From the NCBI GenBank assembly GCA_963580455.1, contig OY756962.1, positions 19,362,001-19,426,000 on the forward strand: a DNA stretch of 64,000 nucleotides. Reading direction: 5' to 3'. This DNA is from Euonymus europaeus (taxonomy: Eukaryota; Streptophyta; Magnoliopsida; Celastrales; Celastraceae). Below the pieces are notes generated by a model. That model ran no database searches. It was not told the DNA's origin and worked only from the letters and a program-made list of their open reading frames with translations. Below are positions 1 to 64,000 of this stretch, piece after piece. How positions within the stretch are numbered: the first letter of the stretch is position 1; each line of letters opens with the position of its first letter. The translations under genes were made by a program, and so were the position numbers.

Positions 1-1597
1 GATGATATAGATAAGGAGAAAGGACAAGGTGAAGATTAGGAAAGATGGTGATCAAAGATGAAAGACCCTCTTGCCCACTTCGTAGTAGCTTTTATAGAAA
101 TATGGAGAGAATCACGGGTGAGATTGTAGGTTTACGAAAATGGTGTAGAGTCAAGGAAATGAAACCCGTGAATAAAAATTTTGTTTTTGTATAACCCGTG
201 ACTTCTAAAAAATTAGGAGTGCCCAATAATAAAAATGGAAAGTCAGTAATATATACCTGACACAAATTATTTTTTAAAGAAAATACCAACTTATGGAATG
301 GGTACATAGACTTAAAAATACCAACTTATGGCATGTGATTGAATTTAATCCTAAAAATACCAATTAATGATATTTCATGGAGTTAACTTTGGTCACCGAA
401 TTCCATAATTAAAGGAATTGTCTCATGTAGTCTCACACTCACACTCACACACACACACACACACACACATATATGTATATCGAGACAGAGATGTCTCTTT
501 CACATAATATATATATATATATATATATATCGAGATAAATGTGTCACTTTCACATTATATATATATGGTGCGACTTTTTATACTATATATATATGAATTA
601 TATATACATATATCAAAATAAAAGTATTCCTTTTTCACTCAATCTTTCACATATATCGGATCACAACATACTTTAGAATCCCTAGTTTGGGTTGAGTTTT
701 TTTTTTATTTACATTCTAGATAATCCGTGATTCAAACATTTCTAGTGTACGACATCATCACCGAAATTATTTTTGGTACTCCTAATGAAATCGCAAAAAT
801 TGTTTTTCTCTTCTCTTTTTTTTTTCTCTAAACACAAGGACCCACTATTTTATTTTACTCTCTTTTTTCCTTCTTATTTTTATTATTTTCTTTGAAACAA
901 ACCCGGATGAAAATCGGTTACTACAGCTGCCCCCCTTTGTGTATCTTTTATGAAATAAAAGGTAGAAAAATGTGTAGTCGATGGAATTTTGTTCGGGAAA
1001 AAATTGAAACATGAGATGTTTTATTTTTAAAATACTCGAGATCACTATAGTCATTCCTGGCTTGGCTGAAGAAATGAAAAATGCTCAGGATCACAAGAGC
1101 CATTCCTAACTTGACTGGAATTTTGAACGAGTTTTTACTTAACTGAAATAGTAAATAAATTTGTAACCATGTGTTGAATAATTTTGAAAAGTAAACATTC
1201 CTCATACTAAACAGTAATACACAAATTAAAATTTTCTTCAAACTAATACGAACTTTTGAATATTATTCATAACTAAATATTGTCCGCGTCACCGGAATAG
1301 GAACAAACACACCTTACCAAAAGCTATCTAAACCCACAAGTTTCAAAACGGCCGGTACACCCAACCTAGCTGCCAATAACAAAGTATCTGTAACTGTAGT
1401 TTGAGGACTTACAATATTGGATGTTTCGTCCAGTCCATGCCTAGGACTCCATAATGCCCTATTCCTACATATTTCCCTACCAAGCTAGCCCAACTTAAGG
1501 CCTGTGTTATGAACAACTACCCTTGTGGGAAAACTTCCAATTAAGGAACTAATGGTAGAACAGTGAGACCATCCTCGGACAATTACCCATAAACCTC
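1..1597. repeat. AT-rich intergenic DNA with microsatellites
   Basis: No coding region is recognisable. There is a CA dinucleotide run at about 433-468 and a TA run at about 505-530. The stretch 481-530 is imperfectly repeated at 531-568 (both start CGAGA and carry a CTTTCACAT motif followed by TA repeats). A further imperfect doublet sits at about 1035-1120, each unit holding GATCAC followed by a CATTCCT block. The region may be the untranslated 3' part of the minus-strand retroelement that lies to its right, but I cannot prove that. Confidence 0.5.
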
Positions 1598-2726
1598 CTA
1601 AACATACGATTGTACCATCACAAAATAATAAAAAACAATATTGCAATGTCCATAATACTCAAAAAAAAATGATGGGAAATAAAAACTTCCTGGTTGAAAT
1701 GCTGGGTTGTCATGATTTTCTAGAGGATAAAAATCCAGTTGTTGAACCATCAAAGTAGGATGCATGGTATGCACTCCAAAGTTACCGGATGATTGACTTG
1801 GCGTATGAGATATAGCCCCATTGTAGCCTGCAATATACGTCATTAAGTGATCTAACTTTTTGGACAACTAGTCTAGACGTGCCTCGATTTGCATCATCCT
1901 TTAAATCATAGCGGTGGTTCATAATGAAATGGGTGAACGAATAGTAGAAGATCCGGCCTCTGTATGATTATCAACAAAATCATCATACTTGAATCTATTA
2001 ATCACCTTACGATCAATCATACGCCGTGGATACTGCAATTCTTCATACGCTGGCCAACAAACTCCAGCTCTCGCCCACAATGTACAAATCATGGAAGGAA
2101 GACAAAATCCTATGGTGGATGTAGGACGAGAACTATTGAGAATAGAATTATGTAACACTTTGCCAACATTAATTGTTTTCAAAACAAAATAGCATAAAGC
2201 AAAATTATTCTATTTCTAGGAATGTCAGTTGAATGTGTACTCGGCATGAGTTTTGCCCAAAAAATTCCATCCAGGCCTTGCTATTCTTGGTCAGAACAGA
2301 GGTAGAGAATGACACTCCCATTTTTTAAATTTCTTCCAAGCAGCGCCTGGTTTACATAATGCTCGAATCACTACAAGCATATTAATGTCAGACTCCAACA
2401 AAGTAGAAAAATCATCATTGGTAATATTAGCAAGATTATAGACAGCATTGATAGTCTTACTATCAAATGGGACCATTACACCTCGAACATATACCACTTC
2501 GCTATATCCTTCTATCATATTAGCGTAAAATTCTCTTACCACTAGAACAACTGTAGCCAATGGTGATGCAACAAGAGCTTTCCAATTTCTATCAACGATG
2601 ATTTTTGCAATAGCGGGCTTTGCCACTAGAGAAACATGGAAACCTTTCTACGGGATAGTCTTTTGCCCTCCTAACGATTGCTGATACCTTTCAAATTCCT
2701 CTTAACTCACAAAATGATTTACATTG
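1598..2726 (-). pseudogene. Plant transposon-protein relic (Transposase_32-like), C-terminal part
   Basis: The minus strand encodes three collinear blocks typical of the family Pfam calls putative plant transposon protein (Transposase_32). Reading leftwards, 2626-2291 holds the conserved VVREFYAN, YVRGVMVPF and YNL motifs; 2182-1919 holds LHNSIL, WARAGVCWPA and a DRKVINRF block; 1867-1598 is a low-complexity tail. The blocks are separated by stop codons and frame changes, so the gene is dead. It continues rightwards to 2726, reading NVNHFVS then a stop, where the Tekay element interrupts it. Its N-terminal part should therefore lie beyond 11808. In plants these ORFs usually travel inside large Ty3-type elements; this one may belong to the Tat element at 13292-17741, which has the same orientation. 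That link is inference. Confidence 0.65.
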
Positions 2727-3310
2727 TGTAATATCCCGAACCCAAAATTTTAAAAAAATATAATAATTTTTCAAATTTAATATTTTTAATAAATACTACA
2801 TATTTTTAGAAAAATATTGACGCAAGAATCAGCTAAATCGGAGTTGAATTGGATTTGTTATGGATTATAGAAGCTTAAGTAAATATAGGGAAAGACGAGG
2901 GGCAAAACCGTCATTTTTCAGAAATCTGGTTTAAACCAGATTTCTCTGGTTTCAGTAGCAGCCGAGAGAGAGAGAGAGAAGGGGAGAGAGAGAGAGAAGG
3001 GGGTTTTGTTCGTTTGACGTCCGATCGGAGCAAGTAAGGTGTCAAATCGAAGCTCGTGGTGAGAGGAGCAAAACCCAAGTGGAATCACCGCCATCGGACC
3101 ACCGTAGACGGCGGAATCGGCCGGAGAAGTTTCGGTTTTTCGAAATTTCAAAGCTCGATCCCGGTCGATTCAGTAGGAATTTTGGAACGAGACAGGTACC
3201 ATTAGATTTCTGTTGTTGTGGGCTTCGTTTTGATGTAGGAGTGACTGGAAAATTCGCCGGAAAAATGGATTCCGGCGACCGGCCGGCCGAGTTAACTCAG
3301 CTCCGGCGAG

Positions 3311-3494
3311 TTGACTCGTGTTTGACCGAGTTGACCCGTTGACTCGGGTTTGACCCGTTTTGACTGGGTTGACCCGGTTTGACCGTGGACTATTTTACCC
3401 GAGTTGACTTTGACCGCGTTTGACTTTTGACCCGAGTTGACTTTGACCGTTGACTTTTAGGTTGACTTTTGGTTGACTTTTACGTATTTTGACT
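3311..3494 (+). promoter_or_regulatory. W-box (TTGAC[C/T]) array in the LTR
   Basis: I count 18 copies of TTGAC within about 185 bp, all on the plus strand and all followed by C or T, which is the WRKY transcription-factor core. Typical spacings are 8-12 bp, with runs such as TTGACTCG, TTGACCCG and GTTGACTTTTGG. An identical copy lies in the 3' LTR at 10120-10303, and a shorter version of at least six cores lies at 15007-15065 in the solo LTR. WRKY binding is inferred from the motif only. Confidence 0.7.
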
Positions 3495-3794
3495 GTCGTG
3501 TATACGTATCCGTATTTTGATGCAGGAGGTTGATTTGGAGTTTTCAGACGTGTTACGGATTATCTTAGTCGACATTCCAGGTAGGGATTCTGCCCTAGTT
3601 CTTATTTGGGGTTCCGGGGGTTCCGTATTCGACGGACTCCTATTTGTCTGTTGGTGTGAAATTCCCGGAGGTTGGGAATTTCTCTGTTTATACTCTTATC
3701 TGATTTATTCTCGCAATTGCAATATGTTATGATTATATGTGGTTGTTTTGGAGGTATATGTACGACTGACAGTATTTTTGTGTCTCTTGCGGGC

Positions 3795-4040
3795 CCACTA
3801 TCCTGGTGGGGCCCACTTATCTTCCTGTGGGGCCCACTATCCTGGTGGGGCCCGCCTATCCTCTCATGGGGCCCACTATCCTGGTGGGGCCACTTATCCT
3901 TTTGTGGGCGCATATCCATTGGTGGGGCCCACCTCCTGATGTCTGGTTTTATCCTCGAGAGTCCGGATAGGATTCCATTATGATGATCTTCTATGATTTG
4001 TGAGATTATGGAGGGATGATTTGTAGAGCGTGGGACCCAC
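3795..4040 (+). promoter_or_regulatory. Tandem TCP-type palindromes (GTGGGNCCCAC)
   Basis: A short tandem repeat built from CTATCCTGGTGGGGCCCA-like units contains exact matches to the class I TCP palindrome at 3806-3816, 3827-3837, 3922-3932 and 4030-4040 (the last with A in the centre). Near matches lie at about 3846 and 3868. The same cluster is in the 3' LTR (offset +6809) and, shortened, in the solo LTR at about 15400-15575. TCP binding is inference from the motif. Confidence 0.6.
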
Positions 4041-4999
4041 ATCGGGCAACCCAGCTTACTGGATGATTTATCGATGGTTTTGATCGGGTACGTACCTGGA
4101 GACCGGATTGAGGTGAGGTACATCCTAGGGGACGCTCTTCGATGTAGGCGATGCTATCGAGTACCTGATGTAGGCTCGATCCTCATCCAATCTGGGGAGT
4201 ACCTGGACTGGGAGACACCTTGCGGGGATCAGGGTGGGTCTAGGGGAGGATTTTCTGTTGTTATGTGGATATGAGTTGATACGGATTTGTGTTGATACGG
4301 ATTTGAGTTGATATGGATTTGAGTTGGATTATGATTGAGTACTGATTTGAGAGTTGTACTTGAGGATGGTAGTGGTGGAGCCTACTCGGTATCTACCCTA
4401 CGGATTGACTGATTGTGATGAGTTGTGATGTGTATCACTTATGGTTTCTCTGTATGTATTCTATATCTTACAGGCTTTCTTACTTTATCTCTGATTTACT
4501 GGAGTTCGGTGATACGGGAGTGTATCACTATTTGAGTTTCCTGTTCATTTCACATACATCTTGAGCTTTTACTTTCCGTTTATTCTGTTAATTGATATTC
4601 CTCTATATCCCTACTGAGCTTCGTGGCTCATCCCTTTCATTCATATGTTTTCAGGTGAGATAGCCGGAGTGGATGATCAGCGCAGGGATGTGTGAGGCGT
4701 GATGTAGCTGGTGTGGGGATGTTGTGTCTGTCTTTAGTATCTGTTTTTTCGTATTTATGATATTTGGATTTTTCCGCTGTAGACTCTGGATTGCAGATTA
4801 CATTATGTTTGGAGTATTTGAGATTATGGTTGAGATTTATATATATATACATATATATATATATATGTGAGATTACTTATGCAGTGTTTGGGTAGTTTGG
4901 GGTGTAAATCCGGTTCGGGGAACGGAGGAGTTCCCTGCCGGTCACGTCTCTAGGATTCATGGGTGCTCATCTGCACCTATCTGGGAAAGGGGCGTGACA

Positions 5000-5218
5000 G
5001 TTTGGTATCGGAGGTGGTCAGTTAGTTTTTGGGTGGGTATTCGGTTTATTTTGTTTTTCCCCAGCTACACATCACGCGCTTCCCGGCTGATCTGGTGAGT
5101 TATTTTTTGTTTTACGTTTGGGGTATTTGATGTATGTAGTTATACGATTACGTTTCAGTTATAGTAGACACACGTTTCAGCATTTTTGGAGGATGATGCT
5201 TATGTCTGGTAGGAGAGT
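5000..5218 (+). other. Leader plus residue of gag N-terminus
   Basis: Only about 220 bp separate the LTR from the open gag frame, while Tekay-type gag normally has over a hundred residues ahead of the segment that starts at 5219. A short stretch at about 5181-5218 reads HFWRMM, resembling the conserved WWR-type gag motif, but in a different frame (frame 3) from the downstream ORF (frame 2), and an in-frame TAG at 5210 blocks extension. I read this as an internal deletion of the gag N-terminus followed by a frame change. Confidence 0.55.
5003..5013 (+). other. Primer binding site (initiator tRNA-Met type)
   Basis: TGGTATCGGAG lies three bases after the 5' LTR end. Plant elements primed by initiator methionine tRNA usually show TGGTATCAGAGC at this position, so this is a one-mismatch version over its length. 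Its location directly behind the LTR supports the assignment. Confidence 0.85.
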
Positions 5219-7225
5219 ATGACTATTGGTAGGGAGTGTATGGCAATTCCATGGACGGAGTTTGAGACTCTGTTTCTAGCACAGTATGTTTCCCAGGCCA
5301 TTCGCGTTGCGAAGGCCAAGGAGTTTCTAGAGCTGATTCAGAGTAGAGCTATGACAGTGTCACAATATCAGGCATGGTTTGAGGAGCTTTGTCGATATGG
5401 AGAGGAGTACATTGCCACTGAGGAGAAGAAGATACTGAGATTTCAGCGCGGGCTGAAACCCCGCATTTCCGAGCGTTTAGCAGGGATGATGGTTCGTACT
5501 TATCGGGAGTCCATTGATAGGGCACTTGATATAGAGAGGAGCATGGTTGATTCACAGGATTATTGGGAGCTTCATAAGAGGAAGTACGGAGATACTTCTT
5601 CTGCCTCAGGGAGCAGTAGTAGACAGAGGACTGAGGGTCAGAGACAGAGACCCAGACAGGATCAGGGGCAGAGATTCCAGGACAGGAGACAGGACCGTCC
5701 GAGTCAGCAGCAGAGTTCTCAGAGACAGGGACAGCAGGGTCCGCAGCAGCGACAACAGGGTCCACGACAGGGACAGGGGTCCATATCTGGATTGTATTGT
5801 TATGCGTGTGGTCATACTGGGCACATGATATCAGACTGTCCCAGGGCGGATAGCCCATTGTGTTTCTCTTGTGGACTACCAGGACATGTTCAGAGGTATT
5901 GCCCAAGGAGTCGTACAGCACCATCAGGCAGAGGACAGGGAGCCCCAGCACTTGCAGCACCAGCACCTAGAGCTCCAGCAGGCAGAGGGGCCAGACCTCC
6001 AGCACCACCAGTGAGACAGCAGCAGCAGCAGCAGAGGCAGGGCCAGAGAGCTAGAGTTTATGCGGTTGCACCTGAGCCAGCACCAGATCGTGATTTTATT
6101 GGAGGTAGAGTTTTACTTTTCAGTTCTTGGGCTCGTGTTTTATTTGATACCGGTGCCACACATTTGTTTATTTCTACCTCGTTCGTTGAGGCATTGGGGT
6201 TGGAGATTTCGGATTTGGATAGGAGATTGGTAGTGGATTCTCCGTTGGGTTTAGGTACTGTGGTGAGGAGCATTTGTAGGGGTTGTATTTTTCGATTTGC
6301 TGATCACGAGTTCCGAGCAGATTTATATGTTATGGATTTCACTGACTATGATGTGATACTTGGATTGGACTGGTTGACTGACTATGATGCTGTGATAGAT
6401 TGTACAGAGCGTAGGGTCACGCTGACATCACCATCTGGGCGAGTTAGTTTTTGTGGGTCGTGGGTTGTTACATGTTCACACTTTCTTGACAACCCACGAT
6501 ATACTGACTGTCTAGTGGCGAGCTTGACTTCTACATCGGAGATTGAGGCTAGTACGGCTGTGCCAGTGGTAGATGAGTATTTGGATGTATTTCCTGATGA
6601 GTTATCAGAATTATCACCACAGCGGGAGATTGATTTTGTGATTGAGTTATATCCGGGTACAGACCCGATTTCTATTCCACCGTATAGGATGGCTCCAGCA
6701 GAGTTGAGGGAGTTGGATAGGCAGTTGCGGGAGTTGCAGGGTCTAGGATTTATCAGACCCAGTACTTCACCATGGGGTGCTCCAGTCCTCTTCGTGAAGA
6801 AGAAGGACGGATCGATGAGGATGTGTGTGGACTACAAGAAGTTGAATAGGGTGACTGTGAAGAATAAGTACCCGTTACCGAGGATAAATGATTTGTTTGA
6901 TCAATTGAGGGGTAGTCACTATTACTCCAAGATTGATCTCAGGTCAGGTTATCACCAGTTGAGGATTCGAGAGGAGGACATATCGAAGACGGCATTTAGT
7001 ACTCGATATGGTCATTATGAGTTTCTGGTCATGCCGTTTGGGCTGACCAATGCCCCAGCAGCTTTTATGGATTTGATGCATAGAGTGTTCAGACAGTATC
7101 TTGACCAGTTTGTGATAGTCTTCATCGATGATATATTGGTGTATTCGGCCACAGAGGACGAGCATAGGGGGCATTTGGAGATTGTTCTGAGACACTCAGA
7201 GAGCATAAGTTGTATGCCAAGCTGA
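5219..7225 (+). pseudogene. Tekay gag-protease-RT, part 1 (frameshifted at the RT end)
   Basis: The 668-residue reading frame starts inside gag (residues 1-110), passes through a Gln/Arg-rich linker and two CCHC zinc knuckles starting at C194 and C215 (both C-x2-C-x4-H-x4-C), then a retropepsin-like aspartic protease with the DTGA motif (D310), then reverse transcriptase with the [16 protein letters not shown] and FIDD motifs (catalytic D637-D638). Near 7190-7195 one base is missing relative to the family reading, so the frame runs into TGA at 7223 after FIDD; the remainder of RT continues in frame 1 from about 7210. The chosen start is only the first ATG after an in-frame stop; the real gag start is gone. 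The product would be a particle protein plus enzymes acting in cytoplasmic virus-like particles. Confidence 0.9.
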
Positions 7226-9435
7226 GTAAGTGCGAGTTTTGGGCGACTCAGGTGGAATTCTTGGGGCATGTGATATCCAGAGATGGAGTGGCAGTGGATC
7301 CTGCCAAGGTGGAGGCTGTGTTGGATTGGAGGACTCCGAGGACAGTGGGAGAGATTCGTAGTTTCCTGGGATTAGCAGGTTACTACAGGAGGTTTATAGA
7401 GGGATTTTCACGGATTGCTTCATCGATGACTGAGTTGACGCGGAAGGGTGTTCCTTTCGTGTGGACTGATAGATGTGAGCAGGCTTTTCGGGAGCTGAAG
7501 ACCCGACTCACATCACCTCCAGTCCTGACTATTCCAGATAGTGGTATTGGTTATCATGTATATTGTGATGCTTCAGGGATTGGTTTAGGTTGTGTGCTTA
7601 TGCAGCATGATAGGGTGGTGGAGTATGCTTCACGACTGTTGAAGCCACATGAGAGGAATTATCCTGTACATGATTTGGAGTTGGCTGCTATAGTGTTCGC
7701 ACTTAAGCAGTGGAGACATTACCTTTATGGGGAGCAGTTTAAGGTGTTTTCAGATCACAGGAGTTTACGACACTTATTTACACAGAAGGATCTGAATCAG
7801 AGGCAGCGGAGATGGATGGAGTACCTTGGAGATTATGATTTCTCATTGCAGTATCATCCAGGCAAGGCCAATGTGGTGGCTGACGCCTTGAGTAGGAAGT
7901 TGGCAGTGGCACGACTGTCACTGCGGGAGTTTGAGTTGGTGGACATCATTGGGCAGTACCGACTAGATGTTAGTGACAGGGGTGATAGATGTTCCCTGAG
8001 CAGTTTGGTGAGTCGTCCAGCACTAGTACAGAAAGTGTTGGATGCACAGCTTGGTGATGCGATTTTTGATGATATTGAGGATATGGATGGTTGGATTCGA
8101 GGTGCTGATGGAGGAGTTCGTTTTAGAGGTCGATTAGTGGTTCCAGTAGATGTTGAGTTGAGAGATGAGATACTTAGAGAGGCACACTATTCTCAGTTCG
8201 CGATACATCCTGGTGCTACTAAGATGTATCGAGATGTACGGAGACAGTATTGGTGGAGCGGACTGAAGAGAGATGTGGCCCAGACTGTGTTGAGATGTCT
8301 TACCTGTCAGCAGGTGAAGGCAGAGCATAGGAGACCTCCTGGATTATTACAGCCGCTTCCATTGCCTGAGTGGAAGTGGGAGCATGTGTGTATGGATTTT
8401 GTGATGGGTTTACCGAGGACTGTGAGGAGACATGATACTGTGTGGGTTGTTGTTGATAGATTGACGAAGACTGCTCACTTTTTGCCGATTCAACAGACTG
8501 ACTCGGTGGAGACACTTACTAGACTTTACATTCGAGAGGTCGTACGGCTACATGGGGTGCCCGTGTCTATTGTATCCGACAGGGATCCTCGTTTCACTTC
8601 TCGCTTTTGGAGCAGTTTTCAGGACACTCTGGGGACGATGTTGAGTTTTAGTACAGCATTTCACCCACATACTGACGGTCAGAGTGAGAGGACTATACAG
8701 ATTTTGGAGGACATGCTTCGGTCGTGTGTTATGGATTTCAGGGGTGATTGGGAGACGCATATTCCACTGGTAGAGTTTGTGTATAACAACTCTTATCAGA
8801 GTAGTATTCAGATGGCACCATTTGAGGCACTTTATGGTAGACCATGTAGGTCACCACTTTGTTGGTCGGAGGTTGGGGACAGACCCCTGTTGGGACCAGA
8901 TTTGATTCAGCAGACCACTGAGGCTGTGGCAGTTATCAGACAGCGACTTCTGACGGCTCAGTCACGTCAGAAGAGTTATGCAGATCGTAGGCGGAGACCT
9001 CTAGAGTTCCAGGTGGGTGATCATGTATTCCTCAAGGTCAGTCCGAAGCGAGGGATACAGCGTTTTGGTAGATCTGGGAAGTTGACTCCTAGGTTTATTG
9101 GACCATTTGAGATATTGGAGAGAGTAGGGAGTTTGGCTTATAGGTTGGCATTGCCACCACAGTTGTCCGGAGTTCATGGTGTATTTCATGTTTCTATGTT
9201 ACGGAGGTATCATCGGGATCCCTCCCATATTATTGATTGGTCGACTCTGGAGATTGGAGAGGATGCTACCTCTGAGGTACGTCCGGTTCAGATTTTGGAT
9301 AGCCAGATACGGAGATTGCGTTCGAAGACCATACCCTTAGTTAAGGTGTTATGGCAGCATTATGGAGTTCAGGAGGCTACCTGGGAGGTAGAGTCAGATA
9401 TGCGGGAGCGCTATCCAGACTTGTTTACGACCTAG
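7210..9435 (+). pseudogene. Tekay RT thumb, RNase H, integrase and chromodomain, part 2
   Basis: This 741-residue frame continues the same polyprotein after the frameshift. It opens with the RT thumb/connection ([24 protein letters not shown]), then RNase H with YCDASG (D120) and ADALSRK, then integrase. The integrase has an HHCC zinc domain (EAH, IHPG, CLTC) and a catalytic D396, D457, E493 triad whose last two residues are exactly 35 apart, followed by the GPF...VSMLRRYH core and a chromodomain-like tail (about residues 680-735; VKVLW and [14 protein letters not shown]). A chromodomain tail is the mark of chromoviruses. It ends at TAG 9433-9435, about 100 bp before the 3' LTR. Apart from the upstream frameshift I see no lesion in this part. 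Confidence 0.92.
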
Positions 9436-9522
9436 GTATTTTTCGTATTTTATACTAATTATGTTACCTTTGAGTACTTAATAATTACCCTTTAGGTAAT
9501 TTCGAGGACGAAATTGTTTTCT

Positions 9523-9535
9523 AAGGGGGGGAGGA
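9523..9535 (+). other. Polypurine tract
   Basis: AAGGGGGGGAGGA directly abuts the TGTAATATCC start of the 3' LTR, as expected for the plus-strand primer of reverse transcription. Confidence 0.9.
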
Positions 9536-11808
9536 TGTAATATCCCGAACCCAAAATTTTAAAAAAATATAATAATTTTTCAAATTTAATATTTTTAATA
9601 AATACTACATATTTTTAGAAAAATATTGACGCAAGAATCAGCTAAATCGGAGTTGAATTGGATTTGTTATGGATTATAGAAGCTTAAGTAAATATACGGA
9701 AAGACGAGGGGCAAAACCGTCATTTTTCAGAAATCTGGTTTAAACCAGATTTCTCTGGTTTCAGTAGCAGCCGAGAGAGAGAGAGAAGGGGAGAGAGAGA
9801 GAGAGAAGGGGGTTTTGTTCGTTTGACGTCCGATCGGAGCAAGTAAGGTGTCAAATCGAAGCTCGTGGTGAGAGGAGCAAAACCCAAGTGGAATCACCGC
9901 CATCGGATCACCGTAGACGGCGGAATCGGCCGGAGAAGTTTCGGTTTTTCGAAATTTCAAAGCTCGATCCCGGTCGATTCAGTAGGAATTTTGGAACGAG
10001 ACAGGTACCATTAGATTTCTGTTGTTGTGGGCTTCGTTTTGATGTAGGAGTGACTGGAAAATTCGCCGGAAAAATGGATTCCGGCGACCGGCCGGCCGAG
10101 TTAACTCAGCTCCGGCGAGTTGACTCGTGTTTGACCGAGTTGACCCGTTGACTCGGGTTTGACCCGTTTTGACTGGGTTGACCCGGTTTGACCGTGGACT
10201 ATTTTACCCGAGTTGACTTTGACCGCGTTTGACTTTTGACCCGAGTTGACTTTGACCGTTGACTTTTAGGTTGACTTTTGGTTGACTTTTACGTATTTTG
10301 ACTGTCGTGTATACGTATCCGTATTTTGATGCAGGAGGTTGATTTGGAGTTTTCAGACGTGTTACGGATTATCTTAGTCGACATTCCAGGTAGGGATTCT
10401 GCCCTAGTTCTTATTTGGGGTTCCGGGGGTTCCGTATTCGACGGACTCCTATTTGTCTGTTGGTGTGAAATTCCCGGAGGTTGGGAATTTCTCTGTTTAT
10501 ACTCTTATCTGATTTATTCCCGCAATTGCAATATGTTATGATTATATGTGGTTGTTTTGGAGGTATATGTACGACTGACAGTATTTTTGTGTCTCTTGCG
10601 GGCCCACTATCCTGGTGGGGCCCACTTATCTTCCTGTGGGGCCCACTATCCTGGTGGGGCCCGCCTATCCTCTCATGGGGCCCACTATCCTGGTGGGGCC
10701 ACTTATCCTTTTGTGGGCGCATATCCATTGGTGGGGCCCACCTCCTGATGTCTGGTTTTATCCTCGAGAGTCCGGATAGGATTCCATTATGATGATCTTC
10801 TATGATTTGTGAGATTATGGAGGGATGATTTGTAGAGCGTGGGACCCACATCGGGCAACCCAGCTTACTGGATGATTTATCGATGGTTTTGATCGGGTAC
10901 GTACCTGGAGACCGGATTGAGGTGAGGTACATCCTAGGGGACGCTCTTCGATGTAGGCGATGCTATCGAGTACCTGATGTAGGCTCGATCCTCATCCAAT
11001 CTGGGGAGTACCTGGACTGGGAGACACCTTGCGGGGATCAGGGTGGGTCCAGGGGAGGATTTTCTGTTGTTATGTGGATATGAGTTGATACGGATTTGTG
11101 TTGATACGGATTTGAGTTGATATGGATTTGAGTTGGATTATGATTGAGTACTGATTTGAGAGTTGTACTTGAGGATGGTAGTGGTGGAGCCTACTCGGTA
11201 TCTACCCTACGGATTGACTGATTGTGATGAGTTGTGATGTGTATCACTTATGGTTTCTCTGTATGTATTCTATATCTTACAGGCTTTCTTACTTTATCTC
11301 TGATTTACTGGAGTTCGGTGATACGGGAGTGTATCACTATTTGAGTTTCCTGTTCATTTCACATACATCTTGAGCTTTTACTTTCCGTTTATTCTGTTAA
11401 TTGATATTCCTCTATATCCCTACTGAGCTTCGTGGCTCATCCCTTTCATTCATATGTTTTCAGGTGAGATAGCCGGAGTGGATGATCAGCGCAGGGATGT
11501 GTGAGGCGTGATGTAGCTGGTGTGGGGATGTTGTGTCTGTCTTTAGTATCTGTTTTTTCGTATTTATGATATTTGGATTTTTCCGCTGTAGACTCTGGAT
11601 TGCAGATTACATTATGTTTGGAGTATTTGAGATTATGGTTGAGATTTATATATATATACATATATATATATATATGTGAGATTACTTATGCAGTGTTTGG
11701 GTAGTTTGGGGTGTAAATCCGGTTCGGGGAACGGAGGAGTTCCCTGCCGGTCACGTCTCTAGGATTCATGGGTGCTCATCTGCACCTATCTGGGAAAGGG
11801 GCGTGACA
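9536..11808 (+). repeat. 3' LTR of the Tekay-type element
   Basis: This copy is collinear with the 5' LTR at an offset of +6809 over its whole length, with four base differences and a compensating dinucleotide change in the GA repeats. The W-box array (10120-10303) and the TCP palindromes (10615-10849) are unchanged. It is followed by GTTTGGTA, eight bases identical to those that follow the 5' LTR, before the sequence becomes unrelated. Confidence 0.95.
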
Positions 11809-12200
11809 GTTTGGTAAAGCTGAGGAGATAGTATGCGTTGTTTTTTGGAAACAATAATATTTTCAAAGACAAACTCAAATGAAGGGAATGAAGAATTCAG
11901 GATCAAACCAAAAAAATGAGAGAAAATTTCCCAATTATGAGGGCACATAGACGAATTGTTCCATTAACGTAACGAGAAAGACTTGGCACAAATTTTTCTA
12001 ACAAAGTCCAATTGATGGTGACGTGAATTGCTTGGCAATAATGACTCATGAGCCTTATGTCGAGAAAAGAAACGACAATATCCAATAGAAATTTTGAAAA
12101 AGAAATTGCATGGATAAAGAAAAATGGAGACATGATCTTAACATTGACGACACTATCACTGATTTGATTGAAAATGTCGATCATGGAAAGGGAACATTGA
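11809..12200 (-). pseudogene. Probable N-terminal side of the interrupted Transposase_32-like relic
   Basis: If the Tekay element inserted into the 1598-2726 relic, its upstream part must start here on the minus strand. The minus strand does remain open without recognisable motifs from about 12184 to 11810 (for example SKKQR followed by LSPQLY adjacent to the LTR). No conserved block of the family is visible, so the assignment rests mainly on position. Confidence 0.3.
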
Positions 12201-13290
12201 CCACCAAACCAATGAATAATTACGTCGAGCCAACAACGAAGTAAATCTCATGATAACAATTTCTCATGTAATCCTTCTCCTCATAATACCTGTCTCGACC
12301 ATAGGTTTATTCTTCAGATCTTGTTCAGCATAGGATGCCAACATCTACCAATTTCCTATCAATAGTAATTTTCTAATGCACTCATCATATTTCCTGTCAA
12401 AATTTCGTCAGTGATAAATTTCATTATACGGCTATGCATGCCAACAAATTAAAGCAAATGATAATTTTTTTTTGAGATGTGAATAATAATCGAATTGTCA
12501 TACTGGAACGGAAAAAAAAGTAGTGAAGCTGGAGAAATGAATAACCTCATAAAGCTTTATTGAAAATATGAGATGAAAAATGGGAATTCCTTGAGACAAA
12601 AGATATATAAAAGTGTATAGAGGTCAAAGAAAGGAATAATAAACCAAAATCGGTGATAATTCGAAGATCGTAGCAAAATTTTCCCAATTTTGGTAAGCAT
12701 CCTATTAACAATGATCAAATCTGAACCACATGAAGTAATCTCTGAATCGACGAAAAAACTTTCCCTTCTAGTAATGATTTGGAAATTTTCCAAAGATATT
12801 GCACCCAAAACTGCCCCAGTTTTGGTGCGTATCCAATTTACTGTCGTTAACTGTGAGCCCCGTAAGGTCAATTCTACACCCCCATTCATACCCATATGAG
12901 AGAAATAAGTGACTTGCTCAAACATCCTTCAGTAGTTCAATAAACCCAAATCTTCTTCCAACCATATGGAAATTGAACTTGTGACTAGATCTAAAAACAC
13001 TCGTAATGATTTTCACTTCAATGAAATTTATTTATCCCTAATTTTTGCCTAGAGCACCCTTTCGGGTTTTCACTCTAACAAGATTAATTTGTTTTTTTTT
13101 ACTTGTAATTTTGCTTGAGAACATTGGCATTCACCAGGTGAGGCACATCATCACCGTCCATCTTTGTCAAAATTACTATTCCCCCAAAAAATGTTTTCTT
13201 CACAACATGTGGTCCTTCATAAGTGGTTGTACATTTTCCTCGATGATCCTTTTGAGGCGGTTGAATCATCTTCAATACTAGATCTCCATC
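12200..13290. repeat. Non-coding stretch, probably 3' region of the Tat element
   Basis: No coding motif is recognisable. Between about 12660 and 12880 an imperfect doublet is visible: two units each with CCAATTTTGGT or CCCAGTTTTGGT followed by a TATCCAATTTAC- or CATCCTATTAAC-like block. Such degenerate tandem units are common in the long untranslated parts of Ogre/Tat elements, which matches the neighbouring integrase, but this is inference. Confidence 0.35.
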
Positions 13291-13291
13291 T

Positions 13292-14423
13292 CTAAAACAT
13301 TGAGGGTGGATTTTCTTTTGATTTGCTCTTATAATCCGTCTTTGATAAAGTTTTCCTTGGCAAAAGGGCTCCCAATTTTCTCTCCTCGATGAAATTCAAA
13401 TGTTCGTTCCGAGTACGAACCCACTCTGTCTCCTCCAAATTGGCCTCTACTACCACTCTTAATGAAGGAATTTCCACTTCAATAAGAAGAACCGCCTCTG
13501 TCCCATATACTAGAGCGAAAGGACTTTCGCCCATGGAAGTGCTTATTGAAGTTCGGTACCCATATAAAGTAAGAGAAAGCTTTTCGTGCCAATCTTTATA
13601 ATTCTCTTTCATCTTCTAAATGATCTGTTTGATATTTTTATTAGCTGCTTCAACAGTTTCATTCATCTTAGGACAATAAGGAGACGAATTATGATGTTTA
13701 ATCTTAAACTGCTCACTAGAATCTGTTAATGTCTTACTATTGAAATTTGTGCCATTATCATTAATGATCCTTTCAGGAACTCCATAGCGACATACGATAT
13801 CCTTTCTCAAAAATCATACAATGACATTACTTGTCACATTGGCTTAGAAATTTTCTTCCACCTACTTTGTAAAGTAATCGATCTCCACCATAATAAAACG
13901 ATGTCCATTAGAAGCCTTGGGCTCGATAGGACCAATAACATCCAAACCCCACATTGAAAATAGCCATGGAGTAGTTAATACACGTTAAGGGTTTACTGGA
14001 ACACGAGTCTTCTCCGCATAAACCTAACATTTATGGCATTTGAATGCATAACTAATACAATCTCTCTCCATAGTGAGCCAACAATAGCCTGCCCATAGTA
14101 TTTTTGTCGCCATCGGATACCCACTTGAGTGAGTGCCACATATTCCTTCATGAATCTCTTTCATAATCTGCTTAACTTCATCCTATCTACACATCGAAGA
14201 AATACAAATCCTGGACTTCTTTTATATAACACACTTCCATCAAAGAAAAAGGAACTCGCTAGCCTTCGTATGGCGCGCTTGTCATTTTCTGAGGCTTCTG
14301 TGGGTTATTCCCCCTTCTCCAAGTATTGCTTCACATCATAATACCATGGTTTACCATCAAGCTCTTATGCTATATTCAGAAAATGTACCTGAATGTCACG
14401 TTTCTCAATCTTGATAAGTTCAA
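13292..14423 (-). pseudogene. Tat-lineage (Ogre-like) integrase relic
   Basis: Reading leftwards on the minus strand: about 14150-14000 encodes the zinc domain (HEGICGTH then CHKC), about 13990-13860 the start of the catalytic core (GLDVIGP, DYFTKW-like), 13810-13616 the rest of the core (RYGVPE, DNGTNF, SSPYCPKMN and an E in the VEAANKN block), and 13612-13292 the C-terminal part (WHEKL, GYRTS, VYGTEAV, VEIPSLRV). These motifs are characteristic of the Tat clade of Ty3 elements. Stop codons and frame changes separate the blocks, so the gene is dead. The upstream RNase H/RT part lies at 16466-17741 across the solo LTR. Confidence 0.85.
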
Positions 14424-16465
14424 TGTAATATCCCGAACCCAAATTAAAAAATATATATAATAAATTTTCAAATTTGATATTTTTAATAAATACTACATAT
14501 TATTAGAAAAATATAGGCGCAAGAATCACCAAAATCGGAGTTGAATCGGAGTTGTTACGAATTTTAGAAGATTATGTAATTAAGATGGAGAGAAAAGGGC
14601 AAAACCGTCATTTCACCGGAAATCTGGTTTAAACCAGATTTCTCTGGTGTGCAGCCGCTGCCGAGAGAGAGAGAGGGGGGGAGAGAGAGAAGAAGAAGAT
14701 TTTGTTCGTTTGACGTCTGATGGAGGTGTGTAAGGTATCAAATCGAAGCTCGTGGTGAGAGAAGCAAAACCCGAGTGGAATCACTGCCATCGGACCACCG
14801 TAGAAGGCAAAATCAGGCGGTGAAGTTTCGGTTTTTCAAGATTTCAAAGCTCGATCCTGGTCGATTCAGTAGGAGTTTCGGAACGAGACAGGTACCAATG
14901 GATTGTTCGTCTTAAGAGCTTTAATTTGATATATGGTTCGCCGGAAAAAGTCGCCGGAATCGTCGGCTCCGGCAGTGGCGGTGACACTGTTCACCGGTGA
15001 CCCGAGTTGACCGGGTTGACTATTTGACCCGATTTGACTATTTGAACCGATTTGACCGTTGACTTTTCCGTATTTTGACAGTATTGGGTATACGTATTCG
15101 TATTTTGATGCAGGAGGTTGATTTGAGGATTTTGGATTGAGATTTCGTACGTACTACGGATTAGCGTAGTCGACATTTCAGGTAGGGATTCTGCCCTACT
15201 TCTTATTTGGGGTTCCGGGGGTTCCGTAATCGACGGACTCCTATTTGTCTATTGGTGTGAAATTCCCGGAGGTTGGGAATTTCTCTGTTTCTACTCTTAT
15301 TTGATTTATTTCCGCAATTGCAATTTGTTATGATTATATGTTGTTTGTTTGGAGGTATATGTACGACTGGCGGCATTTTTGATGCATCGTGTCTCTTGCG
15401 GGGCCCACTATCCTGGTGGGGCCCATTTATCCTTTTGTGGGGCCCACATCCATTGGTGGGCCCACCTCCTGATGTTTGGTTTTATCCTCGAGAGTCCGGA
15501 TAGGACTTCATTATGATGATCTTCTATGATTTGTGAGATTATGGAGGGATGATTTTTAGAGCGTGGGACCCACATCGGGCGACCCAGCTTACTGGATGAT
15601 TTATCGATGGTTTTGATCGGGTACGTACCTAGAGACCGGATTGAGGTGAGGTACATCCTAGGGGACGCTCTTTGATGTAGGCGATGCTATCGAGTACCTG
15701 ATGTAGGCTCGATCCTCATCCAATCTGGGGAGTACCTCGACTGGGAGACACCTTGCGGGGATCAGGGTGGGTCTAGGGGAGGATTTTCTGTTGTTATGTG
15801 GATATGAGTTGATACGGATTTGAGTTGATATGGATTTGAGTTGGATTATGATTGAGTACTGATTTGAGAGTTGTACTTGAGGATGGTAGTGGTGGAGCCT
15901 ACTCGGTATCTACCCTACGGATTGACTGATTGTGATGAGATGTGATGTGTATCACTTATGGTTTCTCTGTATGTATTCTATATCTTACAGGCTTTCTTAC
16001 TTTATCTCTGATTTACTGGAGTTTGGTGGTACGGGAGTGTATCACTATTTGTGTTTCCTATTCATTTCACATACATCTTGAGTTCTACTTTCCGTTTATT
16101 TTGATGATCGATATTTCTCCATATCTCTACTGAGCTTTGTAGCTCATCCCTTTCATTCACATGTTTTCAGGTGAGATAGCCGGAGTGGATGATCAGCGCA
16201 GGGATGCGTGAGGCGTGATGTAGCTGGTGTGGGGATGATTTTTCTGTCTGTAGTATCTGTGTTTCGTATCTTTGATGTTTTGGATTTTCCGCTGTAGACA
16301 CTGGTTTGTATTATGACATTTATATATACATGTGACACTATTTATGTAGTGTTTGGGTAGGTATTGGGTTTAAATCCGGTTCGGGGATTGGAGGAGTTCC
16401 CTGCCGGTCACGTCTCTGGGATTCATGGGTGCTCATCTGCACCTATCTGGGAGAGGGGCGTGACA
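14424..16465 (+). mobile_element. Solo LTR, Tekay-type (TSD TTCAA)
   Basis: A 2042-bp sequence starts TGTAATATCCCGAACCC and ends GGGGCGTGACA, like the LTRs of the 2727-11808 element, but is clearly more diverged and has a shorter W-box array (15007-15065) and fewer TCP palindromes. It is flanked by identical TTCAA at 14419-14423 and 16466-16470. No internal sequence is present, so it is a solo LTR left by recombination between two LTRs. It interrupts the Tat polyprotein relic. Confidence 0.96.
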
Positions 16466-17741
16466 TTCAACCTCTCTCTATGAATCTAAATCAAACATGG
16501 CGGTCAGAGTGGCCAAAGCATTCGCCATTTGGTTTTCTTCCCTTGGAATATGATCAAATTCTATACCATCAAAAAACTTGATCAACTCCTTGATATGCTG
16601 ATAGTATGGCACCAATTTGACATCTTGGGTCTCCCATTAATCACATAACTGTTTGATCACTAGTTGAGAGTCTCGATGAACTCGAAGCTTTTTAATACCA
16701 TAATCAATAGTAGCTTTAATTCCCATGGTACATGCCTCATCTTCAGATACATTGTTGTACATTCGAAATATAACTTAACAGTAAATGGGGTAAACCTTGC
16801 CTTCAGGACAAATAAGTACAGCTCCAACTCCACTACCGATAATATTAAAAGCACCATCAAATAACATGATCGATTGATCTGAATTCTTTCAATTCACTAT
16901 TTCCAAAGTCAAAACTTCTCCATCTGAGAATCCCATATTCATTGGCTGAAAATCATCAATTGCTTGTTCTGCCAAGTAATCTGCTATCGTACTTCCCTTG
17001 ATGGCCTTTTGGGTAACATACAAAATATCATAGTCCGACAATAACATCTGTCATTTTACAATCCTGCTTGAAACGATGACTTCTCAAAAATATACTTGAT
17101 CGGGTCCATTCTCGAGATCAACCAAGTAGTGTGATACAACATATATTGTCTGCGTCTATGTGATGCCCACGCCAATGAACAACAGGTCTTCTCCAATATG
17201 GAGTAGTTAGCCTCACAACTAGTAAGCTTCTTGCTCAAATAATAGATTGCATGCTCTATCTTCCCGAATGAATCATGTTGCTCGAGCATATACCCCATCG
17301 AATTATCTGATAGAGTTAATTAACGAATTAGTGGTCTCCCTACGACTGGAGGCATCAAGACTGACGGGTTTTGTAAATATTGTTTGATCTTCTCAAAGGC
17401 AACTTGGCATTCTTCATTCCATTCATATGGGTTATTTTTCTGGAGCAACTTAAAGGTTGGCTCACTTGTAGTTGTCAACTGTGAGATGAATCTAGCAATA
17501 TAATTGAGTCTCCCAAAGAAACATTTGACTTCTTTCTTAGTGTGAGGAGGCGATATTTCTAAAATTTCCTTCACCTTGTTAGGATCCACTTCAATGCCCT
17601 TTCTACTAATAGTGAAACAAAATATCCTGATGTGGCCCCAAATGTGCACTTTGAAAGATTCAATTTCAACTTGTGCTTTCTTAACCTTTTGAACAACTTT
17701 TCTAGGTTAACCATGTGATCTTCATCCTTCTTCAAAAAACC
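16466..17741 (-). pseudogene. Tat-lineage RT and double RNase H relic
   Basis: On the minus strand from right to left: 17737-17320 encodes the end of reverse transcriptase (LRKHKLKLN, GIEVDPNKV, FFGRLNYIARF, EKIKQYLQNP), 17298-17056 the first RNase H (YYLSKKLTSCEANYS, LEKTCC, DPIKYIFE), and about 16900-16480 a second, archaeal-type RNase H in several frames (FTVKLYFE, then PREENQMANALATL). Two RNase H domains are diagnostic of the Tat clade. It is broken by stops, by the solo LTR on its left and by the 17742-23079 element on its right, which cuts RT after its first visible block. Confidence 0.85.
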
Positions 17742-18380
17742 ACACACTTAGCTGGAAGCGCCACATTAGACGTGTACACCATCACTACGGACCTCACCAC
17801 ACGTCATCCTGAACTCAGATTCTAACAAAAATTTGGCAGCACCTCCCCATATATCGGAGGGTGCCCACCTGGAGTCGTATATCACCTCACAAAAGAAAAG
17901 TAATCAATATTAATCAGAGCAATTTCACAGCCTAACAAAGGCCTCTGGTCATCTAACCACATTCACACACTAGGCAGAGCCTCAGGCCTCCTAATCACGT
18001 GCAATTAATAAGCAGAACATAATCACATCAATAACATCAACATAGACTATCAAAGTCCACAATTCTGGACCCAAGGTCCACCATCCAGCTACTGGAGTCC
18101 CGATCACATGGCATACAATCCCGACCATCCAACCAACATACCAAAAGGTATTTAAGCAACATAATACTGAATTAAATGAAAGTACTAAATGTACTCAATT
18201 CATAGCCAAGGTTCCCACATAAAAAAATACGAATCCTAGTACTACTCCTAGGGTGCCTTCCAGGTCACGCCGCCTCCTTCTAATCCACAGCCTAAATCTA
18301 AGTACCAGTCTCCTCTAGCACTCTTACTGAACTAACGTGCGTGTGTTCCCCACTTGCCATTTTCCTCTACAAGATATAGC
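17742..18380 (-). repeat. 3' LTR (left copy, terminally truncated)
   Basis: The first 500 bp match 21503-22003 and, more distantly, the solo LTR at 39856-42072 (shared AGGCCTC-rich blocks and a catalogue of CATAATCACAT motifs). After about 18250 it continues with a segment resembling the middle of the 39856 LTR (ACCAGTCTCCT) that is missing from the right copy. Its right edge cannot be fixed by eye. Confidence 0.6.
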
Positions 18381-20640
18381 TTAAGTGGAAATAGGAATAC
18401 TACTCGATGTGTGTCATTCACCTTAGTTTCCCTCCTATATATATAACCCAAATTCAAAGCATGTTGTTTGCAACTCTTACAACCCTATGTAGTCTTTTTC
18501 AACTACTCTATGACTTGTCACCATTACTTGTGGTGTCAGTAAAAAGAATATTCATACAATTTCACTGCCCTCAAATCCCTTTTATGCGCATCACAAGATT
18601 TTCATTATCTCTGAAAGATTCTTAGAGAATCTATCAGACTTCCCCCAAATTTTCAATGTCAGTAATAATTTCTTCTTTGTCGTAGGACAGACTAGTCTAT
18701 GCTAGCGTACTCTCCGAGCCTCGATAAACTTTATATTACTCTGGGACTATTCAGTCCCTTTTACTTTGTCCACCATTATTATTATCGAATTTAATAAATA
18801 AATTCTTTGAATATTCAATCTCTTATGTAAATAGCTATCGGTTACTCATCTTTAGTTCTAAAGCACCCATCCTCCACCATCATATTCCATATAATAAAGA
18901 ATATTTATCCAATTGACATTTGAAGTAAACACCCAATGTCCAAACTTCTCACCAATGATATCAAAATCAACACCATTAATCTCCATTTCTTTACTAACTA
19001 GTGTTAGTAATAAGAGACATCAACACCTACCAACATCTAATCCCTCTCACAATTTGAGACCATTTATCTTATTCTCAAGCGAATTATTTTCACCCCATCA
19101 TTCTGTACACAAATGTCATTCATGTGTTCCTAAGTAAATATTCATTCCCTCATCTCTTAAGGAATTTCATTTCTCCCCAAATTTAACACACCTTTATAAT
19201 CTTCATGTAAATCTTCCTCAAGGATACTAATCCTATTTCCAAGTCCCTCTTAATGGACTCTAAATAATGAGTTTATCATTCAACTAGATAACTCTTAGCC
19301 ACAACCATTCGTCATGAAGTTTCTATGAATCTACATTGAACTCACCATCACATTCATTCATTTTCATCATCTTTTTTCTTTTCTTTAATCATTTTATACA
19401 AGAGTCACCAAGACTCCATCTTTTAGCTTACACACACCACCCAACAATCTTCCTTTTGAGTAAGGTTACGCCTCGAACAAATATTTACTATAACTATTCA
19501 ACAACATCCTAGATATGTCTCGGATGCTTTGATGTGATCTAATGTCCATCTCTCCTTTATACCTCTTATAGACATTATGTTTTTCTCCACATTTATTCCT
19601 TTCCACAAATCTTATTTCAATTGACCCGAGTCAATTACCACCTTAATTACAATAACTTTCTATACCATTTCACAGTATACTATCAATTATAGATCGCCGA
19701 TCCATTTCCAATCCCAAACCACCAACTCATCAATATCCGCTCATGTGCACAATTTACACCATAGCACTCGATATGACTCAGGCACACCTCGCATTCTATT
19801 TAATTTTCCAAAATAAATTCGATCTATTTTCTCAAACACATTCACTCTCACTTGATTCCAATACATTCACCGCCCGTGCCCAAATACTTAACCAACAACC
19901 CATTTGTACGCTCATGGACAAGATACTTGTCCATTATTCGAGGTACATCTGCACTAATGTAGTACTTCACCTCATCATTTATTAGCTAAACCAAATTTCG
20001 ATTTGCAACATGTACACCATGTAACTGCTAAATAGCCTGCATTACCCTTGTCAATCAAGCTCGAATACCCACACTAATACAGAGTATCACATTTTTTTAA
20101 TCCTTGCACCATGTGTCATAGCCATGAAGGGCCTAACAACACATGCATACAAAGCATCACAGTCTATAACTCGTGCACCACGTGGTAACTCGACAGCTTC
20201 CTTTGACCCAAGTCAACTAAACTCAACATTCACACCAGTACTCAGTATCACACTTGCAACTGCTACACCACGTGTCACTCCTAAAAGGCTTTACAGAACA
20301 CGCTGATGTAGAGTATCATCCACCACAATGCCATCAAAGTCATCGATCACAACCTATAGCTCTACTAACATTAGTCTAAATGTAATATTCCATAATTTTA
20401 CATGTAATTTATCACCTCTAAATAAATTGAAGTGTTAGTGGTAAATATCCCTAGCACTCTCAAACCCAAACTTTAATTTACAAATATGAAAAGGAACTTA
20501 AATATCCTATTGAAATGACACTCTCATCCAACAACTTAAAATCAAGAAATTACCTCTAACAAAGTCGAGATTCTCATAAGTCTCTTGTGGTTCCAATGCA
20601 TGGTCGCTCTCCTGTGTCAACGCTAGTTGTTGTAGAGGTT
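18380..20640. repeat. Non-coding element interior with G-box-like tandem units
   Basis: This AC-rich, CT-rich stretch has no coding motif on either strand. Between about 19950 and 20320 imperfect units of roughly 75-85 bp repeat; each pairs a GTACT/AGTATCAC block with a CACC(A)CGTG or CACCATGTG block about 25 bp later. Two of these contain full G-box cores (CCACGTGG at about 20178 and CCACGTGT at about 20268). Confidence 0.5.
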
Positions 20641-20659
20641 GTAAACCTAATGTCCGCGC

Positions 20660-21337
20660 CTACTGTAACCCTCCACTATTCTGTGGACATTCCCTCTTCT
20701 TATGGCAGATCATGCCACACCTAAAGCACCTCAATCCTGTGCTCATACACTGGTCCCTTCTAGGACCTTCTTTACCACACTTGTAACAAGTAAGCTTGCC
20801 ACCACGTGGCCTTGATCTTTTACCATGGTCACCTCTTTGACCCTTCTGAGTTTGAGACACAGTCCTCCGTCTTTTCAGGTCGCCTATACCACTGCCACTA
20901 GCTACTGAAGTCGTATGACCCATATGTGCTCTAGTTATCTATGCCTGGACCACCTAAGCCAAACCCATTATGATACTGGCCAAGTCTTGCAATGTCACGG
21001 GTTGCCCCATATTATTGGTGGGAGCAACTTGTACCTCTGGTTGTCCCTACACCTACGCTAGAGGAATCTCGAGAGCCCTCTCATCTTGTTCCAATTGAAC
21101 TCCCTCATGAATGGCTGTCCAAACTTGAACTACCATTTTCTTCTCTAGCCCTATGCTTGGATCAAGCACCGGCTCTTGCGTAGTATGGGTGCACCTAGTA
21201 GTGCACATCGTACTTCTACCACGGCCTCTAGGTCTTCCTCGTCTACCCCCAACAATAGAGATCTCTACAGCACGTGATGACCTAGTCATCCTACGAGTGT
21301 CCATCTGTGCCACAACAGATAACACTACTAAATACAT
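20660..21337 (-). pseudogene. gag relic with two zinc knuckles
   Basis: The minus strand from 21303 begins MDTRRMTRSSR followed by an Arg/Gly-rich stretch, typical of a chromovirus gag N-terminus just after the primer binding site. At 20923-20660 a second block carries two zinc knuckles: CYKCGKEGPRRDQC, in which the metal-binding His is replaced by Pro, and CFRCGMICHKKREC, which is intact. The gag core between the two blocks is missing, so this is a deleted and mutated copy. Confidence 0.75.
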
Positions 21338-21458
21338 AATTTTTAATGAGGATTTAAGGGATAAAGAAAATATACCGGATCAGCAGAGGTCGTGACATGG
21401 CCTGGAGACTTACTAACGTACATCTAGGACCTAACCCCAGATCCTACGTAGAGCTAAC

Positions 21459-21476
21459 CTCGCTCCGATACCAAAC
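21459..21476 (-). other. Primer binding site (initiator tRNA-Met type)
   Basis: On the minus strand the sequence next to the LTR reads GTTTGGTATCGGAGCGAG, matching the tRNA-Met primer site of many plant elements. It fixes the orientation of this element and the inner LTR edge at 21477. Confidence 0.85.
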
Positions 21477-23079
21477 TGTGATGCTCCGACCCAAAAATTA
21501 CACACTTAGCTGGAAGCGTCATATTAGACGTATACACCGTCACTACGGATCTCACCACACGTCATTCTAACCCCAGATTCTAACAAAAATTTGGCAGAAC
21601 CTCCCCGTATATCGAAGGGTGCCCACCTTGAGTCGTATTTCACTTCACACAAGAAAAGTAATCAATATTAATCAGAGTAATTCCGCAGCCTAACAAAGAC
21701 CTCTAGCCATCTAACCACATTCATACACTAGGCAGGGCCTCTGGACTCCTAATCACATGCAATTTATAAGCATAACATAATCACATCAATAACATCAACA
21801 TAGACTATAAAAAACACAAGTATGGACCCAAGGTCCACCATCCAGGTACGAGAGTCCTGATTACACGGCATACACTCCCGACCATCCAACCAACATACCA
21901 AAAGGTATTTAAGAAACATAATACTCAGCTAAATGAAAGTACTAAATGTACTCAATTCAACACCAAGGTTCCCACATAACAAAATTCGAATCCAAGTGCT
22001 CCTAGGTTATGCAATTGATCAATAACCAGCAAGAAGGTTCGTTCTTCCTAAGGAACAATTTAGGCAAAAACACAAATATTAATAACCAATGAAGAATTAC
22101 AACCGCACTTTAGGGAACAAATGATACAATAAGAAAATGGGTTAAGAATCCCTACCTCATTATCCAAGCAAAAGCTTACCAACTCAAATTCCAAAACTAG
22201 TGTTTCGACCCATTCTCTCAGCCTATAGATTTCAACAAACCAGTCCCCTATACTCATATCAATAACATCCATATACCATAAAAAGATGAATTTAATCACA
22301 AATCAAGAGAGACATACCTTATCTCTCTAGGATTTCACCAAATCCTCCAAACTCCACCCAAATTTGAAACTCAACCTAAACCAATGATCAAACCTAGTAA
22401 AACAATCATAAATAACCCTAGAATCAACATATCTAAGCCCTACATTGCATCTATTACAGAATCAAACGAAATCTAGAAAAGCCCTAGATTTACCAAAACT
22501 AGAAAAACTTACCTTAAACCTTGAAGTCTACCTTGATTCCACCTTGATTCTTGATACTCTTCATGAATCCATGGAAAACCAAATAAAACCCTCAAGAAAT
22601 CTCCCTCTCTCTCTCTCTCTAAGTTCCTCCCCCACTCTCTCTCTTCTCGGCTTCCTCTGAAATTTTTGTCATAAATGGCCATTTTTTGTCTTTAAAACTT
22701 GAAATCCTGACAGCCGTTCGGAAACCTTAAGTGGCCGTCCAGACGGATCATGCCTGGAAACCCTGCTGCCCTAGTTTCTTCATTAAGTGTCCAGACGGCT
22801 CCTCGGGGCGTCCGAACACCTCATTTTTTCTAGATTTTCTAGAATATTTGTATCCTTCTCGATCTAAGCTTTGATTTGATATATTATGGACCCAAAATGG
22901 ATATGTGTACTAAAAATTATGACCTATTTAGTGAATCTTGTACAAAGCATGATTCCATACGGTCCTATACAACAAGGGTGGTCCATAACCTTCCCGAATT
23001 CAGTTCCAATAAATTCACTACACATACTGTAATCGAAACTTAACATATATATATATATATATTGGGTCGGTGTATCACA
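21477..23079 (-). repeat. 5' LTR (right copy) of the minus-strand element
   Basis: On the plus strand it starts TGTGATGCTCCGACCC and most probably ends GGTCGGTGTATCACA at 23079, parallel to the ends of the solo LTR at 39856-42072 (TGTGACGCCCCGG and CGGGGTTTCACA). It has a CT microsatellite (22599-22642) and a short region of imperfect inverted GTCCAGACGG/CGTCCGAAC motifs (22715-22825). Compared with the left copy it lacks an internal block after about 22003. CA repeats follow immediately, so the target duplication cannot be read. Confidence 0.7.
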
Positions 23080-23500
23080 CACACACACACAAACACATGG
23101 TATTTGCTAAATACAGACACGTTTTTGCTAAATGAAGGCCTAGGCCCAGACTGCTCTATAAAGCTGCTCGTTAGTCAAGACAGACACGAATACCGGTGCT
23201 ATTTTATGTTACATTTTTTTTCTTTTGTATTTTTAATTAAATATAATCACATTTAAAAAGAACAAATATTATAAAATATTATTAAGTATTATATAATATA
23301 CTTTATAATATGTGAGATTCATTAAATAAATCGTTATTTATCTGTTTATGTAGGTGATTATTCGAAAAACTCAAGAAAAGCACACTAGAAAAAAATTTAA
23401 ATTTTTTTTGAGTAAAAGTAAAACTAATGTTGCAAGGATACAATCACAAACATTCTCAACTATATCAAAGGAATTAAATCACCAAAAAACTAATCAGAAT

Positions 23501-26500
23501 CTAAATGCACATTTGACTGTTATCATTCAATTGATTCCATATCAACCTATAATCTAGAAAATTTTGTTCATAAATTAATCTCCACTGTGATGAACATTGG
23601 TGCATGGATGTGCCCCATTGAAGCATGATTGGAGGCATTGGAGAATTAGGGACCAAGGATACCTCCATAAAATGATTTTGATTAACATGTCCGAGACATA
23701 TGACACGTGGTTGTAGTGGTGGTGGTGGGGCAGACCGCAAAGGAAGAAACGTCATGGATTACTTTTCACTTATTACAATGAAAGCAACATTGTAGCATGA
23801 TGCAATCAGATGACCCATGTCCGAAAAATTCATCCAATGAACCACCGGTGTAACGCCCCAATCCATGATAGTCAATTTATTACCCCCAATAGGTAGCGTT
23901 ACTCTTCACACCATTAAATTTTCGAACAAACTCTAGAGTTACTCTAACAGAACTCTAACAAATCACTGTAAATAAAATAGTCTCTTAATTACTAGGTACT
24001 TAGACTCCATTAACAAAACATCATTACACACTAAACATCTTCAAATAATCCCATAGTAATTACTCGGTAATAAATCCGCAATAAACCGCTTATTGATAAA
24101 TTCTAAACCCAAACATAACACTCAAATCATTTAATCAGCTAGCTATTTCCCAGAACGAGCCACCACAACATGAGCGCCTCACTGGGGATCCACGCCATCA
24201 CCATCATTAGCATTTTTAGCATACTCATCGTCACCTGCGTCACGGAACAATATGAGCCAAGGCCCAGCAAGTAACATTTTATGCATGGATGCACATGAGC
24301 TTCTTTATTAAGAAATGTAGCCAATTTAAAACATTTATCCAGTATTAGGGCCCCTAACTCTAGTAAACTGCTACAGGGCAACCGGTCGGGATTTCCTCTT
24401 TATATCCTTCCTTAGAACATTCTCCTGTACCTGAATTATATTCTTTTCTTTTCCTTCCAATCACATAAACCATTATCAATAGCCTTAACAGTACACCCTC
24501 CCTATAGCAGTTATACTAGGTTTATAAAACTATTTAATCCATCACATAAACCTTGCAGTATGAAGTGCCATGCAATGCATAATTGCAAAAATTGATAATT
24601 AACAGTAAATTTCAGTACAAATACATTCCCATATATTCACCTTAATCATCAAATCATTGTTCATAATCATTCAATGCATATATAACATTTAAAACAATTC
24701 AATTAGTAATATAGAGTTAATAATATAGTTCCGTGACACAGTTGAAACGTTACTCACCTTGGCACCCTTTCGTTATCTCACTAATTCAATTACAATAAAA
24801 TGGTTCCTGCATATTATAATACATAAATATTCATCATCAACTTCATTAAAATTTAAAAAAAAACCAATTGACCAATTAATTAAGTCTGGTCAACCACCTA
24901 TGGTCAACCGGGTTGTCACCCTGATCGGGTCGGGTCGACCCGGTTGACCTCCCCCTCTCCCAGCGTGGTCAACAGACCCGTTCACAAGAAAAATGGGTCA
25001 CCGCCATTCCGTAGGCGGTAGCGTCCACGCCGGCCTCCACTTGTAGCCCATGATCCGATGAACTCCATGGCAGCGGTGGTTACCTGATCGGTGACCGGAG
25101 TTGGCCGAATCGACGCGATAAAGGTGCGGCGGCCGTGTACTTCTTCCTGCCGTATCTTGGAGCTGACTCCTCCTTTCCGTACGAAAAGGCTACCAATGAA
25201 CTGCCCTCGCCGTCCTTTTTCTAATGACACCAACTTCGCCGAAAACCGTCGCCCCTTTGCCGGTCTGGAGTTCCGTCGCCGTCGTTACCTCTCTCTCCCT
25301 CTCGCCCGTTGATTCTAGGGTTCTCTCGAGATACGTGCTCTTTATATTATTTTAATTAGGGTTTTTTTTGACCCTTTTACCCTCACCTCCTCTACCCTTT
25401 CCTTTATACCTTCTATTTGTACATTGTTTTATATTTCATAAATCCAAATTAATTTATTTTGATCCAATACTGTAGATCCCTATACCCATAATATCCAACA
25501 ATCCCAATTATTACACAATTTCTAATTAAATTACCTCTTCAGATTACCCTACTGTTTTTTAAATTAATAGCCATCTACGAATTCGGGGTGTTACAACCGG
25601 TGCCGACCTGTATCTCTAAAAAAAATGTCAATGATTGTCTTATAAATGAAAATCTTTCCCACGTTCCACACAATGATGTATATTCATCAGAGTTGTTGTT
25701 CAGCTCTGTTAGCATATCATTTCTTACACAAGTCCATGCATTTTCACCTTCTTCCATTTGCAATGCCACTGTAACATTGCGAAAATCGCAATTTCCATCA
25801 TCAACGACATCAGTCACAGATATAATATACGGATGCATGTGACTTGAAAACTGATTATAATAGTCTGAACCATCGTGGATCATCTCATCGACTAAACTAT
25901 TATACATTCTCTCATCAATCGAATTGCTATGCATTCTCTCATTGACCGAACTGCTATGCATTTTCTCATCGACCGAGAACCTCCGTGTTGTTGAAAAATG
26001 TGGAACATAAGTTGATGAACAACTGTGTTCGCTTTACAATATCGAAGAATCATTAGCCTCGACATATTTAATTCCGTAAGAATTTTGTCCAGTACTTAAG
26101 TCAACTTTTTTCTTTGAGTTATGCCGCCCCCGACTTTGCTTCTTCACCCTCGGCTATGGAAGTAAAGTAGATGAGGGATTGATAATTTCACGTAATTTCT
26201 GTAACAATCGAAATTTACTAGGTCTCGACTATTTTTTAAAAAATTTCGTGAATAAATCAATTTCAATAGTGCAATTTATATTCTAGCTTTTTCCAGAATA
26301 GATCAATTAAAGATAGTGGAATTGGACAACCTTCCATTTTGTACTTAGAGATCTCATGTGCATAAGGCAACCCATGAGATAATTAGATTTGACAACCACA
26401 GAGGTCAGGATCATGGCCAACATTATTAGAACGTTTCACTTCTGCCAAAATATGATATAACGCAGCAGTTGAAGCAGAACCTCTTACTTCGTTGAATATT

Positions 26501-28153
26501 GAAATTCTGAAATCATGTTACACAAAATTGACACTTTTTTTCGAGTGATGCTTTGATAGAAGTGAATTTTGTAAATATTTTTTCAGCTTTGCATGTTGGC
26601 TTTCAGCTCGATTTGTAGTCCTATTAGCGAAATGCATCTATTTATTAGCCCAAACAGCAACACATTTCTCCTTATATTTATCTAGCCACACCGATTTGAT
26701 ATAATTTATTGCTCTTGGATACTTGTGGAATAACTGTTTGATACATAAATCAATGCATTCCAATGAAAAATCAACTAAAATGATAAATGATTTTTTTGAT
26801 AGATACCTATGAAATAATTGTTCGATAGATGACAGCCTTATGAAATAATCTTCAACGGTTTCAGAGTCCTCCAGATAATGCCACATGGAATTAAAACTAT
26901 CCTAGGTCTTTTTATCTTCAAATAGTTTCTTATAATTCACTGCTAAATTCCTTCCAATATGTCATTTGCACAATAGAGCAGTTGACTCTGGGAAGACATG
27001 ATCAACAACATTCATTAGAGCTAATCTCTGTTAGTCAACACCACCCGTGGCGATAAACACCCATCCATAGCAGCCTTCAGACAACTTAAGGCCCATGTGA
27101 AACTATATTCTTTTCCAAGTTGAAGGAATACAAATGCGACACAAAACATCATCTCCGTAGAAGTAACACTAACAATTTCAAAAAACGGCATATGAAACCT
27201 ATTAGTCTTATATGTTGAGTCCATAAGAAAAATGTGTGGAAAGGCACGTAACAGATCTAAGGAACGAGGATGAGCGAAAAATAAGTCTTGAACCTGGTTC
27301 GAATCACTGTCACTTCTATAGCATGATACATAATCATGCTGACATTAATTGTTGCATTTGATTTCTCCCTGCCATTTCAGCAACTCGATGTTTTTGCGAG
27401 CATTATAAATCGTCTTTATTGTCGTCACATTCTGTGGGTCTCTATCCTTCAATGTAGATAATATTTCACGTGGCTTCACTAAATTCTGTGACAAATTAAT
27501 CATGATATTAGTTTCATCTTGTGATAATCTACCAGCATAAGCATGACCTTCCATGTAAGTTGCAGCAGGATGATTATGGATCCCACACATAACCCATAGA
27601 CTTCAATCATCTCCAGTTGTCAATTTCATACCCTTTAAACGAAATGGAAAATTACATTTTTTTAGTATTGGTTGATTTGGATGAACTTTTTGATAACCGA
27701 TATTTTCCACTTCGCTCACATTACAGTGTCAATTTAGGCTTCTGACCAAATTGACCTTCATTTCAACTGCCAATAATCACAATAAATTCCAGTGCTCGTC
27801 CTATATCTCCTGCCCATTTGATTAAATCTTCACGACAATGAAATATCTAATAAAAAATATATTAATATTATTTCAAATTTAAAATATTACAAAATAAAAT
27901 ATCTGTGTAATTATTATACCATATCAGATGTGAATTGTTCTGTATAATTTTTTCTGCTTGATAATTGTCTGATTCTGCTTTCATTGTGCTATGTTGATCA
28001 TCATGTTGTACATTAAATAACCAAATTAGTTTACAATCATAATATTAGAAAGAAATTATAATCACACATGCTTCTAAAAAGTAGCATTTTTACCTCCATT
28101 GAATAGCTTGACAAACGTAAATCTTCACCCCAAAATTTAAAATATTGATCCAT
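23501..28153 (-). pseudogene. FAR1/MULE transposase fused to OTU cysteine protease, disrupted
   Basis: The gene starts at ATG 28153 with a short MDQYFKFW exon, followed by introns. A FAR1-like segment (CGIHNHPAA, GRLSQDE, 27590-27345), the MULE core (27224-27021, MDSTYKTN, then LTNRD where the usual second catalytic Asp is Asn), and a region conserved with copy B (26886-26638, YPRAINYIKS) follow. The OTU domain sits at 25961-25596 (VVDDGNCDFR with the catalytic Asp and Cys) and resumes left of the solo LTR at 23848-23501, where the NHFMEV motif supplies the expected His. An in-frame TGA replaces a Ser codon near 27760 and other frame breaks exist. The intact ancestor would have moved by cut-and-paste in the nucleus; the OTU domain belongs to a deubiquitinase-type fold. 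Confidence 0.85.
23849..25595 (-). mobile_element. Solo LTR nested in MULE OTU domain (TSD ACCGG)
   Basis: This 1747-bp insertion starts TGTAACGCCCC and ends GGGGTGTTACA on the plus strand and is flanked by identical ACCGG at 23844-23848 and 25596-25600. The ends TGTAACACCCCGAATTCG (minus strand) resemble the TGTAATATCCCGAACCC start of the Tekay LTRs, so the LTR sense strand is most likely minus. On that strand it carries a small TTGACC cluster (about 24975-24870). No internal region remains. Confidence 0.95.
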
Positions 28154-28255
28154 AATTTATAAAATAATAATTATGAGATTAAAAACAATGGATATGTTAG
28201 AAACACCTAAAAGAGATAAGAGAGTAGTGAAAAACGATGGAGAGGCAATCAAGTT

Positions 28256-28860
28256 TGTTTGACTGACATTCGGTACAAACCTCAGCCAGCCTTCCGTGCA
28301 TTGGTATCAGTCAGAATAACTACTTTTTTCAGTAAGAGTATTTTTTTTACTGACAACAATTGGTCAAAAGTTAAGCATTTGTTTGACTCTCGTTCCATAC
28401 AAACCTCAGCCAGTCTTCGGTGCATTGGTTTCAGTAAGAATAACTACTTTTGTCAGTAAGAGTATTTTTTTTTTACTGACAACAATTGGTCAAAAGTTAA
28501 AACATTTATTTGACTGACACTTCGTACAAAGCTAAACCAGCCTTCGGTGCATTGGTATCAGTAAGAACAACTACTTTTGTCATTAAGAGTATTTTTTTGA
28601 TTGACAACAATTGGTTAAAAGTTAAAGCATTTGTTTGACTGACATTCCGTACAAACCTCAGCCAGACTTTGGTGCATTGGTATCAGTAAGAACAACTACT
28701 TTTGTCAATAAGAGTTTTTTTTTTACTGACAAAAATTGGTCAAAAGTTAAAGCATTTGTTTGACTGACATTTCGTACAAACCTTAGCCAGTCTTCGGTGC
28801 ATTGATATTTGTAAGAAGAAGACCTAATTATCAATGTACGAAAAGAATGTGTCAATTAAG
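28256..28860. repeat. Tandem array, about 124-bp unit, about 4.8 copies
   Basis: Units begin at about 28258, 28381, 28509, 28633 and 28757, each with TTTGACTGACATTCGGTACA-like starts, a CAGCCAG...GGTGCATTGG block, a T-rich run and a CAATTGGTCAAAAGTTAA end. The last unit is partial. The array lies just upstream of the MULE copy A gene, where copy B has a different tandem repeat. Confidence 0.9.
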
Positions 28861-30770
28861 CCAATAAAATTATAAAAAATAAAAAAATTGTAATCTTTTC
28901 ACATAATAAATAAATACTCATAAGTAAAGAAATGGTCGAAAGTGGAAAAAGCCGGTGTGCTTGGTAGTTTTAATTTTGTTCTTTTACTTTCAGTCTTACA
29001 CGGTAGCATACTAGTAGATAATCAGATAAAGACTCCAATTATGATTCATATATGTTTGATTTTTAATATTTTTATTTAACTCATGAGTCATGCAGACCCT
29101 TCTCGAACAAAGAGCAATATTATTTTTATCAATTATCCCAACCCTAACTCTTGTACATAGGTCAAGTGTATCAAAAAAAAGTGATGTCAAATCTAAATCT
29201 AAATATATCAGAGGCTATGACTACAAATAGAAAAAATTCAACTACATTTAGATGAACCCCACACACACACACACATATATTGAAATATAAAATATATTTT
29301 TATCAAAAACCTTATCCCCTCATCTCTCCCTTATCTCCTTCACTGTCTCATCTCTTTTTCCATCTCGAAATTCTAGAGTTATACCTTATCTTCTACCTCC
29401 AGTATATCATGTCGAAGCTTCAAAATCAATTTTCACTAGGTGCATGTCCGCGCAACTGCACTTTGCGTAGCTCATATTTTATCTCAAAAGGTTTGTAGTA
29501 TTCATTTTATTCTCATTTTATATACTTTTAATAAAAAAAGTGTAAGTAATGGTGTTATTATAGTTTTAAAGTTTGAGTAGGGATTCCTTTGGTGAGTTTG
29601 TTATATATAGTTTTATAATATTTCATCGCCTATAAGGAGCCTTTGTTAAAGCAAATGATTTTTTGTTTGGTATTGTCATATTTAGCTTGCTAGATAAATA
29701 CAGATATTCAACTCCTGTATCAAATCTATGTTAAATCCTACATGGCTAGCATATGCTTTTCTATTTGGAATTGTCATATTTAGCTTGCTAGATAAATACA
29801 GATATTATATCTATCTTAAATCCTATGTGGCTTCCTTCGAAGCATTTGTGAAACTTTCAATATATATATATATATAGATAATTGATTAATTGATTGAGTT
29901 ATTGCATTCATAATCATGATGACTCTATTTATATATATATATTAAAAAAAATCATTAAATTGTAAAAACTCTCTCTTGCATCCTAGGTGCCACATTGTGG
30001 AGCAAGTGTGAGTTTGGTATTATTGCTTAATAATTATCTATTTAGTATTTGAATATCGATTAACTCCTAATTTTCTGCGATTTAATGTGTTGTTGATTTA
30101 ATTTTATCAAACAAAATATTTGACTGATTGCAATAAATTGAGAATAAAAATCAATAATAAATGGTTACGACATATCATCTATATTTTTCATTTTTAAAAG
30201 TAATCATTAAATCAAAATAATTTATACGTGTAATACTATTAGATAATGTTTTTGCAGAGTGGTCATCGCGAAAACTCATGTAAATATTATCTAAATTTTC
30301 GTATTATATATAGCTACTTCTTTATTTATTGATATGAAAAACAAAAAGAATATTAAGATGCTTCTTAAATTGAATGACCATGAATTTTTGAATTTTCATA
30401 TAATTATTATTTTTTAATGTTAATTTTAATTGTTGACTTACATATTATGTCTCTTGAATCTTTCGTGACATCTTGTCATCTTTATTATAACAAAAGGAAT
30501 ATCAAGAAATTTTTCATATAATTATTAAATTTTTAATATTAATTTTAATTATTAACTTATATATTGTGAATCCTAAATCTTAAGTGGCATCTTACCATTT
30601 TTGTTATAACAAAATGAATATTAAAAGTTTTCTCATATTGAATGACCATGAATTATAATTATTAATTTAATTTTGATTATTAGATTATTAAATTTTATTT
30701 TCTCTCTCTTCAATCCTATATGACTTCTTGTGGTGCGTTTGTGAAACTTCCATTTTATATATAGATATAG
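28860..30770. repeat. AT-rich DNA with imperfect tandem duplications
   Basis: No gene is visible. A duplication with the core GTCATATTTAGCTTGCTAGA occurs at about 29667-29750 and 29765-29850. Another set of about 110-130-bp degenerate units runs from about 30340 to 30740, each with GAATGACCATGAATT or TCATATAATTATTA and TTATAACAAAA blocks. CA and TA microsatellites lie at about 29262-29280 and 29860-29880. Confidence 0.6.
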
Positions 30771-30899
30771 ATAGTTTGATTTCACATCTTGACATGCTTT
30801 CAAGTCGCAAAGGATGGGAAAACAATTTTCATAGTTTTGATTCATTTTTCCGACAAGTTTGTAAACACAAGATAAGAAACTTCAAGATTTTGAGAGTTC

Positions 30900-31996
30900 A
30901 TTTTTGACAATTTGTGGGTCAAAAAAAAGGTGAGATAACTTATTGAGGGTGAGATAACATAATGAGGGGGAGTTGTCCTCAAAATATTGGTTGTCTACAT
31001 TGAAGAAGTACATGTGTTGTTTGGAAATATTGTTTATTGTGTGCAGGTATTTGATCCCACAATTGTCAAGGGAGAGATTGTTGGTTTATTTGTGACAATT
31101 GTGTGATGTTACGTAATTATGTATTTTTGCATGTGTTACGTAATTTTTTAATTTAATGCACACCAGTTAATGTGACATGTTTGACTATGATAAGAATTAG
31201 TTGTTTGCTTGGAGTTATTGGTGGATGAGTTGTTTGTCCTTTATATTGATTAAAACTCATACTATAGGATAATTGTTTTAGCTAGTTGACGTATGATAAT
31301 ATTACTTGACAATTGTTTCATCTCATAGTGATTGACTTATGATAATATCACTTGAGTATTTTTGTTTTATCAACATGTGATATAAAGGAGATAATCATAG
31401 TACTTATAATGAGGTATTGTGCTTGTGTAATTTAATTTAGAGTTCTCAGTTGATGTGCCGTGTGAATAGAAGTGGAGATAATGATTGGTTTCCAGATGCT
31501 TTCATTATCTAGAGAATCTTATCAAAATGAGTGTGATGCTTTATATAAGGTTCAACCATCAACAAAAGGAGATACTGAAGCTACGTGCAAGAATAGATTA
31601 TTTAGGTTTTGCTTCTTGTTGATGTTCTTTTCTCTCATAATCATTTGTTTAGATGAGTTCTTGAGTGCTCAAGTGAAGAGAGAGACTTGTAGTAAGGCTT
31701 TTATGTTTTGAGTGGTGAAGGTGTGATTCCTTGACTGTGAAATCTTTTGGGGATTCTAAAAGCGAACTCTACCTTAGTGGGTTGAGTGAGGGTGAAACAA
31801 ACACTGAATAGGATGTACGAGCGATGTTTTTAGGTCAAAGATAGGGTTGTACTCTTGATTCATGATTAGTGGATTGTTTCTCAAGGTTGGTCGCTCATAG
31901 ACTCGAGATTTTTTCCAGTAAGGTTTTCTCGTTAAAATCTTGGTGTTTTGATTTATTTTTATTTTTCGTAATTTAGTTTCCATATTTGTTGACTAA
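30900..31996 (+). mobile_element. Ty1/copia 3' end with LTR
   Basis: At 31067-31078 a purine-rich CAAGGGAGAGAT directly precedes TGTTGGTTTATTTG, the usual polypurine tract and LTR start of plant copia elements, so the LTR begins at 31079. It contains a TATATAAGG box near 31552 and the U5-type block ending CTTGGTGTTTTGATTT and TTTTTATTTTTCG near 31940-31970, followed by TTGTTGACTAAC. Only this LTR and a short piece of upstream internal sequence remain; no pol motif is visible and the right edge is uncertain. Confidence 0.6.
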
Positions 31997-32009
31997 CGAT
32001 CTTGGTGAG

Positions 32010-32165
32010 AAACACCGAACATTCAAACATCAAGCATATAAATCCAATTACAACTCCGCAACCTAGCACGGCCTCCAGCCATCTACCACAATCACACACT
32101 AAGTAGTATCTTAGGCCTTCTATCCACATGCAAAAGCATATAACAGTAAAATGAATGAAATTTGG
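32010..32165 (-). repeat. Fragment of the 21477/39856 LTR family
   Basis: About 150 bp (CACGGCCTCCAGCCATCTAC, CACACACTAAGTAG, AGGCCTTCTATCCACATGCA) match 17920-18010 and 21700-21780 in the same orientation. It abuts a larger fragment of the same family in the opposite orientation. Confidence 0.6.
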
Positions 32166-32179
32166 GTAAAAGTCGCACA

Positions 32180-33590
32180 CAGCCACACAGTGGAGCGAAG
32201 TGAAACAAATAGAAAAAAATGAAAAAGCCAAGAGTTGCAGAGAGACAGAGTGATGGGAGGAAGAAAAATTGAGAGAGATAGAGAGATTAGAGAGAGTGAG
32301 AGGGAGATATTTCCAAGAGACTAAAGCTTGGGCTTTTTGTGGATTGAAGATACCAAACAACATTCAAGAATAATCAAGGAAAAAACTGGGGATTTTGGTA
32401 AGTTTTATAGTTTTTCAAAATCTAGGTTTTTGGAAGATTTGTAGGATATGTTGATTTTAGGTATAGATGCTTAAGGAATTGACGGAATTGACTATATATC
32501 TGTTTGTGGATATATATTAGGATTTGTTTGATCTATTTGGATGAAAGTTTGATTTGGCAAGATTTTCAAGTTTGTGAAGAAGTGAGAGATAGAGAGAGAG
32601 ATGTTTGTTTTCGGTATTTATGGATTTGATTCAAGTTTATATATGATATTGATTTTATATTGATGAGATTTAGGGTTTGATTGTGACCACATTTTAGGTT
32701 GGGTCGAAAACCCTAGAATTGGGAATTTTTGCGACTTTGTGAATTTTTGTGGATTTGGGGTAGGAGATTTCTAGCCCAATCTAATTCATTTTCAATTTTG
32801 ATATCTAAAATGCAGTTATTTTCTTCATTGGTATTCCATCTTTGTGTTCTCTCCTTAATTTCTCTATGAGGAAGAACGAACCTAGGGATATTTCCCAAAA
32901 TCTCTAAATTGTAAGATGTATAACCAAATTAATTGCTTAGTCATATATCGAGCATGAGTTGATCTTGTTCATGCACCACGAGTAGTTAATATATGAAGGA
33001 TATATATATATATATATAAATATCATGACATGCCACTTTGTTATGCATTAGAGCTGCATGGGAAGATAAAGCACGGGCTCAAGATTCTCGTAGGTTGGTT
33101 GGAAGTCGCATGGGAGGAGGGTTATGGAACTAATGCTAGGTTCCTACCAAATGAGTCGTATGTGAGGCAACGCACTGAAATCTCGAGGGGTCGATTCGAG
33201 GAGCCTTAATTAGAGTGGGCGGGACGAGGAGTCTTGCAGTTGATCTTGTTTCTTCATGAGCCATAAATGGTGGCAATGTTCACCTCTGGTAGGATCAGGT
33301 GCCTAGTGCACTATTCCATGGTTGCTCTTGTGGAAGAAAAATGAATTTAGATTAATGGTATTCATTGTTGTGGTTCATGGTCTATAGCATATCATTGCAT
33401 TTATCATATTCTTAAATTTCAACTGAATATTTATTTCATGATATTTTTACCCCTACTAAGTCATTGCTCACCATTTACTTTCTTTTCTTCCTTATAGGTG
33501 AGTCCAGTATTGGTACTGGCACTACAGATCTATAGGAGGCCTGATGAGCCCAGTATTGATACTAGCACTCCATATAGTTAGCATATGTCA
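32180..33590 (+). repeat. Inverted LTR fragment of the same family
   Basis: The reverse complement matches the middle of the solo LTR at 39856-42072: GA-rich repeats (32265-32310), GGATATGTTGATTTTAGG (about 32445), CATGACATGCCA (about 33025) and CTACTAAGTCATTGCTCACC (about 33455) followed by a GTATTGGTACTGGCAC block, duplicated at 33508-33527 and 33550-33570. No coding sequence is present. Confidence 0.65.
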
Positions 33591-34198
33591 CGGGACTCAT
33601 TTTTCCATGAAATTGAGAATATACTGAAGGACCTACATCCATACAACTCTGAAATTGTGAGAATGTTGAAAGCCCTATGCCCATATTACCACAAAATTGA
33701 GATTTTTGGGCAATCTCATATTGATTCTCATCATCATCATTCTCCAAGATCTCATCCTCTTCTTCAAAATCATCGGATCAAAGATTATTTTAGCTAAAAG
33801 TATCATCGCTAAGAGCACGTATATCCTCTTTGGATATCAAATTTGGAATTACATAGAGATCCATATTTCTTGCAATTGAGAGTTCAGATGGAAGGTAGAA
33901 ACTTGATTTTATTTATATGAATTTAGGAGTTTGATTTTATTTATCAACCTACAAAGCTGTCACAGTTTTAATTTTCACATGACAAAGCTTTTGTCTTGCA
34001 AAATTTTGATTTTCACGTGATAAAGTTTTGGTCATGCAAAGTTTTGTGAAAAGGCTTGACAAAAGTTTTCAAGCAAAGCTTGACTTGTCGACAGAACTTG
34101 TCAATGCTTGTCATGTTAGCTTGGTTTGCACAGGTAAATAAATTGAATGTTACGAAAAGTTGTGAGGTTCCGTTTTTCACGTAGGATTGGTGGATTTG
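33590..34198. repeat. Unassigned intergenic DNA
   Basis: I see no gene. A roughly 40-bp imperfect doublet (TTCACATGACAAAGCTTTTG and TTCACGTGATAAAGTTTTGG) lies at about 33976-34050. The rest is AT-rich without recognisable features. Confidence 0.4.
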
Positions 34199-34257
34199 TG
34201 TAACAGCACACATTTTCACCCATGCCATAATTTGACTGCTTTGGGCCCTCCTAAACC

Positions 34258-34350
34258 CGCATGGCTTTGCCTTCCTAGGAGGTCACCCATCCCAATATTA
34301 CTCTCACAAAAGCACACTTAACTACAGAGTTCTAAAGGGATGTGATATCA
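34258..34350 (-). ncRNA. 5S rRNA-like region in Cassandra LTR 1
   Basis: The minus strand contains GGGATGGGTGACCTCCT preceded by a GTTAAGTGTGCTT block, which correspond to the box C and box A parts of the 5S rRNA internal RNA polymerase III promoter. The match covers about 70-90 bp with scattered changes, so this is a Cassandra-borne 5S derivative and not a genomic 5S gene. Confidence 0.75.
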
Positions 34351-35009
34351 TTCCTCCAAGGAAAATCGGTTGTGACATGTTAGAAAATTTGTCATACTAT
34401 ATTCTGCACATTAGATCTTCCCTCGAGCGACTTGAGATTTAAAGCACCGAGCCCCTTCGACACTTGGTAGCTTGCCTAGTACGACCAAGCTTGCGTTGCA
34501 GAGGCTTGTTGCACCCACCCACTCGAGCCTGGTACTACAATCTCCTCCTTTTACGGGCTCACATCCTCGTGAATCCCACATCTTCAACACTAGTGTCTCA
34601 CCTCTAATACCAACTGTAATAGCCCGCATTTCCACCCATGTGACAATTTGTCCGTTCTAAAGGGATGTGATATCATTCCTCCAAGGAAAATCGGTTGTGA
34701 CATGTTAGAAAATTTGTCATACTATATTCTGCACATTAGATCTTCCCTCGGGCGACTTGAGATTTAAAGCACCGAGCCCCTTCGACACTTGGTAGCTTGC
34801 CTAGTACGACCAAGCTTGCGTTGCAGAGGCTTGTTGCACCCACCCACTCGAGCCTGGTACTACAATCTCCTCCTCTTACGGGCTCACATCCTCGTGAATC
34901 CCACATCTTCAACACTAGTGTCTCACCTCTAATACCAACTGTAATAGCCGGCATTTCCACCCATGTGACAATTTGTCCGTTTTGAGCTCTCCTACTTACC
35001 CACACGACT

Positions 35010-35100
35010 TTGTCTTCCCAGGAGGTCACCCATCCGAATATTGGTCTCGTAGAAGCACACTTAACTGTAGAGTTTTAAAGGGACGTGATGCCACTCCCCC
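35010..35100 (-). ncRNA. 5S rRNA-like region in Cassandra LTR 3
   Basis: The minus strand shows GGATGGGTGACCTCCTGGGA preceded by GTTAAGTGTGCTTC, again covering the 5S promoter boxes. This copy keeps the CCTGGGAAG end of true 5S better than LTR 1. LTR 2 (34615-34735) lacks this region completely. Confidence 0.75.
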
Positions 35101-35285
35101 AAGGAAAGCCGATTGTGACATGTTAGGAAATTTTCCCTATTATATTCTGGACATTAGATCTTCCCCTAGGTGATGTGAGATTTAAAGCACTGAGCCCCTT
35201 CGACACTCGATAGCTCACCTAGTACGACCAAGCTTGTATTGTAGAGACTTGTCACATCCGCCCACTCGATCCTGATACTACAATT

Positions 35286-35903
35286 TATTACAGTGGGCCG
35301 GACATATTGCGCACAACTGTAGAAGTACGATTATTATTTTTATTGAAAAAAAACTATCGTCTTCTTATGTACTATTTCAAGTGCAATAGTTTCATTGCTA
35401 GAGAATTCCTCTCCTAGGAACAATCGTCTTTTTCCACAGTCATCATCCAGGTATTTTATACATGTTTTTGGGTTCGATTTCTCGTTTAAATTCTCCTTGC
35501 TTGATGGTAGTCGATTCGATCTAGGTTTGGAATTCAAAAGGTTTTAGGTCTTGCCCAAGACGCCCAAAACCTCTCGCTCTCTGCCTCTGCTCTCTATGTT
35601 TAGATCGGCAATTACGCTTATTATATTGCCTTTGTATCTCTTGTTATGCTAACAACTTTGATAATGTTTTTATTAATCTACCAGTATGAGATTTCCTTTA
35701 TTTTTTTGTCTTTTGTATGGCATGCTTTTTCAATTTTTTATTTTTGTGTATTTATAAAACATTAGAAGTTCATTGCTTTATATAGACAATTTCTAAGATA
35801 ATAATATCCACATAACTCAACATATAATTGGTAGCCACATATTTCAACAACCACAAAATAACCACATACCCTATCAACCATATTTAGAACCACATATTTC
35901 ACC
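35286..35903. repeat. Unassigned intergenic DNA
   Basis: Nothing coding or repetitive is recognisable. The stretch is AT-rich with T-runs around 35690-35760. Confidence 0.35.
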
Positions 35904-36059
35904 AACTCAACTAGGGATGGCAAAAGTCCCCGCGGGTCTGGGTACTTGACTCGAAAATTCGAGTTGGGGACCCAAATTTTCGGGTTCGGATGAAACCCTA
36001 ACCTCACTTTTCGAGGTCGGGGTGGGTATGGTAATGCCATACCCGGCCCTGAACCTAAC

Positions 36060-37700
36060 CCAAAAAAATATATGTATTATATATAAATATTTTAACATAT
36101 ATATTTATACAAATAAACATATAAATACATCAATATATATGAATATATTTATTTTATATATTAATTGTTAACATATTTAAGATATTTATATAAAAGTTGT
36201 GTAGTAGTAGTATTGTTTAATCATTAATGGTTATATAATACATATACATATACAATAGTATTATACTATTATAGTTATATGTGTAATTATTGTTTAGTAA
36301 TGTGTACTATTGTCTATTATAATTGTGTTACTGTGTAAGTTGTAGTTGTGTTATGTGTAGTATGAATATATAGTATATTAATAAATACATATATTATAGT
36401 ATATAATATAGACATTTATTATAGTATTAATGTATTATAGTTGTAAGTGTAATAATATGGCTAGCTAATACATATATAGTTTAGGGACTAGGGTTTAGGT
36501 CCTCTAGGAAGGTTTAGGGTTTATTCGTTTTACGTTTAGGGCTATGAAACATATATAAATATATGATATATATATATATATATTGTGTGTGTATTAATAT
36601 ATTATAGTATTGTAGTTGTATGTGTAATATGTCTATCTAGTACATATATTGATATATAGTTTAGGGACTAGGGTTTTGGTCCTCTAGGAAGGTAAAAGGT
36701 TTAAGGTTTACCTGTTTACTTTTAGGGTTATGAAACATGATACATGATACATGATATATAATATAGCCATACAGGATACATGGTCTCACAACGCACGTTC
36801 TTAAATCTTCAAAAAACAAAACATATAGTCAAATAGTCAATCTATCATAAATTATTAACAATAACCGTTCATTTTAAGTCGTTAGATAAATCGAGGCCAT
36901 TGGTATAATGATATCTTGAATCCATGGCCCATAGTTTAGGAATAAAAAAATATAAATGTTAGATAAATTAATCATATTTTAGGGTATCTAATATGGGCCA
37001 TTGATATAATTTTAATTCATTATAATGATATCTTAAAAAAATTATTTTCTCAAATAGTAAATATTAAATTGCTAATATCTATTACTTTGTTTTCACTTTT
37101 CATACTGTATAAGTAACTCTCACGCTTAGATCATATGGAATGGACATGTTCATTATTCGACATTTTATGCCAAAGTTTTAATGACCATAATGTGAAATAC
37201 TGAAATATATTTTTAACGTTTTGACTTTTGAACATTTTATTTTATCTGAAGTTTTTTTTTTGGCTTTTCTAAATGCTAATTCTAATTTCAAAGTAAACCC
37301 TAAAAAGCTAAAGTAGCAGGTCGTACCAGTCAACAGCCCTCTTCGTTTTGTGGCTTATAATTCTTCGGTGGATTCTCCAGGCTTACTAGCTCTGCTTATT
37401 CTAACTTCACAACTGGACTAGACACAAATTGCACCATTAGAGCTCTACTTATTCTTCTTCCCTTTTGAAGAAGAAAATTCCATCTGTTTGGCTACCAACT
37501 TGGAGCTTTCTTTACTATTGGGTCATCACTTAAGATTAAAAAAGAGAGAGGCTATTTTAGAACTTAATCCAAAATCCGATAGATTTTTGGATTATTAGGT
37601 GTATTATACTAATATATGTTGTCCAAATTCACGGTAGTGTAATAGTGTTTGTTTAATGTTGTATTTTCCCTAATCCTAGTGTTCTCTTTATAATTTCAGA
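36060..37700. repeat. AT-rich 5' region of the hAT element
   Basis: No coding motif. A roughly 185-bp imperfect duplication is visible: TAGTTTAGGGACTAGGG followed by GGTCCTCTAGGAAGGT occurs at about 36476-36520 and again at about 36657-36700. TA microsatellites lie at about 36565-36585. A 5' exon or promoter of the transposase may lie around 37300-37700 but cannot be identified. Confidence 0.5.
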
Positions 37701-37706
37701 TTTGTG

Positions 37707-39787
37707 ATGGACAATCTAGATAGAGAGGTTGAAAGTGTTCCAACTGTGGAAAGTGTCCCAACCGGTGGTGAAAGTGTTCCTATACAAACAAGTCCAAATG
37801 TAGGAGTTGCGAATGAGGTAATATCAAACTCAAATCGGACTTCTATGGATGAAAATGTAGAGTTTAATTCTATGAAAGAAAAAAAAAATCTCCTGCATGG
37901 GATCATTTTGAGGAAAAGTACATTGCTGAGAAACGTAAGGCTGTTTGTCCTGATTGTAAGAAGGTCTTGGGTGGGGAAAGTAAGAATGGAACTAAGCATT
38001 TACTTGACTACATGAAAACATGTTTGTACAAGAAACAAAATACCATAAAACAGTCTTTATTCAATCCTACAACATCTAATGATGGGTCAATAAAGCTTGG
38101 TACTTAGACTTTTGATCAAGATCAAGCGATAGAAGAGCTTGCCAAAATGATTGTGTTGCATGAGTACCCATTGAAGATGGTTGAACATGTGGGCTTCCGA
38201 AGGTACTCTCATGCTTTACAACCACTATTTAAAGTGGTTTCACGGAACACAATCAAGAATGTTGTCCTTAGGATTTTTGAGTATGAAAGGGATAAACAAT
38301 GAAATTATTGGAATCAAATGCAAGCCGAATTGCATTGACAGTCGATATGTGGACGTCAAGCAATCAAAGAAGAGGATTCATGGCCATCACTTCACACTTC
38401 ATTGCTTCTTCATGAAAATTGCAAAGTCGTCTTGTGAGGTAATTGTCATTAGACATGTATTTATCATTGGTAACTTTAAATCAATTATTAACTATTATAA
38501 TTTTTATTTTTTGTAGATTTATATATGTGTCTTATCCACATACTGTTGAGGTGCTTTCAAATGCTCTCGTTGATTGCTTGTTGGATTGGAATTTAGACCG
38601 TAAGGTATCTACTTTGACTGTTGATAATTGCTCTACTAATGATGCTATGATTGAAGTCATTTTAGAGAAGATTCCTCCTAGTTCACTTATCTTAGAAGGA
38701 AAATTATTTCACATGCGGTGTTGTGCACATATTTTGAACTTGATTGTGAGGGAGGGATTGGATTTGATTCATGATTGCATTGAAAAAATTCGATATAGTG
38801 TGTCATTTTGGACAGCAACACCCAAAAGAGATGGAAAGTTTGTTGAGGCTGCACGTCAATTGAAAGTTTGAAGCACTAAAAAATTGGTACTTGATTGCGA
38901 AACTCGGTGGAACTTTACCTGCTTAATGCTTAGCACTACATTAATTTATAAAGATGTGTTTCCTCGTTTGAAACAATGTGAAGTGAAGCTTTGTATAAAA
39001 GGGTCCCGATTGAAGAGGAGTGGTCTAAAGTGAGGGAAATTTATTCTAAATTAGAGATGTTTTTTTATGCTACAGAGCTGTTTTCAGAAACTTTGAATCC
39101 CACAATAAACATTTTCTTCTCTCATATTTGTCAAATTAAATTGACAATTGATGAATGGATTGTGGTTGATGATATTGATATGAAAATTACGGCATCGAAA
39201 ATGAAGGGGAAGTTCAACAAATATTGGGATATCATGAACTATTTGTTGGTAATTGGAAGCATTTTAGATCCTAGGTACAAGATGAAGATTATTGAATTAT
39301 ATTATCCATTTGTTTATGGTGAGACATCTTCTTCGGAGATTGAAAAACAAAGCAAATGTTGTATGATTTGGTTCAAGAGTGCCAAAAGAGAGTTAAACAA
39401 TCTCAAGGTGTTAGTCAAAGTCAAGGTTCACATTCTTCTTCAAGTTCAAGGCCTCCACTTCCTAAGCAGGGTAGTTATGATGCCAAGTTTGAAATGTTCA
39501 TGGACTCTACTCCTATTGTTGAACATGTAAAGTCAAAGTTGGATCACTATTTAGAAGAGTCTCTCTTGTCTAGGAATACACATGATTTTGATATCTTGTG
39601 TTGGTGGAAGACAAATGGGATCAAGTATCCCAATTTGCATGCTATTGCGAAAGATGTGTTGTCTATTCCTATGACGACCGTTGCTTCGGAATCCACCTTT
39701 AGTGCTAGTGGGAGGATTTTATGTCCTCACCGTAGAGGCTATGATGTGTGCTCGACATTGGTTATGGAGTCAAATTCAATTTTTTAA
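37707..39787 (+). pseudogene. hAT transposase, multiply broken
   Basis: The reading begins MDNLDREVES with three short repeats of a VESVPT-type motif, then shifts frame near 37890 into a BED zinc finger (WDHFEE, CPDCKK, then H and C). Conserved hAT core motifs follow: EYPLKMVEH, SRNTIKNVVLR, TVDNCSTNDAM, CCAHILNLIV and FWTATPKR, and from about 39483-39720 the C-terminal dimerisation domain (DILCWWKTN, SIPMTTVASESTFS). Stops occur at about 38106, 38302, 38338 and 38869, and the frame changes several times. A GT-AG intron at 38439-38516 joins two conserved blocks. The protein would have cut the element at its TAGGG ends; this copy cannot. Confidence 0.9.
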
Positions 39788-39855
39788 TATACTCTATAGT
39801 ATGATATGGTTGGAAGATTAAAGTTTTAGAGCTTAATTGTTTTAGAAGTTTTTAT

Positions 39856-42072
39856 TGTGACGCCCCGGTCCGGGCACGCCACGGGTGCCCTCCGGCACCG
39901 TCCTAGGCCACTAGTGCGATCATCCGGCAGACCGGAAATCCGGCGGCATCTCCCCGTATGTCGAAGAGTACCCGCCTGCATCAGAAATTTGCAGCGTAAA
40001 TTCAATCCATCACACTAGTAACCTAGCTAGGCCTCAGGCCTCAAACACATGCAATCATGATCCTAGGGCCTCAAGCCATCCACTACCAGCATGCACAAAC
40101 TGATAGTAATAATCACAACATCAAGTTCATAATATCATATAACCAAAAATCCATACTCAGCATACATCATGCATACACCCTCTGGTGCCAATCGGTTATA
40201 ACAACATTATGAACAAACGTCAATACATCGTAACAAAATACGTGCTAGAGTACATCTCTAACACCCACATCCTACCCAGGGCCATCCATGTCACATCTCG
40301 CTCTCATCGATCCGCTCCACCGGTACCTGTACCAGTATCTCCTGTGGGAAGGAATAGAAAGTAGAGAGTGAGCAAGAAGCTCAGTAGGGTTAAGAGTATA
40401 AAACGTATAAAGGCCGAATCCGAACAATAGGTTATGCAACAATATAAAATCTACCACATGCACGTATACTCAACAATCACATAGAACATCAATCCGGGCA
40501 ATCCCCTCAATGAGCAAACCTCATCGATACCATGGCTAGTTCCATGTAATATCGAACATGAGCAAGCTCACCACATCAACTCATCAATATCATGGCCAGC
40601 TATCCATGTAATATTGAATAGGAGCAAGCTCCCCAACATCAAACGCTCTTGGATTACCCGGTTGCGAGAACCTATTACGCCCGCACCATTTCCAGGCAAG
40701 GTCCCTCATTAACCATACCTCTAGTGCATTATCCTACATGGAGTTCACATGACTTGGTGGTAACTCTCATCACCTCGTCATCCCTCCAAGTAGCTTTCAA
40801 GAAACCTAAGGAGCCCCGAGTCCATACCCGGTCCCCAATGCAACGCTAATGCATTTATGCCATGTCATGCCAAAAAGATATATATACATGAACATCCTAC
40901 ATATATATATACATAACTACCATGATGCATTAACGAAAATCACATTGTGTCCATAGGTGATGGAACACACACAATCGGGTCATGCAACATCAAGAATTAA
41001 CAATATTCCACAAGCAAGGTTCATTTCCCCTTAGAAGCAATTAAGGCAGAAACACAAATGGAATGACCAATGAGGAATCGAAACGCTCTTTAAAATATTG
41101 AGAACAACGATAGAGAGAATTGTTGGAAATCCTCTACCTCGTATCGAGCAATGCACCAAAATCCCACAATTAGGGTTTTAAACCCCGTTTCTCCAACCTA
41201 ACAATACCACACAATCGAACTCTAATAATCATCCAAAATAACTCAACATATCATAACCAATATAAATTAAACAACTAAATTGAGGAAACTTACTTTCTCT
41301 CTCTCTAGGTTTCCTCTCAAACCCCCAAACCTCAACCTTATGAAACTCAAATCCAAAACGAGAATCAAACCTACATATACAACCACATATGACCTAGAAT
41401 CAACATATCTAAACCATAGGAATCAACTCTAAACAAAACTAACAAGATCTACTCGAAACCCTAGAAATGAAATAATGAGAAATCTTACCTCAAAAGCTTG
41501 AATCTTCCTTGAATCCTCTCTAAATCTCCAAACCAAGCTTCAATCTCCAAGAATCACATCAAATGCCTTTCTCTCTCTAGAATCTTCTCTCTCTCTCTCT
41601 AAAGTCTTGGGCTACCCAGAATAAATGTAGAACAACCCTGCGTTTCAACATTTTGAAACACGGGTTGCGCCTAGGCGCTATGGCCTAACCAACATTTCCC
41701 AGGCGCGCTGCTCTGAGCCCCATCCTGGGCGTGTAGGGTTTTCACGCCCAGGCGAGGTGCACCTAGGCGGCCGCCTACTTCGATTCCTATCTCTCACTAG
41801 ACTAGGCGCAGCGCTTAGGCGCCCTGAAGTGCGCCCGGTCCAGTTTGAATTGCTCCTTCCTGCACGCCCATCTGGTGCTTGTTAGACTGGGTGCGGCGCC
41901 TAAACGCCGCGAGGTGCGCCCAGTCCAGTTTCTCTTCTTCTGGTCTCCCTCTTTGCTTCCCACTCACTGGACTGGGCGCAACGCCTAGGCGCCCCCTGGT
42001 GCGCCTAGTCCAGTTTTCCCCCCTTTGCTCAAACATCAAAATTTCACAACATTTTTGGTTCGGGGTTTCACA
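39856..42072 (-). mobile_element. Solo LTR in the hAT element (TSD TTTAT)
   Basis: A 2217-bp insertion starts TGTGACGCCCCGGTCC and ends CGGGGTTTCACA, with identical TTTAT at 39851-39855 and 42073-42077. It is related to the LTRs at 21477-23079, from which the minus orientation is inferred. It contains a GC-rich block of inverted repeats at 41797-42013 and CT microsatellites at about 41570-41600. No internal sequence is left. Confidence 0.96.
41797..42013. repeat. GC-rich hairpin array in the LTR
   Basis: Three units at 41797-41843, 41882-41928 and 41966-42013, about 84 bp apart, can each fold on themselves. In the third, CTGGACTGGGCGCA pairs with TGCGCCTAGTCCAG with one mismatch, enclosing a second small palindrome GCCTAGGCGCC. 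The other two have three or four mismatches, some tolerable as G-U pairs. A weaker related stretch precedes at 41665-41765. Confidence 0.75.
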
Positions 42073-43134
42073 TTTATTATTTATTATTCCATTAATCCAT
42101 TTATCTTACCAGATTCCACAAGATCAAAACAGGAAAATTATGATGATGATTCTGAGACGGAGGTAATATCACTTTTGTGATTCATTTGTTACAGTGTTTA
42201 GTGGAAAGTTGCCTAGTTTTGCTTGGCAATCTGTTAAACAAATGAACTAATCTAAAATCTATTACATTTTTTTGCCTTTTCCCCTTATTGCTACTCTGAT
42301 TGGTAAGGCACTTGCAGCTCATATGTTATGTTTGGTTGCTAAGAAAATAAAAGTAATTGGATGGAAGTCATGATTCTTTGAATTGTAAGATTCTTTTATC
42401 TTAGTTGCAGAGTATGAAGCTTTGATTTCAAATTTGCGTATTTTTTTGTTTGCTTCCTCTGTCAACCTGGGCAACTGAACTAAGAATCAGGGATTTTGAC
42501 TGAAAAATAAAAATTAGTCCTTAATTATTTCTTTGTATCCGCTTTTCACTTCTCTTTGTTATCGTGAATTTTCCCCCTTGTAGAATCACCTTACTTAGCA
42601 TTCCAAAAGTTCTATATATATATTTGTGAGGATGTCTTTCTTTGTCTGTTTTATGTCGTAGTGCCTAATAATTTTCATGGCCAAAGTTTCCCCAATGTTC
42701 TTTTAATTTGGGTTTAAATCTATTACATTTTTTTTGTCGGAAGTGATTTCTTGTCTTAATTATAGATTAGTACAGTTTTAATTGTTTATTATAGTACCCT
42801 CCTATTTATTTCACTATATTCAAGTTGTAGCAATCGGAGTCTTGCGCCACCAACATCAAAATTGAGGCTACTAATACATGATATCATATTCGGGTCTCAA
42901 TATTGTATTGTAATACTCTGATTTGGAATTTGGTTATGGAACTTGTTAAGTATTGGTTGTTGTTTAATATGTAATTTGGACTTGCTTGTTGTTTATGTTT
43001 AATATGTAATTTGGACTTGTTAGTATTATGTACTGATTGAGAGATGATTTTGATGTAATTTGGAACTGTTAGACTGTTATTATCATGTATTGATAACTGA
43101 TTGTGTAGTTTTTTTTATTTTTGGATGTTGATGA
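42073..43134. repeat. 3' non-coding part of the hAT element
   Basis: No coding sequence is visible between the solo LTR and the GC-rich end. Short duplications of TTTAATATGTAATTTGGACTTG occur at about 42962 and 42998. Nothing else is notable. Confidence 0.5.
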
Positions 43135-43208
43135 CGTCGGGTTTAGGGATGGGGGTGGGGATGGGGATGGGAAACCCACCCCGCCCCATTGCCAACCCTA
43201 AACTCAAC

Positions 43209-44370
43209 TAATAATTAGTAGATACACAATCAACCACCACATTTTTAGTCACAAAATCCAAAAATCACATTTGTGGCCACACAAATCAACTACGACATCA
43301 ATTATTATTAATGTCAAATACTAAATGAATTAATAAAATATTATTAATATTAATATCATTTGATTATTATTTAACATGGTAAGATTTGATGTTATAAAAG
43401 TAGTAAAATAGATTGAGTTTAATTCAATAAAGAATGATTATAAAAGTGAATATTTAAATAATTTAGAGTAACTAATATGTGTTGTTACTATTTTAAAATT
43501 TGTAAGTTGAGCAAAAGATGTACTTTTGCTGAAATATAGAAAATCTCTCGTTACTATGTGAGTTCTTGGTAGGACATTAGTTTTAATAGTGAATAAGCTA
43601 TAAAGTGTATAAGCTGTCAAATAAGTTGTGTGGTGTTTGGTAGAGCTTAAGTTTATGATCATGTATTAGTTGTCAATTTATTACTAGAGATATTTAAAGT
43701 AGTTTAATAATGAAATAAAAAGTATTAAATATGTGTTTTGTTGGAAAGAGATTTACGTGTTAAGTTCGAATATGTATTTTTTCGAAATCTAACACATATT
43801 TTGAAAGACAATAGAACAAATGTGTGAGAGAGACAGGGACAATAAGGCAAATTGAGAGAATTTTTTGGTGTACATGTTTATTTGAGTAGGTAGAGCGTAT
43901 AAGCTCTTTAGTGAAGAAAATAAGCGTATAAACTATCACACGCTATACCAAACGGACCCTATAAAAACCGAGTGTTACCCTATTAGAAACCGGTAATACT
44001 ACATATACATAAACTGTTCACTCTATAATATCCATAACAGACGTGGCATGCTGACTGTACTGATGACAAAGCAATTTCAAATACCTGCAAAATGTAATTC
44101 AAAAATTGTAAATTCAAAAACGGTGATACACATTTACACGCCATTTGGACACATACCCCAATGAAGATTTAACCACGGTTACATTGAGTTAAAAACATAC
44201 CTCCCGTTTGATAGCTCACCTGAGAAACACATATTTTTAGAATTTCTCTCTAATCACCCAGGTCGAAACTCCATTGTTTCCGGCGAGAGCATCCACTGTG
44301 ATAACAAAAACTGCGTTTGAACGCCATTTCCCGTCAATAATAGAAGCTAATATTGCTCAAAGCTGTCAAA
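43209..44370. repeat. AT-rich DNA upstream of the Ulp1-like gene
   Basis: No gene is visible. Around 43630-43965 there are MITE-like phrases (GTGTTTGGTAGAGC and, at the right, ATACCAAACGGACCC) that could be ends of a degenerate small element, but I could not pair them into clear inverted repeats. The last 300 bp probably hold the promoter and 5' untranslated exon of the Ulp1-like gene, since a good splice donor (CAAAG followed by GTAATAAC) lies at 44371. Confidence 0.4.
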
Positions 44371-44574
44371 GGTAATAACTTTTACACATTTATTTGGTTG
44401 TTAAATAATTTAAATGGGTATGGGTTTTGCAACAGAGGTCGATTTCGTTGGTTTACCGTTTTCTTATTATGTTTACATTTATTACAGTTCCATGGCAAAC
44501 ATCAAGATATTGATGTTAATTTTTTTAATTTTTTTTAGGGAATTTAATGGGCAAACTAATTGTTTTGGAAATTT

Positions 44575-44960
44575 ACGGAGTATCTTACATTGACACTGTG
44601 ATGAAGTGGATGTTGTTCACAGGAATGTGAATAGTGTATTTGGTTCATGAAATACATTGTTGTATTGCTTTAAGTATTAAAAATACTGTTTTTGTTACTG
44701 AAGTACAGTGTCGATTATGAAGTTGTGGTATTTAAGCTGTGAAGTTATTGTCTTAGTAAATTTATGTAGACAGAGTATCTTACATTTAGACTGTGATGAA
44801 CTGGTACTTGTTGATAGTTGTGTAAAACTGTTTTTATAATTGAAATACATTGTTGTGGAGGGAAATTGTCGTCATTGTTTTGTTGGTCACCAAACACCTT
44901 ATTAGTGTAATGGAAAAGTGTAATTAAAGTCATTGTAAATATGCAATTGTATAGGCTGAT
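44575..44960 (+). repeat. Imperfect tandem doublet in the putative 5' UTR intron
   Basis: Two units of about 190 bp begin GAGTATCTTACATT with an ACTGTGATGAA block (about 44577 and 44773) and end near AATACATTGTTGT. It lies in the presumed 5' untranslated intron (44371-45146) of the Ulp1-like gene. Confidence 0.6.
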
Positions 44961-45137
44961 GGAGTAACATATTTATGAGTATCTAACTTGTGGTTTTTGG
45001 ATTTTGTACTTGAATAAAATGGAATTTTATGCATTGCCATCACAGAATAAGCTGGTTTCTTATGTTCTTTTATGAAAATGCCTTGTTAATGATCACTCTC
45101 TATGCTAGTTGTGTCATTAGTGTTTTAATTTATTTAA

Positions 45138-48100
45138 ATGCATCAGATGAGTAAGGGCAGTACATCTCGGTCAGGGCGTAGTCCAAAGAAATCTGTCACG
45201 GCAAGCCGATCACGACGTACCCAAAAAAAATCTTTCAAAAGAAAGGCAACTCCATCAAAGAATCCAGAGAAGCCTCGCAAAGAAATGCAGTTCAAATCTA
45301 ATCTTTGCGCTTTAAAAACAATGGTAGACAGCCTTGATTTGAACGAGCAGCAAGAGAGAGCCATCCAAAAAACACCTTTCTACTACCTGTGGTCAACCTT
45401 GAAACAGAAAGAGAACAGAACATTGAAGACAAAGAAGAATGAAAATTTCATATGCGATATCATCCGTACCTACGATGATAGATATAGTAGCTTTGCTATC
45501 GGGACAAATAAGGTGAATCTTGATGAAACAGATATTGCGTTGATATTTGGTGTGGAGTTTGGTGAGGTTCGTATGAAAATTGGAAGGAACTCGAAGCCTT
45601 CAGACAATGCTTTTGTCAATAGGCATTTTGGCAGCAATGTAACTCACATGAAAGCGAAGATCATCAAAACAGCCATCCATAAAGCTTTTATGGGGGAAGG
45701 GGAGGACGATGCAGCTAATTTGGCACGGCTGTTGATGCTATATACATGCTTGACCCTATTTTTCAGCACACGAGCAGACCAAATTCCATGGGCCTTCATA
45801 GACTACGTCTATGACATTGAAGCTGTAAAAAGATACAATTGGCCGAAAGCTATTTGTGATCATCTAATGGAATCGATAAAAAAGAATCACAATGAGCCGA
45901 GAAAAGTCATTGGATGCGTAACTATGTTATCGGTATGCACTTTAGTTCTTTACACGCATTTATAAATTGCAAATATAACTTCAACTAATACAATTATTTT
46001 TCCATGTTACAGTATTGGTTTTGTGAGCACTGCAACATATTTTCACCGGTTAATGAAGGGAAATTTCCTAGATTCTTAAAGTGGGACATCAGTGGTTGGC
46101 CAACTAACTTCAAGGCTATATACATTGACAACTTCAAAGGCAGTAAGGTAAAAACATTTGACATAAATGAACGCAATATGTTTTTAACATGTTTTATGAA
46201 TGGCTCAATGGCATTGATGTATGTAATACATTGACATAATAAATGGTTTTTATTACAGTGCATATGCTTTTTTACAGGTAATATGGTTGTGTGCGTGACA
46301 TTGGTGTTTTGAATACATTTATTTGTTTGAATTTTTTTTATCGCATTCCATATGTTGGCTGACATGCCTTAGGGTTTCATCCAGGAAATTGTTGGGTTTA
46401 ATACTCGGGCTTTTTACATTATATATGTATTCCATTGCATATGTCACAGAATAATTGAAAACGATATTGAATATTGTAAAAACATTGATAATGTAAATTT
46501 GCTAATACATATACTGTAATTATATAAATTTTCTTTATAACAACTTCAACTTTTTATTAAGGGCATTCTCTGTGACAGGCATGTTGTTTAATAAAAAATG
46601 AGATATGTTAACCGCTCACTTTGTCATGTCCGCCTGATAATTATTTGCAGGCTTCGGGGTTGATTAAAGGCTTGTTGAAGATGACCAAGGATGAATGCAG
46701 TGTACTAAATTTTCAGCATCGAAAATCAATTGCCCACTGCAAGCAGCCAAACCCAAACATTAATCGTGATGATAGTCGTCATGTAAATACAGAATCGCCA
46801 AGTCCACGTCGGCGTTTGGAAACTTTATTTGATGAAGTTATCACTCCACATAAAGATACCAATGAATCCCATCATAAAACATTAGAGAGAGCCAACAGTC
46901 CTCTAGCTCATTTGCATCTACAGGAGGAGTCATCTGGGTCAGTACTCGATGCATTAAAGAGAATAGAAGTGCTGGAGAAGGAGAAACAAGCAGTTGATCA
47001 TGAAATTGAACAATTACAAATCGAGATTGCAGTACAGACTAAAGAGAAACAAAAATACGAAGTAGATTTGAAGGACCTGAGGTACGAATTGTCATGTAGA
47101 AATGAGGAAATTGATGACCTCAAAAAGAAGCTGCATGAAGTTAATGGTGATTATGAAAAAGCTGTGAAGGATAAAGAAGAATTGAAGATGGAATTGGATA
47201 AATTGAAAGCAGAGACTGATGATATCATTGCATTGTTTCAGACAAACACAAAAGTGTTGCCTGTAATTGATGTCCCTCCTTTGCAAGTTCGAGAACCAGA
47301 TATGGATAAGTATAAAGGAGAAAGCGTACAGCAGTCGAACCAATTGACTGAAGATGCATTACGTACTGTACAAGAAAAACAGACGTACAAGAGGAAGACT
47401 GTGACACCTTCTATGATCAGAAGAATTAAAACGAAACCACGTGTGGCAAAGGTTGACTCAGATTTTGAGTATATCGATATCAAAAGACAGAAAGCTCATC
47501 ATAAAGGTAAAGCTCCAATCTTTGAATCTGAATTTGAAGTCTGCAATGTGGAAGAACACCAAATTGTGGAACACAGAGCAAAAGCAATTTCTATGGAAAA
47601 GAGATCAGCAGTTTACAAATACCTGACACCAGATGTGAAGGCAAAACTGCTGGAAATTGAGAGACAAAACAGCAATGAGTAAGTCCTCATTAATTATTGA
47701 AATCTTTTTACATTGTCTCAAAACTTGAAGGACTATGAGAGTGTATTTATTTTTATGTTTTTATCTACTGTAATTAAATACATAAGTAATGTGCATATCA
47801 ATGAATGTACAGCGTAATGGTTTGGCTTGGGAATGACTACTTAACCTGGAAGGATATGGTGACATTGGTTAACTGTGACATGATCTCCACCAATGTGAGT
47901 GCATATTCAGCATGCATTTATTAATTGACTTAGATTTTACATTATCGATCTATAATTTTTAATATTGATGCTCTTGCAGCTTATTAATGCATATGCTGAG
48001 CACCTCACTGAGATGCAAGACAATGTTAGTGAAGACATCACCCAGTGCACCCAGAGTGCAAAATCTTTTGTCATCAACAGTATGGCAATGTCATTCCTAA

Positions 48101-48784
48101 CAATGGACAGGCCAGATTTGGTGAAAAAGAACTTGACTGACAAGATACGTCAAAATGCCCTTAAATACAGGTATACACTATTCCCCCTCCTATGTGCAGG
48201 TAATCACCGTACTCCAAACCATTGCACCATGTTAGTCATTGACATCGAGGAGGAGCAATGGCTGCTCTACAATTCAATATTGCCCAGAAGCAAAAAATCA
48301 AAGGATCCTTATCTCAAAGATGCTGAATTAATGGTAACCATCGTCAAACCATAAAATAAAATTATACCTATGATATTGCGTAATTATAAATGAAGTACAC
48401 ATGACCAATTTGTTGTTATAGGTCAAATACTACGAAAGCATTTTCGAGACTAAGGATCTCTCTCAAAGCAGAAGCACAACATTGGCGACAGTGTGGGACA
48501 CACCACAACAAATGCATGCATCGTAAGGATCAAAATAAATAACTTCATTACATATTCAATTTAAATAATAGTGTAAATTTTATCAAAATTATTGCACAAA
48601 CTGTAACTTTGCTAATATATACAGGGTGGACTGTGGCATAATATGCATGTACATCATGAACGCTATTTTCAATCACAAGCCAATACCCAAAAAGCTCACT
48701 CAAGTTGAACTTCACAAGTACCGGGCTGCTGTAATTGAGACTTTCTTGAATGACCAGAAACATGGATGGGCTGTGAAGCGTTGA
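45138..48784 (+). CDS. Ulp1/C48-like cysteine protease with coiled coil (MULE-associated), intact
   Basis: Seven exons give 884 codons without a stop: 45138-45932, 46013-46147, 46651-47678, 47813-47894, 47980-48333, 48422-48522 and 48625-48784. Every intron has GT...AG ends and the exon phases add up. Residues 1-50 are Lys/Arg/Ser-rich; residues 60-310 form the helical domain found ahead of Ulp1 domains in plant transposon proteases (WPKAICDHL, YWFCEHCN); about residues 405-510 are a strong Glu/Lys-rich coiled coil; the C-terminus is a Ulp1-type peptidase with NHCTMLVIDI (H761), LYNS (N778 where Asp is usual), PQQM (Q827/828) and VDCG (C835). Such enzymes cleave SUMO or ubiquitin-like tails. 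A CAG just before the second ATG (45147) looks like a splice acceptor, so the start may be three codons later. It converges with the FAR1 gene. Pairing with a transposase suggests MULE cargo. Confidence 0.9.
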
Positions 48785-49934
48785 TATAGTGTTGTTATGA
48801 CAATACTCTTCATAGTATTTTGTAATGTAGAACACCTAATATATTAAGGTAATAGCTCTACCATGATATGTAGATGACAGTGGTTGTACGGTTATAAAAT
48901 TATGACTGACTTACACTAATGTCTTTTTATACATTGGTTAATATCGCATCCTTTATTTAAAAATTATATTTTCATATGGTCACAAAGTGGTCTAAATTGT
49001 CTGTCATATTGGTTATTACATTGTATTGTCAGAAAATCACAATTCCGGAAACAATAGTTCGATGAAGTATTAATGTGAAAAGATAATGTAAAATTGTTGG
49101 ACATAACTTACATTAACAAATGAAGGTATTACTAAAGTGTAAATATATCATTTAATTAGGAGTGTTTATTAGACTGTCTTTTATGACATGGTTAAATGCA
49201 CTGACACTGTGAAATTGTGAAAAATAAATGTAATTGCAATAATTCCCTAACGTCCGCTCAGCTAGGCTAATAAGCTAATATTCGATTGTAATTGATCTTC
49301 TATTACGCTTAATATAGGACTTAATAACTCTTTAAGCAACAAACACACTATTAAGTGGTGACACTAGAATTAAGCCCCTATCATGTAAGTGTTTATTACA
49401 TTGTGTTTTACGACATTACAAATGCAATAACACTATCTCACGGTTAACAATTGAAATTAACAATTGATGCAAAAATTCTCTAACATAAACTCAGTTGGTA
49501 TAATAAGCTCATTTTAGACTGTAATTAATATTCTATTATGATAAATAATAGGACATAACATAACAATCATAGATAGAAACACTATTACGTTGCCACCCCA
49601 TAATTAAAGCCACTGAATCTCAATGGATATTACACTGACACACATCGACATAAATATAACCATTGATATACACATCACACAAAAACATTCACCAATTATT
49701 TGATAAAAAACATTGACAACATGATTTCACGAAAAACATTACCTAAATTACAACTTCAATCATTCTTAAAATACTGAGCATGTTGTCCATAGAGTGATTA
49801 CAAACATAAAATAATCATTTATCTCTCACTAAGAAACAAGTGCACGAATTACCATCCAAACTCCAAACTAATTAAACTAAATATTTAAATTAAACATAAC
49901 AACTTATAAAGTGTACATGCATATTAGTACTTAG
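48785..49934. repeat. Region between convergent genes with tandem doublet
   Basis: No gene is visible. It should hold the 3' ends of both convergent transcripts. An imperfect tandem duplication of about 240 bp spans roughly 49150-49385 and 49386-49625; paired landmarks are GTGTTTATTA, AATTCCCTAAC/AATTCTCTAAC, AATAAGCT and ATTAAGCC/ATTAAAGCC. Confidence 0.6.
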
Positions 49935-52285
49935 TCATGTGATCTCAACATCCTCGTTTCTCTGCGCTGCTACACCAGTTGTGCTACTGCTGCCCCGGCG
50001 GCGCTTTCTTCCCCATATCCTCTTCTTAATCACACTAAGCGGACGACCCTTACCTCTTTTAGGTATTGGGTTATTGGAATTGGAGGTCACTTGTACCGAA
50101 GGACTAACTGCACCACCAGACAACTGTTTGGCATAATCATCAATCCATTTCATCACGCCCATATAGTGAACCTCACTTTCAGCAATTGCATCCGCAAAAC
50201 TATTAAATGATTTTACCATATCATTATATCGTTTGTGTTCAATAGTGGTTGACCAACTAGAATAATTCACCTTCACCCGTGAATGACATCTTTTCACATC
50301 CTTCCTCCATCGTCTACAAACATATATCAACGGCAGTGTGTACTCATCATTCGCTATAAGAACAGTGAGAGCATGTCGGCACAAAATGCCCCTGAACTCA
50401 AAACCCAAACAAGTACAACTCACCTCCAACCCATCGTACAATACCTGAAACATTACTTTCTTTCTCCCAGCTTCTCCAAACACCACATCTTCATTCACAT
50501 AGTATCGCACATGGTAGGGTAGCTTCTCAGTTGATTTAATTCCACAATACATCATCCCAATCAACTCCTTTTGGAACTCAAGGAACTTGTTAGCCGTATA
50601 AAACTTTCGAACCTGAGACTCCATTTCATAAATTGTAGAACAAGAAATTTGCTTGTTAATCGATTCAAAATCAGCCAAGTTCTCTTTCTCAATCTTCTTC
50701 CGTAAGGCATTCTTATACTGTTCTACAAACTGTTTTAACGTAGTCTTAGAATTCACATACCCATCGAAAAATGCATTCATACTTTCACTACGACCAGTTG
50801 TCGACATCCCTGCCCAAAAATGTATTTTAACAAAAATTGAAACCCACATCTCCTTCTTCAAATACAATTGACAAAGCCAAACATTCCCCTCCAATGAATG
50901 AAGATACATCAACATCCTCCAAGTTTCTGATAAATTTAAAAATAACATTGAACTGATATAAGAAAAATATAATTACATTGAACAATTGAAAATAAAAACA
51001 TATAACGATAAGAATAATGTTATAAATTTCACAATGAGAAAATTAAATTCATTTTAAAAAAAACATGATATGTAAACATACCTACAATGTAATAACCTTG
51101 AACTTATATAAGCAAAAATAATTACATTTAATAATTGGTAATAACATGCAATGTAAAAATAACAACAATGTAATTACCTTCAAAATCATCAATGCTTTGG
51201 GAATCATACACGGCTGCGCCAGGCAACTGGGTAATAGCTTCATAATCTCTGTGAGAGCCTAACTTCTCTGGTACTTTCTTCATGATATGCCACAAACACC
51301 ATCTGTGCCTAGTGTTTGGAAATACGATATCAATGGCATTCTTCATTGCCAAGTCTTGATCAGTAATAATACCCAGCGGGGGTACACCACCCATGCAAGC
51401 CAACCAAGTACTAAATAACCAAACAAAAGTCCTGGTATCTTCATTGGAAATTAGACCACAACCAAGTAGAATCGAATGACCATGATGATTTACACCCACA
51501 AAAGGCGCAAATGGCATGTCATATTTGTTCGTCAAATACGTCGTATCAAATGTAATAACATCACCGAATTCTTGATACGCTGCCCTGCTATGCGGATCAG
51601 CCCAAAATACATTCCTCAACCGCCCCTCGTCATCCCAATCAATAAGTGAGAAAAACCCATCATTGTTAGATTGCATTCTCAAGAAATAACTTTGCATCGC
51701 ATCTGCATCCCCAAGACCAAGACGAATTCCTCTAGCTCTAGCAATGAGATTCCGACTATCCCTCTCTAAAAATGGTAAATCCTCATGTCCACCAGCTTCA
51801 ATCACAAATGAATTGTGACTTTTATTTGGCCTAATACCTGCAATGTCATTAATCTCCAATTGCCTCTTCACATGCGGACTTATCTCTCTATTGCATCTAA
51901 AGAACCTCGATTGGCTCGGACTCAAATTGTGATTATGTTCATCATCAAACATTGTAATCTCCCATTTACCCTCGGCTGATAGACGGGCAGCCAATCTAGC
52001 CTTGCAATCATTTTTAGAAGAAGCACGATGGTTTACCAAAATCTTTGACCGACTTTGAAATTTATCGGACCTCCCACAACTAAAAGTCAGGTATCTATGA
52101 ATCCCATTGACATCCTTAGTTATAGACCTCTTCTTCACAGAAAATCCATTTGCATTCCCATATTCTTTGTAAAAATTAAACATATCATCGACAGAATCAA
52201 ACATCATGCCCGGAGTCGGAGCATTTGATCCAACTGGCTCAACAACATCATACACATTGTCACCTGGTTCAATCAGATTGAGCAT
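49935..52285 (-). CDS. FAR1/FHY3-type MULE transposase, intact
   Basis: Two minus-strand exons, 52285-51178 and 50926-49935, join through a GT...AG intron into 699 codons without a stop. Residues about 28-125 form the FAR1 DNA-binding domain (TFSCG, KNDCKARL, EHNHNL zinc ligands). The MULE transposase core carries a plausible DDE set: D247 in FDTTY, D309 in ITDQD and E417 in RSES, with the CLWH motif between them. A SWIM zinc finger follows near residue 535 (CTCLGFEF then CRH), then a basic C-terminus with a KRGKGRP AT-hook-like motif. The start ATG at 52285 lies just after a good splice acceptor (TTTTTATGTGCAG), implying a 5' untranslated exon. The length is within the range of FAR1-related proteins. 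It could be an active MULE transposase or a domesticated transcription factor; complete DDE residues beside a Ulp1 gene favour the transposon view. Confidence 0.9.
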
Positions 52286-53060
52286 TGTCCCACTGCACAT
52301 AAAAATTGTAACTACAAAATCAACATAATACAAACCTGACATAATGCATAGTTATAGAAATTAATGCTAAATCTCAATCATATACCCTCACAAAAATCAA
52401 AAACAAAAATCTTGACATATTACAATATTAATAAGCCATAAAAAAATCTCAATCTAAACACATTAAATGTAGTAGTACAGGGGAAAAAACAAAAAATACA
52501 TTCGCAATGTAATAAATGCATATTCATTACATTAACACAATGTGAAAAAAACTGAGGAAAAAAACCCAATCCAACTAAAAGTACAAAAAACACTATGCAC
52601 TGTGTAGCTTAAAAACAGAAAATCAATCCAAAAACGCCAATCCAGAAACTGAGTATCTAGATCTAGTATAAAACCCATAAAAAAACCACAAAACACAATG
52701 CAATAATGTCTTCACACATAGGATTAACATAAATACATAATTTAACTGAACACATTTATCTCACATTAAACTAAGAAACAATCCCAATGTAATAAATGCA
52801 TCTTCATTAGATTAACACAATGTAAAAAAACCTGAGAAAAAAAACACAATCCAGCTAAAAGTATAAAAATCACTATGCACGGTGAAGTTTTAAATACACA
52901 AAATCAATCCAAAAACACCAATCCAAAAACTGAGTAGCTCGATCTAGCCTATAAAAAAACTCCATGACGAACTACATTTGAGATTAAAATAACAAAAATA
53001 CCAACTAAACACTAACCAGTAAGAGATCTACAACAATGACGACCTAAAATAGGACAAGAC
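52286..53060. repeat. FAR1 5' region with tandem doublet
   Basis: Two imperfect units of about 285 bp start near 52508 and 52790: both contain AATAAATGCAT, TTCATTA, AACACAATGT, CACTATGCAC and AATCAATCCAAAAAC blocks. It lies in the presumed 5' untranslated intron of the FAR1-type gene. No coding sequence is seen. Confidence 0.65.
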
Positions 53061-53929
53061 AATGCAAAAAAAATTGGAGATGCAATACCTTAAAGAAGAA
53101 GCTGAACACGACTTCCCTTCAGATTCTTCCATTATTCTTCAATCAAAAATCAAGCAACATATTATAATGGCCAATGTTTCAGGAAAAATGTCGCCAAAAC
53201 TCACTTCTTCCAAGCAGTCTAGTTCGATAACCCCAAATCTAACCCTGGTAAACCGTACAAATCAGACAGGATGAGAGAGAAGCGGGAAGTGCATTATTCT
53301 AGGCGGGATGATGGTCAACACCTCGGGACCCTACCCATTAAAGAAATTGTAATAGCATTAGTGGCATGCTGATGTGTCTTGCCAGCTAGATTATGTATCT
53401 TATGTAATAAACAGTTTAGGGATACAAATCATTTTCGATTAGAAACTGATTGCAGAATAAGAGGGGTGGTACTAGGAAATGTCCCCTCTTTATTTCCACT
53501 TCCACCCAATCATCCTCACAATTCAATCCCCCCCCATGACTTCACGCTAGGTGCGTCTAAATTCAGTCAACTTTTTGCTATATATAGAACTACGAGTAGG
53601 CTGATTCTTCAAAGGCCAAAGTTGATATCCACGTCAGTAACATGTAGGGATAATCATTTTTAATTTAACAGTTACTTGAGATAAAAAAGCAACTTCAAAA
53701 TTCAAAAGTGGCACAATGTGTCCCATTGAAAGAAACTCATGCCTAACCATATTAATTAATTGAATTCAGACAATCAATATTAATAATTAATTTTCAACTT
53801 AAAATAAAAACATTCTCAAGGTGGCATATTATTTATATATTTATTATTTTCAATCAAGTCATATTGTTGAGGAATAGCAGTACCCACGTGTCCACAAAGT
53901 CAAGAAAGTATCCAATTACAGGAAAGCTG
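53061..53929. repeat. FAR1 promoter side and unassigned DNA
   Basis: The stretch 53070-53280 probably contains the first untranslated exon of the FAR1-type gene on the minus strand (an AAG followed by GTATTGCATC gives a possible donor near 53088). Beyond that I see no gene. GTGGCATGCTGA at 53361-53372 recurs at 44043-44054 in the same orientation. Confidence 0.35.
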
Positions 53930-53939
53930 AGTCTCTCGT

Positions 53940-54960
53940 TAATTTTAAGTCTTTTATTTCTGACAAAAATAAAAGTAGTAAACTTTAAGTTTTGTTATTA
54001 TTGATAAAAGTAAAAAGAGACAAGTATAAAAAATGCCCCTGAAGTTTCGATTTTGGGTCATTTTGGCCCCTCAACCTTTTTTCAGGCCAAAAGAACTCTT
54101 CAACTTTCAAATACGGGCACGTTTTAGGTGAAACCCATATCAGTTTTAGGTGACAAAAGACGATGAAAGTTCTGGGTTCTTGGAAGTAACCGTGAGGAGA
54201 ATATTAGATATGGGTTTCACTGCTAGGTAAGATTGGATCGAATTTGGGTTTCATTAACTTGATTAATCGATTTGTTTCAGGTGAAGGACTGGTGACGTGA
54301 GGCGTGGGACGGTTAGACCAAACAGATGCAAGTGTCACCGGAGAAGATGGAGTTTCACCAGAGAATACAGAGATTTAAGCTTTTTTTTACTTTTTTTATT
54401 ATGTGTTTTAATCCATGTCACGTTTGGCACTAAAAAAAATAATTAAAAAAATTATACATCAGCACTTAATGGACATGTCAGCTATTTTTGACGGAATTTA
54501 GTCAAAAGGGCTAACATGGCTCGTATTTGAAAGTTGAGTAATTCTTTTGGCCTGAAAAATAGTTGAGGGGCCAAAATGACCCAAAATCGAAACTTCAGGG
54601 GTATTTTCGATACTTATCCCAATTAAAAATAATAAACTTTATGTTATTTTCTCTCGTATTTGATGCTTATTTTGGTACTGACAAAAGTAAAAGTAATAAA
54701 TTTTAAGTCTTGTTATTGCTGACAAAAGTAAAAGTAGTAAACTTTAAGTCTTATTATTACTGACGAAAGTAAAAGTAATAAACTTTATTCTTTTTATTAC
54801 TAATAAATTTATGTCTTGTTATTACAGATAAAAGTAAAAGTAATAAACATTATGTCTTGTTATTATTGATGAAAGTAAAAGTAATAAACTTCATGCCATT
54901 TTCTCTCATAGTTGATGCTTATTTTGGTACGGACAAAAGTAAAAGTAGCAAGCTCATAAT
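53940..54960. repeat. Short tandem array upstream of MULE copy B
   Basis: Units of about 45-50 bp read (C/G)TGACAAAAGTAAAAGTA followed by ATAAACTTTAAGTCTTGTTATT, with at least seven degenerate copies. A longer repeat (ATTTTCTCTC then TTGATGCTTATTTTGGTAC) occurs at about 54648 and 54899. The MITE at 54017-54620 splits the array. Confidence 0.8.
54017..54620. mobile_element. MULE-type MITE with about 100-bp TIRs
   Basis: A 604-bp element with long terminal inverted repeats: the left end (ATGCCCCTGAAGTTTCGATT and GGGTCATTTTGGCCCCTCAA) is mirrored at the right end over about 100 bp with few mismatches. Flanking 9-bp sequences AAGTAAAAA (54008-54016) and AATTAAAAA (54621-54629) differ at one base and fit a Mutator-type target duplication. 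It has no coding capacity. Confidence 0.88.
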
Positions 54961-55136
54961 TTATTTGTTATACTTTACATTTTAAAAAAATATTTAAAAA
55001 AGTATCATAACCCAAATGAAGATGAGGGTTTTTTTTTAACTATAAAAGGAAGTGAGGTTTTCCATAATAGATCAAAACTAGAAAATCCTGATCGTCCCTT
55101 GATCGTTTTTAGCTTCTCTCTTCTCTCTTATAAATT

Positions 55137-56993
55137 ATGGATGAATATTTTAAGTTTTGGGATGAAGATTTATGTTTGTTAAGCCATTCACTGGAGGTAA
55201 AAATGCTACTTTTGAGAAGCATGTGTGATTATAAGTTTTTTCTAATGTTATTATTGTAAACTAATTCGGTTATTTAATGTACAGCAGGATGATCAACACA
55301 GATCGATAAAAGTAGAATCAGACAATTATCAAGTAGAAACAGATTATACAAAATAGTTTACAACTAATTTGGTATAATAATTAAAGAGATATTTTATTTT
55401 ATAATATTTTAAATTTGAAATAATATTAATATATTTTTTATTGGATATTTCATTGTCGTGAATATTTAATCAAATGGACACAAGATATAGAACGAGCACT
55501 GAGATTTATTATGATTATTGTCAGTTCAAATGAATGTCAATTTGGACAGAAGCCTAAACTGACACTGCAATGTGAGCGAAGTAGACAATATCGATCATTA
55601 AAAAGTTCATCCAAATCAACTGATACTAAAAAATGCAACTGTCCATTTCTTTTAAAAGATATGAAGTTAAAAATCGAAGATGCTTGGAGTCTGAGGGTTA
55701 TGTGTGGGATCCATAATCATCCTGCCGCAAGTTATATGGAAGGTCATGCATATGCTGGTAGATTATCACAGGATGAAACTAACATAATGATTGATTTGTC
55801 ATAAAACTTAGTAAAGCCACATGAAATATTATCTACATTGAAGGATAGAGACCCATATAATGTGACAACATTAAAGATGATTTTATAATACTCGCCAAAA
55901 ACATCGAGTTGCTAAAATGACAGAGAGAAATCAAATCCAACAATTAATGTATCTACTAAGTCAGCATGATTACGTTTCGAGGTATAAGAGTGACAATGAG
56001 TCAAACCAGATCCAAGAATTATTTTTTGTTCTTTTCACATGGGCGTTAAGTTGTCTGAAGGCTACTAGGGATTGGTGTTTATCACCAAGGGTGGTGTTGA
56101 TTGACAGAGATTTAGCATTAATGAATGTTATTGATCATGTCTTCCCATAGTCAACTGCTTTATTGTGCAAATGACATATTTGAAGGAATTTAGCAGTGAA
56201 TTATAAGAAACTATTTGAAGACAAAAATACCTAGTATAGTTTCAATTCCATGTGGCATTATCTAGAGAACTCTGAAATTATTGAAGATTATTTCATAAGG
56301 TTGTCATTTATCGAACGATTATTTCACAGGTATCTATCAAAAAAAAATTCATTTATCATTTTAGTTGATTTTTCATTAAAATGCATTAATTTATCTATCA
56401 AACACTTATTCCATAGGTATCCAAGAGCAATAAATTATATCAAATCGGTGTGTCTCGATAAATATAAGGAGAAATTTGTTACTACTTGGACTAATAAATC
56501 GATGCATTTCGATAATAGAACTACAAATCGAGCTGAAAGTCAACATGCAAAACTGAAAAAATATTTACCAAATTCAATGGAGAATCTTGTGTCCATCTAG
56601 TCACAGGTTTACAGTCTTTTGGAGGTATAATTCACTTCTATCAAAGCATCACTTGAAAACAGTGTTAATTTTGTGCAACATGATTTCAGAACTTCAATAT
56701 TCAACAAATTAAGAGGTTCTGCTTCAACTGCTACGTTATATTATATTTTGGCAGAGGTGAAACGTTCTAATAACGTTGTCCATGATCCTGACTTATGTGG
56801 TTGTGAAACCAAATTATCTCACGACTTACCTTGCACACATGAGATCTCTAAGTACAAGATGGAAGTCCGTCCAATTCCACTATTTTCAATTGATCGATTC
56901 TGGAGAAAGCTAGACTTCAAGTCCATCACTACATTGGAGGACGATGATATAAATTGTAGTGTTGAGATTGATTTATTCACGAAATTTTTTTAA
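55137..56993 (+). pseudogene. FAR1/MULE transposase relic of copy B
   Basis: Collinear with copy A: a short first exon from 55137 (MDEYFKFWDEDLCLLSH) followed by an intron, the FAR1-like block at 55511-55804 (CGIHNHPAA, GRLSQDE), a MULE core remnant at 56030-56150 (FTWALSCLKAT, VLIDRDLALMN with the second catalytic Asp present), the YPRAINYIKS block at 56250-56600 and a SWIM zinc finger at 56800-56860 (CGCET then PCTH). TAA at 55801, a deletion in the core that removes the first catalytic Asp region, and further frame breaks make it non-functional. It ends without the OTU domain. Confidence 0.85.
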
Positions 56994-57342
56994 AAGCAGT
57001 CAAGACCTGGTAAATTTCAATTGTTACAGAAATTACATGAAATTATCAATCCCTCATCTACTTTTTGATTCTGATTAGTTTTTTTGGTGATTTAGTTCAT
57101 TTGATTTAGTTGAGAATGTTTGAGATTGCATCCTTGTAACATTTGTTTTCCTTTTAGTTGATTTTTTTTTTAAAATATTTCTATTGTGGTTTCCTTGAGT
57201 TTTTCGAATAATCACCTACATACATGGATAAATAATCATTTGTTTAATGGATCCCACATATTATAAAAATATATTCTACAATACTTTAAAATATTTTATC
57301 GATTAGTAAATTTTATAATATATTTTTTTAAACTATAACTAC

Positions 57343-57862
57343 TGATGACGTCTCAAACTTGTAAGTTATAAAGACGTATCAATATAGGTCCGAACAAAGG
57401 CTTCCTCAGCTTGATGATCTACTTCCTTGGCTTGACTATCTTCTCGGTAGAAGTTATCCTGTAATAATGAGCAAACATAAACTAAAGGCCCGCCAGAGAG
57501 TGTTCTCTGGCGTTGGCGCTCCGATGCTTAAGTCAGATGATAGCACAGAGAAACTCTCAGAAGAACATTGCTCGGTGTTCTTGGGAAAGGAGTAAACAAT
57601 GTTTTTGTGAAAAAAAAAGTTTTCCTTTTTACCTATGGGGTAACCCCCTTTATATAGTGAAAGTGCTTTCCATTAATAGAATTTGAGTTGTGGTGAATAA
57701 TACATTGCCAAATGAAGAAGTTACTGTTCCGGAAGAAGGGCATTGAGAAGAATAACTTCATTTCTCGGTACCGAGCAACGGATGGTAGAGTGGAAACTAC
57801 TACACTGCTAACAGTTCTGCCACGTCTCTTACTCTTAATGGAGAGGATAATTATCCTCATCA
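57343..57862 (-). repeat. 3' LTR of a minus-strand Tat-lineage element
   Basis: The plus-strand sequence starts TGATGACGTC and ends CCTCATCA, forming a 6-bp terminal inverted repeat TGATGA/TCATCA. On the minus strand the right edge is preceded by CTGAGGGGGTAAA, a purine-rich priming tract, which sets the orientation and the 520-bp length. A TATA box (CTATATAAAG on the minus strand) lies at about 57650. The five bases to its left, ACTAC (57338-57342), should be repeated after the 5' LTR beyond this window. Confidence 0.75.
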
Positions 57863-59600
57863 TTTACCCCCTCAGACCTGTGATTGGTTGCTAGTAACGA
57901 CCAATGATAGGTCTGGCTTAGCTGTCGTCTTTATGGATTGGCTTCCCCGAGGGTGGCATTGATGACAAGACTGACTCGCCCAAAATAGGTAAGTGGATTA
58001 ACGCTTTCCCAAGTGTAGGTTTGTCAAAGTAATAATAGGAGTGAATCCCAAATCGTCTCACAAAGACTTTTGGTTTCGGCTTGGGTCTATGGATTATTAA
58101 CCTAATTACTTAATTAAATATGGTATTCACAATGTTAAGTGTGGCAAAATTGCACTAACCATTGGTTAGATTCGGTTTTCTCTCTTGGGGTGATTGATTG
58201 AACTAAACCCTAATATACGAAATGAGAATTAAATACTAAACTACTGTAGAAAATAAAAATGGAAATAAGCACAACATAATAAAATGTAAAACATAACATA
58301 AAACGTTCAAGCACAAACTAAATCGGAATGGAAATATTCAAGTAGATTAAACTAGAACTATGAATCCAAATGCGATAATAAAATGAAATAACAATAAGAA
58401 AGAGGAGTTTAGAGATCAAATCCAATGTCGAATGTTGAGGTGAATCGGCCTTCCAATCTACAAATAGAAGTTGAGGGTAATCCAACTTGGGCTCTTCTCA
58501 AGCTCTACAAGGAGGAAGAACTTCTTCTTCACGTTGGTTGGGTCTCCAAGACTCCTAGCAATCTCCAATAGACTTATTTTCGAACCCCAAGCAAGAATCA
58601 AAGATGAAGAACCAGGTAAGAGAACAAAAACCTTAGAGAATATGTATTTTCGGCCAAAATGAGTGTTGTGTCAAGAATGGGGTCTCCTCCCCCTAAAAAA
58701 CCTAATACCTGTCTTAAAAGACCATCCTAACCTATTACAAATAAGTCCCATTGGTCAAATAAAGTAATTAGACAAGTTTGCCCGTCAAGAATTGAGTAAA
58801 AATCATAAAACCCGAAATTACTGGAACTGTTCGAGGCAGCATCTTGTTTTAATTCCACAGACTTCAATTCTCAATGGATTTATGCGTATGAGCACTCGTT
58901 GGAAATATCTGGATGTCTACTTCAACTTTGTAGAAGAACGTTTCTTCAAATTAGATCATGTTTACCTTCCAAAGTCGATCCGAAAATTATTGCGCAGATT
59001 TTTATGCTTGAAAATGCCACTGTCCGCCTTTCTTCTTGAAGCGTCCGGACGCCTTCTGATACCGTCCGGACAGTTGACAGTAAACTTCAATTTTGCAGCT
59101 CCTTTTATGTCTTTTCTTCCATATTCAACCCCGATCAATCCGGAGCCTACAAAACCCATTCAAACAAGTCATAAATGACTGAAACATACTTAAACAAGTG
59201 TCAAAACCATTTTTAGGTTGATAGAACAAAATACGGCATATTAAAACTCAAATGCTTAAGAGATAACATTTCCACAACTTCTAACCATTATGCCCAAAAC
59301 TTGAATTTCATATCTCTAAGCTACCAAACCAACTTGAGCCACTAGAAAACACTTAAAATGACTATGTCAAAGTGTTGAAATATGCATTGGCTCATTAACA
59401 TGGATTTCGGCAACTCAAACCTAAAATGTGGTTTTTAAGCATTGAAATTCAACTTTTTACTTTCAAAACTCCACAAAAATATGCAAAATATCATCCCAAT
59501 CAAAGACCTCGGAGGGTCTGGATTGAATCTAAGGTGATCCAACGGTTCTACAATGAGCAGGGACTGTGCGGTCCGGATAAGGGGATGCCAATTGACTCAT
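57863..59600. repeat. Non-coding region between 3' LTR and antisense ORF
   Basis: No coding motif is visible. From about 57960 the sequence looks like another inserted LTR-type repeat (CCAAATCGTCTCACAAAGAC near 58050) but I could not find its ends. Two GTCCGGAC palindromes occur at about 59043 and 59068. AT-rich, A-rich DNA follows to about 59500. Confidence 0.4.
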
Positions 59601-59777
59601 GATTGGGTCTGTTGATCGGTGCGGTCTTGCACTATAAATAGTGAAGACGTTGCTTTTGACGGTCACTTGCTTCTAATTTTGAGAGACCCGAGCTTAGAGA
59701 GTACCGAGCAAATATATTCTTCTCATCCCGAGCGTACTTTATTCCTCGTCCTCGTCTTCACTTTCAGGTACGAGAAA
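59601..59777 (+). promoter_or_regulatory. Promoter of the antisense accessory gene
   Basis: A good TATA box, CTATAAATA, lies at 59632-59640, and about 138 bp later the first ATG of the accessory reading frame follows at 59778 in the context GAAAATGTC. The intervening DNA is CT-rich, like a plant 5' leader. The box faces the plus strand, opposite to the host retroelement. Confidence 0.65.
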
Positions 59778-61770
59778 ATGTCTTCTCCTTCCTCAGATAG
59801 TGTGGGTAATTTGTTAGAGGATGTCGATTTAGGTTCTTCTCCATCAACCTTTACTTCCCCCTATTAGGATGAATCTTAGGCTTCCCCTAGCCGAACGCTC
59901 TATCTTCGCCCCTCCTGGGTTTGAGGCTCCCCTACAGGAAGCCCGACCAACAGTTAATGGTACTAGGGAGCCTAGAAACCTAAGTTGTAGCCTCACCGCC
60001 TCTGAGGTGGAAGCCCAACGCAAATTGTTCGGCATTCCCTACCCTTGCAGGCCTGTGCCTGAGGAGGTATCTCCTTTCAATCCTCAACACAAGGAGTTCG
60101 CCATTTCCATTACTTCTCTTTCATATGGTTGTCGGATCCCTTTGGCTCTAACCATATGTTCCTTCTTTGCTCTGTTTGACATTTTTCCTACCTATTTAGC
60201 TCCCAACTCTTGGGTTTTCCTAGGCACAATACTCCATTATTGTGACGAGCTCCGCGTTCCTTTCTCTTCGAATGTCCTCCAACACATCTTTTCACTATGT
60301 AGAGCCCTGAGGAATCCTGGGTTATGTTACTTGAAATTTAAAAAAGGCTTAGTGGCTCCCAAGTATTCCTACTCCAATCATCATTGGAAATCCAGCTACT
60401 TTTTTGTTCGGATGCCTTTGGGTGAGGGCGAGGTTCTCCCTTTTTGTTCAGCAAATTTAAGCGTTTGCCCCAACTTTCTCACGAGGAGCTTGACTGGTAT
60501 TTGAGCCTCAAGCAACCTTTCACCAAACCTTCCATCCCCTTCATGTGTTGAGTTGTAGACTTTAAGAGGGCACATAGGTTTGAGCGAGCAATGCAAGGTG
60601 GGGGACTTGCCCTTGCTCGGTTTTTTTTTATGTACTTGCTTTGTTACTTAGTTTGTTGCTGTATTTTCCAGATATGTCTTCAGCTGCAGAGTATCTGAAG
60701 ATGCAGAAAAAGGCGGTGACTTTTGGTCAGAAAAGGAAACCCTCTGGGGAGGCCGAGCCGAGCAAGAGGAAGAAGGTTCCTGCTGCGGGAATTCGTTTGA
60801 AGCCTAGAAGAGGAAAAGACCTAGGTCGGGGACGCGGGGTGTACATTTCCACCCCACCATTCCAATCGATTGGTTCTCCTTCTCGCATCTCAGACACGCG
60901 CTCCTCGTCCCCACCTCACAGAATGGGGGATGTCCATTTTCCCCAGTGGAACATTCGCCTCTCTGACATTGTGGCCAACTCTCAAGTGGCCTTGGAGATG
61001 CTTGAGAAACTTTCTCTCCCCTTGGATCAGCGGCGAGCTGAGGAGATGGCTATCAAGGAAAAGATGGAGACCTCTATTGTGAAATTTATGGAGGTATTAA
61101 TCTTTCCTGGTTTTGTCAAAGTCTTTCCTCGATTTTCCTCTATAACTCGCTTCACTGTTGCTTTTAGTTGGCCTCACTTCTGGGGAAACTCTCTGTGGAT
61201 GTCCGAAGCTCGGCGGTCAAGAAAATGACTACTGCCTAAGAGATCCATCTGCTCAAAGGGGCCCTTGGTCGGACTGAGACAGCCTTGTAGCTTTCTCGGT
61301 TGGATCTCCAGAAGGCCTAGGAGTCTGAGGCTCTTATGGCCACCAAGCTGAAAGAGGCCGAGGAGGAGCTGATGAGGCAACGGTCGGCCGCAGAAGTAGA
61401 AGGAGCCGGGATATTTGAGAGTGGCTGCCAATCTGTTCTTCAGGAGTTCAGAGACTCCACGAAATTCTAGTTTACCCTTAGGCAAGAGGATTTTTTTCTG
61501 CTTCCAGGCTGCGGTCAAGGAAGCTCGGAGGACTTGCTAGCAAGGGTCAGAGCTTGCACATCATGGACGAGCTGTTTCCTAGCCTCGCTGGGAAGGACGA
61601 GGAGGATGTTGTCAAAGAGGAGGAGTATGAGCAGTTTTGCCTTCTTCAGGAGGACGGGGACGAGGAGGAGGATATCAAGGCGTATATGGACACTGATGTT
61701 CCTCTTATCCCTATGGAGAACAATGCTCTCTTGACCTCGCTCCTGCCGAAGAGCCTGAGAAGCGGTTAGC
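59778..61770 (+). pseudogene. Antisense accessory ORF of Tat element (Transposase_28-like), broken
   Basis: The product resembles the putative gypsy-type transposon domain (Transposase_28). It begins MSSPSSDSVG, stops at 59865, and resumes in another frame from 59869 (AERSIFAPPGFEAP, FGIPYPCRPV, then LAPNSWVFL and FFVRMPLGEGEV to about 60460). A short GT-AG intron near 60632-60672 leads to an Arg/Lys-rich segment (60673-61090, SGEAEPSKRKK), a probable second intron (about 61092-61169), an Ala/Glu-rich helical part with several stops, and an acidic tail (61554-61769, DEEDVVKEEEYE). The order and opposite strand match the extra antisense ORFs reported between pol and 3' LTR in Tat elements. Its function is unknown; stops and frame breaks make this copy dead. 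Confidence 0.75.
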
Positions 61771-61783
61771 TACCGAGGAGCTA

Positions 61784-62287
61784 GTAGATGTAGAAAACTA
61801 GTTAATTTCAAGACTTGTTTTACTGTTATTTCATACATGTTTCTTGGCTTTTGATGTAAATGGCTTAATTATCAATGAAGTTTCTTCTCTTGTTACCTCT
61901 TGTGATTTTCATTGATCTGCTTCTGTTTATGCTCGGATATTGTAATTTAAAGTGTCTTAAACTGTAATAGATCCGAGTGTAGCCAGTTGGTTGCTGTGAC
62001 TTAGACTTTTCGAGGTCGTAGCAAACTTGTTTTCACTTGGTTGTTATAGCTCAATGAGATTGAGTTGTAACAGGCCAAGTCTTTTCTCGGCCACTGTAAT
62101 TCGAGAAGCCTGGAATAATGCTCGACCATTGTAACTTAGATGAAATAAGTTGTAATTTGCCAAAGCGGTATACTGAAAATCTTGATAAGAGCATGAGCTA
62201 CTTTCATTGAAATGAGAAAAGTCATAGGCCTCGTGTGAGGAACGAGTAGGAAAAAAGTGTTCTTAAATACATGCCAACAAAAGAGAG
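61784..62287. repeat. Spacer between antisense ORF and pol
   Basis: No coding sequence. It should contain the converging transcript ends of the plus-strand accessory gene and minus-strand pol. Nothing else is notable. Confidence 0.5.
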
Positions 62288-64000
62288 TTAAATGTAATAT
62301 CTTCGGAGGTTTTCAGCATTCCAGGGTCGCATCTCTCTTGGCTTCTCAGGGTTCTCCAACTTGTAGGTTCCATCCAGCATCACTCTGATAACCCGAAAAG
62401 GGCCTTCCCAAGTCTCCCCGAGCTTACCAGGGTGTTTTCCAACTGTAGTGGCTTTTCTGAGGACCCAATCTCCCTCGGAGAACTTCCTTGTTCGGACTCT
62501 CTTGTTGTGGTAATGGACTGTTCTTTGTTTGTAGGCTGCATTCCTGATCCGAGCATCCTCCCGAGCTTCTTCCAAGAAATCAAGATTGTTAAGGAGCAAG
62601 TCGTTGTTCTCTGACTCATTGAAGTTAACAATCCAAGGAGTGGGGACCCCGATCTTTACTATAATGGCAGCTTATAATATTAACACTAGGGAGAAATGGG
62701 TCTCTTCTATTGAAGTTCTAGGTGTAGTCATGTATGACCAAAGGACACTGTGGAGCTGCTCGGTCCAAAGTCCCTTGGCTTGGTCAAGAAGAGCCTTGAG
62801 TCCTTGTAGTATGATACGGTTGGTGACTTCAACTTGACCATTAGCTTGAGGATAGACTATAGCAGTAATCCTAAGATTGATGCCAAACTCTTGATAGAAT
62901 TCTCGGATGTTTGCACTTACAAACTGTCGGCCATTATCTGTAATGAGAATCCGAGGAATGCCATATCTATAGATGATGGTTTTCCATATGAAGTCTTTCA
63001 CCTTGTGGTCGGTGATAGTGGCCAGAGGCTCAGCCTCAACCCATTTTGAAAAGTAATCCACTGCCACTATGAGGAACTTTCTTTGAGCTGTTGGCTTTGG
63101 GAAAAGGTCCCAGCAAGTCTATCCCCCATTGAGCAAACGGACAAGGGTTCTCCATGACAGTCATCTCGGATGGGGGAAGGTGAGGTATGTTAGCGTGCCT
63201 CTGGCACTTGTCACACTTTCGTACCGAATCCTCGACATCTTTCCTCATATTCGGCCAATAATAGCCACAGCGCAAGACCTTATTAGCTAAGGTCCTTGCT
63301 CTTGCATGGCTGCCACAAGCTCCTTCATGAACTTATCAGAGAGCATAATCAGACTCTTGTGGAGCAAGGCACTTAAGGTAAGGGAGCATGTAAGATCTTC
63401 TGTAGAGCGTTCCTTGAATGATTGAATACCTTGCTGCCCTTGCTCGGAGATTCCTAGCCTCGTTTTCATCCTAAGGTAACTATCCCTCTGTAAGGAAGGC
63501 TCGTATTGGATCTATCCAAGAACATTCAGTGTTGATCTAGTCATAGCCCTAACGAATATGCTCGGTTTAGGCAAAATCTCTATCCGCACTGATAAGGCCT
63601 CATCTTTTTTAGAGGTAGATGCTAGCCGAGCTAGCACGTCGGCTTGCTGATTCTTTTCTCGGGGCACTCTTCGTATTCCGACATTCGGAATTTCACTTAT
63701 TAGCTTCATAGATTTCTCCAAATACTTAATCATATTGGAGCTTCTCGCTTCATATTCGCCATGAACCACCAAATTGCGCACCTCTAGCTTAATTGCTAAC
63801 TTTAACCCAGCAAGGAGCGCTTCGTATTCAGCCTCGTTGTTGGAAGCTTTGAATTGGAAATGGAGAGTGTATTCAGTGGTCATGCCCCCCGGTCTGAGAA
63901 GTAGAATCCCTGCTCCACTTCCATCTTTGTTTGAAGAGCCATCGACAAAAAGTTCCCATAGGTCATGAGGTGCCTCTTCCCCTAGAGGATATGTTGGTAC
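62288..64000 (-). pseudogene. Tat-lineage RNase H and integrase, runs off the window
   Basis: Reading leftwards on the minus strand: 63883-63512 encodes the second (archaeal-type) RNase H (ASNNEAEYEALLAGL, VPREKNQQADVLARL), 63275-63036 the integrase zinc domain (YYWPNM, CDKCQRH) and start of the core (QWGIDLLGPF), 63067-62672 the core (DYFSKWVEAE, ITDNGRQF, ANGQVEVTNR) and 62599-62288 the C-terminal part (GDWVLRKA, GPFRVIRV, WNAENLRRYY). These motifs fit the Tat clade. Frame changes near 63060 and 62690 and between RNase H and the zinc domain show the gene is broken. The rest of pol and gag lie beyond 64000. Confidence 0.88.

What the first reader, a model, noticed from the sequence alone, without database searches (positions are those of the whole stretch)
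45138..52285. Intact convergent Ulp1-like protease and FAR1-type MULE transposase
Seen: two multi-exon genes, 884 and 699 codons, with agreeing splice phases and no stops, lie tail to tail in a window where every other transposon gene is broken. Known: some plant Mutator-like elements (the Kaonashi type in Arabidopsis) carry Ulp1-like genes. Inference: this is either an autonomous MULE that brings its own SUMO/ubiquitin-like protease, or a pair kept by selection after domestication. The convergent layout and the coiled-coil insertion in the protease make it worth describing.
Basis: partly seen in the sequence, partly recalled or inferred. Interest (0 to 1): 0.82.

Follow-up and report, generated by a model that had tools for sequence, protein, structure and literature searches.

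The report
Two-gene jumping element with protease gene
This is an intact plant jumping gene that carries, besides its own transposase, a second protease-like gene and a dense array of one short DNA word, and it may use that second gene to escape the plant's silencing; the kind is known, but this version of it looks new and testable.

Summary
The two convergent genes (884 and 699 codons, clean introns) lie inside one 9,447-bp Mutator-like element, 43991-53437, between perfect 9-bp target duplications (ATTAGAAAC) and degenerate terminal repeats. A 98% copy on C11 has its own perfect 9-bp duplication. The transposase is FAR1/Jittery-type; the other protein has weak DUF1985/plant-mobile-domain similarity, a coiled coil and a C48 (Ulp1-like) domain with His-Asn-Cys. 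Of 45 listed first-exon relatives of the protease gene, 31 have a listed transposase partner, 30 of them convergent. Against distant families dN/dS is about 0.07-0.09 (transposase) and 0.16-0.17 (protease). This fits a mobile two-gene element, not domestication. New here: the word CAATGTAA is packed into the noncoding DNA of four elements from three families (73 in 19.6 kb, against 2 in 18.5 kb of their exons and 4 in 79.7 kb of control DNA) and is multiplied by tandem repeats, as VANC motifs are in Arabidopsis VANDALs; some relatives lack this enrichment. Best reading: the protease gene is a VANC/KIU-like anti-silencing factor. Binding and demethylation are untested; the transposase may instead read the word. 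Ulp1-carrying Jittery-like MULEs are already known.

The parts
43991..53437 (.). whole element, 9,447 bp
   Evidence: alignments to copies on C11, C8, C3, C1 and C4 stop at or within a few bases of these ends; 9-bp target duplications outside
43982..43990 (+). left target-site duplication ATTAGAAAC
   Evidence: identical to 53438-53446
53438..53446 (+). right target-site duplication ATTAGAAAC
   Evidence: identical to 43982-43990
43991..44048 (+). left degenerate terminal inverted repeat
   Evidence: 45 nt of it (44004-44048) 71% complementary to the right end (pair I1)
53380..53437 (-). right degenerate terminal inverted repeat
   Evidence: 53380-53424, pair I1; outermost bases read
45138..48784 (+). 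gene 1: DUF1985/PMD-like N-terminus, coiled coil, C48 (Ulp1-like) C-terminus, 7 exons, 884 codons; H761, N778, Q827/Q828, C835
   Evidence: same 7-exon structure in family C copy C8e
49935..52285 (-). gene 2: FAR1/Jittery-type MULE transposase, 2 exons, 699 codons; presumed DDE residues D247, D309, E417, SWIM finger
   Evidence: spacing 62 and 108 against 62 and 110 for JITA D337/D399/E509 (PMC9569675, passage)
44179..44592 (-). two TTACATTG words upstream of gene 1 (44179, 44585)
47708..47715 (-). TTACATTG word in an intron of gene 1
49016..49403 (-). two TTACATTG words between the two stop codons (49016, 49396)
50973..51173 (.). four words in the 251-nt transposase intron (50973 -, 51085 +, 51149 +, 51166 +)
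52487..52960 (+). one full and one partial tandem unit of about 281 nt upstream of the transposase, each with CAATGTAA at the same place (52505, 52785; one extra at 52818); the C3 copy has six unit matches, five with the word

Best explanation
SHOWN: an autonomous-looking Mutator-like element of the FAR1/Jittery kind, 9,447 bp, with 9-bp target duplications, encoding a transposase and, convergently, a DUF1985/PMD-like-coiled coil-C48 protein. Both genes have been kept together under purifying selection across diverged families, and the group includes a multicopy subfamily. SHOWN: its noncoding DNA, and that of relatives from two other families, holds an array of the word CAATGTAA/TTACATTG. INFERRED: gene 1 works like the VANC/KIU proteins of Arabidopsis VANDAL elements. 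Its N-terminal/coiled-coil part would bind the word array in introns, 5' regions and the spacer, and recruit or perform an activity that removes silencing marks from the element; the C48 domain might cut SUMO-like modifiers from silencing proteins bound there. That would let the transposase gene be expressed and the element move. Tandem duplication of word-bearing units raises the number of docking sites.
For: Ends and target duplications (C3b TTTAGCTAT on both sides, read). Convergent pairing at 30 of 31 paired loci. dN/dS window-C3b 0.07 transposase and 0.17 gene 1, with C48 core 0.08 and N-terminus 0.13. Word counts 12, 26, 25, 10 in noncoding DNA of window, C3b, C6B, C8e against 1, 0, 0, 1 in their exons; first of 840 anagram 8-mers in each (C3b and C6B are one family). 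Control DNA 4 in 79,657 nt. Top 8-mer de novo in window, C11a, C8 and in C3b, C14B, C6B, C8d; coding dS between window and C3b/C6B is 1.0 or more. One word per tandem unit at the same place: two units in window, C11a and C8, five word-bearing units in C3. Same compartments as VANC21 motifs: introns, upstream of the transposase, tandem repeats (PMC5735166 section 9). VANC proteins carry DUF1985 and some VANDAL VANC genes carry Ulp1 (PMC13317346 passage). Weak DUF1985 and PMD matches in this protein.
Against: No binding, methylation or expression data. DUF1985 and PMD matches are below Pfam cut-offs, and the C8e protein shows no Pfam match at all, C48 included. Unlike VANC motifs, which differ between families, this word is shared by A, B and C, which would also suit a conserved transposase DNA-binding domain. 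Enrichment is not universal: in C3 and C1b it is the second word, in C4 and C8e the third, and C1a (2 in 8,086 nt) and C7 (4 in 4,328 nt) do not show it among their top six (outer limits of C1a, C4 and C7 were guessed). Simple-repeat words in other pieces of the window reach log10P -13, the best other words -7.3, against -9.4 here. In the listed part of the genome most clusters of the word are not beside listed relatives. The catalytic Asp is Asn, so protease activity is open. Structure models were too weak to identify the N-terminal fold.
Confidence: 0.5

Rival explanations
1. The word array is read by the FAR1-type transposase (or serves as subterminal/internal transposase sites, as in other cut-and-paste elements), and gene 1 is a protease with another job.
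For: The transposase's FAR1 region is 81-86% identical between families, more stable than gene 1, as the shared word would suggest. One of 7 listed FAR1-transposase loci on C1 and the listed part of C2, a locus without a listed gene-1 partner, has word pairs 2.4 kb away. Transposon-protein-driven hypomethylation is reported for MURA and TnpA (PMC10398659 section 12).
Against: Words are not concentrated at the ends: the nearest lie 188 bp (left) and about 610 bp (right) from the tips of the window element, while introns and the central spacer hold them. The outermost 58 bp at either end lack the exact word.
Confidence: 0.25
2. Gene 1 is a general SUMO-type protease that helps transposition by modifying the transposase or host silencing factors, without sequence-specific DNA targeting; the word array serves something else.
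For: His, Gln and Cys of the C48 active site are kept in window, C3b, C6B, C8e and Tripterygium; C48 core dN/dS 0.05-0.24 in the five of six pairs that gave a value, several with saturated dS.
Against: The N-terminal domain is also constrained (0.10-0.13 against the window), so the protein is more than a protease. The triad has Asn for Asp. A diffuse protease would not explain a word array in the element.
Confidence: 0.17
3. The word array is an RNA-level or expression signal (splicing, 5' leader) or a by-product of sequence composition and tandem duplication.
For: In families A and B the word is mostly TTACATTG on the sense strand of each gene half (9:1, 18:2, 22:1), as an RNA signal would be; tandem duplication multiplies it.
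Against: Composition alone is unlikely: the word ranks first of 840 anagrams in four elements. The family C copy shows no strand bias (5:4). The spacer between the genes also holds it.
Confidence: 0.12
4. The pair is a domesticated host locus kept by selection.
For: Both genes are intact here while the nearest copies are broken.
Against: Multicopy, target duplications, 98% copies at other sites, 11 family-C pairs with the same span and gene-1 first-exon score. Nearest-copy dN/dS 0.33-0.86.
Confidence: 0.02

Closest known systems
Ulp1-carrying Jittery-like MULEs of grapevine and melon (Benjak et al. 2008, PMC2528002, passages seen; van Leeuwen et al. 2007, known only from citations)
   Same: Jittery-like transposase with a Ulp1-like coding sequence downstream; both orientations are reported for ULP in grapevine MULEs as a whole; Jittery-like families said to be expressed
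   Different: those passages treat ULP as captured sequence; the conserved convergent pairing across families, the DUF1985/PMD-like N-terminus, the Asn triad and the word array were not in the passages seen
KI-MULEs / KIU genes (Arabidopsis Kaonashi; Hoen et al. 2006 and Sasaki et al. 2022, seen only through the review PMC13317346, passages)
   Same: reverse orientation of ULP to the transposase; weak or no terminal repeats; element-specific motifs reported for KIU elements in the review; DUF1985-like before C48
   Different: KIU elements have a MuDR/VANDAL transposase; DUF1985 and C48 genes above Pfam cut-offs are abundant in this same genome and the four readable loci keep H...D
VANDAL21 / VANC21 anti-silencing system (PMC5735166, sections 4 and 9 and passages; PMC10398659, abstract, sections 4 and 12)
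   Same: short motif arrays in introns and upstream regions, multiplied by tandem repeats; partner protein with a DUF1985 domain; degenerate terminal repeats
   Different: VANC21 motif is YAGTATTAY, here CAATGTAA; VANC motifs turn over between families, here the word is shared; no Ulp1 domain is mentioned for VANC21 in what I saw; function not tested here
Domesticated FHY3/FAR1 (FRS) genes
   Same: FAR1, MULE and SWIM domains
   Different: FRS genes are single loci without target duplications (as described in PMC2528002); this one is part of a mobile multicopy element

Membership tests
Mutator-like element (MULE superfamily) | MULE transposase domain with DDE residues | tested here: met
   Pfam MULE E 1.2e-35; D247, D309, E417 located by motif
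Mutator-like element (MULE superfamily) | 9-bp target-site duplication | tested here: met
   perfect at window (ATTAGAAAC) and C11a (TTTTTGACA), 8 of 9 at C1b; perfect at C3b (TTTAGCTAT), 7 of 9 at C6B, none at C14B (read)
Mutator-like element (MULE superfamily) | terminal inverted repeats | tested here: inconclusive
   45 nt, 71% complementary; degenerate
Jittery/FAR1-type MULE | FAR1 DNA-binding domain and SWIM finger flanking the MULE core | tested here: met
   FAR1 1.2e-15, SWIM 3.9e-9
Jittery/FAR1-type MULE | placement with Jittery in a transposase tree | not tested
   no tree was built
KI-MULE / KIU (VANC with Ulp1) | DUF1985 domain at the curated cut-off | tested here: not met
   18.0 and 18.4 bits against a cut-off of 35.1
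KI-MULE / KIU (VANC with Ulp1) | C48 domain at the curated cut-off | tested here: inconclusive
   19.1 against 20.7 in the window; 29.4 in Tripterygium P0001, 20.5 in C6B, none in C8e
KI-MULE / KIU (VANC with Ulp1) | MuDR/VANDAL-type transposase partner | tested here: not met
   partner has FAR1, MULE and SWIM domains
VANC-type anti-silencing system | short motif arrays in element noncoding DNA, multiplied by tandem repeats | tested here: met
   not in every relative (C1a, C7)
VANC-type anti-silencing system | motif differs between related families | tested here: not met
   same top word in window and family B, third in C8e
VANC-type anti-silencing system | protein binds the motif and removes DNA methylation | not testable with these tools
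   needs protein and bisulfite data
Active C48 (Ulp1) protease | His-Asp-Cys triad with helper Gln (recalled) | tested here: inconclusive
   H761, N778 (not Asp), Q827/828, C835; Asn also in C3b, C6B, C8e and Tripterygium
Domesticated FRS gene | no mobility, single locus, no target duplication | tested here: not met

The most novel reading that the evidence does not exclude
FAR1/Jittery-type MULEs carry their own sequence-specific anti-silencing system, a VANC/KIU-like protein with a His-Asn-Cys C48 domain plus a dense, conserved CAATGTAA docking array. Such systems would then not be confined to VANDAL elements and could be recognised from DNA alone by one over-represented word in noncoding DNA.
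Probability: 0.4. Interest if true: 0.72.

Novelty: new variant of a known kind. Interest (0 to 1): 0.5.

Why it matters
How plant transposons escape silencing is known in molecular detail for few cases, VANDALs among them. This element offers a second lineage, with another type of transposase, in which the candidate factor and its candidate target word can be read from sequence and tested with standard binding and methylation assays. It also bears on the open question of what the Ulp1 domain does in such proteins, because here the catalytic Asp is Asn in each intact relative read. Eleven pairs of one subfamily with equal span, ten of them with equal scores for both genes, suggest recent activity in this genome.

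Tried and rejected
Domestication of the pair: rejected (multicopy, target duplications, broken near copies). Capture of an RdDM factor: a Tripterygium protein joins this N-terminal domain to an XH (FDM1-like) domain. In the present genome 13 XH matches were found; none is within 15 kb of a listed gene-1 or transposase place (the closest, C12:21749692, is about 17 kb from a 60% transposase), so this was dropped; the Tripterygium case may be a merged gene model. Fold recognition: N-terminal model mean pLDDT 60.6 and no PDB match at E <= 0.001; the Tripterygium model has mean pLDDT 47.1 and is poor except for a long helix. PDB sequence search with the C48 part of C8e: none at E <= 10. Canonical DUF1985-C48 elements as users of the same word: 0 of 12 DUF1985 and 0 of 13 C48 listed loci on C1 and the listed part of C2 have a word pair within 8 kb. 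Papers with 'plant mobile domain', 'C48' and 'transposable element' together: 0.
Full report
WHAT IS THERE. Both genes are real as described. Gene 1 (+) has seven exons from 45138 to 48784 and 884 codons; gene 2 (-) has two exons from 52285 to 49935 and 699 codons; the introns are GT-AG and the phases agree. Gene 2 carries FAR1, MULE and SWIM domains and the presumed DDE residues D247, D309 and E417. Gene 1 shows PMD (E 2.1e-5), C48 (0.0012) and DUF1985 (0.003) matches, all below Pfam's curated cut-offs, plus a coiled-coil stretch; a Tripterygium relative passes the cut-off for C48, the C6B relative just misses it, and C8e has no Pfam match. Of the 8 members of alignment A2 (first-exon domain and named proteins), 4 match DUF1985 and 3 PMD at E <= 0.1.

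IT IS ONE ELEMENT. Aligning 40000-57000 to copies elsewhere gave matches that stop near the same two points: C11a 98% over 43992-53440, C8 98% from 43987 (right end cut at 53389), C1b 43991-53441, C4 from 43987, C3 to 53437. With ends at 43991 and 53437 the flanking 9 bp are identical (ATTAGAAAC). The C11 copy, at another site, has its own perfect 9-bp duplication (TTTTTGACA), and C1b has 8 of 9. In a second family C3b has TTTAGCTAT on both sides, C6B 7 of 9 and C14B none (read from the flanks printed). Terminal repeats are degenerate: 45 nt, 71% complementary.

THE TWO GENES TRAVEL TOGETHER. Searches of the own genome with each protein gave 96 transposase rows and 111 gene-1 rows (lower bounds, since only 64 of 2,069 and 51 of 1,402 candidates were scored). 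By hand I took 62 transposase places (one row each) and the 45 gene-1 rows that hold the first exon; two gene-1 places without a first exon row (C3:23642734, C5:20566171) were left out. Of the 45, 31 have a listed transposase within 12 kb in the expected direction; 30 of these 31 are convergent and one (C14:11451684) is on the same strand. Of the 14 without a listed partner, C1a, C1b and C16:16924979 do have transposase DNA beside them. Of the 62 transposase places 31 have no partner among the 45: 22 of these are 58-67% identical, and 9 are 74% or more, of which C3:23638232 and C5:20561610 belong to the two left-out gene-1 places. Eleven family-C pairs have the same span, 6,701 bp, and the same gene-1 first-exon score; ten of them also have equal transposase scores without stops. 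Equal scores are not proof of identity. I read one of the eleven, C8:3130000-3139999, which is the one that scores slightly differently: both genes are open over the aligned range, with seven and two exons.

SELECTION. Nei-Gojobori, rough where dS exceeds 1. Window against family B copy C3b: transposase dN/dS 0.07 (dS 1.12), gene 1 0.17 (dS 1.58), with N-terminus 0.13, middle 0.26 and C48 core 0.08. Against C6B: 0.08 and 0.16. Against C8e: transposase 0.09 (dS 1.54), gene 1 saturated except N-terminus (0.13, dS 2.46). Within family B, C3b against C6B: 0.15 and 0.28. Nearest copies: C11a 0.60 (gene 1) and 0.56 (transposase), C8 0.33 and 0.86, C3 0.51 and 0.37. C11a has stops in both genes; C8 has a roughly 1.2-kb insertion in gene 1 and a stop in the transposase; C3 lacks exons 1-2 and part of exon 3 of gene 1, with stops, but its transposase is open. 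This is the pattern of a transposon: selection along the active lineage, decay afterwards. Of the seven other family-A copies compared (C11a, C8, C3, C1a, C1b, C4, C7) none has both genes intact.

THE PROTEASE SITE. Window H761, N778, Q827/828, C835. Asn replaces the usual Asp in the window, C3b, C6B, C8e and Tripterygium P0001. In C48 loci of the same genome the stretch reads H...YDSL or H...FDSL in the four of eight loci where it could be read (L004, L006, L007, L008). That the usual triad is His-Asp-Cys, and that some viral clan-CE proteases use Asn, is recalled, not looked up.

THE WORD ARRAY. The most enriched 8-mer in the element's noncoding DNA is CAATGTAA (12 seen, 0.93 expected from a second-order model). 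The same word is first in C11a and C8, second in C3 and C1b, third in C4, and not in the top six of C1a (2 in 8,086 nt) and C7 (4 in 4,328 nt); the outer limits of C1a, C4 and C7 were guessed. In family B it is first in C3b (26), C14B (25), C6B (24) and C8d (14), and in C8e third (8); with the rough exon limits of that call the exons hold 0, 0, 2, 0 and 2. In one search, with spliced models, window, C3b, C6B and C8e hold 12, 26, 25 and 10 in 4,692, 5,240, 5,086 and 4,610 nt of noncoding DNA, and 1, 0, 0 and 1 in 4,755, 4,539, 4,542 and 4,707 nt of exons; in each of the four it ranks first among 840 anagrams. C3b and C6B belong to one family and are not independent; C14B and C8d were left out because their genes are broken. 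Control DNA, made of flanks and the rest of the window, holds 4 in 79,657 nt. In 11 other 4.7-kb pieces of the window the top word was a simple repeat in six (log10P to -13.0) and another word in five (best -7.3), against -9.4 for the element. Orientation is biased in A and B (TTACATTG on each gene's sense strand 9:1, 18:2, 22:1) but not in C8e (5:4). Upstream of the transposase a unit of about 281 nt, with one word at a fixed place, matches twice in window, C11a and C8; in C3 there are six matches, five with the word; in C1b only fragments and one word. Genome-wide, two words 8-38 nt apart occur 1,048 times against 176 for the reversed pattern, so other repeats use the word too. In the listed part (C1 and C2 to 16.78 Mb) word pairs lie within 8 kb of 0 of 12 listed DUF1985 loci, 0 of 13 C48 loci and 1 of 7 FAR1-transposase loci, and beside 1 of 6 gene-1 loci, C1:10119473, with pairs 1.1 and 8.3 kb away.

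COMPARISON WITH WHAT IS KNOWN. Benjak et al. (PMC2528002, passages) report ULP sequences downstream of the transposase in MuDR-like and some Jittery-like MULEs of grapevine, both orientations among grapevine MULEs, and cite Jittery-like cases in melon. VANC proteins of VANDALs have DUF1985 (PMC5735166, legend passage); VANC21 binds YAGTATTAY in noncoding regions, and the repeats lie in introns of VANC21 and VANB21 and upstream of VANA21 (section 9). A review (PMC13317346, passages) says that some VANC genes carry Ulp1 (KIU) and act on motifs in their own group, function of Ulp1 unknown. The MULE survey (PMC6446971, passages) gives one ORF for the dicot/monocot Jittery subgroup. PMC10398659 was seen in abstract and sections 4 and 12; PMC8616336 and PMC9569675 in passages. 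The likeness to VANC is in layout and word array; membership in KIU fails on transposase type and DUF1985 cut-off. In my searches (listings, plus what is named above) I saw no paper joining Jittery-type MULEs with anti-silencing. Sasaki et al. 2022 and Fu et al. 2013 were looked up and are not held; Hoen et al. 2006 and van Leeuwen et al. 2007 were not looked up. Priority therefore cannot be claimed.

VERDICT. A genuine, well-delimited two-gene transposon of a known kind, with a conserved word array that gives a concrete and testable anti-silencing hypothesis. The closest named relatives of both proteins come from Tripterygium wilfordii, and P0001 (gene 1) and P0006 (transposase) there are reported on a contig of the same length, 13,229,198 bases; the host itself is unnamed.

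Noticed in passing
window 2727-11816: Ty3/gypsy-like LTR retrotransposon: two 2.28-kb LTRs 99.7% identical (2727-5007, 9536-11816) around a gag-pol split over two overlapping ORFs (5213-7225, 7168-9435), so a recent insertion whose reading frame is split.
   Followed up: partly
protein P0002 (Tripterygium wilfordii): A predicted protein joins the same DUF1985/PMD-like N-terminal domain to an XH domain of the FDM1 RdDM-factor family (E 1.5e-52): either a merged gene model or a capture of a silencing factor by such an element.
   Followed up: partly
   Followed up: no
L031/L032 (C8 copy), exon 1 of gene 1: A roughly 1.19-kb insertion, with an overlap of about 14 nt between the two aligned pieces that may be a target duplication, interrupts the protease gene of the 98% C8 copy.
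   Followed up: no
L045/L046 (C3b), 1696-2285 and 6810-7360 of the joined reverse strand: In family B the 5' region of gene 1 and the spacer between the genes are inverted copies of each other, about 75% alike.
   Followed up: no
G000 genome-wide: At least 150 DUF1985 matches and 150 C48 matches (both lists capped); several pairs lie about 3 kb apart by eye, e.g. C14:3133139 and C14:3129727, so canonical KIU-type genes look very abundant in this genome.
   Followed up: partly
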